64,000 nt of DNA from Pleurostoma richardsiae (lineage: Eukaryota; Ascomycota; Sordariomycetes; Calosphaeriales; Pleurostomataceae): NCBI GenBank assembly GCA_030052745.1, contig JANBVO010000007.1, positions 1 to 64,000 on the forward strand, written 5' to 3'. The notes beneath the pieces were generated by a model that saw nothing but the letters and a program-made list of their open reading frames with translations, was not told the origin of the DNA and ran no database searches. Below, piece by piece: positions 1-64,000 of the stretch (its first letter is position 1; the number at the start of each line of letters is the position of its first letter). A program made the position numbers and the translations under genes.

Positions 1-3000
1 TCTTTTTCGCTTGGCCCGAGCGCCTCACCAAAATTTAAATCCTGTCTTGAAGATATCTTTTACAACTAGTGGATAGGTCTAACTCTATCTAATGTAGTTT
101 TACCTTCACTTCGTTAAGCTCGTCGATAAGCTCCTATCACGAGTTAGGAAGGTTAGCACTTAATCTTACCTACGCTCTCGTATACGATCTAACTTATTCC
201 GACAAACAAAAACTACGACTAGAGCCCCTTAAACCGCTCACGGTAACTCCCCGTAGCAAGTTCTATCCCTTCGTCTTCCACTAGTCCTTCTTATTAAACC
301 TTAAAGTCTATACTGTCGTACTTTTAATTAATAAGCGGTAAGTAATATACGTTAAAATAAGGCCGATCGGTTCCGAAAAAACTATTTCTCTACATTTTTA
401 CTAAAGTATGTTAGTATGTTAGTATTAAACTACTACTTAAATATAATATATTTAGTAGCATTTTCCGTTAAAGGAAGATATAAACACTAGTAGTAAAGTC
501 GGATTAGAAATAACTTATGCGCTACCGTAATTAAAAGGCCTAAAGTCTTATCTTATACTAGTTATATCCCGGCTCATAACGATGGAAATTCTACTTACTA
601 TTATAAAAGCCCTTACATGTCCGTTTAATTAGCCCGTAAATACTAATTTACCACGATATATCCCTATATTATATCAGAAAGTGCTCGTAATTTACCCTAC
701 AAATAACGTTATAACCTAATTACCTAAACTCAGCTAATAGCACGGCTGCTACGCAAACAGCTTACACATACGGCACGCCGCCCAGGGTTGCTGACTGGCC
801 GAGCTACCGTATATAATCGTCGATGTCGTAGAACGATTACCTGAAATGTTCCTTTATAAGCGTTTTCGGCCTAAGTCGATAGAAGGCCCCGTAGTATAAC
901 AGTATAACTATATCCCGGAATCGATACTCCTTCTCCGTTTCTTCGCTATCTTCTTCCGCCTTCGGATTTACTCTACGACAGATTATCTACAGAAGATAAT
1001 ATTAGAAGTAAGCTACGAAGTCTATTATTTACGGCTTACTATTTTTCTCGTACGAACGTATGACGGTCGTCTTAGCCTTAATCTACAACTAACGTCAATT
1101 ATACGATATCGTTTTATGGTCGTTAAACGGCCGTCCGCCCTGTACACGACAGAGTAGGTAGTAACCGCGTATCGTCTCTAGATCCGCCTTAAACCGCCCT
1201 AGTATATCCTCCTGTACTATGTCCTGGCGTAGTACTTCGTTAAGGCCGACGTATTTGGTGTCTCTCTCCGGTCCCCGTACCTTGTCTCCACTGCTTTCGA
1301 TCTACTTAGGACGAATACTACTACGTAGGCCCGTAAGCGTATCGGGGGCTAAAAGGCGTAGTTCGAGATTGCTTGGCCGCCGTTCCGTATAGTGCTTAAG
1401 GTATACTTCGCATAGCTCGTCTTCGCCCTTTATGTACTACTTCTAATCCTCCTTCTCATTTAAAAACCGGCTTAGTACCGCTCGGGAACAATCTTATTGC
1501 GTGAAGTATAACTATATCGCTTCCTCATCCTAGCTTAATAGTCGATCAAAACGTGGTTACTAAGCTATATTTAACAGGACAATGGATTCGACTAGTTTAC
1601 CATCCCGGCCAACCCTACCCGACTCTTACGAGAAGTTCGTCATCAAGTCTGGAAGCCCGACGTAAATGACCCAACGCATATATAGATAGTCAAACCCGAG
1701 TCCTAGTGCCGAGGTAGCCACGATAGCGCGCAAGTCGGCAGCGCCGAGCTATTACTCGATGATCGCCGCCTTCTCGTTCTCCGTACTAGAGTCGGCGGTG
1801 TACGACGGACAGTCTAGTATGTCGGCGAGCTCGGCCACGAGCTCCTTCGTCGGACAGTATAAGATGATCCTATCTCGCTCGCCCTGAAGTAGGTCCGCCC
1901 CCTTACAGTAAGTTTGGACAAGACGGGCGGCTCTCTCGGAGAGACTACCCGGCCCGCGTTCCTACCGGACGATATATCGGAAGTTAGGCCGGTTAGTAGA
2001 TTCCCGGACGATACGTAGCTACACAAGTTTATTGTACTCTAGGAAAAGCTCCCGATAGATCGGCGGGAGCGTTACTGTCAGCTAGACCGTCTACGTCCGA
2101 ACTTGACGTATATACTAGGTAAATTAGGACATACTCCGCCGATAGTCACTCGTCGTAATCGTTAGGTAGTATTCGTTTACTATAATCCGATCTAGCTACC
2201 GTCGGTCCGTAAGCCGATAGGTATATCCTAGAAAGCCGGGGGTGTAAGTAGCTTCGGCCGAGGTAATGACGAGCGGGGCCGACTTCGTCGAGTTAGGAGA
2301 CTAGACGTAGTATCTGAGTCTGACCCTGTTTAAGCGACCGATCATATCGCGGCGGAAAGTAACTATCGGAAGGATTAAGATGGTCGTCGCGGCCCCTTCG
2401 AAAGCAGCAGCAACCATAACGACCAGTATCTTACCGGACCCGGTAGCGAAGATAGCGACGACGTCGTCTGCAGCCCGTAGACCGACAATCGCCAACATAG
2501 CGTCCCGCTAGCCGGGGCGACGCAGCTACAAGTCTAGATCGTTATGCAGGCCGCGAGCTACCGCGACGAGCGTATCCTCCTTCGTAGCCGGCTTCGCGCA
2601 AAAGCGTGCCTTCTTACAGGTATCGAATAGCCGCCGGGCCTCGGCGTCCGACACCGTCCGTAGCCGCTTACCCTAGAAGAGCTAGTCGAACCGGAAGAGA
2701 TCTCGCCAGCTCCGCGACGCCCGGTGCGCGCGGTGGAGGAGCGTACTCACCGTTAAGGTCGTGCTGCCAGCGTAGGAATGGTTAAACGTACGGAAGCTGT
2801 GATTGCTCATCCCGGCCAGGTACGCGAGCTCTGCTTCCTCTTTGACTTCCTCGGTCGCTGCGGCATCTTCTAAGTCGAAGTTTACCCGCTCCCTAGCACT
2901 GAACTTCTCCTTTGTGATGGAAGTGGCGGTTTGGCGCTATTATATTACTTGAAACTACGGCACTACGGCGCGCGCGTATGCCCGGCGAAGACAGGACGAC

Positions 3001-5570
3001 ACGGAAGTGTCCCGTTAAACCTCGCCGTCGAGCGTGGACTACAGGTACGGCGAAAGCAGGGCACCGGGTTTGCTCTAGCGAAGGAATATCTAACGAAGTA
3101 GCAGTACTAGAGCTAAGTACGTCAAAAGTATATCCTCGATCGCCGTAAGTAAGAAACGGACGTTATCTTTTTCGGCTTTTGTTTATTCCTAGCTCTTGTA
3201 ATACCGGACATAGATTATAACTAGTTTTTCCTAGATTATAATCGATCGACGTCGGGAGCCGGTATTAGCGTACGTAATAGAGAGGAGCTCGAAGGACCGT
3301 AGTAGAGGATTTAGTAGAATAAGCACTAACGTTACTATCTACTTTAAGAACTCTTGAACGTAGGTTTCGTAGACGGTTATTATTTAGGGATAGAAATAGG
3401 TCCTACTATCCTACTCGTCTATCCGTATAAATGTCCGTCGCTATTCGGCCCGCCGTTCGATCTGCCGAAGGAAGGTATCTTACGTTCCCTAGAGGATTTC
3501 GGTATTCTTCCCATTCGTTAACTACGATCCGCTATAGTTTTTAAGGTCTAAGTTATCGTGAAACTTCTATACTTCGATCGGAGTAATATCTTACGACGCC
3601 CCGAATAATAACTGGTCGTGTAGGATTTGGTGCGCCTGACGGAACTCCGAAACGGCCAGTTCCGAGATTTGTTCTATACGTAGCTAAGTCCCTATATAAG
3701 TAATCGTTTAGTTATCGAACGACTAACGAGCTTAGTTTTTAACTAGCTCTATACGGAAGGTTATGAAGAAGTAAAGACGCTACTGTAGGATATAGCTAAA
3801 CGGCGTTTCCGTCATCTAGTGAAAATATATCGTGTATATTTTCTTTAGAAGTTCCGGGATTCCGTCCTCGTTATTTTACTTCTAGAAGTACATAAAGTCA
3901 AACAGGACAAACTGTACAGTCTATGTAAGTATAGAGAAGCTACTATTGAAGTTACCGGGCTCGTACTATACCCGCTAGTTGCCCGGCTTACTTCCCTTCT
4001 ACTATTTCGGTTGTTTGCCCTGTTTCGGTTACTTATCCCCCTCGTTTACCCTTCGACTCGTGAAAGCATTTTTCCGGCTAAGTATAACGTAGAAGCTGAG
4101 TACGACGGACCGGAACGGCCTATTACCGACTCTTTAGCAGATTAGGGCTACATAGAAGTTGCGGATTGCGTATTTTAATTCGGCAATATCATCGCCATCA
4201 CCGCTATTATTATCATCGCGCTTACGGTTACCAACCCCCCCATCCTTCTCATCTACCGCGCGGGTCTCCGTCTTCTCGTCTTAGGTCCGTAGCGCCTCAA
4301 TGATCCGGTCCATCGCTCGCTGCTGCTGATCTGTCGGTTCGATGATATTACGTGACAAGACCTAGTTCGCAGCTTCCGTCGAGAAGTAGCCGTCTTCGCG
4401 GAATACGACGCGGTAATAGTAGGCGAGAAACTACTTCATCCGGCGGAAGTACGACGTGAACGAAGACTCGTTCTTGAAGCTACGAAACGCCCTCGACTAT
4501 CCGTTCCTTATATTACTACCACCCTCCCGAAACTCGCCTAACTACTTAGCCCGCTACTATATCATCTTACGATCCGACGATATATCGCTATAGAGCCGGT
4601 ACACATCTCGAAAGGTAGCCTCGACGGCCGTAAAGATACGAACAAAGTCCGTATCAACGCCCCCTTCGCCTCCGTCGTCTCTACTACCGGGTGTTTTCTT
4701 ATCTAGCGGCGGAAACGAATACGACGATTAGATCTCCATATCCCGGAGGTCCTACAAATGCATAGGAAATCCGATACGGACGAGTTAAAAGACTCGGTCT
4801 ACCCGAGCTACTTCGGTACCCTATACGGCGCCAGCCCTCTCATCGAGGTCGCGTAATACCTGGCTTATGTCGGCTCGTAGGCCGTCGAACAAGTTCTCCT
4901 CTTCCTATAATAATAACGGCGGTGTATTCAGCTTTAACGTCGGTACCTCTTCTTTAGGTACCGGTACGAACAATGGGGACGGTATTAAGGTTAGGAGCGG
5001 CCGTAGCAGATATTCCACGACAAAGTAGTCGATAAAGCTTTTCGCCATAAAGTATGTCTATAACATATAAGTCCTCTAGAGTGGCGTATCTACGGAATTT
5101 TAGGATGCCTTCCGTTTATATATTAGTATATAGTCGAATATCTTTTCGAGGCGTCGCGTACTAAAGCCGTAGTCGCTATACGTGTAATGCTGGCTACTAA
5201 AGCAAGTAAAGCCCTCGATCCGCTAATATAGTTTGGTCTTATCGGGCTTCTATTGTCGTAGCTTATCAATCGAGCGTAACTAGTAGCTAGAGAAGAGCTC
5301 GACGACCGTCCGTAATTCCTAGCCCCTTATCCGGTGCGGTTCGGCCCGTAGGTGACTTTTCTAGTTCGCGACCTTGAGGATAAGGTATGTTTTGTACCGG
5401 CAGTACATTATAATTCGGTAGTTCGGGTTATAGACGAAGTCGTCGACGCTTATAGTTATACAGCTATTAAGATAGATATATACAGTAATTAATCTACTAG
5501 ATAAAAGAGACGACTAACGGTCCGGTCCTATATTATAGCATCTAGAGTGATAGTAATAATAATGTAATAA
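1..5570. repeat. RIP-degraded repeat (relic of a helicase-bearing element)
   Basis: The whole stretch has a base pattern unlike the rest of the window: TA is very frequent, CA and TG are scarce, and CG is retained. That is what CpA-directed repeat-induced point mutation leaves. No intact long reading frame survives on either strand. The minus strand between about 2500 and 1590 can still be read as a RecQ-type helicase (separate entry); the rest, including 2500-5570 which would be its N-terminal part, cannot be identified. The composition changes back to normal near 5570, just after a run of AAT/TAA triplets. RIP acts on duplicated DNA, so this was once multi-copy. RecQ-type helicases of this kind are known from subtelomeres and from dispersed fungal elements; no telomere repeat is present here. 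Confidence 0.8.
1590..2500 (-). pseudogene. RecQ-type DEAD/DEAH helicase pseudogene, RIP-inactivated
   Basis: Read on the minus strand, helicase motifs appear in order. Motif I is ATGSGK near 2450. Next comes the segment TTILILP with RRDMIGRL near 2350. A motif II remnant NEYY near 2190 stands where D-E-C-H is expected. Then come DRIILYCPTKELVAELAD near 1850, VATSALGLGFDY near 1700 and a motif VI remnant ESGRVGRDG near 1610. The D-E-C-H to N-E-Y-Y changes, and stops where Trp or Gln codons belong (two adjacent near 1755 and one directly before ESGRVGRDG), are all C-to-T or G-to-A transitions, as RIP makes. The family is the large RecQ-like helicase of fungal telomere-linked-helicase type. No function remains. 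Confidence 0.8.
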
Positions 5571-7185
5571 TAATGATAGCCTTCGACTCCGGACATAGGC
5601 GCGTCTTTTCTCCTATCTCCCTCTACTACCTCGGTCTATTACTTGCTTCTGGACCAATTAACGTATCCCCTTTCACTGAAATCCTCTTTCACTTACTTCG
5701 CCTCCCCTATGTCGCCCTACGACATGTCATTTCCCACGCAGATTACGCCGTCCGGGGTACTTCCTGGAACTGGGTCAGGGGCATCCCCTTTCACTGAAAG
5801 AGCCGCGCGCACTAGTGGCGAGGCCGAGATGGCCGCGCAGAGACTCTTGTCTTCATCAACTATACGTACGGTGATGTCGTGCTCAGGGACCCTGTCAGGA
5901 TGACTTCAAGATATCTCGTACGGACCGTAGTCTGAGACAGACTGAAGTGGTAGTCTTTCGTTCCAGTTCGATCATGCTCATCTTATATCGTTTCGGAGTC
6001 TGGGGAACGTCTGGGGGAAAGTCGGGGTTGTGGTGTGCGGGGGACAGCGTCAGGTGCGGACGTGTTCGGAATAGGTCCTTAAGCCGAAGACAAGTCGTAT
6101 TCCGGTCTGTGGTACCGCCAGGATTCTTGGTAATGGCTCCGCTCTTGCCACAGACGCTGAGGATATTGTGGTTCTCCCTTTTTCAATATTGCCACTAATC
6201 TACTACTGATGATCTGAACGGCGAAATGAAAACGGGTGACAGGAAGGGCACGTGTCATTATTCGAAAATATGACTACCCGAAAGCGGGCTGACGTGGTCA
6301 AAATCCAGTCCAGCGACTCGAATTGGTTAAGCGTTTCAAGAGCAGAGACCCCGAGCAATCCTTCTCCGTGATCCTGACTGACAGTCGCGCTGTTGGCGTA
6401 CGGGAAGTCCATATCTCCTGCTAATTCACTGCCATTTCTGCACAGAGAATCCAACGGCCCGTCCGAGTCGTTGTTGGTATGCAGCACCGTGTGAGTCAAT
6501 ATATCCGCAATAACTCGACAGTCTCGGCGATTATGGAGCTGAAATAGGAAGAACGTTGTGCTTCTACCCCAGAGCCTCTCTTGACGAGAAACGAAATGGA
6601 AAGGTTAACGACGGCTACGCTCACAACGCAGTGGAATCTTTGTCGATGACTGGGAACCGTCCAGGTCGCCTGAGCTGTTGCAATGGTAATATATATGCAT
6701 CAATGCACACTGAAACATACGTGAGGAGGGGATACAGCTAAAGGCGTGACATTCACACTAACCATCACCACTACTACATACATATCCTGACGCGTTCGAG
6801 CAGCCTACGGCTGCGGCCCTGATTTATAGTCCCCATGATGACGATGACCGGCGTCATTGGGTCAGTTCCATAGAGAATACTGTTAGAGTAAAAGTTAAGG
6901 GGGTGTGGTTCTTTTTCAGACATTACTTAGTAAGCTAATGCTAAGCTGACACCGTAGTATCAACATGACCGTTCATCTGTTTCTGTTCCCATTAAAACCA
7001 CTGATCAAGGGCTCTCGGAATAATTAGCGACATACATAAAACACAGTTGCACATCAGGTAAAATCTATACCTTGCACCGCCCTGAGACAGAATACTGATA
7101 GTAAGCATTTTTCATTAACGTAAATCTATAAAAATAAATCTACATAAATACGTTTCCGATAAGCTTTAACGCTTAGTATACACTC
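5571..7185. other. Intergenic, no gene recognised
   Basis: Composition is normal here, unlike the RIP block before it. Several short open frames exist on both strands but none shows a known domain or credible splicing. A 17-bp direct repeat, atcccctttcactgaaa, lies near 5665 and again near 5784. The last 300 bases are AT-rich and are the 3' flank of the minus-strand SDR gene. Confidence 0.5.
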
Positions 7186-8240
7186 TCAAAGGTATGGCGT
7201 TTTCTCTGTGTGAGAGATAAAAATGCCTGCATAACCACCGTCAACAGTAGCCTTATTCACGAGAGCTAAGACCGACTTGACGCTGTCGTCTAGCTTGGCA
7301 GGTCCTTGGAAGGTGGGTGAATAGTCCTTGAACTTTCCAAACATAGCCATAGCCAACTTTCCTTCCTCCTCGGTTTCTATCCAAACGTCAGCAAAAAGCA
7401 CATCATTTTAGTTATCCAGACGACTGACTACATACCAATCTGCAGACTGCCGGTGTCTACCGCACCAGGGCAAATTGCCATGACAAGGACGCCCTTCTCA
7501 CGGTAGACAGCACTGAACTTGGCCACGGCCATATTCAGAGCTGCCTTACTGATTGAATAAGCCGGGGCTTGGAATATATCGGCCTTGAGTGTCATCTCAG
7601 GGTCCGAGATACCACTGGAGATAGCAATCACTTTCTTTGCGCGACCTTTCAAAATCAGGGGCATGAAAATACTGAACAGGTGGACGGGGCCGATGGTGTT
7701 GACTCGGAAGTGTTCAATCAAATCTTCTTCCAGGGCTTTTGAGTCCTGGCTCCTGTGGAAGAATTAGTTTCAAATAACTATACCCGGGACGTTTAAACCC
7801 CCACCGAGAACCTACAGAGTATCAAGGCCGACCAAGGCAGTCTTAGCTTGAAGCGCGGCATTGGCGATGATGTAATCAAGGGTGCCACTTGTTTTCTCCG
7901 AAACAACCTGGGCTGCTTTCTAGGAAACCTTTGAGCCAGTTTCCACCTCAGTTTGATGGACCGCTCGTTCGCTTACCTTCAATGCATCCGGGTCCGTAGT
8001 GTCGGCCTGAATGATGAAGATATTGCTCCGTCCGATTTCAGCGGCAACCTTGGCCTCAACGGCGGCTTTGTTGCGGACGAGCCCGAAGACGGAGTTGGCT
8101 GGATTTTCAGAGAGCTGGCGGAGAAACTCGAACTACATGACGGATACTTTGTATTAGTGATGAATGAGTCTTGTCCATGAAGTAGGATGAGAGCGTACGC
8201 CAATGCCACGAGAGACTCCCGAAATCACGTAGGAGGACAT
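7186..8240 (-). CDS. Short-chain dehydrogenase/reductase, C-factor-like
   Basis: Five exons (8240-8199, 8132-7977, 7919-7816, 7752-7436, 7376-7186) join into 269 residues. The first exon encodes only the start of the Rossmann fold, MSSYVISGVSRGIG, with the glycine-rich cofactor loop. NIFIIQADTTD follows the second strand, IIANAA is the N-A-A-like motif, and YSISK gives the catalytic Tyr and Lys, with CPGAVDTG after it. The length fits the classical SDR family. The enzyme should be a soluble NAD(P)(H)-dependent oxidoreductase; the substrate cannot be read from sequence, and the closest known style is the C-factor/sniffer group. It is divergently transcribed from the Zn2Cys6 gene at 8797, sharing about 550 bp of upstream DNA, which suggests that regulator controls it. 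The start gives the complete cofactor motif and follows an in-frame-clean 5' region. Confidence 0.85.
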
Positions 8241-8796
8241 TGTAACTGGAATTTTATCGTGTATAAAAGTGAGATTGATTGACTGTAGAATGATTCTAAG
8301 ACGTCGTTTTGGGTGTTGATGAACCTAAAAGAGGAGCAATCGTGCGTGTACTTATATCGATTTGAACTCATCCTTGGAGCCTTGTTTGCTCGCTTTTCCA
8401 TTTTCATATCTGCTCTGCTCTTTGTTGGTATAATGTCAGCGGGTGTGTGCAGAGCGAGGTGCTCTAAACCGAGGTTCCGCTGTAAACTGCCAAGACACAG
8501 GAAAGTTGCCGTTCTTCTGAATGCGGACGATGCGCGGGCATTAGTAGTTAAGCCGAGGCGCGGGAGTAGTGGGGGCTTGATAGACGGTTTCAGCCGCCCC
8601 CTGCAATTCTTTGCAAGCCCCTGCATTCACTGAGTGAGTATCGTGACCCCACCACCGGTGGTCCCTCGGCACCCCCCGCCCCGGGCATTTGTCATCTCGG
8701 TGCCAAAGAAGAAAACTGGCAACTTTTGTGTAGAATGCTGAACAATTCTCAGCTTACACACTCCAGACGTCGGAGGGAATCTCACTTGGGACAATC
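8241..8796. promoter_or_regulatory. Shared divergent promoter region with CCGAGG half-sites
   Basis: This gap separates the minus-strand SDR from the plus-strand Zn2Cys6 regulator. The hexamer CCGAGG (or its complement) occurs at 8469-8474, 8553-8558 and 8664-8669, with a near match TCTCGG at 8695-8700. Zn2Cys6 proteins bind CGG-type triplets, so these are reasonable candidate sites for the neighbouring regulator; this is inferred from motif and position only. Confidence 0.4.
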
Positions 8797-10708
8797 ATGC
8801 ATGCGAATCAATGCTGGGCCTGCAGAGGTATGCTATTGTTCCGGTCCAAGTGACGTGCATCAAGGAGCTAGTTACTGACGCGCGACAGACTCCAGAGCAG
8901 TGTGCAATCGCGTCCGCCCCCGTTGTGCCAGGTGCGCTAGGTCGAATAGGCCATGTCATTATGGGTTGCGGCTGTCGTGGCCAAAGGGTATTAACAAGAA
9001 ACGGAGCTTGTTCCATTCCGTGCAGGATGTAGTTGGCACTGCAAAACGTTTCTCCCAGACGAGCTTTGTCAATGCGACATCATGGGATATCCAGCTCCAC
9101 GACTACCTACGGATGAATCAAGGTTTTATTCCGTCACAAACTTTGCCTGTCACCCGGCTAATACTCCAGCGAATAGGATTTGGTAGTCATACGGGATATG
9201 TCTTGCAAAGACTCGATCTGTCGATGGCCCTATCATGGCTCCCAACCAACCTAGGTTATGAGGACCGAGAACTTATTGATCACTGTAAATATAATACCAC
9301 TTGTAAAATCTTGCCAAGCTAACACGTGTAGTTATTTGTACGGCGTCGTCCACCCTAGCCATTTTCGAACCAGACAAGAACGAGTTCTTGGGTCTTTTGT
9401 TGCGTCTAGCTCTGTCAGATACTTCACCGTCTTCTGTGGCGGTGTTACAATCGGCGTTGGCGCTTTCGTCATTCCACCGGCATGGTCTGCAAGCCTCGGT
9501 TTTTCGGTTCAAGGCGCGCGCTCTACGCACACTGGTCATATCTAGCAAACATTGTATTGAAAGTTCCACGGTAGTCCAACATATTGCCGCGAGTATGATA
9601 CTGTGCCACCTTGAGGTATGTCGAAGCATGGGTCTATGTCTTCTTTCGAACAATTACTCACTAGCGCTTCAGATGTTCGGAATGCCAAATACATTATCCC
9701 TATGGTTCTGTGAGTGACGTTCGGTCTATTTATTTCTCCTTGCCCAGCCTAGAACGAATATATCCGGTCTACGGTGATAGTTCTTCTGCTGCCTTTTCAT
9801 GAAATGAGTAGCCTAATTCTTCAAAGACATTGCTAAACTGGATTCTACACTCTAGGCCATTTGAGTGGAGCTAGAACTTTAATCGACAGCGCTGGCCCTG
9901 ACAGCCAAAGTTTTCAAGGCGAATTTTCCAGACTTCTAGACTGGGTAGAGTATCATATGGTCATGAGCCGGTTTAGCCACCGACATTGGCACATAAATGG
10001 AGAGTCTACCAGAGGAGTCAGAAATTTCGCACCTTTGGAGCAGGAAACTTGCCACTCACGAAAGGTTAGGCTAAAGAATACGCAAGTTCATACGTGCACG
10101 GTCATTTATCTAATATGAGACAGGTTAAAACTGCATCGCACTGTTCACATGAAATTCTTCAGCATTTATATAATATGTTTGACATGATTCGAAAACCAAC
10201 AGACTCACTATACCACAGCGACGAATACGAAAATTCCTTGCGTTGCCTCGAAAACAAAATAACCAATATTGTTCCGTTAGCATCAAAAGGTATATCTCAT
10301 ACTGTGTCCGACTTGAGCACAGCCTGGGTGGCTACAATGGATCTTTTGAAGCTAGCCGCTCTAGTTTACCTCAAAAGAGCATCGCGGAACTTTTCAGGAA
10401 CCTCCCCTCAAATTGATGCAGTGGTTGAGAAGGCGCATATACTTCTTGACGATCTGGAGACCTTCAATCTGGCCTTTCCATTACTGATTATCGGATGCGA
10501 GGCTCGGACAGATGAGCAGAGAATAAGAATTCTCGAGCATATTGGAAGAGCAATGAGAACCTCGGCTTTAAAGAGCTTGCATGGACTGCAGAATATTCTC
10601 CAGCAGATTTGGGTTCAGGACGATCTTGCTGTTGATTATGAGCTAGACTACTTAAAGAAGTTGGACGCTATAATATCTTCTTACCAGATTATGCCAAGTT
10701 TTGTCTAA
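8797..10708 (+). CDS. Zn2Cys6 transcription factor (Fungal_trans_2/DUF3468 type)
   Basis: Six exons (8797-8827, 8889-9284, 9332-9615, 9673-9709, 9856-10064, 10124-10708) give 513 residues. The zinc cluster is split by the first intron: CWACRDSRAVC then CNRVRPRCARCARSNRPC, matching C-x2-C-x6-C-x6-C-x2-C-x6-C. The zinc cluster sits at residues 6-33. The remainder matches the fungal-specific regulatory domain of the DUF3468 group, with FEPDKNEFLGLLLRLALS in exon 3 and CHLSGARTLIDSAG across exons 4-5. The fourth exon is only 37 bp. All joins keep phase and use GT...AG ends. It should be a nuclear DNA-binding regulator; its divergent SDR neighbour is the natural candidate target. No disablement is seen. 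Confidence 0.85.
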
Positions 10709-10924
10709 TATAAGAACATGATTGTCACGGCGAGGTTAGTTGAGCTGGGACAGCCGCAGTAATGTACTCTATTGATTAGGACTAGAAGTTAAAGGAGAAG
10801 AGGAAAAGGAAGAAAATTCGGTCCTGCAGTCTTGTAGGGAAAAGAACGTAGCTAGGATGTAATTACATAACTAGGCACGTCAGCTGAATGACAAGAGGTT
10901 CAATGATGACCTTAGATAGCCCGA

Positions 10925-11680
10925 TCACTTTCTCGTATAGCTGTACTGAGAACCTGGCGAGGACTGCGGAGTCAATGGCTTCCCTTCACCGCCTTCTGCC
11001 AGCTCCTCACGCTCAGAAGCCATTTCTCCGACGAGTGAGAGAAGTGCAGAGCACAGAAACCAGGTATTGTGTCCTGCTCCAATCACACTGAGTCTAAGGT
11101 CGTTGTAGTACTCTGACTGAGATGTCTGAATTGCCTCTCTCCTCCGCACGATGGAGGATACAAACCAATCCCGAAGTCGTTTGTTGCCCAACAGATCACC
11201 CTCCCCAGCACGAGCTACAATAGTGAGAAAAACCCCGTCAATTAGTGAGGAGGTTCGTAATTTGCCGAAGGCGTAATCCGAAAGGTCATGCATTCTATAA
11301 GTGCGTCAGCGTCCCCTAATTGACCTAAACAAGTGTGTGACGTCCGCGTAGCTCGACACATACCCCAGGGACAGCGCAAGCTTGTAAAGGTCCAGAAGGA
11401 GAATCGGCATGTCATCTGGGGGTACCACGCCCTGTATCGCGTCTATACCGTTCTCCGAACGCTCCAGGAACTGGACTAGCGCCTGTAAAACCTCCATCCT
11501 CACCTTCTTGAATCGAAAATCAGCTCCATAACGCACGGATTCCGGCACGGTGTCGGGATCGCGAATCCAGCTCTGAAACACGGGTGATCGCTCAAGGACG
11601 ACTTTTCGAACAGGAACAGGTTCTTCGCGGCCGTCTTTGATGCCCACGAGATTGACAGTCTGACAGTAGTACGATGCCAT
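10925..11680 (-). CDS. BTB/POZ-like domain protein
   Basis: Two exons (11680-11364 and 11294-10925) encode 228 residues. Exon 1 reads like a fungal BTB/POZ protein: a start with VRKVVLERSPVFQSWI, the strand-helix block typical of these domains, and the C-terminal helix LLDLYKLALSLG joined across the intron to MHDLSDYAFGKLRTS. The donor GTATGT and an acceptor ending TTATAG frame a 69-bp intron that removes an apparent in-frame TGA. BTB domains mediate protein-protein contact, often as adaptors for ubiquitin ligases; nothing here says which partner is bound. The C-terminal tail is polar and Ser/Glu/Gly-rich. Identification rests on pattern only, without strong signature residues. Confidence 0.6.
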
Positions 11681-12340
11681 TGTAGCAAGAATAGACACAC
11701 GAAAGAGGCAGAAAAGAAAACTCCCTCGCTGCCTACGCACTCAGCTGTTTCTAATCTGTAGGGGGGAGGGAGGGTGTCTAATGTGGCTTGCATGACGCTA
11801 GGCTCACAAGGGAAGGCTCCGCTGCTGGCACGAACCAACAACTGCTTAAGCGACCAATCAAAGGGCTTCACCACACGACTAAGCTGGAAATGGCCCGCCC
11901 GGGATAAATCTGCTACCCCCAGCTATACAGCCAATGGAATACGAAGACTAGCCGTCTATACTCCCCACTTAATTTGTATGGGGTAAATAGATCCGCCGTC
12001 CACCGCCTTCGCGCTAACGCGTTTAACGCTATGGCCAATACTAGGAGTGCAATAGGGAGATATTACCAGTTATTCTTATGAAAGACTATTTTATTAATAA
12101 TTAATAGAATTATTGTATAGAAAGAGAGAAAGGCTGGAGCCCGACCTGGCTAAAGGCTAAAGGCTAAGTGTTTCGGGAGTGGGGCCCCACTGTTCTGCCG
12201 GGCGGTGAGATAAATCTCACATTGCTCTCAAGTCTTATTTGATCTACGCGTGACATATTGAGGCCTATGGCCTGGCGGCCCTGCTGGCCACAACTAGCCA
12301 ATGGGAGCCTCCTACGGCTCCCGCAGCAATACTTATCTAT
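11681..12340. other. Gene-free, decayed DNA with short repeats
   Basis: No credible gene. The 12060-12130 part is AT-rich. The unit ggctaaa is repeated in tandem at about 12149-12170, and a small perfect hairpin TGAGATaaATCTCA lies at about 12207. These look like fragments of old repeats, but no element can be named. Confidence 0.4.
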
Positions 12341-12348
12341 TTTAGCCA

Positions 12349-12425
12349 ATGACGTGCCAGCAGTCGCGGTAATACGTTAAGAGACTAGTGTTATCCATTT
12401 TCAATAGGTTTAAAGGGTACTTAAA
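12349..12425 (+). other. Fragment resembling mitochondrial small-subunit rRNA (NUMT candidate)
   Basis: The segment contains gtgccagcagtcgcggtaat, the near-universal 530-loop of small-subunit rRNA in the form with CAGTCGCGG that mitochondrial genes of fungi use. It continues with gagactagtgttatcc and then aggtttaaagggtac, in the order found in fungal mitochondrial rns genes. The similarity stops abruptly after about 12425. It is therefore a short nuclear copy of mitochondrial DNA, not a working rRNA gene. Recognition is from memory of the conserved core; no alignment was run. Confidence 0.7.
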
Positions 12426-12429
12426 TGCC

Positions 12430-14440
12430 CGCGTCAGATCTCCGCTGAATGTCATCGCCGATTGGAACCCCTGGCCGTGAAGAGTTGGCGTTGGTCAGTA
12501 CTATCAACGCCTGTCCAACCTGAAGGCGCCGGAATAGCTAGCGCAAACTATCGACGGTGTCACAGCGAGCCGCGTAGAGTTGGGATCAACATTATATTAC
12601 CGTCGCCGGACCTTCTAGCAACATGAAGTCGAAGCCCAGTGGAGATACAGTCATCTCGCTGACATGGGTAACGGCACAGACTTCCCCGGGACAACTCAAC
12701 TAAAGGTTGACGCCGACACTAGCTGGGGCTGGGGTCAGGACTCTCGACAGCAACTGAAGCTTCTGGCACTGGCTAAAGTTTGATTATGCTTGGAGTTCTT
12801 GATGCTGGGGGCAGTGTGCGCCGGGGTTCTGCGCCGATTGGGGACGTTGCCTGATCAGAACCGGCTGGCATAGTTGGCATTATGGCTATCTCCATAGTAA
12901 CGATCAACACTGGCTAGGGTCGGTTGGGACGCTGGCACTAAAGCGATTGGTGGCACGGAGTTGCCTGGGACTGTCATGGACTACTCATTCTCCCACTTTT
13001 TTGTCACCTCGTTGAGCACTGCCTCGTCCGCGATATCGAGTTCCGGCTAGAGATCTCTGTGCTCTTCAAGCCCTCTTGAAATAGCACCACGAGCAACTCG
13101 ACCACGCCTATCATGCATTACGGGCGAACCCTAACCTCCAGCTCTACCGGTTATCACAGGCCCACGCCTTCATCCCGAGTCTCTTCTGGAGCTGTCGATG
13201 TGCGTTAGAGCAGATACCAACTAGAACGGTTGATCCAGGATAGTTGCTTCCGATTGGGTGCTGGCCCCGAAATGGTTAGCCGGGGATAGTAGATGACGGG
13301 TTACTTAGCTCCAAGACCGTGTATTCCTCAGTCGTGATAGTTGCCACTGCGACTGGAGAGTGTATACCGTCAATCCCAGATAGCCGGCTGTGCCGCGATA
13401 GTTAGATTGGCGCACCACGCCGAAGCCACCGCAGAACGCTGACAACTCGGTTCATTCTACTACAGCTCGCCGCTCGAATGGCCCCAGGAGAGTTGATTGC
13501 TGCCGTAGACGAAAGTTGCTCCAGGGCTGCTGGCGCGAGTTCATTGATGGTCCAGTGTTAGCAGTGCTGAATCTGGACCAATTCCTGATAGTTGGCGCTA
13601 CATCGAACTGGCACTACAGACGAGCTCAATGTGGTGGTGCCAGAGGTTGAGTCTACAAGGGATCCAGTGTCAATCGTGCCATGCTGGCTCCGGAGTGATG
13701 GATCCTGTACGGTGGGCCAGTGGAGTTGGGTACGAAGCTCCAGAGTGGTAGAAACGACGGACTGCAGACCTGCCTCTTTGGCTCTCGACTCTGTGGATTC
13801 CGAATGGTCGAAACGCCGGTGTGGATGGCGTGATCGCCTCGGTTGACCACACGATTGGCCAGTAGACCAGATTAATTGGCTGTAGAGGCTTTGTTGGCGA
13901 AATCAATTCCCGAAAGATAACCGCCAACTATTCACCACCACTCTTGACTACACCAAGATGACCGTCGAAGCCAGAGTTGATCTCGGCATGGTAGACCCCA
14001 GGGCAGCAGACTTGACCTCAGGGTTCTGAGCTTTGGAATTGCTGACTCCGGATGACGACCGGTCAAACCGTGGATACCTAGCGGCAACGGGTTGGGCGCT
14101 GACTATATGGAGTTGGCTGGCATTTGACTGCCGGTAGCTGCGTATGTGGAGTTAAACCTAGGGTTACCGTCCGGCTTCGGAAGAGTTGACCGCCAAGAAT
14201 TATTGACGACGCGCGGTTGCCGCCGGGATGGATGAAGCCGAGATGAATGGACGTCAAGAGATACCACGGGAGCGCGAAAGCCACGAGCAGTTGGCCCCAC
14301 AGAAGGAAATGCCATGATAGACAGTCTCAAAATAGTGTCCCCGGATGGGCTGGCTGTGCGGAGCTGACTGCTCAAGCTTGCCTAAATATGTAGCGGGAGT
14401 CCTGGAAGGTGAGTGCGCACCGGTGACAATGTAATACGGT
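12430..14440 (-). pseudogene. Decayed Pro/Thr/Ser-rich coding relic (tentative)
   Basis: The plus strand is full of agttgg/agttga words, which on the minus strand are CCA-ACT and TCA-ACT, that is Pro-Thr and Ser-Thr codons. Short minus-strand stretches in different frames read as Pro/Thr/Ser-rich protein, such as PTMPAGSDQATSPIGAEP near 12850 and VAVATITTEEYTVLELSN near 13350, each ended by stops. This would fit a broken repetitive cell-surface (adhesin- or mucin-like) gene. The frames do not join and no anchor or domain is seen, so the call is weak. CA and TG are not depleted here, so decay was not by RIP. Confidence 0.3.
14366..14418 (+). repeat. Diverged direct repeat, left copy
   Basis: This 53-bp segment matches 15626-15678 in the same orientation, sharing cttgccta, atatgtagcgg and gagtgcg at matching spacing. 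The two copies flank the GXWXG/DUF4334 gene. Confidence 0.6.
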
Positions 14441-14741
14441 GTACATACCAACATAGCCGGCTAAAATGCGTATCTACCTATGCAGCGCCAACACTGCTAC
14501 AGGATACATTCTGTAAGCACGATTTTTCACCATTTCATTTTTTAGAGTATTACAAGCTGGCGGCAGCGGTTGCACTGATCCTTACCAGTAAGGACTGGAA
14601 TATAACGAAAATAATACTCTTTTTCGGATATTGTTAATTGATCGAAACAAGTTGGAATAACCGAGAGACAACCACTACGTTAATTACTTACGTGTGCAGA
14701 ATTTCCTGGAGATCAAGCGAATGTAGAAACTTCAAGCTTAT

Positions 14742-15305
14742 TTAATCTACCTTCTTTAGACGTTGTAGGTAAAAGTAGTAAGTGCTATCCGAGCCGAACA
14801 CCTTAGGTGCATCCATTGCACCAGCAACTAAATCGTCTGTGACGTACCGAAAATGGTCGAAGATTGGCCGTTCATCGTAGATCATGGACGTAGATGGCAC
14901 TCCGCGGAACACCATTTGCCGCAACTAGACACGGTCAGGGATCTGGTCGAAGAAACAGCGAGGAGCCTAGCCTGCTTACTGATGAATGTCCCCATTCCTT
15001 GTTCCAGACCCGGTTTCCTTGGTCGTCGTAGACCATGATTGGATCAGCATCATCTACAGAGCGGAAGACCTTGCCAGCCCATCGCATCTTCATGAGCTCC
15101 TTGTGGCCGACATGGCCAGTGTCAAAGTCACCACCAGTCCATTCACCTAAGATAAGATCTGCATTCACCGGCTGCAGTTGATTGTAGACGGCCTCGACAT
15201 CCTGTTCGAGCAGCGAACCCTGGATGTTCGTCAACTCGACAAAGCGCTCCTCCGGACTGGCGCACTCGTAAGCAGCAGAATGAAGACGAGGGACGGCATT
15301 CTATA
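14742..15305 (-). CDS. GXWXG and DUF4334 domain protein, 5' end uncertain
   Basis: Two exons are clear: one ending at 14980 and one at 14924-14742, joined by a 55-bp intron (donor GTAAGC, acceptor GTCTAG). The first holds the GXWXG signature in LILGEWTGGDFDTGH, then MRWAGKVFRS and DPIMVYDDQGNRVWN. The second gives MIYDERPIFDHFR and VFGSDSTYYFYLQRL, the C-terminal DUF4334 part. Such two-domain proteins are widespread in bacteria and fungi; their function is not established. The open frame runs back to an upstream TAG near 15305 without any in-frame ATG at the expected place. Either a short first exon lies upstream of an acceptor ending GGTATAG, or the gene has lost its start. Upstream, 15420-15550 minus also reads as coding-like (EQDGIAWSFRDEPLEPKS) but I do not recognise it. 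Confidence 0.65.
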
Positions 15306-15625
15306 CCTTGCCATAGAGATCCTGATATTATATTAGTCTGGTGATCAATAGATGACGGAGATAAATCTGAACTTGCGAGGGTGGTTAGGCCAAGGTAGTT
15401 AAGCTAAGTATCTAGTGAACTACACCGCTTCAAGAGTTGTAATGCCGTTGTCGGAGTCGAGATGACGTCACAAATCTGCCCAACGTACGATTTGGGCTCC
15501 AAGGGTTCGTCCCGAAAGGACCACGCGATTCCGTCTTGTTCGACACCGCTACTACAATTAGGCCTAATCTGGGATCTCTCAAGGTAATCGATAACTAAGG
15601 GACCCCTCCTCTCGGCGTTAAGACT

Positions 15626-15678
15626 GTCTGCTCAGGCTTGCCTAGATATGTAGCGGAAAGTCCCGCAAGATGAGTGCG
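15626..15678 (+). repeat. Diverged direct repeat, right copy
   Basis: Partner of 14366-14418, same orientation and about 1.26 kb apart. Differences are scattered point changes, so duplication is old. Confidence 0.6.
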
Positions 15679-15703
15679 TCCTACCAAGCATGTTGCATTA
15701 ATA

Positions 15704-15850
15704 CACTGCTACTATCATGCTGCACATGATTGGGCCCGGTTGGGATCTTGCGCGTCTAATAGGTCATCTTGACGCAACCGTTTTCTAGATCTAATCAGGG
15801 AATATTTCAAGATCGGGCCCGGTGCGCCATGATAATAGCGCAGCACTGCC
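15704..15850. repeat. Imperfect inverted repeat
   Basis: The left arm 15704-15750 (ctgctactatcatg ... gggcccggttgggatcttg) pairs with the right arm 15808-15850 (caagatcgggcccgg ... catgataatagcgcagc). The arms are about 45 bp and the loop about 57 bp, with several mismatches and small gaps. It could be a miniature inverted-repeat element or the base of a lost transposon; no target-site duplication was identified. Confidence 0.5.
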
Positions 15851-16224
15851 ACATAGGGAAATCTAGACGGGTACTTGTGCATGAGTTAAAGGGCAAGCAA
15901 GACACGAAGAATTTCTGGACGCGTAAACCTATAGCATGAAGGATTATTATGATTCGGAGTCGCAGTTGGCGGCATCCGGTCTACCGTTGTTCTATATGTA
16001 ATGCTGCATCGAAGATCAGAATTATCGATTCGACATGGTAGGCCTTACTGGTTATAAAAACAGCAGTTCCTTACAGTTAGCCTCAGCCACTCCCAATTTC
16101 GTTCAATACAACCGCGCAAAGATGGACCAGTCGGCCATGAAACCTGCAGCTCCGGTGCCTCATGTTATCCACCATGAGCTCCGTAGGGCGAAAACAGCCC
16201 TTCCTATCTGTTTCCTAAACTCCG

Positions 16225-16777
16225 GTCTATGAGAGAAAGTAATCCGCATCTGAAATTCCTGTATGTCGGTGCTGGATCACGCACCATCTCAGTAACCATC
16301 GCCAAGGCTATCCCGGATGGCTACGTTACGAGCGTCGGTCGACCTGAGTAGCGATATACGTCCGCGGGTCCGGGCCGTGGCAGAAATGGCGGATGTCCAG
16401 AACATCGAGTTCCTGCAGGCAGATGCGTACGAGCTGCCCTTTGCTGACGAGATGTTCGATATCACCCGCTATCACCAAGTACTTACCCATTTCAAGAGGC
16501 CGTAGGACTCGCTGCGCGAGATGCTACGGGTTATAAGCCAGGCGGCGTGGTTGCCGCTCGAGAGGGCGACTACGAGACGGAGTGCGTCTGGCCGGAAATC
16601 CCGGACCTGCTCAAGTTCCACGATTTAATTGCCCAGTTTCTTCAGCTTCCTAGAGGGAGTCCTATAGCTGGCCGGCCGTTGCTGCCATGGGCTGTCAGGG
16701 CTGGTGCCAAGCGGGGTCAAATTATAGTGAGCTACGGATCGTGGTGCTTCAGTGACCAGGCGGACAAGAAAATCTAG
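16225..16777 (+). pseudogene. UbiE-like SAM methyltransferase pseudogene
   Basis: Pieces of a class I methyltransferase appear in order but in different frames. LKFLYVGAGSRTISVTIAKA gives motif I. SSDIRPRVRAVAEM and NIEFLQADAYELPFADEMFD follow in a shifted frame. Then HQVLTHFKRP runs into a TAG where Trp is expected, and KPGGVVAAREGDYETECVWP follows in a third frame and runs to the stop at 16777. At least two frameshifts and one nonsense change are needed to explain this, so it cannot make the enzyme. The intact form would be a soluble small-molecule methyltransferase. The stretch from 16034 upstream is open but not clearly part of the family. Confidence 0.8.
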
Positions 16778-17984
16778 GTGCACCATTACCTGTTAATTTA
16801 AAACGTTCATCTAGCCTCTGACAGTACTTTGCCCTAACACAAACAATAGTCGAGAGTATTCAGGGCGGGAACATGGGAGACGCTGCCCCAAAGTCTAGAA
16901 TGGCCACCGAGATTCAACTTGAGGGGATAGCAAAGGCCTAGGAAGACTAGGAGACGAAAGAGGACGCGAGCCTTGAGATGATGCACGGTGAAATCATCAT
17001 CCAGAAGTAGCAACAGGAGCTGCGATTGCTAACAATTTTCAGCCGGGGATTCCCCGGCGGCTATCTCTTGGTGGGTGTATTGGTGGATGTCTTCTTGGGT
17101 TGCATTTGTGCCTCGGAGTAGTTTCACGTCCACGTTTAACATCATTCTCTGCCCGCGTCTTCTTTGAAATGACCCCATGATTATTCTATAGTATAGAATG
17201 TGCTAGATCATGTGACTTACTTCATTACCAGGCTCATAAGTGGCCGCATGATCGTGGTAAACATGTAATTACTGCTATTGAGTCTCCATTGACCACTCGG
17301 CTTGGCGTTGGTGGCGCTAGCCCTGGGACGTCCTCGGAAATGCATTCCGCGGATTTTGGCTTCCGAGGGTGGAACAGGGGGGGTTAGCAAAGCGGGTTTG
17401 GTGCTCAGCTGGAGGCTCGTGCTTGTCGCAGCCCATTTGGACCTTTGCTGCTCGTAGTAATGTATTACTGGTAGGGGGTTCGCTTTCCTTGATTTGACCT
17501 CCCACTTCATTGTTGGCAAAAGGAGGAGAGATTTGGATCGGGAGTATGGTCCTTCATTCTGAAGAGATGAAGAGATGAAGACAGAGACGAAGACTACTAA
17601 ATTTCTCAGGATCTTGGTAAGGAGATGGCGAGCCTCCAGTGTAATGTCCTTGTGCACTTCAGTACGTTCAAGGCCACGCTTCTCTTAGAAGCAGTTAGCA
17701 TCCATCCATATGAAGCAGACCCATGTCAAGCGCCCCTCCGCACAACCATCACCGCTAATCAGATCGAAGGCGGGGGTTGGGCGGGGGCGGGGGGGCAGAA
17801 TATGGGGTAAGCTCGCATCTCCGCAAGTGCGCTGCGGTTCTATGGATATTGACAACTCTCCGCCTTGCTCACGTACCTCTCCCATGACATCGCATCGGGC
17901 ACACTCTATCAACAGAGTAAACCTGAAACATTCCTCCTTCAGTGTCTACAGCATTCCAGAGACGACCCACGATACGCTATTGTA
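16778..17984. other. Intergenic, no gene recognised
   Basis: A 146-codon minus-strand open frame (17657-17217) has no recognisable domain and low-complexity start context; I do not accept it as a gene. The last 300 bases are the presumed promoter of the regulator starting at 17985 and contain a G-rich run (gggcgggggcggggggg) near 17777. Confidence 0.5.
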
Positions 17985-20949
17985 ATGGAGCATTCATCAG
18001 CTAAAGAAGAGGCTAAGAGAAAACATGTCACGACGGCTTGTGTAGCCTGCCGGGAGAGCAAGGTGAAGGTACATCCCAGGTCATTGTCCTCCTCACGGGA
18101 GCCACGCCTGAGGCTTACTTTGACGCAAGTGTAACGGAGCGACGCCTGCTTGTTCAAGCTGCCTGAGCAAGGGCAAAGAGTGCCGGTACCAGGCTAGAGA
18201 AGATAAACGCAGGTCGGTGGTGTCTCACTTACCTATATCACTCTTGTCTAGCATTTCGGATCGTTTAGCATACTAACGTTCCTAGACTATCCCTTCGCGT
18301 GGCTATCGAGCTTCTCTCCTCCAGAGTCCAGCAGCTATCACATTTTATCAGCGCGCACGGCCTAGACATTCCGTCAATGCCGTGGGAGGAGGAGAAGACA
18401 TTATCAGGTATCCTGCAAACCCTAGGGCTCCCTACCGTCCGGTCTAGTTCTATACGGGACGGAGCAGGTAGCGAGAGTGTCGTAACAGAGGGAACTCCGA
18501 CCGCTCAGTGCCTCGATCAACGGACGAGGCCTCCAGGCAGTATAGAAACGACGGACCTTGATTTGCCCGAAGCAGCTCCTTCGGAAGAAGCCGCAGCCGG
18601 TCCACTCCAAGTTAGGCAAGGCTCACTCGAGCTCGCGAACACAGCTGGCAATGCAGGCGGTACTATGCATAGTACCGCTGGTTGGGACTGGAATATGACC
18701 GCAGTAACACTGCCACGAGAACGCATGATCCATACTGACTACGCCCGAATAGCCCCTGTACCTTTGGACTTCCCTAGTAGCGTCTTGACTCCAGGTCAAC
18801 AACAGGCCAGCTCTGATGTGGTGGCCAGTTGCCCTTCTCTGGAGCTGGACGATGGCATCAGCCCTTCCGAAAGTATTGATGACCTTGCGGACCAGCTGTC
18901 CGACCGAGTCGGGACTCTCTATATCAGATCAGGTGGTCACATCCGATTCTACGGATCGACTTCGAACTTCAATCTCCTAGAAACGCAGCCTGCGGAGGTC
19001 AGCATGAATGTTCACCGGACTGTCCGCAATGATGGCACGGAGCAATTGGACCGCCTAGGGATCAACAAGAAGGTCCCTCCGGAGATAGAGACGCACCTAA
19101 TGAATCTCTATTTCACATGGCAAGACCCTTCATTTCACGTTGTGGATCGCATTATGTTCGAGGACGCAAAAGAAGCCTGGCATAGCATGACTGAGGATAC
19201 TGCGTACTACTCGGAGGCTCTAAGAAATGCTATGTAAGTCAAAGATATCAATCACTCTATTCGTGATAGAGAGCTAAACTTTGATGCGAAGTTGCGCTTT
19301 AGGTGCGGCTTTCGACGCCCGGTACCACCCGTCATTCGTCACTTTCCCAAGGTCACTGGCCGATTTCTTCGCCGACAGGGCAAAGGCCCTTTTGGAAATA
19401 GAGCTAGACTCTCCTTGTGTTGCTACGATCCAGGCTCTTGTTCTTTTGAGCGCCCACGATATAGGTTGCGGCAGGGATGCCAGAGGGTGGCTCTTCAGCG
19501 GTAAGTTGCTCTCTTTCTGTCAAGTCCAAGTTGACCCGCTACCTTAGCTGACTGTTTTCCTTTTATTAGGGATGGCAACACGGTTATCCTTCAATCTCGC
19601 GCTACACCAAGATCTCAGCCCTTACGTTGGTAAGGGCGTAGTGACTGCGACCGAGGCCGATCTTCGCCGGACAGTCTTTTGGGCAGCATTCATGGTGGAC
19701 CAGTAAGAAAGGCCATCACCTATAGTTGGGTCTATTGATACTGACGTCTTTTAACGCAGCGTATGGAGCTTTTATTTGGGTCAACCGTTCCGAATGTCTA
19801 TGAAAGGCGTTAGCTTGGATAAACCCGGATTCAGGAGTCCCTCGAAATTACCTGGACATTGGACTCCTTACACAAGCCCGAATGCGACGCAGTCTTTCAC
19901 CCCCATAGTAGATTGCATCGAAGAGGTCTGTAGACATCAGGTTCTTTTATTTGAGACTATGGCTCAACTGAGCGATACATTGTAAGTAATAATAATATGT
20001 TTCAGTCCATCAGCTGGAGGCTAACCACCTTTCCACTTCTGTTAGATACAGCAGCATGACAAGCTCGAGAATCGCACTCCAGGAAGTCAATGCCGAGATT
20101 GTCAGGAAGCTCTTAGACTGGAAAGAAAATCTTCCAGCAGAGTTATGCGTGGAAATCGACAACCCTGAGGTTACGTACCTACCGCACGTCATCCTCCTAC
20201 AGTAAGGTGACAAGCGTCCACATTGACGGTGGCTCTGGCACTAACACCTGCAATCCAGCATGCAATACTACCAGAGCCTTATATATGCCCACCGCCCGTG
20301 GATGTCGAAAAGCTATATTCAACCAAACCCACCCCGCGGTCCTGGTGCCAGTCACGCCCGGAAGATGTGCATGGACTCTGCGAGCACCATCGCGCAGCTT
20401 CTTCGCCTCTACGAGGAACGATATACCCTCCGCCGTATAAACATCCAAGCCGTTGCAATAACCTTCTCTGCCGCGCTACTGCTTGTCTTTGCCACGGTTG
20501 CACATTATCAGCGGGACAGGGAAGACGAGATCCTCGCAGATCTGAGCGTGTGCTTTCGCGCGCTGGACGAGCTCGCGCCATCATGGGATACGGCTAAGCG
20601 GGCGCGTGACTTCCTCACCAGACTGCAACGACACTGGCAAAGGCAAGCCAAAATCAGCAGCAGTAGCCCCTTGGCTGGTGCTCGCGGCCATCACGCCGGA
20701 TCTGTGGAGTTGGGCTTTCCGACTTCAAGGAAGCGGCCATACACATCCATAAGACTCAACGAGGGGAGCCCGCCGATACCTCACCGGGGGGAGGTGCTGT
20801 CATCACTGGAGACAGAGCATCCACGGGACGCAATCGGCTTTGGTATGGATCTTGACTTCGACTGGATGCTTAGGACAAGTTTGGAGGGCATGCCCGGCAA
20901 CTGGGGCGATGTCTTTCCCGTACCCCCCGGCACCAATATTCTCACTTGA
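17985..20949 (+). CDS. Zn2Cys6 transcription factor, cluster regulator candidate
   Basis: Eight exons (17985-18068, 18130-18212, 18286-19233, 19292-19500, 19570-19702, 19760-19981, 20046-20201, 20259-20949) make 841 residues. The zinc cluster spans exons 1-2: ACVACRESKVKC then NGATPACSSCLSKGKEC, near residues 19-46. Exon 3 brings a coiled/linker part (VAIELLSSRVQQL) and a long acidic linker. The fungal_trans domain follows, with ICALGAAFDARYHPSF, TRLSFNLALHQDLSPYV and VFWAAFMVDHVWSFYLGQPF, in the style of NirA/xylanase-activator-type regulators. Phase is kept at every join and a TACTAAC branch site is visible before exon 3. It lies at one end of a run of metabolic genes and is the likely activator of that set; CGG/CCG sites occur in their upstream DNA. 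Confidence 0.88.
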
Positions 20950-21270
20950 ATGAGCTAGGTTTAAAAACTCCAAGTGATACCTGCACCTATAGAGTCACGT
21001 ATGCGTAATTACAGTCGCAGGGTTGGGCACACAGGGAGGAGTAATCGAGAATGGCATATCCTCGATGCCGATAGTCCAATAACATAGAATGCCGTTTCTT
21101 CTCAGACAACGATTATATCCAGCCCCCGCTCCTCCACGGCGATCTGTACGGATAAAGATATGTGATACCATAGTCTGCCTTTCGAATCGTTGTGCACAGT
21201 CGCCCCAACTTGAAGCTTAGTTACATGGCACGGGTAGCCCATCCGAAAAGGGTGCACAGGCAGTAATAGC
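20950..21270. other. Convergent 3' intergenic space
   Basis: It lies between the ends of the plus-strand regulator and the minus-strand SDR. No gene, repeat or terminator structure stands out. Confidence 0.5.
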
Positions 21271-22412
21271 CTACAACAACCTGCCAGCATGGATCCCTCC
21301 TGTGATAAGGAGATCATCAGATGTGTGATAGGCACTAGCATCAGACAAGAGGTAGACGACTGGACCTTTCAGGTCCATCCGGTCGCCGATCCGGCGCATG
21401 GGCGGCTCGTTCACCATGATTTCCGCCAGCCAGGGATATCGGTCACACAAATCAATCGTCATGTCCGTTAGCATGTACCTATTCATCAAATAATTTTTCC
21501 TTGTTAGTCCTTGAAGTTCGAGCATCCAGTACGGAGTAATGGCCTTGACAACGACCTACCCGGGAGAGATAGAATTGACGCGGATCCCCATAGCTGCCAG
21601 CTCGACACCCAGCGCCTTGGCTAGCGAAACAACGGCGCCCTTGCTGGAGCAGTAGTCGCTTGTCGTCTGGCCTTTGCTGGCAACGTAGGCAGCGATTGAT
21701 GCGATGAAGACAATCGAGCCGCCGCGCCTGTTAAAGTCGGTGGGCACCTGCTTTGCCATCTGCGCGGCGGCCAGCTGTGCGGCGTAGTATGTGCCAAGCA
21801 CGTTGATGCTCATGCACCGGGCGACGGACTCCGGCGCTCGCTTAAGGAAGGGCTCGTCTGGGCAGATGCCAGCGGCGGTTACTCTGATGTGTCCGGGATG
21901 CCTGATGAGCAAGAAGACAACCGACCACCGATATTATAGGAACACGAAGGTGAGAACGACTTACAGGCCATCGACACGTCCAAAATCATCCACAATCGCG
22001 TCGAATGTGGCTTGAAGAGATGTGAAATCGGTCACGTCGCTCCTACAGAGAGGTCCGCCATCAGCGTCCTGTGTCTACCGATCAACAAGCCCGACGATAA
22101 GCTAATTCCGGACACTGGTGCGAGACGTTCGCCGGGGACACTCAACTTGTAAAGCTTTGCTTTGATGTCAAATTCTGACTCCAACTTGTGGAAGTGATCA
22201 TGTGGTTTATCGAGCAGGTCGATGATAGCCACATTGCCCCCAGCCTCGGCAATGGCGAAAGCAAAGGCCAAGCCAAGGCCACGCCCGCCGCCAGTGATGA
22301 CGATGGTGCGACCTTTGAGAGAGAGTAGGTCCTGCACGGAACGTGAGAGGTATTTATTTGGGTTCCGGTCCAGGACAGCCTTGCCCGTTGTAGGAGATTG
22401 ATCGGTTGTCAT
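21271..22412 (-). CDS. SDR polyol dehydrogenase, arabinitol/mannitol-dehydrogenase-like
   Basis: Four exons (22412-22147, 22042-21965, 21883-21560, 21478-21271) give 291 residues. The cofactor loop is TIVITGGGRGLGLAFA, the acid AIIDL follows the second strand, TAAGI is the N-A-A-G-like motif, and SDYCSSKGAVVSLAKALGVE carries the catalytic Tyr and Lys. After it come RVNSISPGYMLTDM and a C-terminal LLITGGIHAGRL. This pattern is that of fungal D-arabinitol 2-dehydrogenase, sorbose reductase and NADP-mannitol dehydrogenase. It should interconvert a polyol and a ketose in the cytosol; which one cannot be told. It is divergent from the transketolase gene, 541 bp apart, so the two probably share regulation and work on the same substrate line. 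Confidence 0.85.
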
Positions 22413-22953
22413 TGTAGGATAGTGGGCTTGGGCCGCGGCTTGGTTGGGCGGATGCTAGATTATACCTATTTCAACATTAGTAATTACCTAATGGCTATTG
22501 ATGGGTAGCGGACGCGACGGCAATGCAGTCCAGTGAACATCCTGACCTGTGTCTGCAATGATAGCACGGAACCAAGGAAGTGAGCTCAAAGATTTCATTT
22601 AACGTGAAGACACATTTATTTCGACGAAATAACCGCGGCTCTCCTAGAAGTAATGTGCGCTGGCGGGGTCTACTTCTGCACCGGACGGCGTTTGGAGTGG
22701 CTTCGCGGAGCCGGTGCAGATCACTCGGAGGATGAATTCCGATGACCTGCCGAAGTGAAAGGACGGAATCATGAACCCGCGCGAACGGGAGACTTCGGAG
22801 CCAGTGTCTGGCCCAATTAGCCGAATCAGGACCTAGAACATTGTCACTTTTATGTCACCCTATCCCGGAACGTCCCCTGCGGGCCGGGTGAAGGGGCATG
22901 CTGTTCAATCTCATCTCTACGCAGACGAATAGCCACAACAGCTCAATAACAAA
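22413..22953. promoter_or_regulatory. Divergent promoter with a CGG-N10-CCG palindrome
   Basis: The region between the SDR and transketolase starts has several CGG triplets. At 22726-22741 CGG and CCG are inverted with exactly ten bases between, a spacing typical of Zn2Cys6 dimers. The regulator at 17985 is the obvious candidate binder; not tested. Confidence 0.45.
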
Positions 22954-25218
22954 ATGAAAGACAAGGTTCTGCAAACTTTAACGCCTCTGGTACAGACGGA
23001 AGAGCCACTGCTAGACCAGGTCAAAGGCTGGAAGGAAATCCTCCACGATGACGACCGCGCTGTCCTTACGTTGCGGAACCTCATCTTCGACATGTGCAAC
23101 CAGAATGGCGGTGGGCACGGTGGCTCGGCCATCGGTATGGCAGCCATTGGGGTTGCCCTATATAAATATGTGATGCGATACAACCCGTCTGACCCCGGAT
23201 GGTTTGACAGGGATCGCTTCGTCCTTTCCAATGGTGCGTTGTTGACAGAATTGCAAGTCGGATCTCTTGCGCCGTCGTTTGTTGACCCCGGGACTTTACA
23301 GGCCATACTGCGATGTTCTTGTATGCCATCAACCATCTTGTTGGGTACGATGCTTGGACGATGGACGAGCTTAGGGGCTACGGCAGCGCCAAGATAAATG
23401 GCCACACCACCCTTTGCCATGCACACCCCGAAATTGAGGACCCGGCAGTAGAGGTCACCACCGGACCTTTAGGTCAAGGCATCGCAAATGCTGTTGGGCT
23501 CGCCGTTGCCTCCAAGAACCTCGCAGCGCGGTTCAACCGGCCTGGATTCGACGTTGTTCGCTCCCGTGTATATTGCATGAGCGGAGACGGCTGCCTGATG
23601 GAGGGAGTCGCGCTCGAGGCCCTCTCGCTGGCGGGGAGCCTGCAGCTGGACAACCTCGTAGTCATATACGACAATAACCAGGTGACATGCGACGGACCTC
23701 TCGAGTGGGTCAACGTCGAGGATGTCAATTCCAAGATGCGAGCCTGTGGGTGGCACGTCTTGGAGGTCGACAACGGCTCGTACGACGTTCGGGCCCTGGT
23801 CTCAGCGCTGCACTTCGCGCAGACGCTGACAGTAAAGCCCGTGTTTATCAACGTTCGCACCGTCATAGGAGTCGGGACCTCTTTAGCAGGCACGTACAAG
23901 GCACACCACGGTGTCTTTGATAAGGAGAGCGTCGCTCTCTCTAAGCGCTTGGCAGGACAGGACCCGTCCTCAGCACATCAGGTTCCACAGACTGCTCTTG
24001 CATACTTCCGGGAGAGAAAAGAATACGGCCAGAAACTGCATAATGAGTGGGAGATCTCTCTCAGGAAATACCAGTTAGCTTATCCGGACCTAGCTCAAGA
24101 TTTCCAGAAGAGATGTATCGGTGATAACGGAGATGAGTGGCGAACAACACTAGAGACGATGGGCTCCGAAAGATTCTCTGGCCAAGCTACTCGCGAGGTG
24201 AACGGATCTATTATAGAGAGCATGTGGAAAGTTCAACCAGCGCTCTTCGGAGGCGGTGCCGACCTGATCAACTCTAACAAGGTCCCGTACGAAGTTTCCG
24301 AAGTGTGTCACCCCTCTGTGGGCTTTGCAGGGCGCTACCTGCGTTACGGCATCCGTGAGCACGCCATGGCGTCTATCTCCAACGGCATTGCAGCTTACAG
24401 TCCGGGCACATTCTTACCATTCACGGCTACATTCTTCATGTTCTACCTCTATGTGAGTTATGCTGACTATAACTGGTGTCTGTTGCATTGCCTACACGCG
24501 TTTTGACACTTCTTAGGCTGCTCCGGGAGTCCGCATGGGCGCCCTAAGCCACCTGCCGGTCATCCACTTCGCAACGCATGACTCCTTTGCGGAAGGCCAG
24601 AATGGGCCGACTCATCAGCCCGTTGAGCTGGATTCACTGTACCGCGCCATGCCGAACTTGACGTATATTCGACCATGCGACGCCGAGGAAGTCATAGGCG
24701 CATGGCTCCTCGCGATGTCGAAAACAACCGGACCGTCCATGCTGTCACTTGGCCGTGACCCGGTCGGGCCAGTCCCAAACACCAACCGCTTCAAAGTCGC
24801 CCGCGGTGCATACGTGGTTAGGGGAACCGACAATCCCCAGCTCGTTCTCGTCAGCTGCGGAACTAACCTTCACTATTCGGTCGCGGCCGCCGAGAGCCTA
24901 TCTGCCTCTGGTATCGCCACGCAGGTGGTCAGCGCTCCGAGCTTCGAGCACTTTGATGCGCAGAGCCAATTATATCGGGAATCAGTGCTTCCACTGGACG
25001 GCACGCCCATCGTGAGCGTCGAGGAGTATGTTGCTACGACCTGGGCGCGGTACGCGACGGCCAGCATCGGCATGACAGGGTATGGCTACTCGGCTTCTAA
25101 CATCAGTAACTATGACAGGTTCCGGCTAGATGCGAAAGGAATAGAAGGAAGAGTTAGGGAGTACCTCAACAGTCTAGCTGGGCGTGATGCTAGGAAGGCG
25201 GGATGGCGTGCAATCTAG
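22954..25218 (+). CDS. Dihydroxyacetone-synthase-type transketolase
   Basis: Three exons (22954-23233, 23302-24452, 24517-25218) make 710 residues, the usual length of fungal dihydroxyacetone synthase. The thiamine-diphosphate region reads GGHGGSAIGMAAIGVALYKY and then GDGCLMEGVALEALSLAG with YDNNQVTCDG. The pyrimidine domain has YGIREHAMASISNGIAAY and THDSFAEGQNGPTHQPVE, the latter close to the dihydroxyacetone-synthase version. The C-terminal domain follows. The reaction is transfer of a two-carbon ketol unit from a ketose phosphate to an aldehyde (formaldehyde in the methylotrophic yeasts). The C-terminus ends GWRAI, so a peroxisomal SKL-type signal is not present, unlike the yeast methanol enzymes. 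Placed between two polyol dehydrogenases, it more likely serves sugar rearrangement than methanol growth. Confidence 0.9.
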
Positions 25219-25554
25219 GATACGTGTGCGCTTTGCCCCGTATTTGGTTTTGGCCGCATTATGGGAGGCCGCAAGACCTTCTTTAGCTACAAGAATATTT
25301 ACTTGGCTAGATATCAAGGGAGAATTCTGTGTCACGCAGCTATACTAAAATAAATGACCACTTGTCCTCGAATTGAATGAAAGGTGATCGCAGCTGCGAA
25401 AGCTATAGGTATGTGCCATGAAGTACGGTTGAAACAACTACTTCTAACTCTATCACAGAGCCTTGGATAGACCTTTCGTATACAAAAGGAAAGAAAATGG
25501 AATCAACTTCTTGGGTAAGATCATACCAGGCTTGAATTATGTCTTGGGGATGAT
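25219..25554. other. Convergent 3' intergenic space
   Basis: No coding or repeat signal seen between the transketolase and zinc dehydrogenase stops. Confidence 0.5.
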
Positions 25555-26841
25555 CTAGAAATTTACCACCGTCTTGACCACTAGCTTGCCATCAGGGTCG
25601 CGTGTTTTTCCAGCAATATCAAGAGCCGTCTGAACTAAATCAAGTCCCTGGAGCCGGTGTGTTATCAGTCTAGAGATATCGGGTAGACTATTGCCGTCCA
25701 GTGGCACCCTAGTGACCGAAGCCTTCGCGATTTCAATTGCCCTTGGGTAAGCGTCTGCGTATCTCCAAGTAGATGCGAGATTGACTTCCCGACTTGTCAG
25801 ATCCGAGATCGGCAATGTATGGTTAGGGATACCCATGCCAACGATGATGACCGTGCCGCCCGACATGGTCGCCTGTGAAGGAGAAGACTGTAAGTATGCG
25901 ACACAGAATGTCGAGTGCAACCTCTCATCGAGAATATACGTGCTCGTGGGAGGTCAGCTTACGTAGATGCTGGACTGTAGACACGATTCCGCGCCAGTGC
26001 ACTCGAAAGTTCGAGGCACTCTGCCTATGATCTCCCCGTCAGGCCATCTCAATCCTGTAACGTCCGCCGCAGTCTCTCTGGCAATGTTAAGCTTCTCTTG
26101 TATGGTATCTCCCCGCGTGAGCTTGACGGCATACACGACGGAGGCAAATCCTTGCTGTAGCGCAAACTGCAGTCGCCCCTCATCGATGTCGGCTATGACA
26201 ATGTCCCGGCAACCCTCCGCGCTGGCCGCTACAGCACATAACAAACCAACGGCTCCGGCTCCGAAGATTAGGCACGATCTCCTATAGGAAATGGTGTCCT
26301 GTCCGGCTCTGCGGACGGCGTGAATGGCAACGGCTAGAGGCTCAAGAAGAGCACCTATTTCGAATTCAAGCTCGGTAGGGAGACGATGTACCCAGCGAGC
26401 GGGATGGTCCACGAGCTCCTGCATTGTGCCTTGGTAGTGAGGAAAATTGGAGCCAGAGCTGCGGAAGCGTAGCTGCGGGCAGATGTTGTATCTTCCGCTA
26501 TAACAGTGCGCACACTGTTGGCAGGGTACACCGCACTCGAGAGCGACAGCATCGCCGACCCTGAGGTCCGGGCTTGTCTGCGCGGCGCTCGGTCCCACCG
26601 CTACGACCTGCCCAGCTGCCTCGTGTCCGAGGCAGAGTGGTTCACGGACATGGATACTTCCATTGCACAAGTGGGTATAATAGTGTACATCGGAGCCGCA
26701 GATGGTGGTCGAGCGGACTGCAACGCGAACGTCGTCGCTGGCGAGGGGCGGGAGGTCCCTTGATTCGAGCTTAAGGGTTCTAAGCTGGTGAAGGTACTGA
26801 CCACGGCTCTTCTCAATGGTGGGCGGAGATGTTGACATCAT
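25555..26841 (-). CDS. Zinc-dependent polyol dehydrogenase (sorbitol/xylitol dehydrogenase family)
   Basis: Two exons (26841-25963 and 25872-25555) encode 398 residues. Catalytic zinc ligands are in TICGSDVHYY and LGHEAAG; the structural zinc loop is ECGVPCQQCAHCYSGRYNIC with four cysteines. The Rossmann motif LIFGAGAVGLL is followed by ADID, an acidic end that favours NAD+. EPLAVAIHAVRRA and ECTGAESCLQ are also family-typical. The start is taken at the Met pair MMSTSPP; a further upstream in-frame Met at 26880 would add 13 residues. It should oxidise a polyol to a ketose in the cytosol. It is divergent from the Baeyer-Villiger monooxygenase gene. Exact substrate is unknown. Confidence 0.88.
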
Positions 26842-27401
26842 GAAATGCCTCGTCTGTTTCCACAGAAAATGAATCAGCAACTACACATAGAATACGCTCC
26901 AATGCTTGCTGAACCTCGGCCAGATTCTCTTCCATTTCGCTTTGAGTGCTCTTTTGAGGCTCGCAAAGAGAACTGGAGCCGGGATATTACCTCCGCACCC
27001 AGCCAGAACTGGACTGCACTTCAGGTGAGATTTCTCTAGTCAAACAAAAGCGGTCTCTAGCGTTAGAGGTGCCACTGAGCTGCAATTTCCAGGGAAACAA
27101 CGCGAAACCGCGGGATCTGGTTTCCGAGGACCCATGGTCAAGTCCCGAGTTATGCTCCAATGAACCGGAGTCAAAGGCAATACTTTCCGAATTGTGGTAC
27201 CATAGTGGGGGCCACGGTCTCGGAAGCCTCAACGCCTAAGACCCGGCGAGAGCGTTGATAGATTGTGCCGTCTAGTGAACTTGATCGCTTTGGCTGCCCT
27301 AACCGCTCCTCTACTTCTTCAATTTTGTTTGTTGCTTTCCAGAGAACTCCTTTACGTCTCGAGTCTACTGCCGAACAGATTGGCTGAGCTCGTCTTTCAT
27401 C
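26842..27401. promoter_or_regulatory. Divergent promoter region rich in CGG/CCG triplets
   Basis: It separates the zinc dehydrogenase (minus) and monooxygenase (plus). Many CGG and CCG triplets occur, for example gtttccgagg near 27121, aaccggag near 27164 and gtctcggaag near 27215, again fitting Zn2Cys6 control. No single spacing stands out. Confidence 0.3.
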
Positions 27402-29222
27402 ATGTCGACATATGCACGTGGACTCGACGCCGTCATCGTTGGCGCAGGCCCGGCGGGGATCGCGATGGCCTACCAATTGAAACATGAGCTTGACTTTCAT
27501 GAGTTCACCATATATGATAAGCTCGATGGAGTTGGCGGAACATGGAGGGCAAACACCTACCCTGGATGGTATTGAAGAGATCCCCACAGAATTTATATCC
27601 CCCAGTGCGGTGCCGTGAGCTGACGAGATCCTCACTAGTGGCTGCGATCTTCAGTCGCATCTCTACTCGTTCAGCTTCAATCCGAACCCACACTGGTCCA
27701 AGCAACTGTGTGAGCAACCTGAGATACTTCAGTGTCAGTTTAGCCGGGAATTTCCCATCCCCAATCGATCCCGCAGCGACACTAATGCAGATTGGTGACA
27801 GACATGGAAGACACCGTTGATAAATTCGACATCCGCAAGCATGTTCACACATCGGTCGAGTGCACCGGGGCAAAATGGCATGCCGATACCGCGAAGTGGG
27901 AGGTATTCCTGAAAGATCTGGAGTCCGGGATCGACTATTGCCGCTTCACATCCATTTTCGTTTCCGCCGTGGGCGCCATTTCCTTCCCGCGAGATGTCAA
28001 GTTCACCGGCATGGAGACTTTTAAGGGGCATATGTTTCACACCGCGCGGTGGGATCATTCCGTCTCTTACAAGAACAAACGAGTGGCCGTGATCGGAAAT
28101 GGCTGTAGCGCGGCCCAAGTCATCCCGGCCGTGGCCAAGACAGCCGCTTTTGTGAAGCAGTACGCTCGCAGCGGACAGTGGTTTCATGCTCGGCCAAACC
28201 GGAACTATACTGAGCTCGAGAAGTTCATGTTCCGTTGGATCCCACTTTGGCAGCGGCTACTCCGCCTCCGGATCTTTCTCGAGGCTGACGAGGAAACCAC
28301 GGCCTACTTCCCAACAGCAAGAGGCGTCAGGATTCGCGCCGAGAAGGAGAACGAGTCAAAGAAGTACATACAGTCTAAGGCTCCAAAGAGGTACTGGGAC
28401 TACATTATACCAGACTTCCCACTGGGATGTAAGCGCCGTATCTTTGACCCGGGATACCTAGATGCTTTAACCCTACCCAACGTTCAGCTGCTTCCTGAGG
28501 GTATCAGGGAAATGACCGAGACGGGCATCATCAGCGCCTCCGGTATCAAAGATGACTTTGATATCATCGTACTCGCTACTGGGTTCCAGGTCTCTGAATT
28601 TCTGACTCCCATGGATATCATTGGTGCGGATGGGCACTCACTGCACCAACAGTGGAGGGAATGCCGTGGGGCCCAGGCGTACCTGGGAACCTACGTTCAC
28701 AATTTCCCCAATCTGGCCATTCTCTTTGGCCCCAACACGTTTCCCGCCAACAACTCAGCTCTGTTCGCCTGCGAGACTCAGGTTGAATTTGCAGTCAGGT
28801 CGCTTTTCACCCCCCTTATCGACCATCGCGCCGACGTCATCGAAGTCAAGCAGGCAGTTGAGGACTACACGACTAACGCGATCCACAAGCAGCTATCTAA
28901 TACGGTTTTCTCTGGAGACTGTTCAAATTGGTACATTGGCAAATTTGGCCGGAACGCTGCCTCCTGGCCCGGACTAGCCCGGTCGTTCTGGTCCGCTACT
29001 TACTTCCCTAATTGGTCTGCTTTCAACCTTGTCGGTGGAAGCTGGCTTTGGCCGTTCTGTGCGCTTCGCCGTTGGCTACGAACAATGAAGCCCTTTACAA
29101 AGGCTGCGATTGCTCTGGCCCTTGTAGCGGCAGTGGTCCGTCGCGGAGAGTTTGACACCAGGGTCCTGGAAATAGCGACATCTTCAAAGAGCCTGGTCAG
29201 GAATATATTTGGAATCGCCTAA
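27402..29222 (+). CDS. Flavin-containing Baeyer-Villiger-type monooxygenase
   Basis: Three exons (27402-27568, 27639-27731, 27791-29222) give 563 residues. The FAD site is VIVGAGPAGIAMAYQL near residue 13. The Baeyer-Villiger fingerprint F-x-G-x3-H-x3-W-D is exact in FKGHMFHTARWD. The NADPH site is VAVIGNGCSAAQVIP, and IIVLATGFQVSEF is the later conserved ATG motif. A hydrophobic stretch near the C-terminus (AAIALALVAAVV) could be a membrane tail. The enzyme should insert oxygen into a ketone to form an ester or lactone, or hydroxylate a heteroatom. In this neighbourhood of polyol and acid dehydrogenases its ketone substrate may be a catabolic intermediate, but that is inference. Confidence 0.88.
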
Positions 29223-30076
29223 GGGCGTGGTGGAATGCGCTAGGTTACTTGCTTTATGGCCAACAATTAGCACTGCAGCAAGATTTGGTTTGAATACAAG
29301 AATGCATAAATGGTCTGCCGAGCTATTACATCATTGAAATAACTGCATAACTGCTCAATACTGTTGTACTTGAATAACACATGCTCTCGGTTATTGAGGT
29401 ACCTTTTCTCAAGATTCACTCAATGCTCGACAGCTCTGCGAGGGGAAAATCGGCAAATGCGGATAACTTTAGCACTGTTGTTCATCCCACACAATCTAAG
29501 GTTGGCAGCACTCATATCCCATGGTTCTAGCCATGTACAAAGCGTGTGCTATTCCTGGTCACTACAGTCGCATGCTCGATGATAGCTTCAATTGAATTTT
29601 GACATATTTCGAATTATACAAATTTTGATCTATATCGAAAGGCATGCATAGAGAGGTTCGTCACGGATTGAGTGACTGAACTGTCTGTCGGGATTTCCCA
29701 AACATAAGGGACGATCTTGTGAAGCGAGAGTTTTCAGGTCCGCTTTGAGAGATGCCACTGTGATCTGTCCGTTGAATCAAATCCCCGGCGGACGTCAAAC
29801 CCGAGGCAAGAAGTACTATGGATTTCGAATGCCATTGCCACAGATTCCGGGGTCCCGGAACCGATTTCCGGGAAGGATATCTAAAAGGACGCGTGGTTCG
29901 GGACCTCAGTTCCGCGATGACGGCCCAAATCTCGAAAAGCCATACACCACCCATGAAGTCCTTGAGGTCCTGCGCCTTTGAAAAGAAATTTGTCTCTTGC
30001 TTCTCCACACTTGAGATTTCGAAATGGTCTGACCCGGTACCACGATCTCTGTTCTGAAAGTTTCGAAGTCGCAACC
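29223..30076. other. Intergenic; upstream of the aldehyde dehydrogenase
   Basis: Apparent open frames on both strands at 29660-30150 overlap each other and show no domain. The stretch 29845-29880 is rich in ttccgg/ccggaa words (attccgg, cccggaa, tttccggg), which could be regulator sites. Otherwise nothing is recognised. Confidence 0.4.
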
Positions 30077-31793
30077 ATGGCATCGGCGTACCACGAAGAG
30101 CATTTGAAAGGTGTACGTAGCTTCATAGTCGACCTGAGATATCAAATACGCCAATATCTAACAAATTACCTATACATAGCTGAATGACAAGAGCCTGTTT
30201 TCTGGAAACGCATTCATTGACGGACGATGGATCTCCAAGGACAAGCAGTTCGTTGTCTACGGTGCGTGATAAGACACTCCATTAGCCTTTCACCTTACTC
30301 ATGCTGGACAGAGCCCTCATCCAACGTTATCCTCGGCAAGGTGTCTGATTGCAATCTTGAAGACTTTCAAAAAGCTATCAGAAGTGCAGACCAGGCACAG
30401 CGCGACTTTTACCGTAGCACAACGGGGCCCGCCAGAGGGGCCTTACTCAGGAAGTGGAATGATCTGATCCTGGAGAACCAGGACGACCGTAAGCTCGCAA
30501 ATATCCGTCAAAAAATGCATATCCTGACATACCTAGTCGCAACGATCCTCTCCCTTGAAAACGGCAAGACCTTAGACGAGGCCAAGGGTGAGGTCGCATA
30601 TGCCGCGAGTTTCATTTCATGGTTTGCAGAAGAATCCACTCGATCCTATGGCGCTACAATCCCATCGTCAACTCCCCATACGACTCTCCTGACCATCCGC
30701 GAACCGGTGGGCGTATGCGGAATCATAACACCCTGGAACTTTCCCGCTGCTATGATAACTCGCAAAGTTGGTCCGGCTCTTGCCGCTGGCTGCTCTGTCG
30801 TGATCAAGCCGCCCAGCGAAACCCCATATACATGCATCGCTCTTACCAAGCTAGCTATTAGGGCTGGTTTGCCCCCAGCTACCATCCAAGTCTGTCCTAC
30901 GAAGGACCGTCAGGCCGCCACGGAGCTAGCCAAGGACCCTCTTGTTAAGAAGCTCAGTTTTACTGGCTCAACTGGCGTGGGTAAAAAGCTTGCCGAGCTG
31001 GCGACAAGGACCCTCAAGAAAGTCAGTCTTGAGTTGGGCGGCAACGCTCCGTTTATCATTTTCGACGACGCGAATCTTGACTTGGCCGTAGAAGGTGCTA
31101 TGTTCTGCAAGTTCCGCTGCTCGGGTCAGACTTGTGTTTGGTAAATATTCCTCGATTTCATTGTTCTCGAGTGCTCTCTAAAGTGCTAAAGGCAGCTCCA
31201 GCGCAAATCGCATCTACGTCCAGAAGGGCGTTGCCAAGGCTTTCATTGAAAAACTCGTGAGTGCAGTTCAAGCGCTCAAGATAGGACCTGGCTTAGACCC
31301 TTCCACCACACAAGGACCATTAGTCAACAAGGCTGCTGTGGAGAAGGTCAAGGAACATGTCGATGACGCTTTATCAAAAGGCGCGAAGGTCGAGGTTGGC
31401 GGGGGGGCACCTGCAATCTCCGGCTCCTTCTTTGATCCCACCGTACTCTCCGGAGTGACTCCGGAGATGGTAGTCAGTAGGGAGGAGACCTTTGGCCCGC
31501 TCGCTCCCGTGTTTGAGTTTGAAACCGAAGCAGACGTTTTACGACTTGCTAATGACAGCGAGTTCGGGCTAGCAGGATATTTCTTCACACAGGATATCGC
31601 ACGAGCTATGCGAGTAGCTCAGAAACTCCAAGTTGGCATGGTGGGCGTTAATACTGGAAAGATCAGTGCCGCAGAGGCGCCATTTGGAGGGGTTAAGGAG
31701 AGTGGCTACGGCAAGGAGGGCAGCCTTTACGGTCTGGTAGAGTACCAGAATATCAAAAGCATCACAATCGGCAACCAGAATGCCGGGCTATGA
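30077..31793 (+). CDS. Aldehyde dehydrogenase, succinate-semialdehyde-dehydrogenase-like
   Basis: Five exons (30077-30112, 30180-30261, 30312-30488, 30537-31140, 31196-31793) encode 498 residues. The third intron (48 bp) has no stop and keeps frame, so it looks like coding sequence; removing it restores ENQDDLATILSLENGKTL. Family motifs follow: CGIITPWNFP, FTGSTGVGK, the catalytic Glu in LELGGNAPFIIFDDANLD, the catalytic Cys in SGQTCVC, and EAPFGGVKESGYGKEG near the end. It should oxidise a semialdehyde or other small aldehyde to the acid with NAD(P)+. It is probably cytosolic; no clear targeting signal is seen. Its place between the monooxygenase and the tartrate-dehydrogenase-like gene points to a shared oxidation route. 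Confidence 0.88.
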
Positions 31794-32228
31794 AAAAGAG
31801 TAGTGTAGTAAGTTGAATAGATTCCAGAATGATGAATACGTTCTCCCCTCATATTCGGAAACCCGTAGTCCTGTTTCAGGCGCTTCTCACAATGACGATG
31901 CGAAGAGTTCAACTTCTCAGTTATCCTCTTCCCCATTGCTAATCTCCTTGTCAGAAGATGTCGCATTATCGTCGGCCGAGCTTGGTGAAACACTATGCCG
32001 AAGCCCGGAATCCGTTTCCCGAACCTCGGGTTCACAATTCGTAGATTTCATGTAGTCTACTTCCGATTCTTTGTTAAGGAAGAAAGGCCGAGGGGAAAAA
32101 AAAGGAAGTCAAGACAAAAAAGGGACCGAGGAAGAAAAACAAGATCTCATGGACTATTGAATCAAATCATATTTTGCGCTATAAGTTGTTCCTCCGAGGC
32201 GATAGAATCCCAGCTACAGGAACCTGCC
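31794..32228. other. Short intergenic, promoter of the next gene
   Basis: Purine-rich run agaaaggccgaggggaaaaaaaa near 32080-32105, and a CCGAACCTCGG-like cluster near 32016. No gene is seen. Confidence 0.4.
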
Positions 32229-33482
32229 ATGTCATTATCACAGACTGGCAATGGTCGCAGGCATAGGATTGCTTCCATTCCCGGCGACGGAATTGGGAAA
32301 GAAGTGGTAGAAGAGACCGTCAAGGTTCTGAGAGCTGTTGAGACGTTGTTTAACTCATTCAGCTTAGACATCGACACCCTAGATTGGAGCTCAGAGCGCT
32401 ACCTAGAACTGGGCGAGTACATTCCCAGAGACGGGTGGCAAAAGCTGGGACAGGTCAACGCAATCTTGTTTGGCGCTGTGGGCTCACCAGGTATGTGCTC
32501 AATTGTAAAGCCGACAGTTCGGCCCTAGTGACCGTTGTTCTGACAAATTTGTCCTTAATAGAAGTCCCCGATGACGTCTCCCTCTGGAATTTGATTCTGC
32601 CACTTCGAAAAAAAGTATATGCCTTGGACAGCATAACGTTCGAAGTACGAGCTGATAGGAGAGTAGCTGAATCAATACATTAACCTTCGCCCAATACGGA
32701 TACTTCCTGGGCTTTCAGCTACGCTGAGTAACTGCGCACCTGGCGACCTGGATTGGATTATTGTGCGAGAGAATAGCGAGGGCGAGTATGCCGGCCAGGG
32801 CGGGACTACGCACGACGATACCCCGTACGCCGTTGCCAACGAAGTTGCCGTATTCACTAGGATCGCAATTGAGCGTACTATGCGTTTCGCTTTCGAGATT
32901 GCTCGCGGCCGCCCCCGAAGGAAGTTGACCATGGTGACCAAGAGCAACGCCCAGAGGCATGGCATGGTCTTGTGGGACAAGATATTCTACGAGATTGTGA
33001 AAGAGTACCCAGACGTTGAATCGGACAAGATGCTGGTGGATGCAATGACTGTGCGAATGGTCCTGAAGCCTCAGTCACTCGATACCATTGTAGCCACGAA
33101 CCTCCACGGAGATATTCTGTCGGATCTAGCAGCTGCACTGGCCGGTAGCATTGGTGTCGCCGCTTCCAGCAATTTAGACCCAACAAGGCAGAACCCCAGC
33201 TTGTTCGAGCCTATCCACGGTAGTGCCCCGGATATAGCCGGCAAAGGTGTTGCTAATCCGATCGCAACATTTTGGAGTGCCGCGGAGATGCTTCGATGGC
33301 TTGGAGAAGGTGAAGCAGCAAACTCGCTAATGAGGGCCATTGAGACGGTGACTGCTTCTGGGATTAAGACAAGGGATCTGGGAGGGACATATCATCTTGT
33401 TCAAGTTACTGAAGCGGTTATTGCGGAATTAAAGCAGTCGTTTTGCGACAATAGAGAGGCCGGATCTACTGACACAGAATAG
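32229..33482 (+). CDS. Tartrate dehydrogenase-like beta-decarboxylating dehydrogenase
   Basis: Three exons (32229-32490, 32562-32614, 32667-33482) make 376 residues; the middle exon is 53 bp. The N-terminus has IASIPGDGIGKEVVEE. RPIRILPGL carries substrate-binding arginines. IIVRENSEGEYAGQGG, TMVTKSNAQRHGMVLWD with the catalytic Lys, and TNLHGDILSDLAAALAGSIG with metal-binding Asp residues are all in place, as is HGSAPDIAGKGVANP. This is the isocitrate/isopropylmalate/tartrate dehydrogenase family; the sequence style is that of TtuC-type tartrate dehydrogenase/decarboxylase. It should act on a 2-hydroxy acid such as tartrate or malate using NAD+ and a divalent metal. Confidence 0.87.
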
Positions 33483-34024
33483 CTGATTACTCGACAGCTG
33501 ATTTGCTAGGATATCTACAACTTACCTGTTGTTCCGCAAGACCGCATAAGTGCCTCTCATGTATCGATTCAGCAAACCCTGCTAATTCTTTCCTTTGCCT
33601 CAGCTTCCTGGATGCATGCATACTAGCTTGGCGGAACTATCTGTGGTTCTGGACTGGAGCTTACGTGCTGTAATCTTTGACGGGAAATAGGAAGGCAACT
33701 CAGATTGACTTTGAAATCGGGTAAGAGGTAGAGATCAGGGAAAGTTAGAAGGCTCATTGGGGGCGGAATGGTGAAACCTGGAGCGTAGCAGATTCAGAAC
33801 CAAGGGGGGATCCTGTAAAATGGTCAGTTTTGAATACAATGATTAGATAGGAGGGTGCCAGCACTCGTCTTTGCCAACGTAAACTACCACAAAGCTATGT
33901 AGGAGTAGGCCAGAATATCACGCTACTCAAGACACTCTCAATGAATGTCCTGTGACCCAGGTGGCAGACTATCAGTTCAGGTTACTAAGTGGGGAATTTT
34001 CGATTCCCCGAAGCGATGGTCTTA
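33483..34024. other. Convergent 3' intergenic space
   Basis: Lies between the dehydrogenase and transporter stops. No feature recognised. Confidence 0.5.
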
Positions 34025-35748
34025 TTATACATGCTGGCTATCAAGGATATGGTCCGCCGTAGAAGAAGCAATCTTCATGACTTCAGTCTCCTCCCGCGTG
34101 CTGGTGTCTCCGAACAACAGATCCACTTCTTCTAGGGTCTTTCCTCTTGTCTCTGGGACGAGGAACGCTGCCCAAATCCCAGCAAGCCCACAGAATACAG
34201 CAAAGAAGATATAAGTTCCGAAACCAATATTTTCAAGCATGGGAGGTGTGGCAATGCCAACAGTGAAGTTGGATAGCCAGTTGACGCAAGTAGCCAAAGC
34301 GACACCCTTCGCACGCTTAGAGTTGGGGAACACCTCTGCCGGCAAACTCCACCCCAAGGGTGAATAGGAAACACCGTAGACCATGATGAAACAGAAGGCC
34401 ATGGCGGCACAGGCCCAACCGGCAGACGTGTTTGCTGACCAGTCGTCTGAATAGACGCCGTCCAGGGCAGCAATGACCGCATAGCAGATGCAAGAACCAA
34501 ATCCTCCAAAAATGGCCAAGGGTCGTCGCCCTATCTTGTCAATAACAACGAAGCAAATCGCAACAGCAACTAATTGCAGAACGTTGAATATTCCTGATAA
34601 AATGAGAGACATCTCGTCGGACTGCCCAATGGATCTGAAGAGGGTGGGAGCGTAGTAGATGAAGGCGTTGATTCCGGAAAACTGCTGGAAGAAGCAAACG
34701 CCACACCCCACGGCGGTTCTGTGAAGCATCTTGCGATCGAAGAGATCCAGCCACGATAAGATTTCCAGCTTGAAGTTGCCGACCCCTGGGTGTTCCTGCG
34801 CCAAGGTAAGCTTGTTGAACTCGATCTCGGCGACAATTCCCTTGAACTCCTTTTGCACGCGAGAGTCAGTAGAGGGAAGACCCCTCAGCTTTGAGAGACT
34901 GGCGACACACTCATCGTGGCGACCGACAAGAGCCAGCCACCGAGGTGAGTATGGGAAGAACTGGATGCAGACGCCAAGAATCGTGGCGCAGACCATTTGC
35001 AGCCCTAGAGGGAGCCTGAAGGAGGCTTCACTGTCCATATGTCTTGTCCCATACGTAATCCAGAAAGAGATGACAACACCAGACACGATGGAGATAGACT
35101 CGAGCACGAGAAGCGTCCCTCGCAGGTTCGGCGGGGATATTTCGGAAATATACAGTGGCGCACCCTGAATTGTTTACACGTCAACGTTCGATCAAAGGAC
35201 AGTGAGACGTGTCTGTATACCATTGCGAGTGTCCCGACTCCGATGCCTCCAATGGCCCTTCCAGCAACCAGGGTTCCATAGGACCTTGCTGCGGTCTGAA
35301 TAATAGCACCGATGTCAAATATAACGACGACAACCGTTAGGGCACGCTTCCGGGAAATCTTATCGGCAAGGTACGGCATGAACAAGCAACCGACAAAAGC
35401 ACCGAACAACAACATGGCAGTCATGAAGCTAGTACCGAAAGGAGTCTTCGTCCGTGGAAAGGCGCTGTGGAACTGGTCCATGACATTGATGATTGATATG
35501 ACACCTTGGTCGTAGCCAAAGGAGAAACCGCCCAGCGAGGCAAGGAATGCGGCGCCGAAAACGTACGAGGAACCCAGCAGTCCCCGAATTCCGTCGGGGC
35601 CATACGCTAGATTCTCGGCGAAGACATCGGCTTCGCTGGATTCCTTAATACCAGTGTCGGTGACAGTGCCTTCCTCATGCTCGACCTCGGCTAAGACGGT
35701 TTGCCCGGGCATGGTAGCAGCTGAGCTGATCTTTAGATCGGCAGACAT
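34025..35748 (-). CDS. MFS sugar transporter
   Basis: Two exons (35748-35221 and 35164-34025) encode 555 residues. Sugar-porter signatures are present: GGFSFGYDQGVIS in TM1, DKISRKRA after TM2, GRAIGGIGVGTLAM, then across the intron GAPLYISEISPPNLRG. The second half has QQFSGINAFIYYAPTLF, DKIGRRPL and PETRGKTLEEVD. The N-terminal 60 residues are hydrophilic, as usual for fungal plasma-membrane members, and twelve membrane helices are expected. It should bring a sugar, polyol or related acid into the cell by proton symport. It sits at the far end of the metabolic gene run from the regulator and is the natural entry step for that pathway. Confidence 0.9.
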
Positions 35749-37011
35749 GGCGAAAGGATATCCTTAAGTCCCAGTTCAAATTTGTTAACGGTTGTTTCAG
35801 GAGCGATATATACCGAGCAAAAGATAAAACATATGGTGAAAGTTTGAAGTCTGTGAACTGAGGCTGACGAGGAGTTATACACTCTTATATCATCATAAAA
35901 AGGAAGTCAGGTTCTTTGGGTGGCTAGAGTAGATCTGGGGTAGTGAAGACGGGCAAGGATTGGTTGGAATTCGGGTTCCGAGAATGGAGGACTCGCACAT
36001 TCATAAACCCCAGGTTGTTAAGGGGCAGATGTCAAATGACGATAACGGGCGTTGGTGGGCCGTGTCAAGCCAACTACGCCTCTTGATTCCTCAGTTACTT
36101 CCCCTGTTGCCGGAAAATGCCTTCCGTAGTGGCGCAGCGATGAAACTCACTCAGTCTGCACTCAGCTTTGGCGGCCCATAAATCCGAGGGGCTTGTAAGC
36201 CACTCCGAGGACGCTGTGCATGGTCTGGTTGTGAAATAGTTTTTCTGATATCTCATACACCGCATTCTCCCTCGGTGACTTTGCCTCGTGATAAGAAGCC
36301 CATTTCCCCTTTACATTCATGTCTCAATCCGCTCTCTCCAGCCACGTGCTAACCTTACCGCGTGGATGAAACTATGCTACTTAGCAACAACTCGACATCT
36401 TGCTTATTGACCAATCACATTATTCTCCGGAGCCTATGAGCGGGACCGTGAAGCTTGGCTTATGTGCGATGTAAGAGGCCAGAAGTATCCTAGTTACCTA
36501 CACATGCTGTGAGTGTTGTAAGTGGGTGCAGAGCGCCGCGGTGGAGTTAGTGGATATAAAGCGCAACGGTGTCGCGAGTCCCTCAGGTATGGTCGCCAGA
36601 ATATAGAGTGTTTAGGAGTGTACGGTGATATCGATCACAGAGTAGCACCTACTTTGCTCCCAGTCTTGCTTAAATAGAGCAAATGTACCTAACCTAACCT
36701 ACATTACTCGGTAGCTGATGTAAGATTCGCTTCGTGCCATCATGCTCTGGAGGCGCGTGACAGATTGCCGAGCCTGGCTGGCTTCGAATTGACCACGTGA
36801 CGTCATCAATCAAAAACCGGCCTAAGATGTGAGGTTCGGATGAGAAAGACCTCGCTGCTGAAGTCCACTGAGAAGCCGTAGTATAAAGTACTTGATGAAT
36901 GATGATGCCTTTACTGAGCTGCGGATTTGGACCAGGTAGATCGTTATTGCGCAAAGCTTATGCCCTAGAGTAGAGCCTCACAATATAACAGAACTACCAT
37001 GTCAGTGCATG
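35749..37011. promoter_or_regulatory. Long upstream region of the transporter, with CACGTG and CRE-like site
   Basis: No gene is seen in this 1.26 kb. At 36794-36805 an E-box CACGTG overlaps a perfect TGACGTCA, the site of CREB/ATF-type bZIP proteins. It lies about 1 kb upstream of the transporter start and just past the acetyltransferase stop, so its target is uncertain. Confidence 0.35.
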
Positions 37012-37763
37012 TCAAGTTTCAAGTTCGAGCTTGACGAGACTTCCTGGCCATCCATCGGAGTCACGCCTCTCAACCAGAAAGTCAGCGACTTTGACGAAAC
37101 CTTGCCCAGTATAAAATCTAAATCTGCATTAGTGCGGTTACCTAGCTAGGATTGAAGCACAACTGCCGCTCGATGAACGTACTTGACAAGGCTACCGCTA
37201 TTTCCAGCCCAACAATCCAGGTATAACGCCTTGGCTCCTCTTGAAACCGAGTAAGCCCTCGCTCTTTGAAGCAGCGCTGCACCAGCCCCTTTCCGTGCTG
37301 TGCCCGTTCGAAAATCCGATATCAAGAATTCGACGTAGCAGCACACTCCATCGGTATTTGCATTCTCGAAGATTGACTTGGTGCTGTTGTGGGCTTTAAC
37401 ATAGCCGGGCCACCATTTTTCCCTCACGAAGGCAGCTCCAACCGAGAGGAAGCGTTTTCCATGGTCGTCCGTCCGGAACGATAGTCCTTGCAGGTCTGAT
37501 CCATGGTGCGTCTCTACCTCGGCGATGAATAGCCTCCCATGTTCGCTACCTTCTTGGTCGAGACGGGACGCTTCTGACAGCGGAATGCTGTCGTACATGC
37601 GCTGGCGATACTCGGCCCTCTCGGAAAACGGTGTTGAGCCCCACTGGTCGCCACTCCCGACTGACGCCAGATGAGGCAGCGCTGAATCGAATGCGGCGAC
37701 TATAAAGTCGCCGTCCGTCGGGTTGTGGCATACTTCTCTGATGTGGAATGTGGTCTCAGCCAT
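37012..37763 (-). CDS. GNAT-family N-acetyltransferase
   Basis: Two exons (37763-37183 and 37117-37012) give 228 residues. The core shows CYVEFLISDF (beta-4), RKGAGAALLQRARAYSVSRG (the acetyl-CoA pyrophosphate loop with R-x-G-x-G-A-like spacing), LYLDCWAGNSGSLVK and, across the intron, FYTGQGFVKVADF, the Y-x-x-x-G-F end of the fold. Without splicing the protein would end at a non-homologous tail. The acceptor amine is unknown. It lies next to the peptidoglycan-type enzymes; acetylation of amino sugars or D-amino acids would fit, but that is only position-based. Confidence 0.8.
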
Positions 37764-38602
37764 GGTGATTGACGAACGACCCGACCGCGCGCGACTATGA
37801 TACACAGACCCGGTGCGTCACTTCTAAAGCAGAACAGCAAACCTCTGATGGGCGGAAATTGCAGTGCAAGTGACTTATGGAGAGAGGGCATGCATGAACG
37901 AACTGGCCGGCTTTGGTTTGGCTGCTTGCTGTTACGAACATGACCCAATCAGTCCCGGAACGGAATAACTCTGTGACCGACGCTTGGATGGCAGGAATTG
38001 GCCAGCCAAAGGATTGCCAGCAAAAAAGTTGCCAGCCACTTGTGGCTGGCTAACAGACAATAAGCGGCCACGTGACCAAGACTTGAACAAGTGTTAATGA
38101 GGGAATGAATGGATATATATATATATTGGGAGGGATTTCCTAGCTACTTAGACAGTTATTACCTCAGTGACCAATCTAGGAATCTATCTTACTCATAGGT
38201 GATGCCTATTAAGGGCTGGCGACTATCCTTGTTCAATCAGTTACTCCAATCACTTGCAAGCTCAGTGCCGACCATTTTGTTTGGTCAAGTCACTGGCATC
38301 GCAGCCTGCCAGCATAAACACCAGCGCAGATATACTCTCGCAAGGTTAGTAGACAGGTTCTGGTAAATGTAAGTAATGGCTTTGATAAAGCAACCTCAAT
38401 AACATGGTGCATTGCGCTCCCTGGGAAGCCGAGAGCCGATAGAATGTGGTACCTAATAAATGGTGGACCCCATCGATGAGCTGCCAGAAGGGGTTCAGAC
38501 CGTCTTACAAAAGACAGTTAGGTAATTCAGCTCGTTCTATCTGCTAGAGCTCCAGCTGGCTGGTAACGTCACTATCTAGGTATGTTAAAGCCCTAAAGTC
38601 CT
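37764..38602. promoter_or_regulatory. Intergenic with a GCCAGCC inverted repeat and an E-box
   Basis: At 38031-38050 the perfect inverted repeat GCCAGCCACttGTGGCTGGC occurs, with more GCCAGC words at about 38001 and 38016. CACGTG is at 38069-38074, and an alternating TA run lies at about 38111-38124. These sit upstream of the acetyltransferase and downstream of the serine hydrolase. No gene seen. Confidence 0.4.
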
Positions 38603-39910
38603 TCAGAGCGGAAACGCGACATCCCGCCCCAGCGCTTTCGCCACCCAGTAACCTACAGCTTCTCTGACGATGTTATTGCTGGACCACTCCCGCGACGGAT
38701 GGACCCTGTTCGAGAAGTGGAGGAACAGCGTATCGCTAGCCCGGTCGATCACCAGAGTCGTCCCCGTGTACCCCGTGTGACTCGCAGCAAGTGGGTTGGC
38801 CATTGGACCGGCCGTATAGTACTGGTTCAGCTCGAATCCAGCACCGTGGTCGTCTCCGGGGAATCTAGCGTTAAAGTTGGTGAAGATGAGATCTACGGCA
38901 GCGGGCGAGAGAATGCGTATGCCACCGTAGGTGCCGTTGTTGAGGATCATCTGGCAGAACTTGGCCGTGTCGCCCACCGTGGAGAAGAGGCCGGCGTGGC
39001 CCGAGACCCCGCCGAGCGCCCACGCATTCTCGTCGTGGACCGTCCCGCGGACAGGCTGCGGGCGCTGTGGCTCCGCAGGTCCCAGAACTGCGATTTGAAA
39101 CTCCTCAGCGGCCATGCGACGGTAGAAGGGGAAGATGGGCCCCTCTATGTTGCCGCGGTTGAAGAACGTCGACGTCATTCCGAGCGGAATCGTGTACTCG
39201 TAGATAAGCGCGTCAAGAGGAAGATTGGTAACACTCTCGAGCACGAGCATTAGGGTCATGAAATTCAGGTCCGAGTACACATATGCGGTCCCGGGCTCGT
39301 TCTGCAGTGTCTGATTCAGGACTGCTTCTACCCTCTCCTCATATGTCTCATATATGGGATCATACAGTCCAGGAGACGGGTCAGGCTGTAGCCCGCTGGT
39401 ATGAGTCAGGAGCTGCAAAATTGTGACGGTAGCTTTTCCATTGACTCCAAAAGCCGGCAAATATGTAGCAACCGTCGCGTCCAGCTGGATTTTGCGCCGG
39501 TCGATTTGAACGAGCACAGCGACAGTGGTAAAAAGCTTCGTCAGGCTTGCCATATCGTAGATTGTGTCGACGGTGGCGTCCTCTTGGAGCCTATCAGATA
39601 GGTAAGTCGCATTCGTTCCATTGACGCTGGCATAGAGGTTCCTCTTTCCAAAGGCAAACTCGCTCACAATGACGGAGTTTCGGGCGACGAGTGTTACTCC
39701 TCCGGGCTCGATTGGTGTCAGCTGGTGGTAGTTGTGGCTGCCATAGTCACCCGGCTTTGTGTATGCGGTCAAGTTAGCCACCATATCCTCCAAGGGCCGA
39801 GCGAGCATCCCCGCTGATTCCGGCGGCCCACGCCTTAGTATATCCTTAGGAACAACACTCGCCGACGCCGTGGCGCCAGCAAGGGCCAACAGACCGAACG
39901 AGTAAAGCAT
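38603..39910 (-). CDS. Secreted serine hydrolase, AmiE-like (beta-lactamase fold)
   Basis: A single intronless frame of 435 residues. The N-terminus MLYSFGLLALAGATASA is a clear signal peptide. The S12/beta-lactamase triad is visible: S-x-x-K in MASLTKLF, Y-x-N in YVYSDLNFM, and the third motif in SHTGYTGTTLVID (HTG in place of KTG). GGVSGHAGLFSTVGD is also typical. Several N-glycosylation sequons (NLT, NGT, NAT, NQT) support secretion. In Bacillus subtilis the related YbbE/AmiE is an N-acetylmuramyl-L-alanine amidase, encoded beside nagZ and namZ. Here a NamZ-type gene is divergent at 821 bp and a NagZ-type gene is next, so the amidase role is favoured over antibiotic hydrolysis, although other esterase activities of this fold are possible. 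Confidence 0.85.
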   Translation of the reverse strand: MLYSFGLLALAGATASASVVPKDILRRGPPESAGMLARPLEDMVANLTAYTKPGDYGSHNYHQLTPIEPGGVTLVARNSVIVSEFAFGKRNLYASVNGTNATYLSDRLQEDATVDTIYDMASLTKLFTTVAVLVQIDRRKIQLDATVATYLPAFGVNGKATVTILQLLTHTSGLQPDPSPGLYDPIYETYEERVEAVLNQTLQNEPGTAYVYSDLNFMTLMLVLESVTNLPLDALIYEYTIPLGMTSTFFNRGNIEGPIFPFYRRMAAEEFQIAVLGPAEPQRPQPVRGTVHDENAWALGGVSGHAGLFSTVGDTAKFCQMILNNGTYGGIRILSPAAVDLIFTNFNARFPGDDHGAGFELNQYYTAGPMANPLAASHTGYTGTTLVIDRASDTLFLHFSNRVHPSREWSSNNIVREAVGYWVAKALGRDVAFPL

Positions 39911-40731
39911 TCTGATGTAATATAAAGTCCGACCTCCTTGCTGAAAAGGCAGCAGACCAGACGGCTGCTAACGCTATGAAGAGAGGAAGACACAAGCCGT
40001 ACCCACGATACTACTGACTGAAGTACAGGTTGAGATACTCAGCTGCAGACTCCCGAATTATTTATCCTTAAGACTAGCGTCCGGTGGAAGTAGAAACCCC
40101 GATAATATTTCGAGGATCCACTACCCAGCCTTCCAAACCGACTCCATCAGTGTTAGCACATTTGGGTGATCAGTGAGAACTGCATTCTGGGGTACTACTA
40201 TGGAAGAATCCTTATCATTGGGGCGGTCAGGGTCTATATCGCCGACGGATAACCCGTCGTTGATCGCAGTGGGGAACTGCTCACGCCTCGGACAACCCGT
40301 CATATCCTGCGTGCGGGGTAGTTCAGGTTAGGTATCTACCGTACGGCTTACCCGTCGGCAGCCGAATGCAACGATATGTCCCAAGATAAGTCCCCTGGCT
40401 GTGTCTACACCGCTGCAGTGTGTTGAAATGCTTTTTGTCGATAACATCCCGACCTACTCATCGGCTGTACCGAAAGGACGACAGCTAGTAAATCGAACGC
40501 CGCGCTTATAACGTTACATAGCTGGAGGGCTAATTAGAGCTCAACAATCGCCCGAGCCTTTCAATCACCGGATGGCGGCTAAGGATGACCAGAGGAGCGT
40601 AGATCTTGCACTAAGCCTACTCCTCCGACCACCTAAATAGATAACTGCTGCCAGTGGGAAATTCAGGAGAATATGTCCCCGATCCAAATTCTTCATCTTG
40701 CCGTCACCGAAAGCAACGTTCCGAGAGAGAG
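39911..40731. promoter_or_regulatory. Divergent promoter of the AmiE-like and NamZ-like genes
   Basis: An 821-bp gap with no gene. On the minus strand a TATA-like aaggataaataatt lies at about 40060-40073, some 150 bp before the hydrolase start. Shared control of the two genes is likely from their arrangement. Confidence 0.4.
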
Positions 40732-42086
40732 ATGCGCAAATCAGTCACTTTCTTCCTGGGCCTCGCCACAGCGGCGTTGGCGTCTAACTGTAAGGGAAAG
40801 GTGAAGACCGGGCTCGATGTCCTTCTCGCTTCCGATTATGCTGCCATAGCCGGTAAAAAGGTGCTGGTGCTCAGCAATCCCACCGGCGTGAGCCCGGAGC
40901 TAGACCTTGGAGTTGATCTCATGTTCGAGTCCGGCAAAGTAAACCTTGTCGGCGTTATGGGCCCGGAGCATGGCTTCCGTGGCACTTCGCAGGCTGGAGG
41001 TGGCCAATCGACGTTCGTAGACGAAAAGACGGGCCTCACGGTTTACGACGCGTACAACGTGAATACAACTACACTGGAGGGTTATATCGGCGACTCTGGG
41101 GCGGATACGGTACTATTCGACATTCAGGACATTGGGGCTAGATTTTATACCTGTAAGTTCGGTACCGTCACCCCTAAAACTTTGCGCATGCTGACTGATA
41201 CTGAAAAGATATATGGGCGATGTACGACACGATGGTGGCCGCGAGCGTCATGAATGTGAGCTTCGTCGTCCTGGACAGACCAAATCCTATCACAGGTCTT
41301 AATGCATTTGGGCCGATCCTGAACGAGAGCTACATCACCTCGTACGTGGGCCGGCGAGCCATCGCCCAGGCACATGGAATGACGGCCGGCGAACTCGCTG
41401 GCATGTTCGTAGGCGAAGGGTGGATCTCTGAAGCTGCGAACGGTTCATCTCTGGATTTACAGGTCATCAAGATGGAGGGCTGGAAACGGTCGATGACATT
41501 TGCGCAGACTGGACTACCATGGGTGATCCCTAGTCCCAATATGCCAACACCCGACACGGCACTGATCTATCCCGGAGCCTGCATGTTTGAAGGCACAAGC
41601 ATCTCGGAGGGACGGGGGACAACACTTCCTTTCGAGCTCCTCGGCGCTCCTTGGGCCAACGAATCGTGGTCGCTCGCAATGCGCGCTCTGGGTATCCCTC
41701 ATACGAATTACCGCTTTGCCTGCTTCACTCCCACTACGTCGAAGTTCACTTCGGAGACAGCGTGTGGCGTGCAGAATTATATACAGTTGAGCAATGTGAA
41801 GGACTACGAGGAGTTTGACCCTGTCTATGTCGGTGTCGGCCTCCTGTGGACCGCACGGCATTTGTATACAGTGGACAACACGACCGGTGACGGTATAACC
41901 ACCGACGCCTTTCATTGGATTTATGGTGGCTCTTCGAAGACTGTCTATGATATTGATGTACTTACGGGCTCACCGCTCATCAGGGACGGCATCGAGAAGG
42001 GTCTGCATCCGGCTGAGATTAAAGAGGCGTGGCTGCCGAGCCTGGAGGAGTTCAAGCAAAAGAGAACCAAGTATCTTCTGTACTAG
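40732..42086 (+). CDS. Secreted DUF1343 protein, NamZ-type exo-N-acetylmuramidase
   Basis: Two exons (40732-41152 and 41209-42086) encode 432 residues, close to bacterial family length. The signal peptide is MRKSVTFFLGLATAALA. DUF1343 signatures run through it: VLSNPTGVSP, GPEHGFRGTSQAGGG, FDIQDIGARFYTY across the intron, LDRPNPITG, PSPNMPTPDTALIYPGA and FEGTSISEGRGTTLPFELLG. Bacterial NamZ (YbbC; GH171) releases MurNAc from the non-reducing end of peptidoglycan chains. A secreted fungal copy would attack bacterial wall fragments, since fungal walls contain no MurNAc. It lies between the AmiE-like and NagZ-like genes. Activity is inferred from family; no residue is disrupted. Confidence 0.88.
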
Positions 42087-42796
42087 ATAGATTAAAGCTA
42101 GACATAGACTTCCTACATAGTTAGAGCTTATTACAAGCCCCATGAGGTGGTTCACGTATCATTTCTATTCTATTGTTGCACAATTCGGAACCACATAATA
42201 GCATCGATTCGGTCGCCGTAATGCTGCATATGACGTCGAGCATGTCGGCAACAATAACTCCGAGGAACGGGAGACACTAAAAGGATTCAAGCACTTTGTT
42301 TGATGCTAAAGTCAGGTGTCAGTCTATTCCAGCGAACCCATAGATTACCTATAATTCTATATCTTTCTCCTCACCAGTATCCATCGATACTCACTAATAA
42401 TTTGGATCTCTTGGCTCATAAAATTTCTTCATAGAGGTAAAAGTCCTAAGGAATGTAGGCCAAGGACTTGACTACAATAGAGCTACGAACAAATCCCACA
42501 GGCATAGCTATACCAGCTCGTTGATATCGGTCCCTGCGGCTATACGTGATGATGCTAACCGTAGCCTCTGTCTCCTGACAGATACACTTGGCTATTCGTG
42601 TGTCAAACTAAGGAACATGATAGCGATCTCTTTCTCAAGCCTTAGAAGGCAGTCCTAGTTAGTCTATCGGGTGTGACATAGGTGTCACAATTGATCTCGA
42701 GTGCTACCCATTCAAATCGGCAACTCGGAAGCACGTGTATAGATCAAGGGCCAATCGTCTCTATACGTTTCCCGGGCCGTGATCCGCCATCCAATG
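42087..42796. other. Convergent 3' intergenic space
   Basis: Between the NamZ-like and NagZ-like stops. No coding or repeat structure seen. Confidence 0.5.
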
Positions 42797-43879
42797 CTAA
42801 GATGAAAGAAATCGACGCAGACTTAGTATTCGACTCGTAGCAGCATCAAAGTCTGTCCTTGATAAGGTCCCATCCGCCAAAGCGGCCGCCACTGCATTCA
42901 TAACCGTTTCCCCTTGAGTAGAGTTCTGCGCCGAAGCAAGCAGCAGGTCCATCCCAGCCTGCGCAGCCAACACTGCTCGCGTTTCAACACCGCCGAAGGA
43001 CGTCAGAGCCCCAGCCTCGAGGGCGTCTGTTATGGTCACTCCACTGAAGCCTAACCTGCCTCTAAGTTCGTCGCGAATCCATTTCAAGCTAAGGCCCGCC
43101 GGTCGTTCAGGATCGAGGGACGGATATACTGCCCATGATGCCATGACCATTTTGACGCCTGCCTTCATCGCTGCGCGATACGGCACCTCATCCTTCGCGC
43201 GGATCTCTAACAGTGACCGATTCAGTGTTACTGCTGTCTCGTCTGTGTTCTCCGCATGGCTCGCGGCTCCGAGTCCCGGGAAATGCTTGGCGGTTGCAAT
43301 CACACCTCTGGCCTGCTGAGTAGAGATGAACGGCGCAACGCACTTGCTAACGAGACAGGACGTATTTCCAAAAGACCTTTGGAAATAGTCCTCAAAGTCA
43401 CCTGGCTGGTGGTAGACGTCCAGTACGGGGGCCAAATTGGTGTTTATCCCTACTGGTGCGAGGGCTTCGTATGCCTCCTCGCCGCCTTGTGCTGAGGCCG
43501 CTGCCGGATCGTCGGATGCGCCCATTTCCTTAGCGGAAAGGAAGGGTCCGCCACTCTTGATGCGCCGTACCAGACCTCCCTCTTGATCGGTCATGATGAG
43601 TAAAGGCATACCGTTGTTGCCTGGATACTCCTCGGCGGCAGCTTGGATAGTTTCGATGGCTGCGCCAGTTCCATTGTCAATGTTGGCCCCGAAAAGGATG
43701 ATGCCGCCAACCTTGCCTTGGCGAGCAAGCTCAAGGAGCCTGGCTGGAGGTATAGTCCCGGCGTAAGAGTATATGACATGTTGCCCGGCTAAGACGTCGA
43801 GATCTTCCTGTCTTGCTGTTGGTGAAGCCGTGCATGCTGCTAAGGCGCTGAATGCCAGGTACCTTGAGAAACCCTTCAT
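42797..43879 (-). CDS. Secreted GH3 beta-N-acetylglucosaminidase, NagZ-type
   Basis: An intronless frame of 360 residues, the compact one-domain size of bacterial NagZ, not the 700-900 residues of fungal GH3 beta-glucosidases. The signal peptide is MKGFSRYLAFSALAACTA. VGGIILFGANI, MTDQEGGLVRRI, GINTNLAPVLDV and TAKHFPGLGAASHAENTD follow in order, and SGVTITDALEAGAL carries the catalytic Asp. The loop that in most NagZ enzymes is KHFPGHG...DSH (acid/base His) is KHFPGLGAASH here, so the acid/base residue needs checking. The enzyme should remove GlcNAc from the non-reducing end of muropeptides, working with the neighbouring NamZ- and AmiE-like proteins. Confidence 0.88.
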   Translation of the reverse strand: MKGFSRYLAFSALAACTASPTARQEDLDVLAGQHVIYSYAGTIPPARLLELARQGKVGGIILFGANIDNGTGAAIETIQAAAEEYPGNNGMPLLIMTDQEGGLVRRIKSGGPFLSAKEMGASDDPAAASAQGGEEAYEALAPVGINTNLAPVLDVYHQPGDFEDYFQRSFGNTSCLVSKCVAPFISTQQARGVIATAKHFPGLGAASHAENTDETAVTLNRSLLEIRAKDEVPYRAAMKAGVKMVMASWAVYPSLDPERPAGLSLKWIRDELRGRLGFSGVTITDALEAGALTSFGGVETRAVLAAQAGMDLLLASAQNSTQGETVMNAVAAALADGTLSRTDFDAATSRILSLRRFLSS

Positions 43880-46028
43880 CCTGAATTCTTGGACCGAAAG
43901 AATGTATTGAAGAGAATCCAGAGTAAGTTTATATTAGCCGTCAAACATCAGAGTTTTGGCGATCGCGCCAAAAACGGACATTGGTAGCTGAAGGCACACA
44001 CTTGGTGACTTCTCCTGGGCGGATGTGACGTTAACTTCCAGCGCGACCGACGGGTATTCCGTCGCTTGAGGAGCACCCCCACACGCAGTTCCGGACATGT
44101 TAACACCATCAAGCCTACCGTGGTGCAGAAACGGCAGGTAACGGCGCTGGCCGCCCCATTCGAGTCCACGCTCGATAATAATTCAATACCTCCTCGCTCG
44201 CCTCAATTCCGGAAACATGGATATCAGCTTCACGAGCAAGTGCGCTACGGGTTAGGTCCGTCTAAGATGAGAGACGGGCGCATCAAGACCAGAAGATCAA
44301 TTGCTAAAGCAATCATGAAGAGCGATATTAATGACGACGTAGGTCCGTTAATCCTTGTAGACTGAACTCTATAGAATTATCAAGTTTCCATTTTCAAAAA
44401 TAACCAAGATGTCCATAAGTGGCGTCATTCCCGCAAAAAGTCAGTGCCTCTTGTACGGCAATGCTCAGTTAACAAGGGCCCCTTAGCTTCTACAAACGTG
44501 CCGTAACCGGAAAGTCAAACGCGATAAGGCCCTGCGGTGCCGGAAGTTCACTGTCGTCAGTATCATCTACTTGCTCCCCACGCAGATCTGCACGGCCCAC
44601 AGGTGGAAGAAAGTGGCAGCCAAGGCAGCGAATAATGAGGCGGACGCTAGAGCGGACAAGACGCTCTCCGACCGGTTCAACTGACTAGAGACCATGTTGA
44701 AGCACTATGCGTTAATCTGCACGGCCGAGAGGCTTCGTTGAAACCCGGTCCATCTTTATCCCTTCACGCAGATCGGCCAACGTATAAATGCAGGGCTTCT
44801 ACGCGTATGCAAGTGTGGGAATGCTAGCATACTGATCAATTGACCAAGGGCCGAAATGGCAGGTAGAACTGCAAGTAGCTCGTATACTACCAGATATCAA
44901 CTCTTGACTGTCTTAACATCTCTCTTTTTTTTTCATTGAGCTACATTACCTCTCCGCCTCTTCAGCCCAGCTGCATGACGGCCTGTGTGATGCTAATCGA
45001 GTGCGAGCTCCGGCGAGTCTGGCAGCCCAGGAAGAACAGTACTCGACGGCATGGAAAAGGCCAGACCAGGCGAGCAAGGGCTGCATGGTGCACCGCAAAG
45101 ATGATAGATCAGACGAGGCCGAGAATGACTGAGCTGTTTCAAGGGGATTTGCTCGCGAAAACAAGCCCGTTGGGTTTTGATTACCGGGGGTATGCCAATA
45201 GCTTTTAGCGAAGTAACAGTAGGAGTTTCAATGCGGGAATGAGTTAGGAATACTAACCGGACAGAGGGTAGAGTTTGAATTTATCCAGTCATTTATCCAG
45301 TACATAACAGTGACCTAGCGACGGAGATGCAACTGCTTAGTGATGGGAGTATGTCGGCAATAGCAAGTGTACCTACGCTGATGCACTTGGAGCTCTTGTG
45401 CTAACACCCGTACCTGCCATGCTTGCTATCCTCGGTAGACAAGACAAGTCCGCGGCCTGTGTCATTAGAGGCTTCATGTCTACGGGTGAAGTAGAGTGTC
45501 TCAGGGGTTAACTTGTTCACCACACGCAAGTTAAGCCAGCTCCCCTGAAATCCTCCAAAATCAGACCCGGGTTAGCTGATATTAGTTATCTCCCACATGG
45601 CCGTTGCCCTTGCCGACATTGTGACCTGGAATCAATTTCTCCGCGCTCACTGAGCTCGCCGATGGACAAGACCCCGTGTACGGAGTCATGATTAGCACCT
45701 ATGGACAAGTTGCATGGCCGACAAAACACCTCGACGATGTTGGCAAAGAGAACATACCTGGTTCGACCATACCGGGACCCACACAGTAGATACGTTCTGC
45801 TCTTAGCGGTCCATTCCGGACTTATTGACGGAGTGTATCTTGATAACGGACCGAGATCGGGCGCTAAGGGTTCGGAATTCGGCTACGGCGCTTCATGACA
45901 GTCAGACTATCTGTTGTTCAATCCTTCTTCTTTCCGCTGCTACAGTCCGCCGCAACGTAAATCCACGGCAGGCATAATCGATATCTCCCGACCAGTAGGC
46001 TTCGCCTTGTCAAGCTAGCTCCCTCAAA
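43880..46028. other. 2.1-kb gap with possible coding remnants
   Basis: No gene can be supported. A 99-codon plus-strand frame at 44066-44365 and a Lys/Arg/Ala-rich stretch at about 44511-44684 (VKRDKALRCRKFTVV near its start) look faintly coding but match nothing I know. An interrupted older gene or transposon piece between the NagZ-like and D-aminoacylase genes is possible. Confidence 0.35.
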
Positions 46029-48131
46029 ATGTCGTGTGAAGCCGATATTCTCTTCTCCTCGGCGACGGTGATCACCGGCGACGAGTCCGCCGAGCCGTTT
46101 GTCGCCGATGTCCTCATCTCAAATGGCCTTATTGCTCGGATCGGTAACCCAGGCTCTGTCGATGCCCCTGCCTCCGCTCGCCGGATCGATGCAAAAGGCC
46201 ACTACCTCTCACCCGGTTTCATTGATATGCACGCTCACTCTGACCTGTACCTCCTAACCCATCCGGAGCACGAGGCAAAGATCACTCAAGGATGCACAGT
46301 GAGTATGCGAACGCAATAACAAATTCCATTCTCCACACACCTTTTACCGGAGGATATCTCGGCCTCTTCCGCCTAGTATACATACCATGGCTTACCTTTT
46401 ACCGTAGACCGAGGTCGTTGGCCAAGACGGCATATCCTACGCTCCGATTCGGAACACAGACCAACTCAGGGCCATACGAGAACAGATCGCAGGCTGGAAT
46501 GGCAATCCGACGGACAATGAATGCCAGACCACGCTTAAGGGGATTGGTATGTTTGATTGGCGAACCGTTGGAGACTACCTCGACTGCCTCGAGAGGAACC
46601 GCACGGCCACGAATGTTGCCATGTTGGTGCCTCAAGGGAACCTGCGACTGCTAGCCTGTGGACCTTATGACACTCCCGCTACGTCCGAGGAGATCCAGGA
46701 TCAAGTTCAACTCCTGCGAGAAGCGATGGAAGAAGGTGCCGTCGGCATGTCCAGGTTAGTAGAACATACACGAGTCTCTTCTCTTCATGTCACGAAGTCA
46801 TATATCTCAACACATCTCCTTCCTAATATGCTCAAACAGTGGCCTGACATATACTCCTGGGATGTATGCATCGACGTCCGAGCTCGCCGTTCTCTGCAAG
46901 ACACTCGCCTCGGAGTACCCCGGTGCTTTCTACGCCCCGCATCATCGTAGCTATGGTCTACGAGCAATTGAGAGCTACGCTGAGATGCTAGACCTGGGCG
47001 AAGCTACACAATGTCCCGTTCGTAAGTAACAAGTCATCTATAAGTCCTCGCTGGTGGATTCTGCATTAGCTAATGCAGTCATGATGGACCATAGATCTTA
47101 CGCATGCTACACTGAACTTTGCGGAAAACAAGGGAAAGGCACCCCACCTCATCTCAATGATCGACCAGAAACTGGAAAAGGGTGTCGACATCACGCTCGA
47201 CACTTATCCGTATCTACCAGGCTGCACAACTCTTGCGGCCTTATTGCCCAGTTGGGCCTCGTCCGGCGGACCAGTCGAGACATTGAAGCGACTCGAGGAT
47301 CCGGAAGCGAGAGAAAAGATACGCATCGCCGTGGAGGTGACAGGTTGTGATGGCGGTCATGGAATACCAACTAACTGGGATGAAATCCAGGTACGTCGGG
47401 CGACTATGACCCGTTTGTCGATATCTCTCCTTATAGATGTATAACCTCTTGTTCTCTAGATTGGTACTCCCCGGGACCCGTCTCTGGCGTCCTATGCTGG
47501 CCGCCGCGTGGGCGAGGTTGCGCGCTCGCAGAACAGACCACCCATTGCGATATTCTTCGAGGTCCTGCAGAAGGACAAGCTGGCCACGAGCTGTCTGATG
47601 CACATTGGCAACGAGGAGAATGTACAGCGGATCCTGCAGCATCGTGTTCACATGGCAGGTAGTGATGCCATCTTGCACGGAAAATCCGTACACCCGCGCG
47701 CATACGGTACTTTTCCTCGCTTTTTGGGTGAGGCTCCATCTTTTAATTGTTATCGTGCCGTCGTTATGCAAATCCAACGCCAATGAGCCGTCCTAACACT
47801 CGATGCAGGTCACTACGCCCGTGATCTCTCCTTGCTCTCCCTGCCGGCTATGGTCGCCCATTTAACTTCACGCCCTGCTAAACGACTATCTGTCTATCCT
47901 CACCGTGGCGTCATCGCTGAGGGATCGGCCGCTGACGTTGTGCTATTCGACCCGACAATGATAAAGGACATGGCAACGTTCGAAGAACCAAAACTACCGA
48001 GTCGAGGCATCCAATTTGTCCTTGTAAACGGCGAGGTTGCTCTTGACGAGGGCAAGATGACCGGCGTGAGGGCCGGAAAGACACTGAGGCGGCTCAAGAA
48101 TGGTCAGGTTGTTGCGAAGGGCGAGCAGTGA
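46029..48131 (+). CDS. D-aminoacylase (N-acyl-D-amino-acid deacylase)
   Basis: Six exons: 46029-46298, 46408-46754, 46840-47021, 47095-47390, 47460-47727 and 47809-48131. The joined protein is an amidohydrolase. ISNGLIARIG and GHYLSPGFIDMHAHSDLYLL, with the metal-binding H-x-H-x-D, open it. TEVVGQDG, GAVGMSSGLTYTPGMYAS (across intron 2), FYAPHHRSYG, VHLTHATLN, GSDAILHGKSVHPRAYGTFPRFLG and a closing PHRGVIAEGSAADVVLFDP follow. This is the D-aminoacylase pattern throughout. No signal peptide, so cytosolic. The enzyme frees D-amino acids from N-acylated forms. Peptidoglycan stems are a main source of D-Ala and D-Glu, so its place beside NagZ/NamZ/AmiE-like genes fits a common purpose. Confidence 0.88.
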
Positions 48132-49675
48132 AGGACCAACCTCATGACGGTACTGGCGACAGAATATGCCCTCCAAGGAAACGCCCAACTATGATTAAGG
48201 ATGGACAGATAGTTGATGTAACCTGCCAAGAAGAAAATTCAAGAATTACTGCGAATATTTATCCATAGCAATGTTTACCGTGCCGCGGACCTATTCACCT
48301 TTCTTCCTTATGGAAGGGCGGCATCTTAGGCTTGCCAAGCTGATGTCGCTTAGAGATATCAAGATTGGTCAGGTCCACGAGAGAAATGATGGGTATGCTG
48401 TTGAAGTCACTCAGTACAGTATCCCGAGAGACCTCGATGTCGCCACGACGTATCTCAAGGGAGTCTTAGATATTATAGTTCGAGAATTCTAGGGTCCTAG
48501 GTACCTAGGTAGTTTTATCGTACTTCGACCAGGTAGCCAGCAGCAACCCCATTCATCCTTTGTCTACTGACGGTCTCGCCTCGACCGCCCTGCAACACGG
48601 GAGCGACTTGCTTGGCCGGGGCCATACCTTATGTTAATCGCTTTCTACCCCGTAGATTACATACCATGAAAACTTCATCTCTCCACCATATCCTTCCTGG
48701 AGCAGATGTCTGCAGTGCAAGGCCAACTGTACCCTGTAAGCCCGCCTGTAAATACATTCCTACGGTTACCCACGATCACTTGTCCTAGATATTATGGCTT
48801 TTTCCCTGTCTCTGTGCCTTAGCTCTGCTCTGTCAGGCGAACATGAACATCAGGAGCGAGGATGTATTAATTCAAAAGCGCGTGATTCTAGCTTGTTTAG
48901 ATTGAACATGTCGCGCTCATTATCGGTTTTCCTTCACTGAAACGTTACCCAGCTGTCCCGTGTCTCTGACGTTCTTAGCTCGGTCAATATCCCTGTGTTC
49001 TGTCTTATTACTGAACACCTAGGGCCAGTCTTTGCTGACAGAAAGGATGAAGGCGACTGAAACTAGGCACGATGGCTGTGGAATTTGGGACTGTCGGCGT
49101 CGCTCTTTTCCTTGGGTTTGCCGGATGAGTCGAAATTCCGAGATCCACTTAACTGTCAAGTAATTAGGCATGAGACATGTCTCCATATCTCATTTATTGC
49201 AGCACGTGGCAAGCCCTCCTACAGAGAACCAAGGTGCTGACATGGCCATGGCACTTATGAGTTTTGGCATTTAGAAAACGCGTGTGACTTTGTTACCCAC
49301 ACTGGGGCTGCATGCGGTTCGAAGATGTAGACTTCATTAACATAAGTTATGTGCCTAAAGTGCAGATGCTCCGCACGTCGTAATTATGCAGTAAAACAGG
49401 GCTTTCGCCTACTGCGCTTACTATATCAGTACTAGGTACCTTGCCAAGGCCGCGGAAGACCTAGTAAATACGGAGTATATGGCCTGACCCGGAAGTTCGC
49501 GTCCCCGGCCAGCGCCAAGTGTGGAAACATCCCGGCGGCGTTTTCCCAAGGAATATATCTCTTCTCAATCCCATCGTCTTTCTTCAACTCACCAAACGAA
49601 CTCGGCTTCTCTACTTCTCAGTCACTCACTTACTACCTGTCAAAACACCTAGGAGACGCCCAGAAACACGCAATA
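48132..49675. other. Intergenic, one short open frame of doubtful status
   Basis: A 73-codon frame at 48271-48492 (begins MFTVPRTYSPFF) has no known domain and could be a small gene or chance. The perfect palindrome CCTAGGTACCTAGG lies at 48496-48509 just past it. The remaining 1.1 kb shows nothing recognised. Confidence 0.35.
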
Positions 49676-50474
49676 ATGGCCGAGGGCAGTGTCGGCATGA
49701 TTTTCAGCACAAATGGCTCGACTGCACACCATCCCTACTACCCACTCGATGCTGTGGTTCCCGGATATGTGGCCAACTCTATTTCAACACCAGCACTTAT
49801 CGCGTCCTTTGCCGCAGGCTGTACAGTGATCCTTTCGTCCGCTTGCAGGCTTGTGCAGAAGAAGAATCCCAGTCTTCCCCGTGGAGAGGTTGCGGCTGCC
49901 CTCTGGTTTATCCTGTGTGGGTTCATACACTTCTTTTTCGAAGGTGCGTATTGCAGTGTTATCCGCGGACCTCTGGATGGACGTTCCTCTGTCGAGTGTC
50001 TAACCCTGCCTAGGCTACTTTGCCTACAATTTCCATCGAACCGGAAGTCGCACCGATCTATTCGGCCAGCTATGGAAAGAGTACTCGCTCTCAGACTCTC
50101 GGTACATGACGCAGGATGCCTTTATCGTCTGCATGGAGACCATCACAGCCGTCTTCTGGGGCCCACTTTCCTTCGTCTGTGCGTACGCCATAGTCGTCGA
50201 TCACCCCGTTCGGTACTCACTGCAGTCTATCGTCAGCCTCGGCCAACTCTACGGTGACGTCCTCTACTACGCTACCAATCAATACGAGAGAGCCATGACG
50301 GAACTAGTTTTCTGTCGACCCGAGGGCGTGTATTTCTGGGCGTATTATGTGATGATGAATGCCTTTTGGATTGTAATCCCGCTTTTGCTGGTGATACAGA
50401 GCACAAGGCAGACGGCTAGGCTAGCGAGCAAGTTGAAGGAGGTTGAAAGAGCTACTAGGAAGAAAAACCGATGA
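49676..50474 (+). CDS. EXPERA/EBP-like integral membrane protein
   Basis: Two exons (49676-49943 and 50014-50474) give 242 residues. Several hydrophobic helices are visible: TPALIASFAAGCTVILSSA, EVAAALWFILCGFIHFFFEG, VFWGPLSFVCAYAIVV and MMNAFWIVIPLLLVI. HFFFEGYFAYNF (across the intron) and LWKEYSLSDSRYMTQDAFI hold the conserved His and Glu/Asp residues of the emopamil-binding protein family, and CMETITAVFWGP carries the M-E-x-x-T motif. True EBP is sterol delta8-delta7 isomerase in the ER; fungi also have diverged relatives of unknown role. Neighbours are not sterol genes, so an isomerase-like function on another substrate is possible. Confidence 0.82.
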
Positions 50475-51149
50475 TATTTGGACCTGGAAACGGTGCTCTA
50501 GGAGATAATCAGTTGCTCTTACGTTGCCAAAATCCTTGAGCTGCACTGAGGCACATCTCTGGATGAGAAGACGGCAATTGCAATGAGACCCGATGTTTCT
50601 TGCTCAACTAGCGCTAATTTCAGGACTGCCAGAACTTGAAGCCATCATACCTATATATATTGATCCGCTGAGAATACGAAGAAAGTGCTCCCGGCTCCTC
50701 AATCATGAAACTGGCACCCCTGAACCTAGACATCATACTTGCAAACCCTCAACCTAGACGAACGCCTTGGTAATGAGCGATAATTAGCACGTACTTAACC
50801 CGTCATTAAGTGGATGGAGGCTTATGGCAGCCTAACGATGCTCATCGGATGGAGCGTCCGTAATACCTTACTACGGTTTCCTCAATGTTGCTCCTGCGTA
50901 AGGCCAAGATCCAGATAAGTCATCCAGTTTCACCTGCCGTCATGTACGTATAAAGGAGGGGAAAGCGAGTCCAAGGATGGCCTATATAAGAGATCGAGAT
51001 TAAAATAGTCTGTGCAATATTTATCAGGCGTAAGTCTGTCTATATTATGTCAAACACCGAAGAAGCGGAAGTATTGTTGATATTAAAATTGTTTGAGACA
51101 TTTGAGAGGTCATAATGCTGGAGCACCTAATGAGATCTGTTGACTTCAT
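50475..51149. other. Intergenic 3' space
   Basis: Nothing recognised between the EBP-like and transporter stops. Confidence 0.5.
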
Positions 51150-53377
51150 CTATACCACATCGGCAGGAGCGTTTGCACGAGCCGAACCATCCTCTTCTAA
51201 ACTTCCATTACTGCTTTTCTTGTCCTTCTTCACGCTCTTCCACTCGACGAGCATGACACCCAAGATACTCAGGCAAGCCAGCACGACACTGATAATCCAG
51301 ATGTTTTGCATGGCATCTGAGTACGCACGCAAGATTCCGTCAACAACATCTTTGGGGTAGATGTCGCCCATTGCAGACTTCAGGCCTGATGCACCGTGGG
51401 CGATGACGACCGCAGGGTCAGCTGCAGGGACGCGAGACTCGAGCTCGTGGAGCAGCTTCTCCTGGAAAACGTTTTGGCAGACGGAAAGAAATATAGTCCC
51501 GGAAATAGTTTGTGCAAAGATCATGAGAGAAGTCCCGAGGGAGATGTCGGCACCCGTCAGGATGGTTTGCGGGACCATCATCGATTGTTGACCGCAGGTT
51601 CCGATGCCCAGTCCCAGGAGGATGAGAGAACCCATCCAGTATCCAGTGCTCGTATTGAGGTCAAAGCGGACGATAAGGCCTGAAGCGACAGCTGTTATCG
51701 CAGAGCCGGCGAGCATCTGGGGGACGTAATAACCGATTGCACTGGTCTGTAGCAGAATCCAAAGTTAGAAATGTGGTCGTGACACATGCGCAAAGGCGAC
51801 GTACAAGGAAACCAGCAAGCACCGACGTCAGACTCATTGCAACCGTCGCCGTGAGGAAGTTTATGCCGGCTTGGTAGGCTGAGTCGTTCTTGACTGCCTG
51901 AAACCAGATGGAAATGTAGTAAGTGGCGATGAAAAGGGCTGCGAATATCATGAAGACTAGCCACATTGCACCGACGATGGATCGCATCTTGATAAGCCGT
52001 AGTGGAACCGTGGCTCTCTCGCCTTCGTGGACTTGGACGATGCCCCATATCACACCGCAGACGCCGGCGATGCACAAGAGCAGAATGCACCGCCAGCTGC
52101 TCCAGGCGTAGGTAGAGCCGCCCCACTGGAGTGCGAGCAAGAGGCAGATAGTAGCTGGCAGGAGGAAAATAGTGCCGAGGATATCCAACTTGTCGAGCAG
52201 TTGACGCCAGGTTGTGGACCGTGTCTTCTTCTCCTTCCTGTCGGGAAGATGTAGCAGGAAGAAGACCGCAACAAGAGTTACACCTCCAATAGGAAGGTTG
52301 ATCCAGAAGCACCATCCTGCAAATCGTAAGCGCAATTCATGGAATATTACCAGCAGCAAGAAGGGGCTGTCGTAATGGAATGTCTTGGAACTGTGCGCAT
52401 TGTGAATATACCACCCACGCAAGCGTTATCAGAGCCTTTACAATAAGAAAGTCTCTAACGCCCTCGGGTGGTTTTTTTTCACCGACAAACTAGGCTGGGA
52501 GTAACTTACTCCATGTGACTTTATCGGCAAAAACTCCTCCTAAAAAAGGGCCGATGACTTGTGCAACACCCATAGCCGCTCCTATGCTACCCGTGTATTT
52601 CGGGCGGTTGTGGAGAGGTACGCTCAGTGCGATGATCGACACGAAAGTTAATCTCAACCGTCCAATCACCCCGATGGGTCAGGCTAGACTCACCAGTAGA
52701 GCACCGGTGGCAAGGCCGGCGGTTCCCAGTCCAGCGATGGCACGTCCAATGATGAGGGCAGTGGAGTTGGGCGCGGCGGCGCATACGATGGAGCCGATCT
52801 CGAATATTCCCAGGGTACCGAGGAACAACCATTTCACGCTGAATTCGGCGTACATTTTGCCCATCATCAACTGAAAGCAGCATGCCGTCAGGAGGTACGA
52901 CGATCCGTACCAGCCTACGTCGTCGAGAGAGTTGAACTCGGTCGTGATTTTTGGGACGGCGGTGGCCTATGCATGTGCGTCAATAGTTGACAAAGCACCA
53001 AGGAACTGAAGCATGAGGTTAGAAAGGAGTGCGACTAACGATGATTGACCGGTCCTGAAGAAGAGAGCAGTCAGTTCCGTCAGCTACTTCTCAGAGAATA
53101 TATAGTATGCCTGGCTTACCAAGCCCACACATAAGATGCTAAGGAGGAGACCAATGAAGATGGAGATCAGTTTAATGCCAGATGGGTACTCCGGATCTAC
53201 TTCTTCTTCTGCCCCTGGAGATGCCTCTGACTCCGGCTTTGGTTTCGGTTCTCGGTCGCGTGTTGTGTTCGTCGCACTGGGAGTCGTCATGGGACTGTGG
53301 TTGCTATTACTGACCTGGGGATCAAGATTCGAAAGATCACCCATTTCGACAGCCGTAGAGGCTAGAGAACTGCTCAT
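51150..53377 (-). CDS. MFS drug-efflux-type transporter (DHA2, 14-TM), with an odd splice site
   Basis: Six exons fit: 53377-53120, 53054-53040, 52966-52694, 52636-52510, 52316-51805, 51746-51150, total 593 residues. The N-terminal 60 residues are polar and acidic. Then come [18 protein letters not shown] (spanning a 15-bp exon), [54 protein letters not shown] and [13 protein letters not shown], all of the multidrug-efflux DHA2 pattern. The third intron begins GTGAGT but homology and phase place its end after TGTCG, where AG is expected; no nearby AG keeps frame. Either a non-canonical acceptor is used or this allele is damaged. It may export a toxic compound. Confidence 0.75.
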
Positions 53378-54198
53378 GTTGCCAATGAGACTTCTTGGTT
53401 CGGTGAGAATTGTCAACGGGAATGCGCGGCGGTGATGAGAGTTGACTTACTCTGCAGTCGAGGGTCGACGCGCCATTGGTAGTTGCTATGGACTGTAGTT
53501 CCCTGGGGGTCTGGCAAAACCTGTTGGGCCGTTTTGAAGTTGAGGCACCAAAGATGAGGCGCATAGAGAGGGACTGTCTTGGGTTAGGAGGGAATAGGCT
53601 TTATTGACTAAAGACGACGGGTTTCTGTATGTTCCCGAGCAGCCCAGAGAAAGTCGCCCGAAGTTCCTACGGGCAGCCCGGTCCGGTCAGCCACAGAAAG
53701 CTCAACATGGTCTCGGCCGGGACGCGAGCCCATACTGCCGGATCTCGTTGCTTGCTGGTCAAAGTGAAGGCTCGTCGGCGTGAAAGGAGTGTCGTGATTG
53801 GTTGCCGGTAAGGACAAAAGGGGCCGGCCGGCCGGTCCCGGGCTTTATTTTACTGACCGGCGCCGGCGCTGTCGACATTTGCACAGCCTCGCTGGGCTAA
53901 ACCCTTTCTGTGCTTTTGCCGGCCGGGCCGAGCCATCACGCGCATCCCCCATCGTTCGAGCCGCGAGCAACCCCGACAAAAACATATCGTCTGAGATCGC
54001 TGCCGACCCCCATCATCACCACCGACCCGGCCGACGCGCCTCTGTCCGGGCATTGCACAGTGTGCTCTTCTACGAGTAGCCTGTCGGTCTTTTGTTCCTG
54101 TGAAGCTCTCTCCCGCGAGAAGCAGGCTCCCCGTCCGGATGATCAGGCGGTAGCTCCGACGACAGTGGCAAACGCGTCTCCGCACCGTCCCGCCCACC
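53378..54198. promoter_or_regulatory. Divergent promoter between the efflux transporter and a Zn2Cys6 gene
   Basis: GC-rich with ggccggccggccgg at about 53821-53834 and further ccggccggg near 53920. CGG/CCG sites abound but in no clear fixed spacing. Confidence 0.35.
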
Positions 54199-56836
54199 AT
54201 GTCAACGCCGGCGTCGGGTGAAAGCCCTCACGCCAGCCCCGAGGTCCAGAAGTACCGGCCGCGCGCCTGCCAGAGTTGTGCCCGCTCTAAAATGCGGTGT
54301 GTATGGCCGTCGGAGCCCGGCGCCAGCCCCTGCCAGAGGTCTGTCTCGCCCGACTCGTGTCCGCTCCGCATCTAGGCCGTCCGTGGGCCGGGAATCCCGA
54401 GGTTCCGGCGTCGGACCTCCCGGCGACTCTCCCACCACCCTGCCGCCGACAACTCGTCGGCGGTGGTCGTCTCGAAACGAGACGCCTACTGATCTTCGTA
54501 GAACCGCCGCTAATGATTTGCAGATGTGCCAAGATCAAGGCGCCATGCACCTTACCAGAGTTGAATCCGAGGAAGAAGCGGGGGCCGTCGACGTGAGTCC
54601 CACTCCTGCCACTCGCCCTCAAGTTGCATCATCACGCATGACTCTGTGTCGCAACCTGGCCTCGGGCGTCCTCCGGTCATTGCAACCGCCCTTCTGGGTA
54701 ACTGTTCCTGGCCGTGGAGCGCATGGTGGCTGCTTGCCGATGCAGCTAGTGTAGTCTCCAGAAATAACCGGGATCCCACTCAAGCAAAGGGGTTCCGCTT
54801 GATGATGAAGCTGACAGGTTTTTTGAAGCCGCGTGGGCCAGTTGGAGGAGAAGATCGATGGCATCATGTCGCTGCTTAATGCCAGCCAGCAGATCCAGCA
54901 GAACAGCCAGACTCCAACCCCCGAGAGCAACCGGAGTGGGATCCAGTCCCTCCTCAACCCCATGGTCGAGGCGCCGGGTCCTCAAGATCTGCCTGAGCCG
55001 CCTGCACCGGCGTCTTTCTCGAGGCTTGCTCCTCCGCCATCGGTGACAACAGACGCCTCGACCCCCCATATTCCGCACAGCGTGGCCGTCGAGTACGTCG
55101 AAATCATCCCGGGCTTTCAGATGGGCTTCGACGAAGCCGACCGCGCCCTCAACCTCTACCGATCTGTCTACACGCCCTACTTTCCTTTTGTCCCGGTTCC
55201 TGTCATGACATCTGCATATGATCTCTATACCCGTTCTCCCTTGCTATTCCGCGTGATCATCCAGGCGACTGCCCCACAGAGTGCTGCTGTCCAGAGAGAA
55301 GCGCGAGTCTGGTTCCGGCAGTACCTAGCACAACATGTTGTGGTAGAACAAGAGAGGCGCCTGGAGATCCTGCAAGCCATCCTAGTTCATCTGGCCTGGT
55401 AGGCGCTCGCTTCTTCGATCCTTAGGGATTTCATTCCGAATGCTGAACTTTCAAGGGGCGACTTCTACTTCTACTTCCAGTCAGAGGCCACACACCTCAT
55501 CCACCTGGCAGTCTCGTTGGTGGTCGAGTTGGGGCTTAGCAAAGCCCCTACGGCGCTGCGTCGAGCTCCGTACTCCCTTATCCAAGAGGCTGTTCGATCG
55601 CTTCCGTCGCTGAGGGCGCGAGAGGAGCATACTTTTGACGACATGAGGGCCATGCTGGGCTGCTTCTTTCTCGTGTCTGTGTAAGTGTTGAATCCTGCCG
55701 CTTCCTTCTACGGTATACAGGACGTGCCGCATATTCCTGACCAAGTTACACAGAGTCTCGAGCCTATTCCGAAGGATGCACAGCATCCCATACACGTCCT
55801 ACATGGGCCATTGCTGCGACGCTCTTCAAAATGCGCAGGAGTACGACTCGGATAAGTTCCTCGTGGCGCTGGTACGGATGCAGGGCCTTCTCGGCCGCAT
55901 TGCTGACATCTCGCCCGGTCCCGACGTCGACAGTGTGGAGCCGCGAGTTGCCTACGCGCCGTTTCACATGGCGATGGCGAGCATTCGCAAGGAGCTTGAT
56001 GCTTTAGTTGAGAACCAACCACCCGAGGTGGAATGTAACGGTGCGTAGCTTTAGTTTCCCCGACCGTTCCAATAGGTCTCTGTACTTTCGGACCAGCATC
56101 TCGGACTTGATATCACCCCTGACGCAGAATTTCTGGAGGATTCAACCCTGCTGACTGGTCGATCCTGCAACTAGTTCTGTTGTGGACACATTATCACGGA
56201 GTTGTGACACGGCTGTACGAGCCCGCCATCTACGCGCGGCCGACAGTCCGCCCGGGCGAGTCCGAGACGTTCATGCGGACAGAAGCCTTGTGGAGCTGCT
56301 TGCGGTCACTTGAGAACTTCTTCGCCGCTTATGCCACAATTCCACTCGACAATCTGGGGTCTTCACCGCTAGTGGCGACCGCGCAACTGAGCTTTGCCAT
56401 AGTGACTGCGACCCGGCTCTTGTTCCTGGACGACTCGGGGTGGGACGTCACGACCGCTCGTAAGAGCTACGACTTTTCGGCCATGTGCAAGCACCTGTGC
56501 GAAAGGTTTGACGAGGCGGACAGGATGGCACAGACTCTAGCGCGGCGCAGGAAGTATCTAGACGATGACAAGACCATGCTGAGCATGTACCGCGACAAGC
56601 TCCGCTGGATCAGGCACTGGTACATCACCAAAACGGCGTCGCCGTTCGAGGGGAGCGCGGCGGCTGCTGGTAATCCTGCCGCTACATCTGCAGTCCCTGG
56701 GAGCAGTGGTGGCGGCCAGGCCATGGACCTGGACCAGGAGGCGGCGTTCATGCAGTCGTTCGAGCTGGACGAGAGCTTTTGGCAGGGATTGATGGATTTT
56801 GACGGGCGGGCCACATGGGCTGGCCTAGCAGACTGA
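54199..56836 (+). CDS. Zn2Cys6 transcription factor
   Basis: Six exons (54199-54338, 54524-54592, 54829-55398, 55456-55680, 55754-56040, 56175-56836) give 650 residues. The zinc cluster spans exons 1-2: ACQSCARSKMRC then SPCQRCAKIKAPC, spacing C-x2-C-x6-C-x10-C-x2-C-x6-C, at about residues 24-52. RKKRGPSTRVGQLEEKIDGI follows as a coiled linker. The fungal_trans part has AWGDFYFYFQSEATHLIHLA across exons 3-4 and LLWTHYHGVVTRLYEPA in exon 6. The first two introns are long for this window (185 and 236 bp). The start of exon 6 is the least certain join. Divergent from the efflux transporter, it may control that gene. Confidence 0.83.
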
Positions 56837-57671
56837 AAAGGGAGATATCCGTCGAGAAGTGCGAATGCGACTTGGTGTATACGCGGACTTTTCGCCTCCA
56901 TATGACGTGCGTGCATGCTGCTGGTGCTGGTGCTTCTCCTGACCATGTGCAGAGCCACTGACTGGACACGCGTTGCTCGAGGGCACAGCTGAGAGCACCT
57001 GACCGGCTCCTGCGAGCGACTGCTCCTACTTCTGAGTATGACATTTTGCCTCAGTTATCAGCCCTTGGTCCCTGGTGGACGCGGAAGTCGTCGCCTGTGG
57101 CAGCCTTGCTGGGCGGCTAGTCCAGCCTCCTCCCACTCGGACTCGCGCGCAAGCGCACCGTGAAGCCTCAATGGCGCGATCGCATTCCCGCCGGGCCCAC
57201 GGCCAAGCCGTCTATTCGTCCGCTTTCGGTGTCGGCTCCTGATCCCTGGGACCCCAGTGAGATTTGGTGAGATGCGCCGCCGCCCTGGCAGGCAGCCACC
57301 CCATGCGCCTGGCAACCAATCACGCCGCCGCCACGACTCCCGGCGAGATGGTGTATGGGCACGCCATTCCCTTCCGGGAACCTTTCGCGAGCATCCCTGC
57401 TCGAGCTCCGTGCCCTGCATTACGACGGCCCTTGTACCTGCGTAGTCCTACCCCGAGCTCCGGCCATCGCGACGGGACCGCATCACCGCACAAGCAGGAT
57501 GGAGGACTCTGTCGTGCGCGGGGATATAAATGCTCGGGCGCCGAAGGCGCGAGGGAAAAGGCGAGAGAGGTGTTGCAGCGTTGCTCCTCATCGTTTTTTC
57601 CTTCGTACCGTTTGTTCGCCTCATCTTCTATATAAACCAGCCTCCAGCCCTCCTACAGAGCCGCTTGAACC
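56837..57671. promoter_or_regulatory. Intergenic and cupin promoter with TATA boxes
   Basis: No gene in the first 650 bp. A TATA box tatataaa is at 57629-57636, about 40 bp before the cupin ATG, and a second ATATAAAT lies at about 57522. Confidence 0.5.
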
Positions 57672-58364
57672 ATGTCCGGCAACAATCCCTCTTCCTCGTC
57701 CTCCTCATCTCCTCCGCAGGACAAGAAGACGAACTGGGAGCCGTATCTCCGCCACTCATCGCCGTTGGGCATTCTCAAGCCGGACGTGGTCTTTCCCGTA
57801 TTCAGTATGGAGCAACCCCAGCCCTCATCATACTCTGTTCCTCCGACTTCTCGCCCTCCACCTCCCCCGCCACCCCGTCTCCTCCGTACCGCTCATACCC
57901 TGGCTGGCACGTCCGTTGTTGCCAGCGACGGGCCCGCCAATACCTTCTCCCCCTTTGGCCCTGCCGGCACAGCCTTCTCGGTGCTAGACGCCCATCCTGC
58001 TGTGCCTGTCAGTAACGCAAATCAGACTCCCAGCAGCAGTCCTCCTCCTCCGCAGCTCCCTCGATGTCCCCCAGCGGGGGTAATGTTCACGGTCTCGGAC
58101 ATTCCTCCGGGACAAAACGCGCCGATGCACCGGACGCTAAGCCTTGACTACGCCGTCGTCCTGAGCGGCGAGATCGTGCTAGTCCTTGATGGAGGCGAGG
58201 AGAGAACCATGGTGTTTGGCGATACGCTTGTTCAGGGCGGCGTGAACCACAGCTGGGTAAATAGGGGCCGGGAGTGGTGTCGCATCCTGTTTGTCATGGT
58301 CGGCGCAGAGAAGGTGGTTTTGGAGGACGGGACGGCGCTCGAGGAGACGGTGTTCAAGAGATGA
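57672..58364 (+). CDS. Cupin-domain protein
   Basis: One exon, 230 residues. The N-terminal half is low-complexity, with Ser runs and a Pro run (near residues 62-68). The C-terminal half is a small cupin: DIPPGQNAPMHRTLSLDYAV, then VLSGEIVLVLDGGEERTM with the conserved glycines, and FGDTLVQGGVNHSWVNRG with the second-motif His. HRTLSLDY has one His and one Asp where metal cupins often have two His and Glu, so metal binding is uncertain. Stand-alone fungal cupins like this sit in many metabolic gene groups and their substrates are mostly unknown. Confidence 0.8.
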   Translation: MSGNNPSSSSSSSPPQDKKTNWEPYLRHSSPLGILKPDVVFPVFSMEQPQPSSYSVPPTSRPPPPPPPRLLRTAHTLAGTSVVASDGPANTFSPFGPAGTAFSVLDAHPAVPVSNANQTPSSSPPPPQLPRCPPAGVMFTVSDIPPGQNAPMHRTLSLDYAVVLSGEIVLVLDGGEERTMVFGDTLVQGGVNHSWVNRGREWCRILFVMVGAEKVVLEDGTALEETVFKR

Positions 58365-58702
58365 TTAGCTGCTTGCTTTGTGGGCGCTGGTCGCCTGATT
58401 TGCATTGCTGCCTTCTTGGGACTTGAGCTGGCGTAAATATTCTGGTCACGGATTCTTCGAACATTTACTATGGGAAATAGTCTTAGGAGGCATACGCGTG
58501 GGAGTCATGGCTAGATCCTGTGATCGTTCTTGGCTGCATCATCCGAAATAGATGGAAGCTGACTGGTATTACCTCTCTCAAGTCATTCCCTTGTAACCCA
58601 TTTTATGAACTCGTGAGACCCTTGCACGCACTACCCATCAAAGTCGCCGCGCGAACCCAGTAGATCAAGCAAACGCCATTCAGGCGATTGCTCATACATT
58701 GC
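58365..58702. other. Convergent 3' intergenic space
   Basis: Nothing recognised between the cupin and epoxide hydrolase stops. Confidence 0.5.
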
Positions 58703-60045
58703 CTATACACTTGCGAATTGCTTCGCAATCTTCTCACCGCCTCCGCTCTTCCCAAACATCTCTTGCAGGTCCGCAGCCAGCGCTTCAGGTCTCTCGAACG
58801 CAGCAAAATGGCCTCCATCAGCATGCCTCTTGTCGAACACCACCGGGCCAAGCATCCTTCCCCAGCTGCTGGGTGGCACTACGAGGTCCTGCGGGAAGTA
58901 TGAAAGGCCGAGGGGTACGGCACACCAAGCCCGGCGGGCCTTGTCTGTCACGTCGAGCTGACTGTGTGTCGATTCGTAATAAATGCGCACGCTGGCATCT
59001 GGGCCGGCGGTGCTGAACGCATAGATACCCACCCACGTCAACACTTCGTCGTCCGTCCATGGGTACCCGTCGGTCCAGTCGTGGAGCTTCTCGAAGATCC
59101 ATGCCAGCAACGCCACGGGCGAGTCAGCGAGGCCGAAGCCGATAGTATGTGGTCGTGTTGACTGCTCGAGATTGTAGCCGGAGCCCTCCTGCTTGAACCA
59201 GGCCGTCCGCTCTACGCCGGCTTTTTCGTGTGCCGTCTGAGGTAAGATGGCGTTCTTGACAAAAGCGAGGGGATTCTCGCTGAGTCTCGGTGGCTCGGCG
59301 CGGACATAGTTGAGATGAGACGCGAGGACACTTTTTGGGTAGAGGAGACCCATCATGCGAGTGATGAGGTAACCCCAATCCCCGCCTTGGGTCACTGTCT
59401 TCTCCGTGAGCGACCTGAAGAAGAGGCTGTGAGAGAGAAATTTTGGACTCACCGTACTTGTTGTACCCTAGCTGCAGCATTAGCTTGTGACAGACCTCAG
59501 CGTATTGAGGGATGGCGAATCCCCCCTTCGAGGTCCGCTGGGAAAAGCCGAAGTTGGGTAGCGACGGAGCCACCACATCAAACGCTGGTCCTTCAAGCTT
59601 GGAATCGGCCAGCAGAGGCAGAATCTTGATGACCTCAATGAAGCTTCCAGGCCCTGAGGGGTTACACCATATCAGTGAAATGCACGAACACCGGACACGC
59701 CGGTAGATCTAGGACCGACTCACAGCCGTGGCAGAATAGCAGCGGGATGCTGCCGGGCTTCCCGCTCTTTTGATGCACAAAGTGGACTTCGAGATCTTCA
59801 TGGCCGTCCACTGGGATGGTCGCGGTGTATTGCGGCAGCTCATTGAGCTTGGCCTCGGCGACTCGCCAGTCGAAACTCTCCTGCCAGACCTTGGCCAGCC
59901 TTTTGATATCCGTCAATGGTGCTCCGTAGCTCCAGTCACCCGAGAAGTCGACCTTCTCGGGGAAGGTAGCCAGCGAAAGCTTCGTCTTCAGCCTCTCAAT
60001 GGCCGCATCCGGGACGGAGATCTTGTATGGCTTAATTGTAGCCAT
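58703..60045 (-). CDS. Epoxide hydrolase (alpha/beta-hydrolase with EHN domain)
   Basis: Three exons (60045-59724, 59653-59453, 59394-58703) encode 404 residues. The N-terminal EHN part has [21 protein letters not shown]. The oxyanion motif HGWPGSFIEV is formed across intron 1. The nucleophile Asp is in [16 protein letters not shown], joined across intron 2. YYEST supplies a lid Tyr and [12 protein letters not shown] the catalytic His. The order and length match juvenile-hormone/microsomal-type epoxide hydrolases of fungi. It converts an epoxide to a diol. No signal peptide is seen. An alternative larger second exon would break the QGGDWG motif, so this splicing is preferred. Confidence 0.88.
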
Positions 60046-60885
60046 CGCTGCCAAGTCTAGTGTCCGCCAATCGTAACGCCTGTCTCGTGTGAATCCGGCA
60101 CGTCTCGGGGCTGGTGGGCTGGTCGGTACGCTCCTTTATCACGCCGTCGCCAGCTTTGGGGTCGACTGCAGTTGGCAGGAGCTTTGGAATTTGGATGCCG
60201 ATGGCCACTGATATACCTGGAGCGCCGCGCCTGAGAAAATGATGCACACACAGCACATAAACTGGGGCGGAAGACATTTTGACTTGCGGAAAGGCGCAAG
60301 GGCGTCCCCGCAAAAGATGCACGGCCGACGGATGTCGTGATGCAACCATTCTGCTTCTGGAATCTCTGGCTGGGGTAAGCAGTAGCTATCTACGTGCTCG
60401 ATAGGCCACAGCCCGCTGCAGCATGCCTGCATGCTAACGTCATAGGCGACAGTCTGTGGTGGCGCTGCAATATGTAGGGCTTTGACGTCGGGGTGCTGGA
60501 CCTGCAAACCACCCGACTAGAGTAGGTACTTACAGTAAGTTGACTTAGGCACCATCCAGGGTGAGAAATACCTGGGTAAGGTACGTATCGTTGTGGGATG
60601 CACGGTAATGAAACAAGAGGGGCACAGGGGTCGTGACGATCACCCGCCATCGATGGGCGGTGCTGCTGACTGAGGAAGCACCGGCGAGGGCTGCGCCCTT
60701 CATTCGGAACGGGCTAGGCTGCGTGCGGATCATTGCCCGCAAGGCACATTCGCTCGGCGCGATTTAGTCCACCACCATGCTCTCTCTCGCTTATCTGTGC
60801 AGTAGTCACCCCGTCCTGCGCTACCAGTCTAACCAAGCGGTCGAGCTTGCGGAGACGCAAAGCGCGCCTTTGCCTTCTGCCAAAC
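60046..60885. other. Intergenic between divergent genes
   Basis: Open frames overlap on both strands without domains. The reading frame of the following gene is open back to 60733, but lacks an ATG there. Confidence 0.45.
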
Positions 60886-62163
60886 ATGTCCCTGTCACTC
60901 GACACGGTTCTCCAGGTTATCGAGATTGTCAACAAGGCGGTAGATGTGTACCAGAAGATCCAAGATGCCCCGGAACAAATGCGCAAGATCGGCAAGCGCA
61001 TGGAGCGGCTGAAAGCCCTCCTCGGCCACCTCGAGCAGCTTCTCCGCAAAAGGGAGAAGCGCGCGCTGGCCAGGCTGCGTCCCACGCAAACAGAAGACTT
61101 GCTCGCAATCCTTGAGGACATACGTGATGACTCCAGCAGGGTTGACCTGCTGTTCCGCAAGTGGGAGAACGACATTGGTCCCTTTGGACTGCAGTTTCGC
61201 TTCAAAACCCTCGCGCAGGCGTACTTTGCCCTAGGGAGCAACTCTGAGAAGCTGGCGTCCCTAGGCGACGATATCGACCGTCACCGGCAGGATGTTATCT
61301 TCTACCTTTCCATGATGGGCTGTGCTGGTATTGACGAGTTGCTTATCAATGGCATCCCTGTTCAGACATCGCCGGCCAGGACCGTGAAGCCAAATGCCGT
61401 AGCCGCAGGCCTGTCAATGGCTAAGGCGCAGACTGCAACCAGACCGGGCGGGAGAAACAGCACGGCAAAGCAAGACCAGCCTTCACGGCGAGATTACAAG
61501 ATCTTGTTTGTCGACCCGCACAATCTCGCACGGAGTGTAGTGGCAGAGGCCGTCATGAAATTGCTGCGGGGTTGGACGATCATGACCGGAGGCGAGTGGC
61601 GCATCGAAGTCATTCACTCGGCAGGCTTCTTCGTGAAACACAGAAGCGAGGTCGTTGAAACGATCAAGGGTCTGAGCTTCACCCATGACTCTTACAGGAT
61701 GTCTCTGTCAGCCGGCAATCGGGCACCCAACGCCGTACCTCTGGAGGCAGTGTTTGACAATAAATCGTACGATTACCCCTTCAAGAAAGCTATTCAGGAC
61801 GAGATGACGAGCAGGAGGTCGCGCGGACTGCCGAAGGACATCTTTAGGATATACGACTATATCATGGTGTTCACCGGCAGGGAGCACGACAACATGCTCC
61901 AACTGCGCAGGGCTCTGGTAGCGGAGGAGGGCAAAGATATCGCACCTAAGGGGAAAGGCCGCCTTCTGCACCTCGGTCACTACCTCACCCTTGACGGAAT
62001 ACCGAGGGAGATCGTAGACGCCCCGAAGAAGCCAGACGGCACCGACAGCAGGGAAAACTGGAACTTTAAGGTCTCTTCGCAGATCAAGATCGGCCTCAAA
62101 GGCTTTCTCAGACAGGAGATGGGCTGGAAACAGCCAGCGCAGAACGCGAAGTCAGGCTCTTAG
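60886..62163 (+). CDS. STAND-type helical N-terminus fused to a catalytically dead LMW-phosphatase-like domain
   Basis: One intronless frame of 425 residues from the first in-frame ATG. The first 140 residues are helical with heptads (VLQVIEIVNKAVDVYQKI, then KRMERLKALLGHLEQLL), like the N-terminal domain of fungal STAND/NLR proteins. A flexible linker rich in Ala, Thr and Gln follows. From about residue 205, YKILFVDPHNLARSVVAEAV copies the low-molecular-weight tyrosine phosphatase opening (V-L-F-V-C-x-G-N-x-C-R-S-x-x-A-E), but the catalytic Cys position is Asp and the second Cys is Ala. Later IHSAGF and IYDYIMVFTGREHDNM resemble the family's second half, where D-Y-I-x-x-M/F usually holds the general acid. 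A pseudoenzyme with a sensor or adaptor role is inferred. No nucleotide-binding domain is present. Confidence 0.65.
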   Translation: MSLSLDTVLQVIEIVNKAVDVYQKIQDAPEQMRKIGKRMERLKALLGHLEQLLRKREKRALARLRPTQTEDLLAILEDIRDDSSRVDLLFRKWENDIGPFGLQFRFKTLAQAYFALGSNSEKLASLGDDIDRHRQDVIFYLSMMGCAGIDELLINGIPVQTSPARTVKPNAVAAGLSMAKAQTATRPGGRNSTAKQDQPSRRDYKILFVDPHNLARSVVAEAVMKLLRGWTIMTGGEWRIEVIHSAGFFVKHRSEVVETIKGLSFTHDSYRMSLSAGNRAPNAVPLEAVFDNKSYDYPFKKAIQDEMTSRRSRGLPKDIFRIYDYIMVFTGREHDNMLQLRRALVAEEGKDIAPKGKGRLLHLGHYLTLDGIPREIVDAPKKPDGTDSRENWNFKVSSQIKIGLKGFLRQEMGWKQPAQNAKSGS

Positions 62164-63077
62164 GCGGTTGGCAAAGCTACCCTAGGTCGCATATCCCGCC
62201 TCGTCCCCGCATATCATCCACTGATTTGCCGGCCCGTTGAAGGGCCGAGACTTGATGGCTTCCTCAAGAGCGTTCCGGAGTGGCTTTCCGGATTCCGAAG
62301 GTACGGGATCTATGGCCGCGTAAGGGATATACGCCAAGTCGGCCACATCGCGGGCCGGCAGGAGGCTGTCGCGAGTGGTTCAGAATAGAATATAGCCCAA
62401 AAAGTAATTATCATAGAACCAAATTCATGGCGCCGATATGTCGACGGAGACGGTGATGCCTCGTCCGGCAGATTGCAGAGACGTCTCGCTACAGAATGAC
62501 AGACAGTGACAACAGTTAAGAAGGAGGGAGGGAGAGGGGGGGATGGATTGGACGCCATGGGAAAGGAATTGATGCGCATATCTTGGAACATTCAACGCTC
62601 AATACTATAGGATCGCGTGTTTAACGAATCTGGATGGACACCAGTGCCAGTGACTACCTATCTATGCGTGCATCTCCTCATCGGTCTGAGTCACGCCGAG
62701 CAGCCTGCGGCCCGCGAATGATGCGTGAGTCGAAGCAAGGTGCGGGAAAGAGGATCGATGACAGTAACTGAAAGTATGCCGTCCTTAAGGTATCTCAAAA
62801 GCAAAGATTGCCGGGAACAATGACTTGATGAGCCGCCTAGAGATGATTTCTGGCCAACAGGGCGTCGCTCTAGCCAGGCAGCAGCTGAAGAATGCACCCA
62901 TTCTCGGCTCGTTGTGTCCATGATAGAGACTCAGGAGCGCCTCCGCCTTGGCTGCAAGCAGTCGCAAAGATATAGATGGATAGCTCCCAGAGATCAAAGC
63001 CTGTAGACTCTTTCATTATCCTCACTCTTCATGAACTGATTTAGCAGAAACAGAGCGCCCGTCAAGCAACTGGTACC
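62164..63077. other. Intergenic, no gene recognised
   Basis: Contains only short overlapping frames without domains. Confidence 0.45.
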
Positions 63078-63906
63078 ATGGCCCTCCAGCCGTCATCCCA
63101 CGCTGCCGAGCAGTATACTCAAACAAGCGACAAGCTGGCCGCGCGCCTTGCCACCCACAGTTACAACACACACCCACAAGACTGGTTTTCCTGGGTGAGA
63201 GGCCGCATTGTTGAGACCGGCGATATCCTCGAGGTCGGTGCTGGTACTGGTCAGCTGTGGCGGGGCACCGGCATCGCAGGGGTGTTGTTAACGCTGATCG
63301 ACTTCTCGGCTGCCATGTGTGCGAAGCTGAAGGAGATTCCCGGGGCCAAAGTCGTTCAGGTTGATGCCACTAGGCTTCTGTTCCCGGATGCAAACCTTGA
63401 CACGGTGATCGCTAATCACATGCTATACCACATCGATGACCCTGATGCCGCCCTACGGGAGCTCAGGCGGATTCTACGCCCCGGAGGACAGCTTGTCATC
63501 TCGTTGAACGGTGCGGAGCATATCATCGAGCTTATTGAAGTTGGGAAGCTGGTTGGCAGGCCGGGCTTTGTGTGAGATAATGCGCGCATCACGGCCGAGT
63601 CGGCTCCGGAGTATCTGCGAAAGTATTTCGCGTACATGTCGTCGGAGCGGTTTCTAGGGGTCTTTGAGATGGAGTCGGCCGACCCAGTCACCTTCTATCT
63701 GGGCAGTTTGGACGACGTGCCTTTGGGTGATGAGCAAGCAAACAATAGAGGTGACAAGGATCGTTGAAGAGAAGGTCGCTTCGGAGGGCCGCTTTCGAGT
63801 AAGCAAGAACATGGTATTCTTCACGGCTCAACAGGCCCGATCACGGGACCAGTATTATCTGCGCAGTAGCAAGGCTGTACAAAGTTACAGAACGGAGGTC
63901 AGATGA
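63078..63906 (+). pseudogene. SAM-dependent methyltransferase, broken by a stop and a frameshift
   Basis: The first 165 codons read as a class I methyltransferase: motif I DILEVGAGTGQLWRG, then LTLIDFSAAM, QVDATRLLFPDANLDTVIAN, HMLYHIDDPDAALRELRRIL and RPGGQLVIS. After GRPGF-Val a TGA occurs, but the same frame goes on with family-like DNARITAESAPEYLRKYFAY and then PVTFYLGSLDDVP. Near 63740 the frame must shift by one to continue with VTRIVEEKVASEGRFRV. No intron of reasonable size explains either break. The gene is intronless, which with its style suggests a bacterial-type origin. A truncated but folded product from the first part is conceivable. Confidence 0.75.
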
Positions 63907-64000
63907 TGCTCAGGTTCCCTAAATATGACTTCATCCCTGTGTATTCACGTATTCTCTCGAAAACGCCTTGTGCCGACTGCTTCTGTGCGCTGGTGACACT

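Follow-up and report, generated by a model that had tools for sequence, protein, structure and literature searches.

Introduction

In Bacillus subtilis, the rescue genes are reported to be clustered in the order murQ-murR-murP-amiE-nagZ-ybbC (PMC5061867). The hallmark of NagZ is a catalytic Asp-His dyad within the motif KHFPGHGx4D(S/T)H, as given in two reports (PMC4974736, PMC6572805). Ngs1, a fungal GH3 protein which lacks the dyad His, was reported to have no hydrolase activity (PMC5063960). Among the literature matches listed, no paper dealt with NamZ/DUF1343/GH171 from fungi, with the catabolism of MurNAc by fungi, or with peptidoglycan enzymes that fungi have acquired by transfer. Much carbon and nitrogen in soil and dead wood is present as bacterial peptidoglycan, and to our knowledge fungi are not usually reckoned among its recyclers. 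Here we describe a locus of the ascomycete Pleurostoma richardsiae that probably represents a muropeptide-scavenging set, by which muropeptides would be dismantled outside the cell for food.

Results

The window (the whole stretch of DNA analysed, 64,000 nucleotides) contains four intact genes at 38603-48131, as established by open reading frames, exon reconstruction, and Pfam (Table 1). The preliminary description had reported four intact genes in a row in a fungal host, and all four were found where it placed them. Fungal origin was confirmed by the introns in the NamZ and D-aminoacylase-like genes and by the fungal clades; bacterial contamination was rejected on the basis of these introns, one fungal clade for each of three enzymes, and a contig of 938 kb. 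The first three proteins had been credited with signal peptides. They do have signal-like hydrophobic N-termini, judged by hydropathy and eye only, and the hydropathy score alone did not separate them from the D-aminoacylase-like protein. The divergent intergenic region is a possible common promoter for the AmiE-type and NamZ genes.

Table 1. Features of the P. richardsiae locus (positions in the window)
Feature	Position	Strand	Basis
AmiE-type S12 serine hydrolase, signal-like N-terminus, 435 aa	38603..39910	-	uninterrupted ORF; Pfam
Intergenic region, divergent AmiE-type / NamZ	39911..40731	.	821 bp gap
NamZ (exo-beta-N-acetylmuramidase family) exon 1, signal-like N-terminus	40732..41152	+	Pfam
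NamZ intron, GT..AG, 56 nt	41153..41208	+	
NamZ exon 2	41209..42086	+	Pfam
Single-domain GH3, signal-like N-terminus, 360 aa	42797..43879	-	uninterrupted ORF; Pfam
D-aminoacylase / N-acyl-D-amino-acid deacylase-like amidohydrolase, six exons, 561 aa	46029..48131	+	five GT..AG introns

A search of the contigs of the 39.4-Mb genome detected a single NamZ gene, a single AmiE-type gene, and a single GH3-type gene; the runner-up matches were at 30% for GH3 and 29%, over a longer match, for S12. Because each of the three is single-copy in 39.4 Mb, their proximity within 5.3 kb has a chance probability of about 7e-8, calculated for unlinked genes under uniform placement.

The NamZ gene, for which we take ybbC to be the B. 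subtilis equivalent, encodes in two exons a product of 432 aa, which is 100% identical to the P. richardsiae protein. PF07075 (NamZ_N; 84.6 and 123.4 bits in the two exons) and PF20732 (NamZ_C; 148.3 bits) scored above the curated Pfam cut-offs and covered its full length. The GPEHGFRG region, presumably the active-site region of NamZ, was invariant in 17 of 17 alignment rows, and the exact sequence occurred in 88 of the 120 relatives listed, the remainder of which includes entries starting downstream of it. In addition, 24 of the 28 listed entries P0034-P0061 begin just past the intron junction. The earlier assignment to DUF1343/NamZ thus holds, and at the level of sequence it is solid.

The GH3 protein (PF00933, 196.8 bits) has the TIM-barrel fold of solved NagZ. 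Residues D98, R168, K198, H199, and D285, which we take to be GlcNAc-site or nucleophile residues of the NagZ fold, were invariant in 22 of 22 aligned sequences. The dyad motif KHFPG[HL]Gx4D[ST]H was found in none of the 120 listed relatives, the P. richardsiae protein included; 109 of these have [N/D]TD at the dyad site, the P. richardsiae protein having NTD, and in the alignment to 6k5j its Asp213 occupies the position of the NagZ His. None of the literature matches listed describes the NTD form. In contrast, the dyad (DSH) was present in all 11 rows examined of GH3s adjoining actinobacterial NamZ. By the accepted dyad test, as applied to the sequence, the protein is not NagZ, and its description as a compact GH3 NagZ has to be withdrawn.

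In phylogenetic trees, NamZ, the AmiE-type protein, and GH3 each formed one fungal clade. The tree rows were taken from the 120 listed matches (AmiE, 40, by a quick method and read from a truncated tree; GH3, 43; NamZ, 32 of the first 33); "fungal" rows include metagenome proteins taken as fungal by their position in the hit list, and bacterial rows are actinobacterial only, leaving donors beyond that phylum possible. Among these actinobacterial rows, the closest bacterial kin of the GH3 was not the operon NagZ, and the P. richardsiae protein belongs to a different actinobacterial GH3 lineage from the NamZ-adjacent GH3s. One bacterial row with the NTD motif (L103) sits on a long branch and does not group with the TD clade. 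In the sole top actinobacterial genome having both, the GH3 and AmiE kin were unlinked (contigs C2 and C7). Since motif and clade differ, the possibility that the GH3 is an operon NagZ co-transferred with NamZ and AmiE was rejected. Of 80 actinobacterial NamZ loci, 14 have an AmiE-type gene immediately following NamZ, and in the other 66, several of which are on short contigs, none adjoins it; viewed from the AmiE side, NamZ was a neighbour at 4 of 26 places. NagZ and MurQ are also present in actinobacterial NamZ-AmiE loci.

Linkage in other fungi was evaluated among the matches listed. When contigs of equal length are taken to be identical, pairs of NamZ, AmiE-type, and GH3 genes share contigs more often than expected by chance, and among these matches, up to 120 per protein, the P. 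richardsiae contig is the only one on which all three were found. GH3 and AmiE-type genes apparently share six other contigs, two from Conoideocrella and Cordyceps javanica and the rest from metagenomes. In Conoideocrella, the two have consecutive locus tags and NamZ lies away from them. The members are apart in nine named fungi, although some of these comparisons may span assemblies or broken contigs: they are on separate contigs in Talaromyces islandicus, T. proteolyticus, T. stipitatus, Aspergillus turcosus, A. sclerotialis, Helicocarpus griseus, Purpureocillium lavendulum, and Pseudogymnoascus F-3808, and in T. pinophilus GH3 is on a different contig from NamZ and AmiE. The count omits Metarhizium rileyi, whose entries stem from different assemblies. 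Separately inherited fungal families at scattered loci had been named beforehand as the pattern that would speak against a joint function. This pattern was found in part, in that each of the families has a single fungal clade and the members of the set are often apart, but the sharing of contigs by pairs exceeds chance.

The D-aminoacylase-like protein matched Amidohydro_3 (99 bits) and the D-aminoacylase structure 1m7j (235.6 bits). Where 1m7j has GNCG, whose Cys we take to be a metal ligand, it has GQDG and lacks this Cys; the regions of the His and Asp of 1m7j, presumably also metal ligands, align with it. It has no signal peptide by eye, and its gene is 2.1 kb off the rest of the set. No D-aminoacylase gene was found in the 80 actinobacterial NamZ loci. 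The gene is intact and its homology as first described stands; its tie to the set is adjacency, and its membership is unproven.

These data bear on the view that the locus is a small cluster without one pathway, in which NamZ, perhaps with the amidase, acts on bacterial wall, the GH3 is dead or an ordinary beta-hexosaminidase or exo-glycosidase for chitin oligomers or glycans, and the D-aminoacylase is unrelated. The missing dyad motif, the GH3 kinship outside the operon NagZ, the separation in nine fungi, the lack of D-aminoacylase in actinobacterial NamZ loci, and the reported inactivity of Ngs1 (PMC5063960) are consistent with it. The placement of three single-copy genes inside 5.3 kb, the six further contigs apparently common to GH3 and AmiE-type genes, and the five invariant GH3 residues argue against it, and we consider it unlikely.

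The AmiE-type protein matched Beta-lactamase (PF00144) at 177.6 bits. Its active-site motifs, SLTK, YSD, and HTG, correspond to SxxK, YxD/N, and HxG of the S12 family, and among 120 listed relatives AS.[ST]K, Y.YSD, and H[TS]G.TG occurred in 120, 91, and 119, respectively. PF00144 is functionally mixed, the best NCBIfam match (PBP4B/YfeW, 148.9 bits) was far under its cut-off of 385, and the best PDB match reached 54 bits only; these values would suit an esterase, a beta-lactamase-like protein, or a D-aminopeptidase with no role in peptidoglycan. However, the protein shares 37-45% identity over 367-425 aligned residues with the NamZ-neighbour gene of 14 actinobacterial loci, in which all three motifs are kept. 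Furthermore, the murQ operon includes yfeW/PBP4B in Escherichia coli and amiE in B. subtilis (PMC5061867). Such another function is quite improbable, and the original AmiE-type designation was borne out in the sense of kinship to the actinobacterial NamZ neighbour.

The genome also encodes a GH25 lysozyme, an S66 peptidase, and, elsewhere than at the locus, two probable MurNAc-6-phosphate etherase (MurQ) genes fused to a kinase-like domain. The lack of MurQ in the window had left the fate of MurNAc open, and these genes would fill that gap. One of them (L003, contig C84) scored 300.2 bits with NF003915 (cut-off, 168) and 258.1 bits with NF009222 (cut-off, 255), and was below the cut-off of the equivalog TIGR00274 (240.5 versus 302). 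In alignments, it keeps two catalytic Glu in the SELP and EEAED regions, which we take to hold those of MurQ. The SIS part of this gene carries the Pfam name GKRP_SIS_N; a glucokinase regulator was rejected, since MurQ structures matched at 177 bits versus 59. AnmK was rejected as a member of the route: one of its two matches, at 650 bits to 4yh5, is a levoglucosan kinase. The other (L008) scored 127 bits against AnmK and 102 bits against levoglucosan kinase. No match to NlpC/P60, the type to which CwhA presumably belongs, was found in the genome. An annotated murQ was placed under chitin synthesis in a Monascus genome paper (PMC9159588).

Discussion

We infer secretion, the substrates, each catalytic step and its place in the series, and use of the set for nutrition, as follows. 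The GH25 lysozyme and bacterial autolysins would generate soluble muropeptides. In the extracellular space, the non-reducing GlcNAc would first be taken off by GH3. NamZ would next free the MurNAc at the non-reducing end, and cleavage of the lactyl-L-Ala amide by the AmiE-type hydrolase would leave GlcNAc, MurNAc, and peptide. In the two kinase-etherase fusions, the kinase domain would phosphorylate MurNAc taken up via a putative transporter, and the MurQ domain would eliminate D-lactate to yield GlcNAc-6-phosphate for ordinary amino-sugar catabolism. GH3 would use an acid/base other than His, for which Asp213 is the simplest candidate.

Enzymes of the B. subtilis NamZ and AmiE type are exo-acting or work at the muropeptide level, so that one would not expect them to open intact sacculi, and the MurQ-kinase fusions point to MurNAc catabolism. 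A role in defence or signalling, whereby secreted hydrolases weaken rival bacteria or remove muropeptides by which bacteria, plants, or animals would be alerted, is for these reasons the least probable reading, even though all of the four proteins but the D-aminoacylase-like one have a signal-like N-terminus and CwhA, a secreted fungal peptidoglycan endopeptidase, is reported to be antibacterial (PMC12332128).

Beyond the scavenging set itself, we tentatively propose, at somewhat short of an even chance, a full eukaryotic pathway for subsisting on bacterial wall. It would combine a secreted trio, consisting of NamZ, the amidase, and a GH3 in which Asp serves as a new acid/base in place of His, with a cytosolic fused MurNAc kinase-etherase giving GlcNAc-6-phosphate and D-lactate. 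Its parts would have reached Pezizomycotina by separate, ancient transfers from bacteria, probably actinobacteria, and would have been clustered by the fungus afterwards. If so, filamentous ascomycetes can use MurNAc, a sugar peculiar to bacterial walls, via enzymes of bacterial ancestry, and the fused kinase-etherase would make its catabolism a one-protein step. The GH3 represents a lineage departing from the Asp-His rule of NagZ, and the locus offers named single-copy genes for direct testing.

The analogy first drawn with the amiE/nagZ/namZ cluster of B. subtilis proved apt, in that the same three extracellular activities are predicted together, with MurQ as the predicted intracellular etherase (PMC5061867). 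The P. richardsiae locus differs in its eukaryotic host, genes in both orientations, the NamZ intron, a single-domain GH3 without the NagZ dyad, and an unlinked, kinase-fused MurQ. Like Aspergillus fumigatus CwhA, a secreted fungal enzyme directed against bacterial peptidoglycan (PMC12332128), the set would act on bacterial wall material outside the cell, but the enzyme and the bond are different and the genome lacks an NlpC/P60 match. In contrast to Ngs1 and RmNag, which join GH3 to a GNAT domain, the P. richardsiae protein consists of the GH3 part only with a signal-like N-terminus, and its residue at the position of the dyad His is Asp instead of Leu. GH3-NamZ-AmiE-MurQ loci occur in the actinobacteria Kribbella, Terrabacter, and Knoellia, and in Glycomyces without MurQ. 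The GH3s of these loci have the DSH dyad, whereas the fungal GH3 is of another actinobacterial lineage; their NamZ and AmiE are 46-48% and 37-43% identical to the fungal proteins, respectively, with AmiE right behind NamZ.

The four genes and their copy number

The preliminary description reported an AmiE-type S12 hydrolase gene, namZ, a GH3 gene and a D-aminoacylase gene in a row; all four were confirmed at these places and were intact. NamZ is encoded by two exons separated by a 56-nt GT..AG intron, and the D-aminoacylase by six exons. The spliced NamZ was identical across 432/432 residues to a Pleurostoma richardsiae database entry. A search of the 39.4-Mb genome (136 contigs, the one carrying the window being 938,411 bases) found one copy each of the NamZ, S12 and GH3 genes, and the closest other GH3 and S12 genes were 30% and 29% identical, respectively. 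The former, on contig C13, possibly encodes an Ngs1/RmNag-type GH3-GNAT protein.

The D-aminoacylase is also single (next match, 26 bits). It is related to the solved D-aminoacylase 1m7j and N-acyl-D-glutamate deacylase 3gip, with Asp in the Cys position of the 1m7j GNCG motif. A gap of 2,149 bp separates its start from the GH3 gene, and no D-aminoacylase was detected in 80 actinobacterial NamZ loci with flanks of up to 10 kb. It is a possible member of the set.

Of the neighboring genes, the MFS transporter is a candidate for the uptake of a released sugar, with no tie to the set. The ORF adjoining the AmiE-type gene appeared N-acetyltransferase-like by eye, had no Pfam match and may contain an intron near its end. 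In the more distant gene row, the alcohol, aldehyde and isopropylmalate types were assigned by Pfam and the others by eye.

Coordinates of genes in the window and elsewhere in the P. richardsiae genome
Feature	Location	Strand	Remarks
AmiE-type S12 hydrolase	window 38603-39910	minus	single ORF, intact
GH3	window 42797-43879	minus	single ORF, intact
MFS sugar transporter (Sugar_tr)	window 34025-35763	minus	near the set
ORF adjoining the AmiE-type gene	window 37146-37805
Gene row	window 23000-33500		transketolase-like, zinc alcohol dehydrogenase, flavin monooxygenase-like, aldehyde dehydrogenase, isocitrate/isopropylmalate dehydrogenase-like
Closest other GH3	contig C13:755965-756774		inside a 705-codon open frame
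MurQ-kinase gene, cleaner copy	L003:199-2265, contig C84		single 688-codon ORF
MurQ-kinase gene, second copy	L004:1188-3383, contig C68		several exons
GH25 lysozyme	contig C24		signal-like N-terminus by eye
S66 peptidase	contig C78
AnmK Pfam match	L007:1501-2736, contig C1		levoglucosan kinase per solved structures

Fungal distribution and origin of the families

Both Pfam domains of NamZ scored over the cut-off, and the top solved relative was 4k05 (209 bits). Among the best 120 entries, ranks 1-61 showed at least 60% identity and ranks 62 onward 46-50%; organism names, where given, were fungal and actinobacterial, respectively. The named fungal hosts belong to the Sordariomycetes, Eurotiomycetes and Leotiomycetes. 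Entries P0034-P0061 are short with few exceptions; 24 of these 28 have residue 145 or 149 as their first position, just past codon 141, where the two exons join. These starts are consistent with ORF prediction without splicing and a NamZ intron held in common.

In each of three family trees, the fungal-list rows formed one side of a branch, with support of 100/100 for NamZ (32 fungal-list and 35 bacterial rows), 100 for S12 (40 and 38 rows; quick method) and 100/99 for GH3 (43 and 38 rows). This placement fits one old fungal acquisition per family and no recent arrival in P. richardsiae. Since the bacteria in the trees were actinobacteria only, the donor phylum is not proved. The actinobacterial loci L099 and L129-L138 represent a GH3 lineage in which a TD triplet replaces the Asp-His dyad, as in the solved 5bu9; no description of its acid/base was found in the literature examined.

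Linkage of the genes in other fungi

The lists of 61 NamZ, 120 GH3 and 120 S12 entries were compared, a shared contig being inferred from equal longest-contig size and the chance rate being estimated from near-miss sizes. Besides P. richardsiae, NamZ and GH3 had one contig in common (Thelonectria olida; 0.08 by chance), NamZ and S12 three (Talaromyces pinophilus and contigs of 18,148 and 5,330 bases; 0.28), and GH3 and S12 six (Cordyceps javanica, Conoideocrella and four others; 0.18). In Conoideocrella luteorostrata, GH3 and S12 are QQS21_009752 and QQS21_009753, and NamZ (QQS21_001218) is on a different contig. No second contig with all three was present among the matches listed. Members were also on separate contigs in Talaromyces islandicus, T. 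proteolyticus, T. stipitatus, Aspergillus turcosus, A. sclerotialis, Helicocarpus griseus, Purpureocillium lavendulum and Pseudogymnoascus F-3808, as was GH3 relative to NamZ and S12 in T. pinophilus; in some of these cases the entries compared may come from different assemblies or from fragmented contigs.

MurQ-kinase genes and other peptidoglycan enzymes

In two P. richardsiae genes, a BcrAD/NagK-type (NagK/MurK-like) kinase part follows a MurQ-type etherase part. The etherase part of the cleaner copy scored 300.2 bits with NF003915 (cut-off, 168) but did not reach the cut-off of the stricter TIGR00274; against solved structures it scored 177 bits with MurQ and 59 with the glucokinase regulator, a threefold difference. 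Its kinase part was nearest to the MurNAc/GlcNAc kinase 8zo3 (E 1.3e-12). The case for MurNAc use is stronger than was apparent from the window, in which MurQ is absent. The muropeptide-rescue interpretation held in outline, except for the assignment of the GH3 as NagZ, which was wrong.

The genome also contains GH25 lysozyme and S66 peptidase genes, and gave zero matches to NlpC/P60. One of its two AnmK-type genes is a levoglucosan kinase by comparison with solved structures (650 bits) and was rejected as AnmK; the other may be an AnmK. Fungal AnmK annotation calls for care.

Comparison with bacterial loci and known systems

Scanning of a prokaryote genome collection with the NamZ alignment gave at least 584 confirmed stretches, the best 80 of which were all actinobacterial. 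Within flanks of up to 10 kb, 16/80 loci carried a gene related to the fungal S12 protein, 12 a GH3 gene and 8 MurQ; all three accompanied NamZ in four (two of Kribbella and one each of Terrabacter and Knoellia). In 14 loci the S12 gene immediately follows NamZ on the same strand and encodes a nearly full-length match (37-45% identity, 214-295 bits), and the SxxK, YSD and HTGYTG motifs agreed in 11/11 examined. The other 66, mostly Streptomyces and some on short contigs, lacked such a neighbor. Reverse sampling of 396 actinobacterial genomes with the fungal S12 protein (E 1e-50) gave 26 places in 21 genomes; the 1.5-kb flanks contained NamZ at four and GH3 at one, and neither at the top-scoring place (L158, 47%).

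No fungal system of this kind was described in the literature found on NamZ/DUF1343/GH171, fungal MurQ, muropeptide rescue and fungal peptidoglycan enzymes, which included few subscription papers. The nearest fungal precedent found was CwhA of A. fumigatus (PMC12332128). The best NCBIfam model for the fungal S12 protein was PBP4B, with a score far under its cut-off; according to PMC5061867, yfeW/PBP4B is a member of the corresponding E. coli operon, and amiE of that in B. subtilis.
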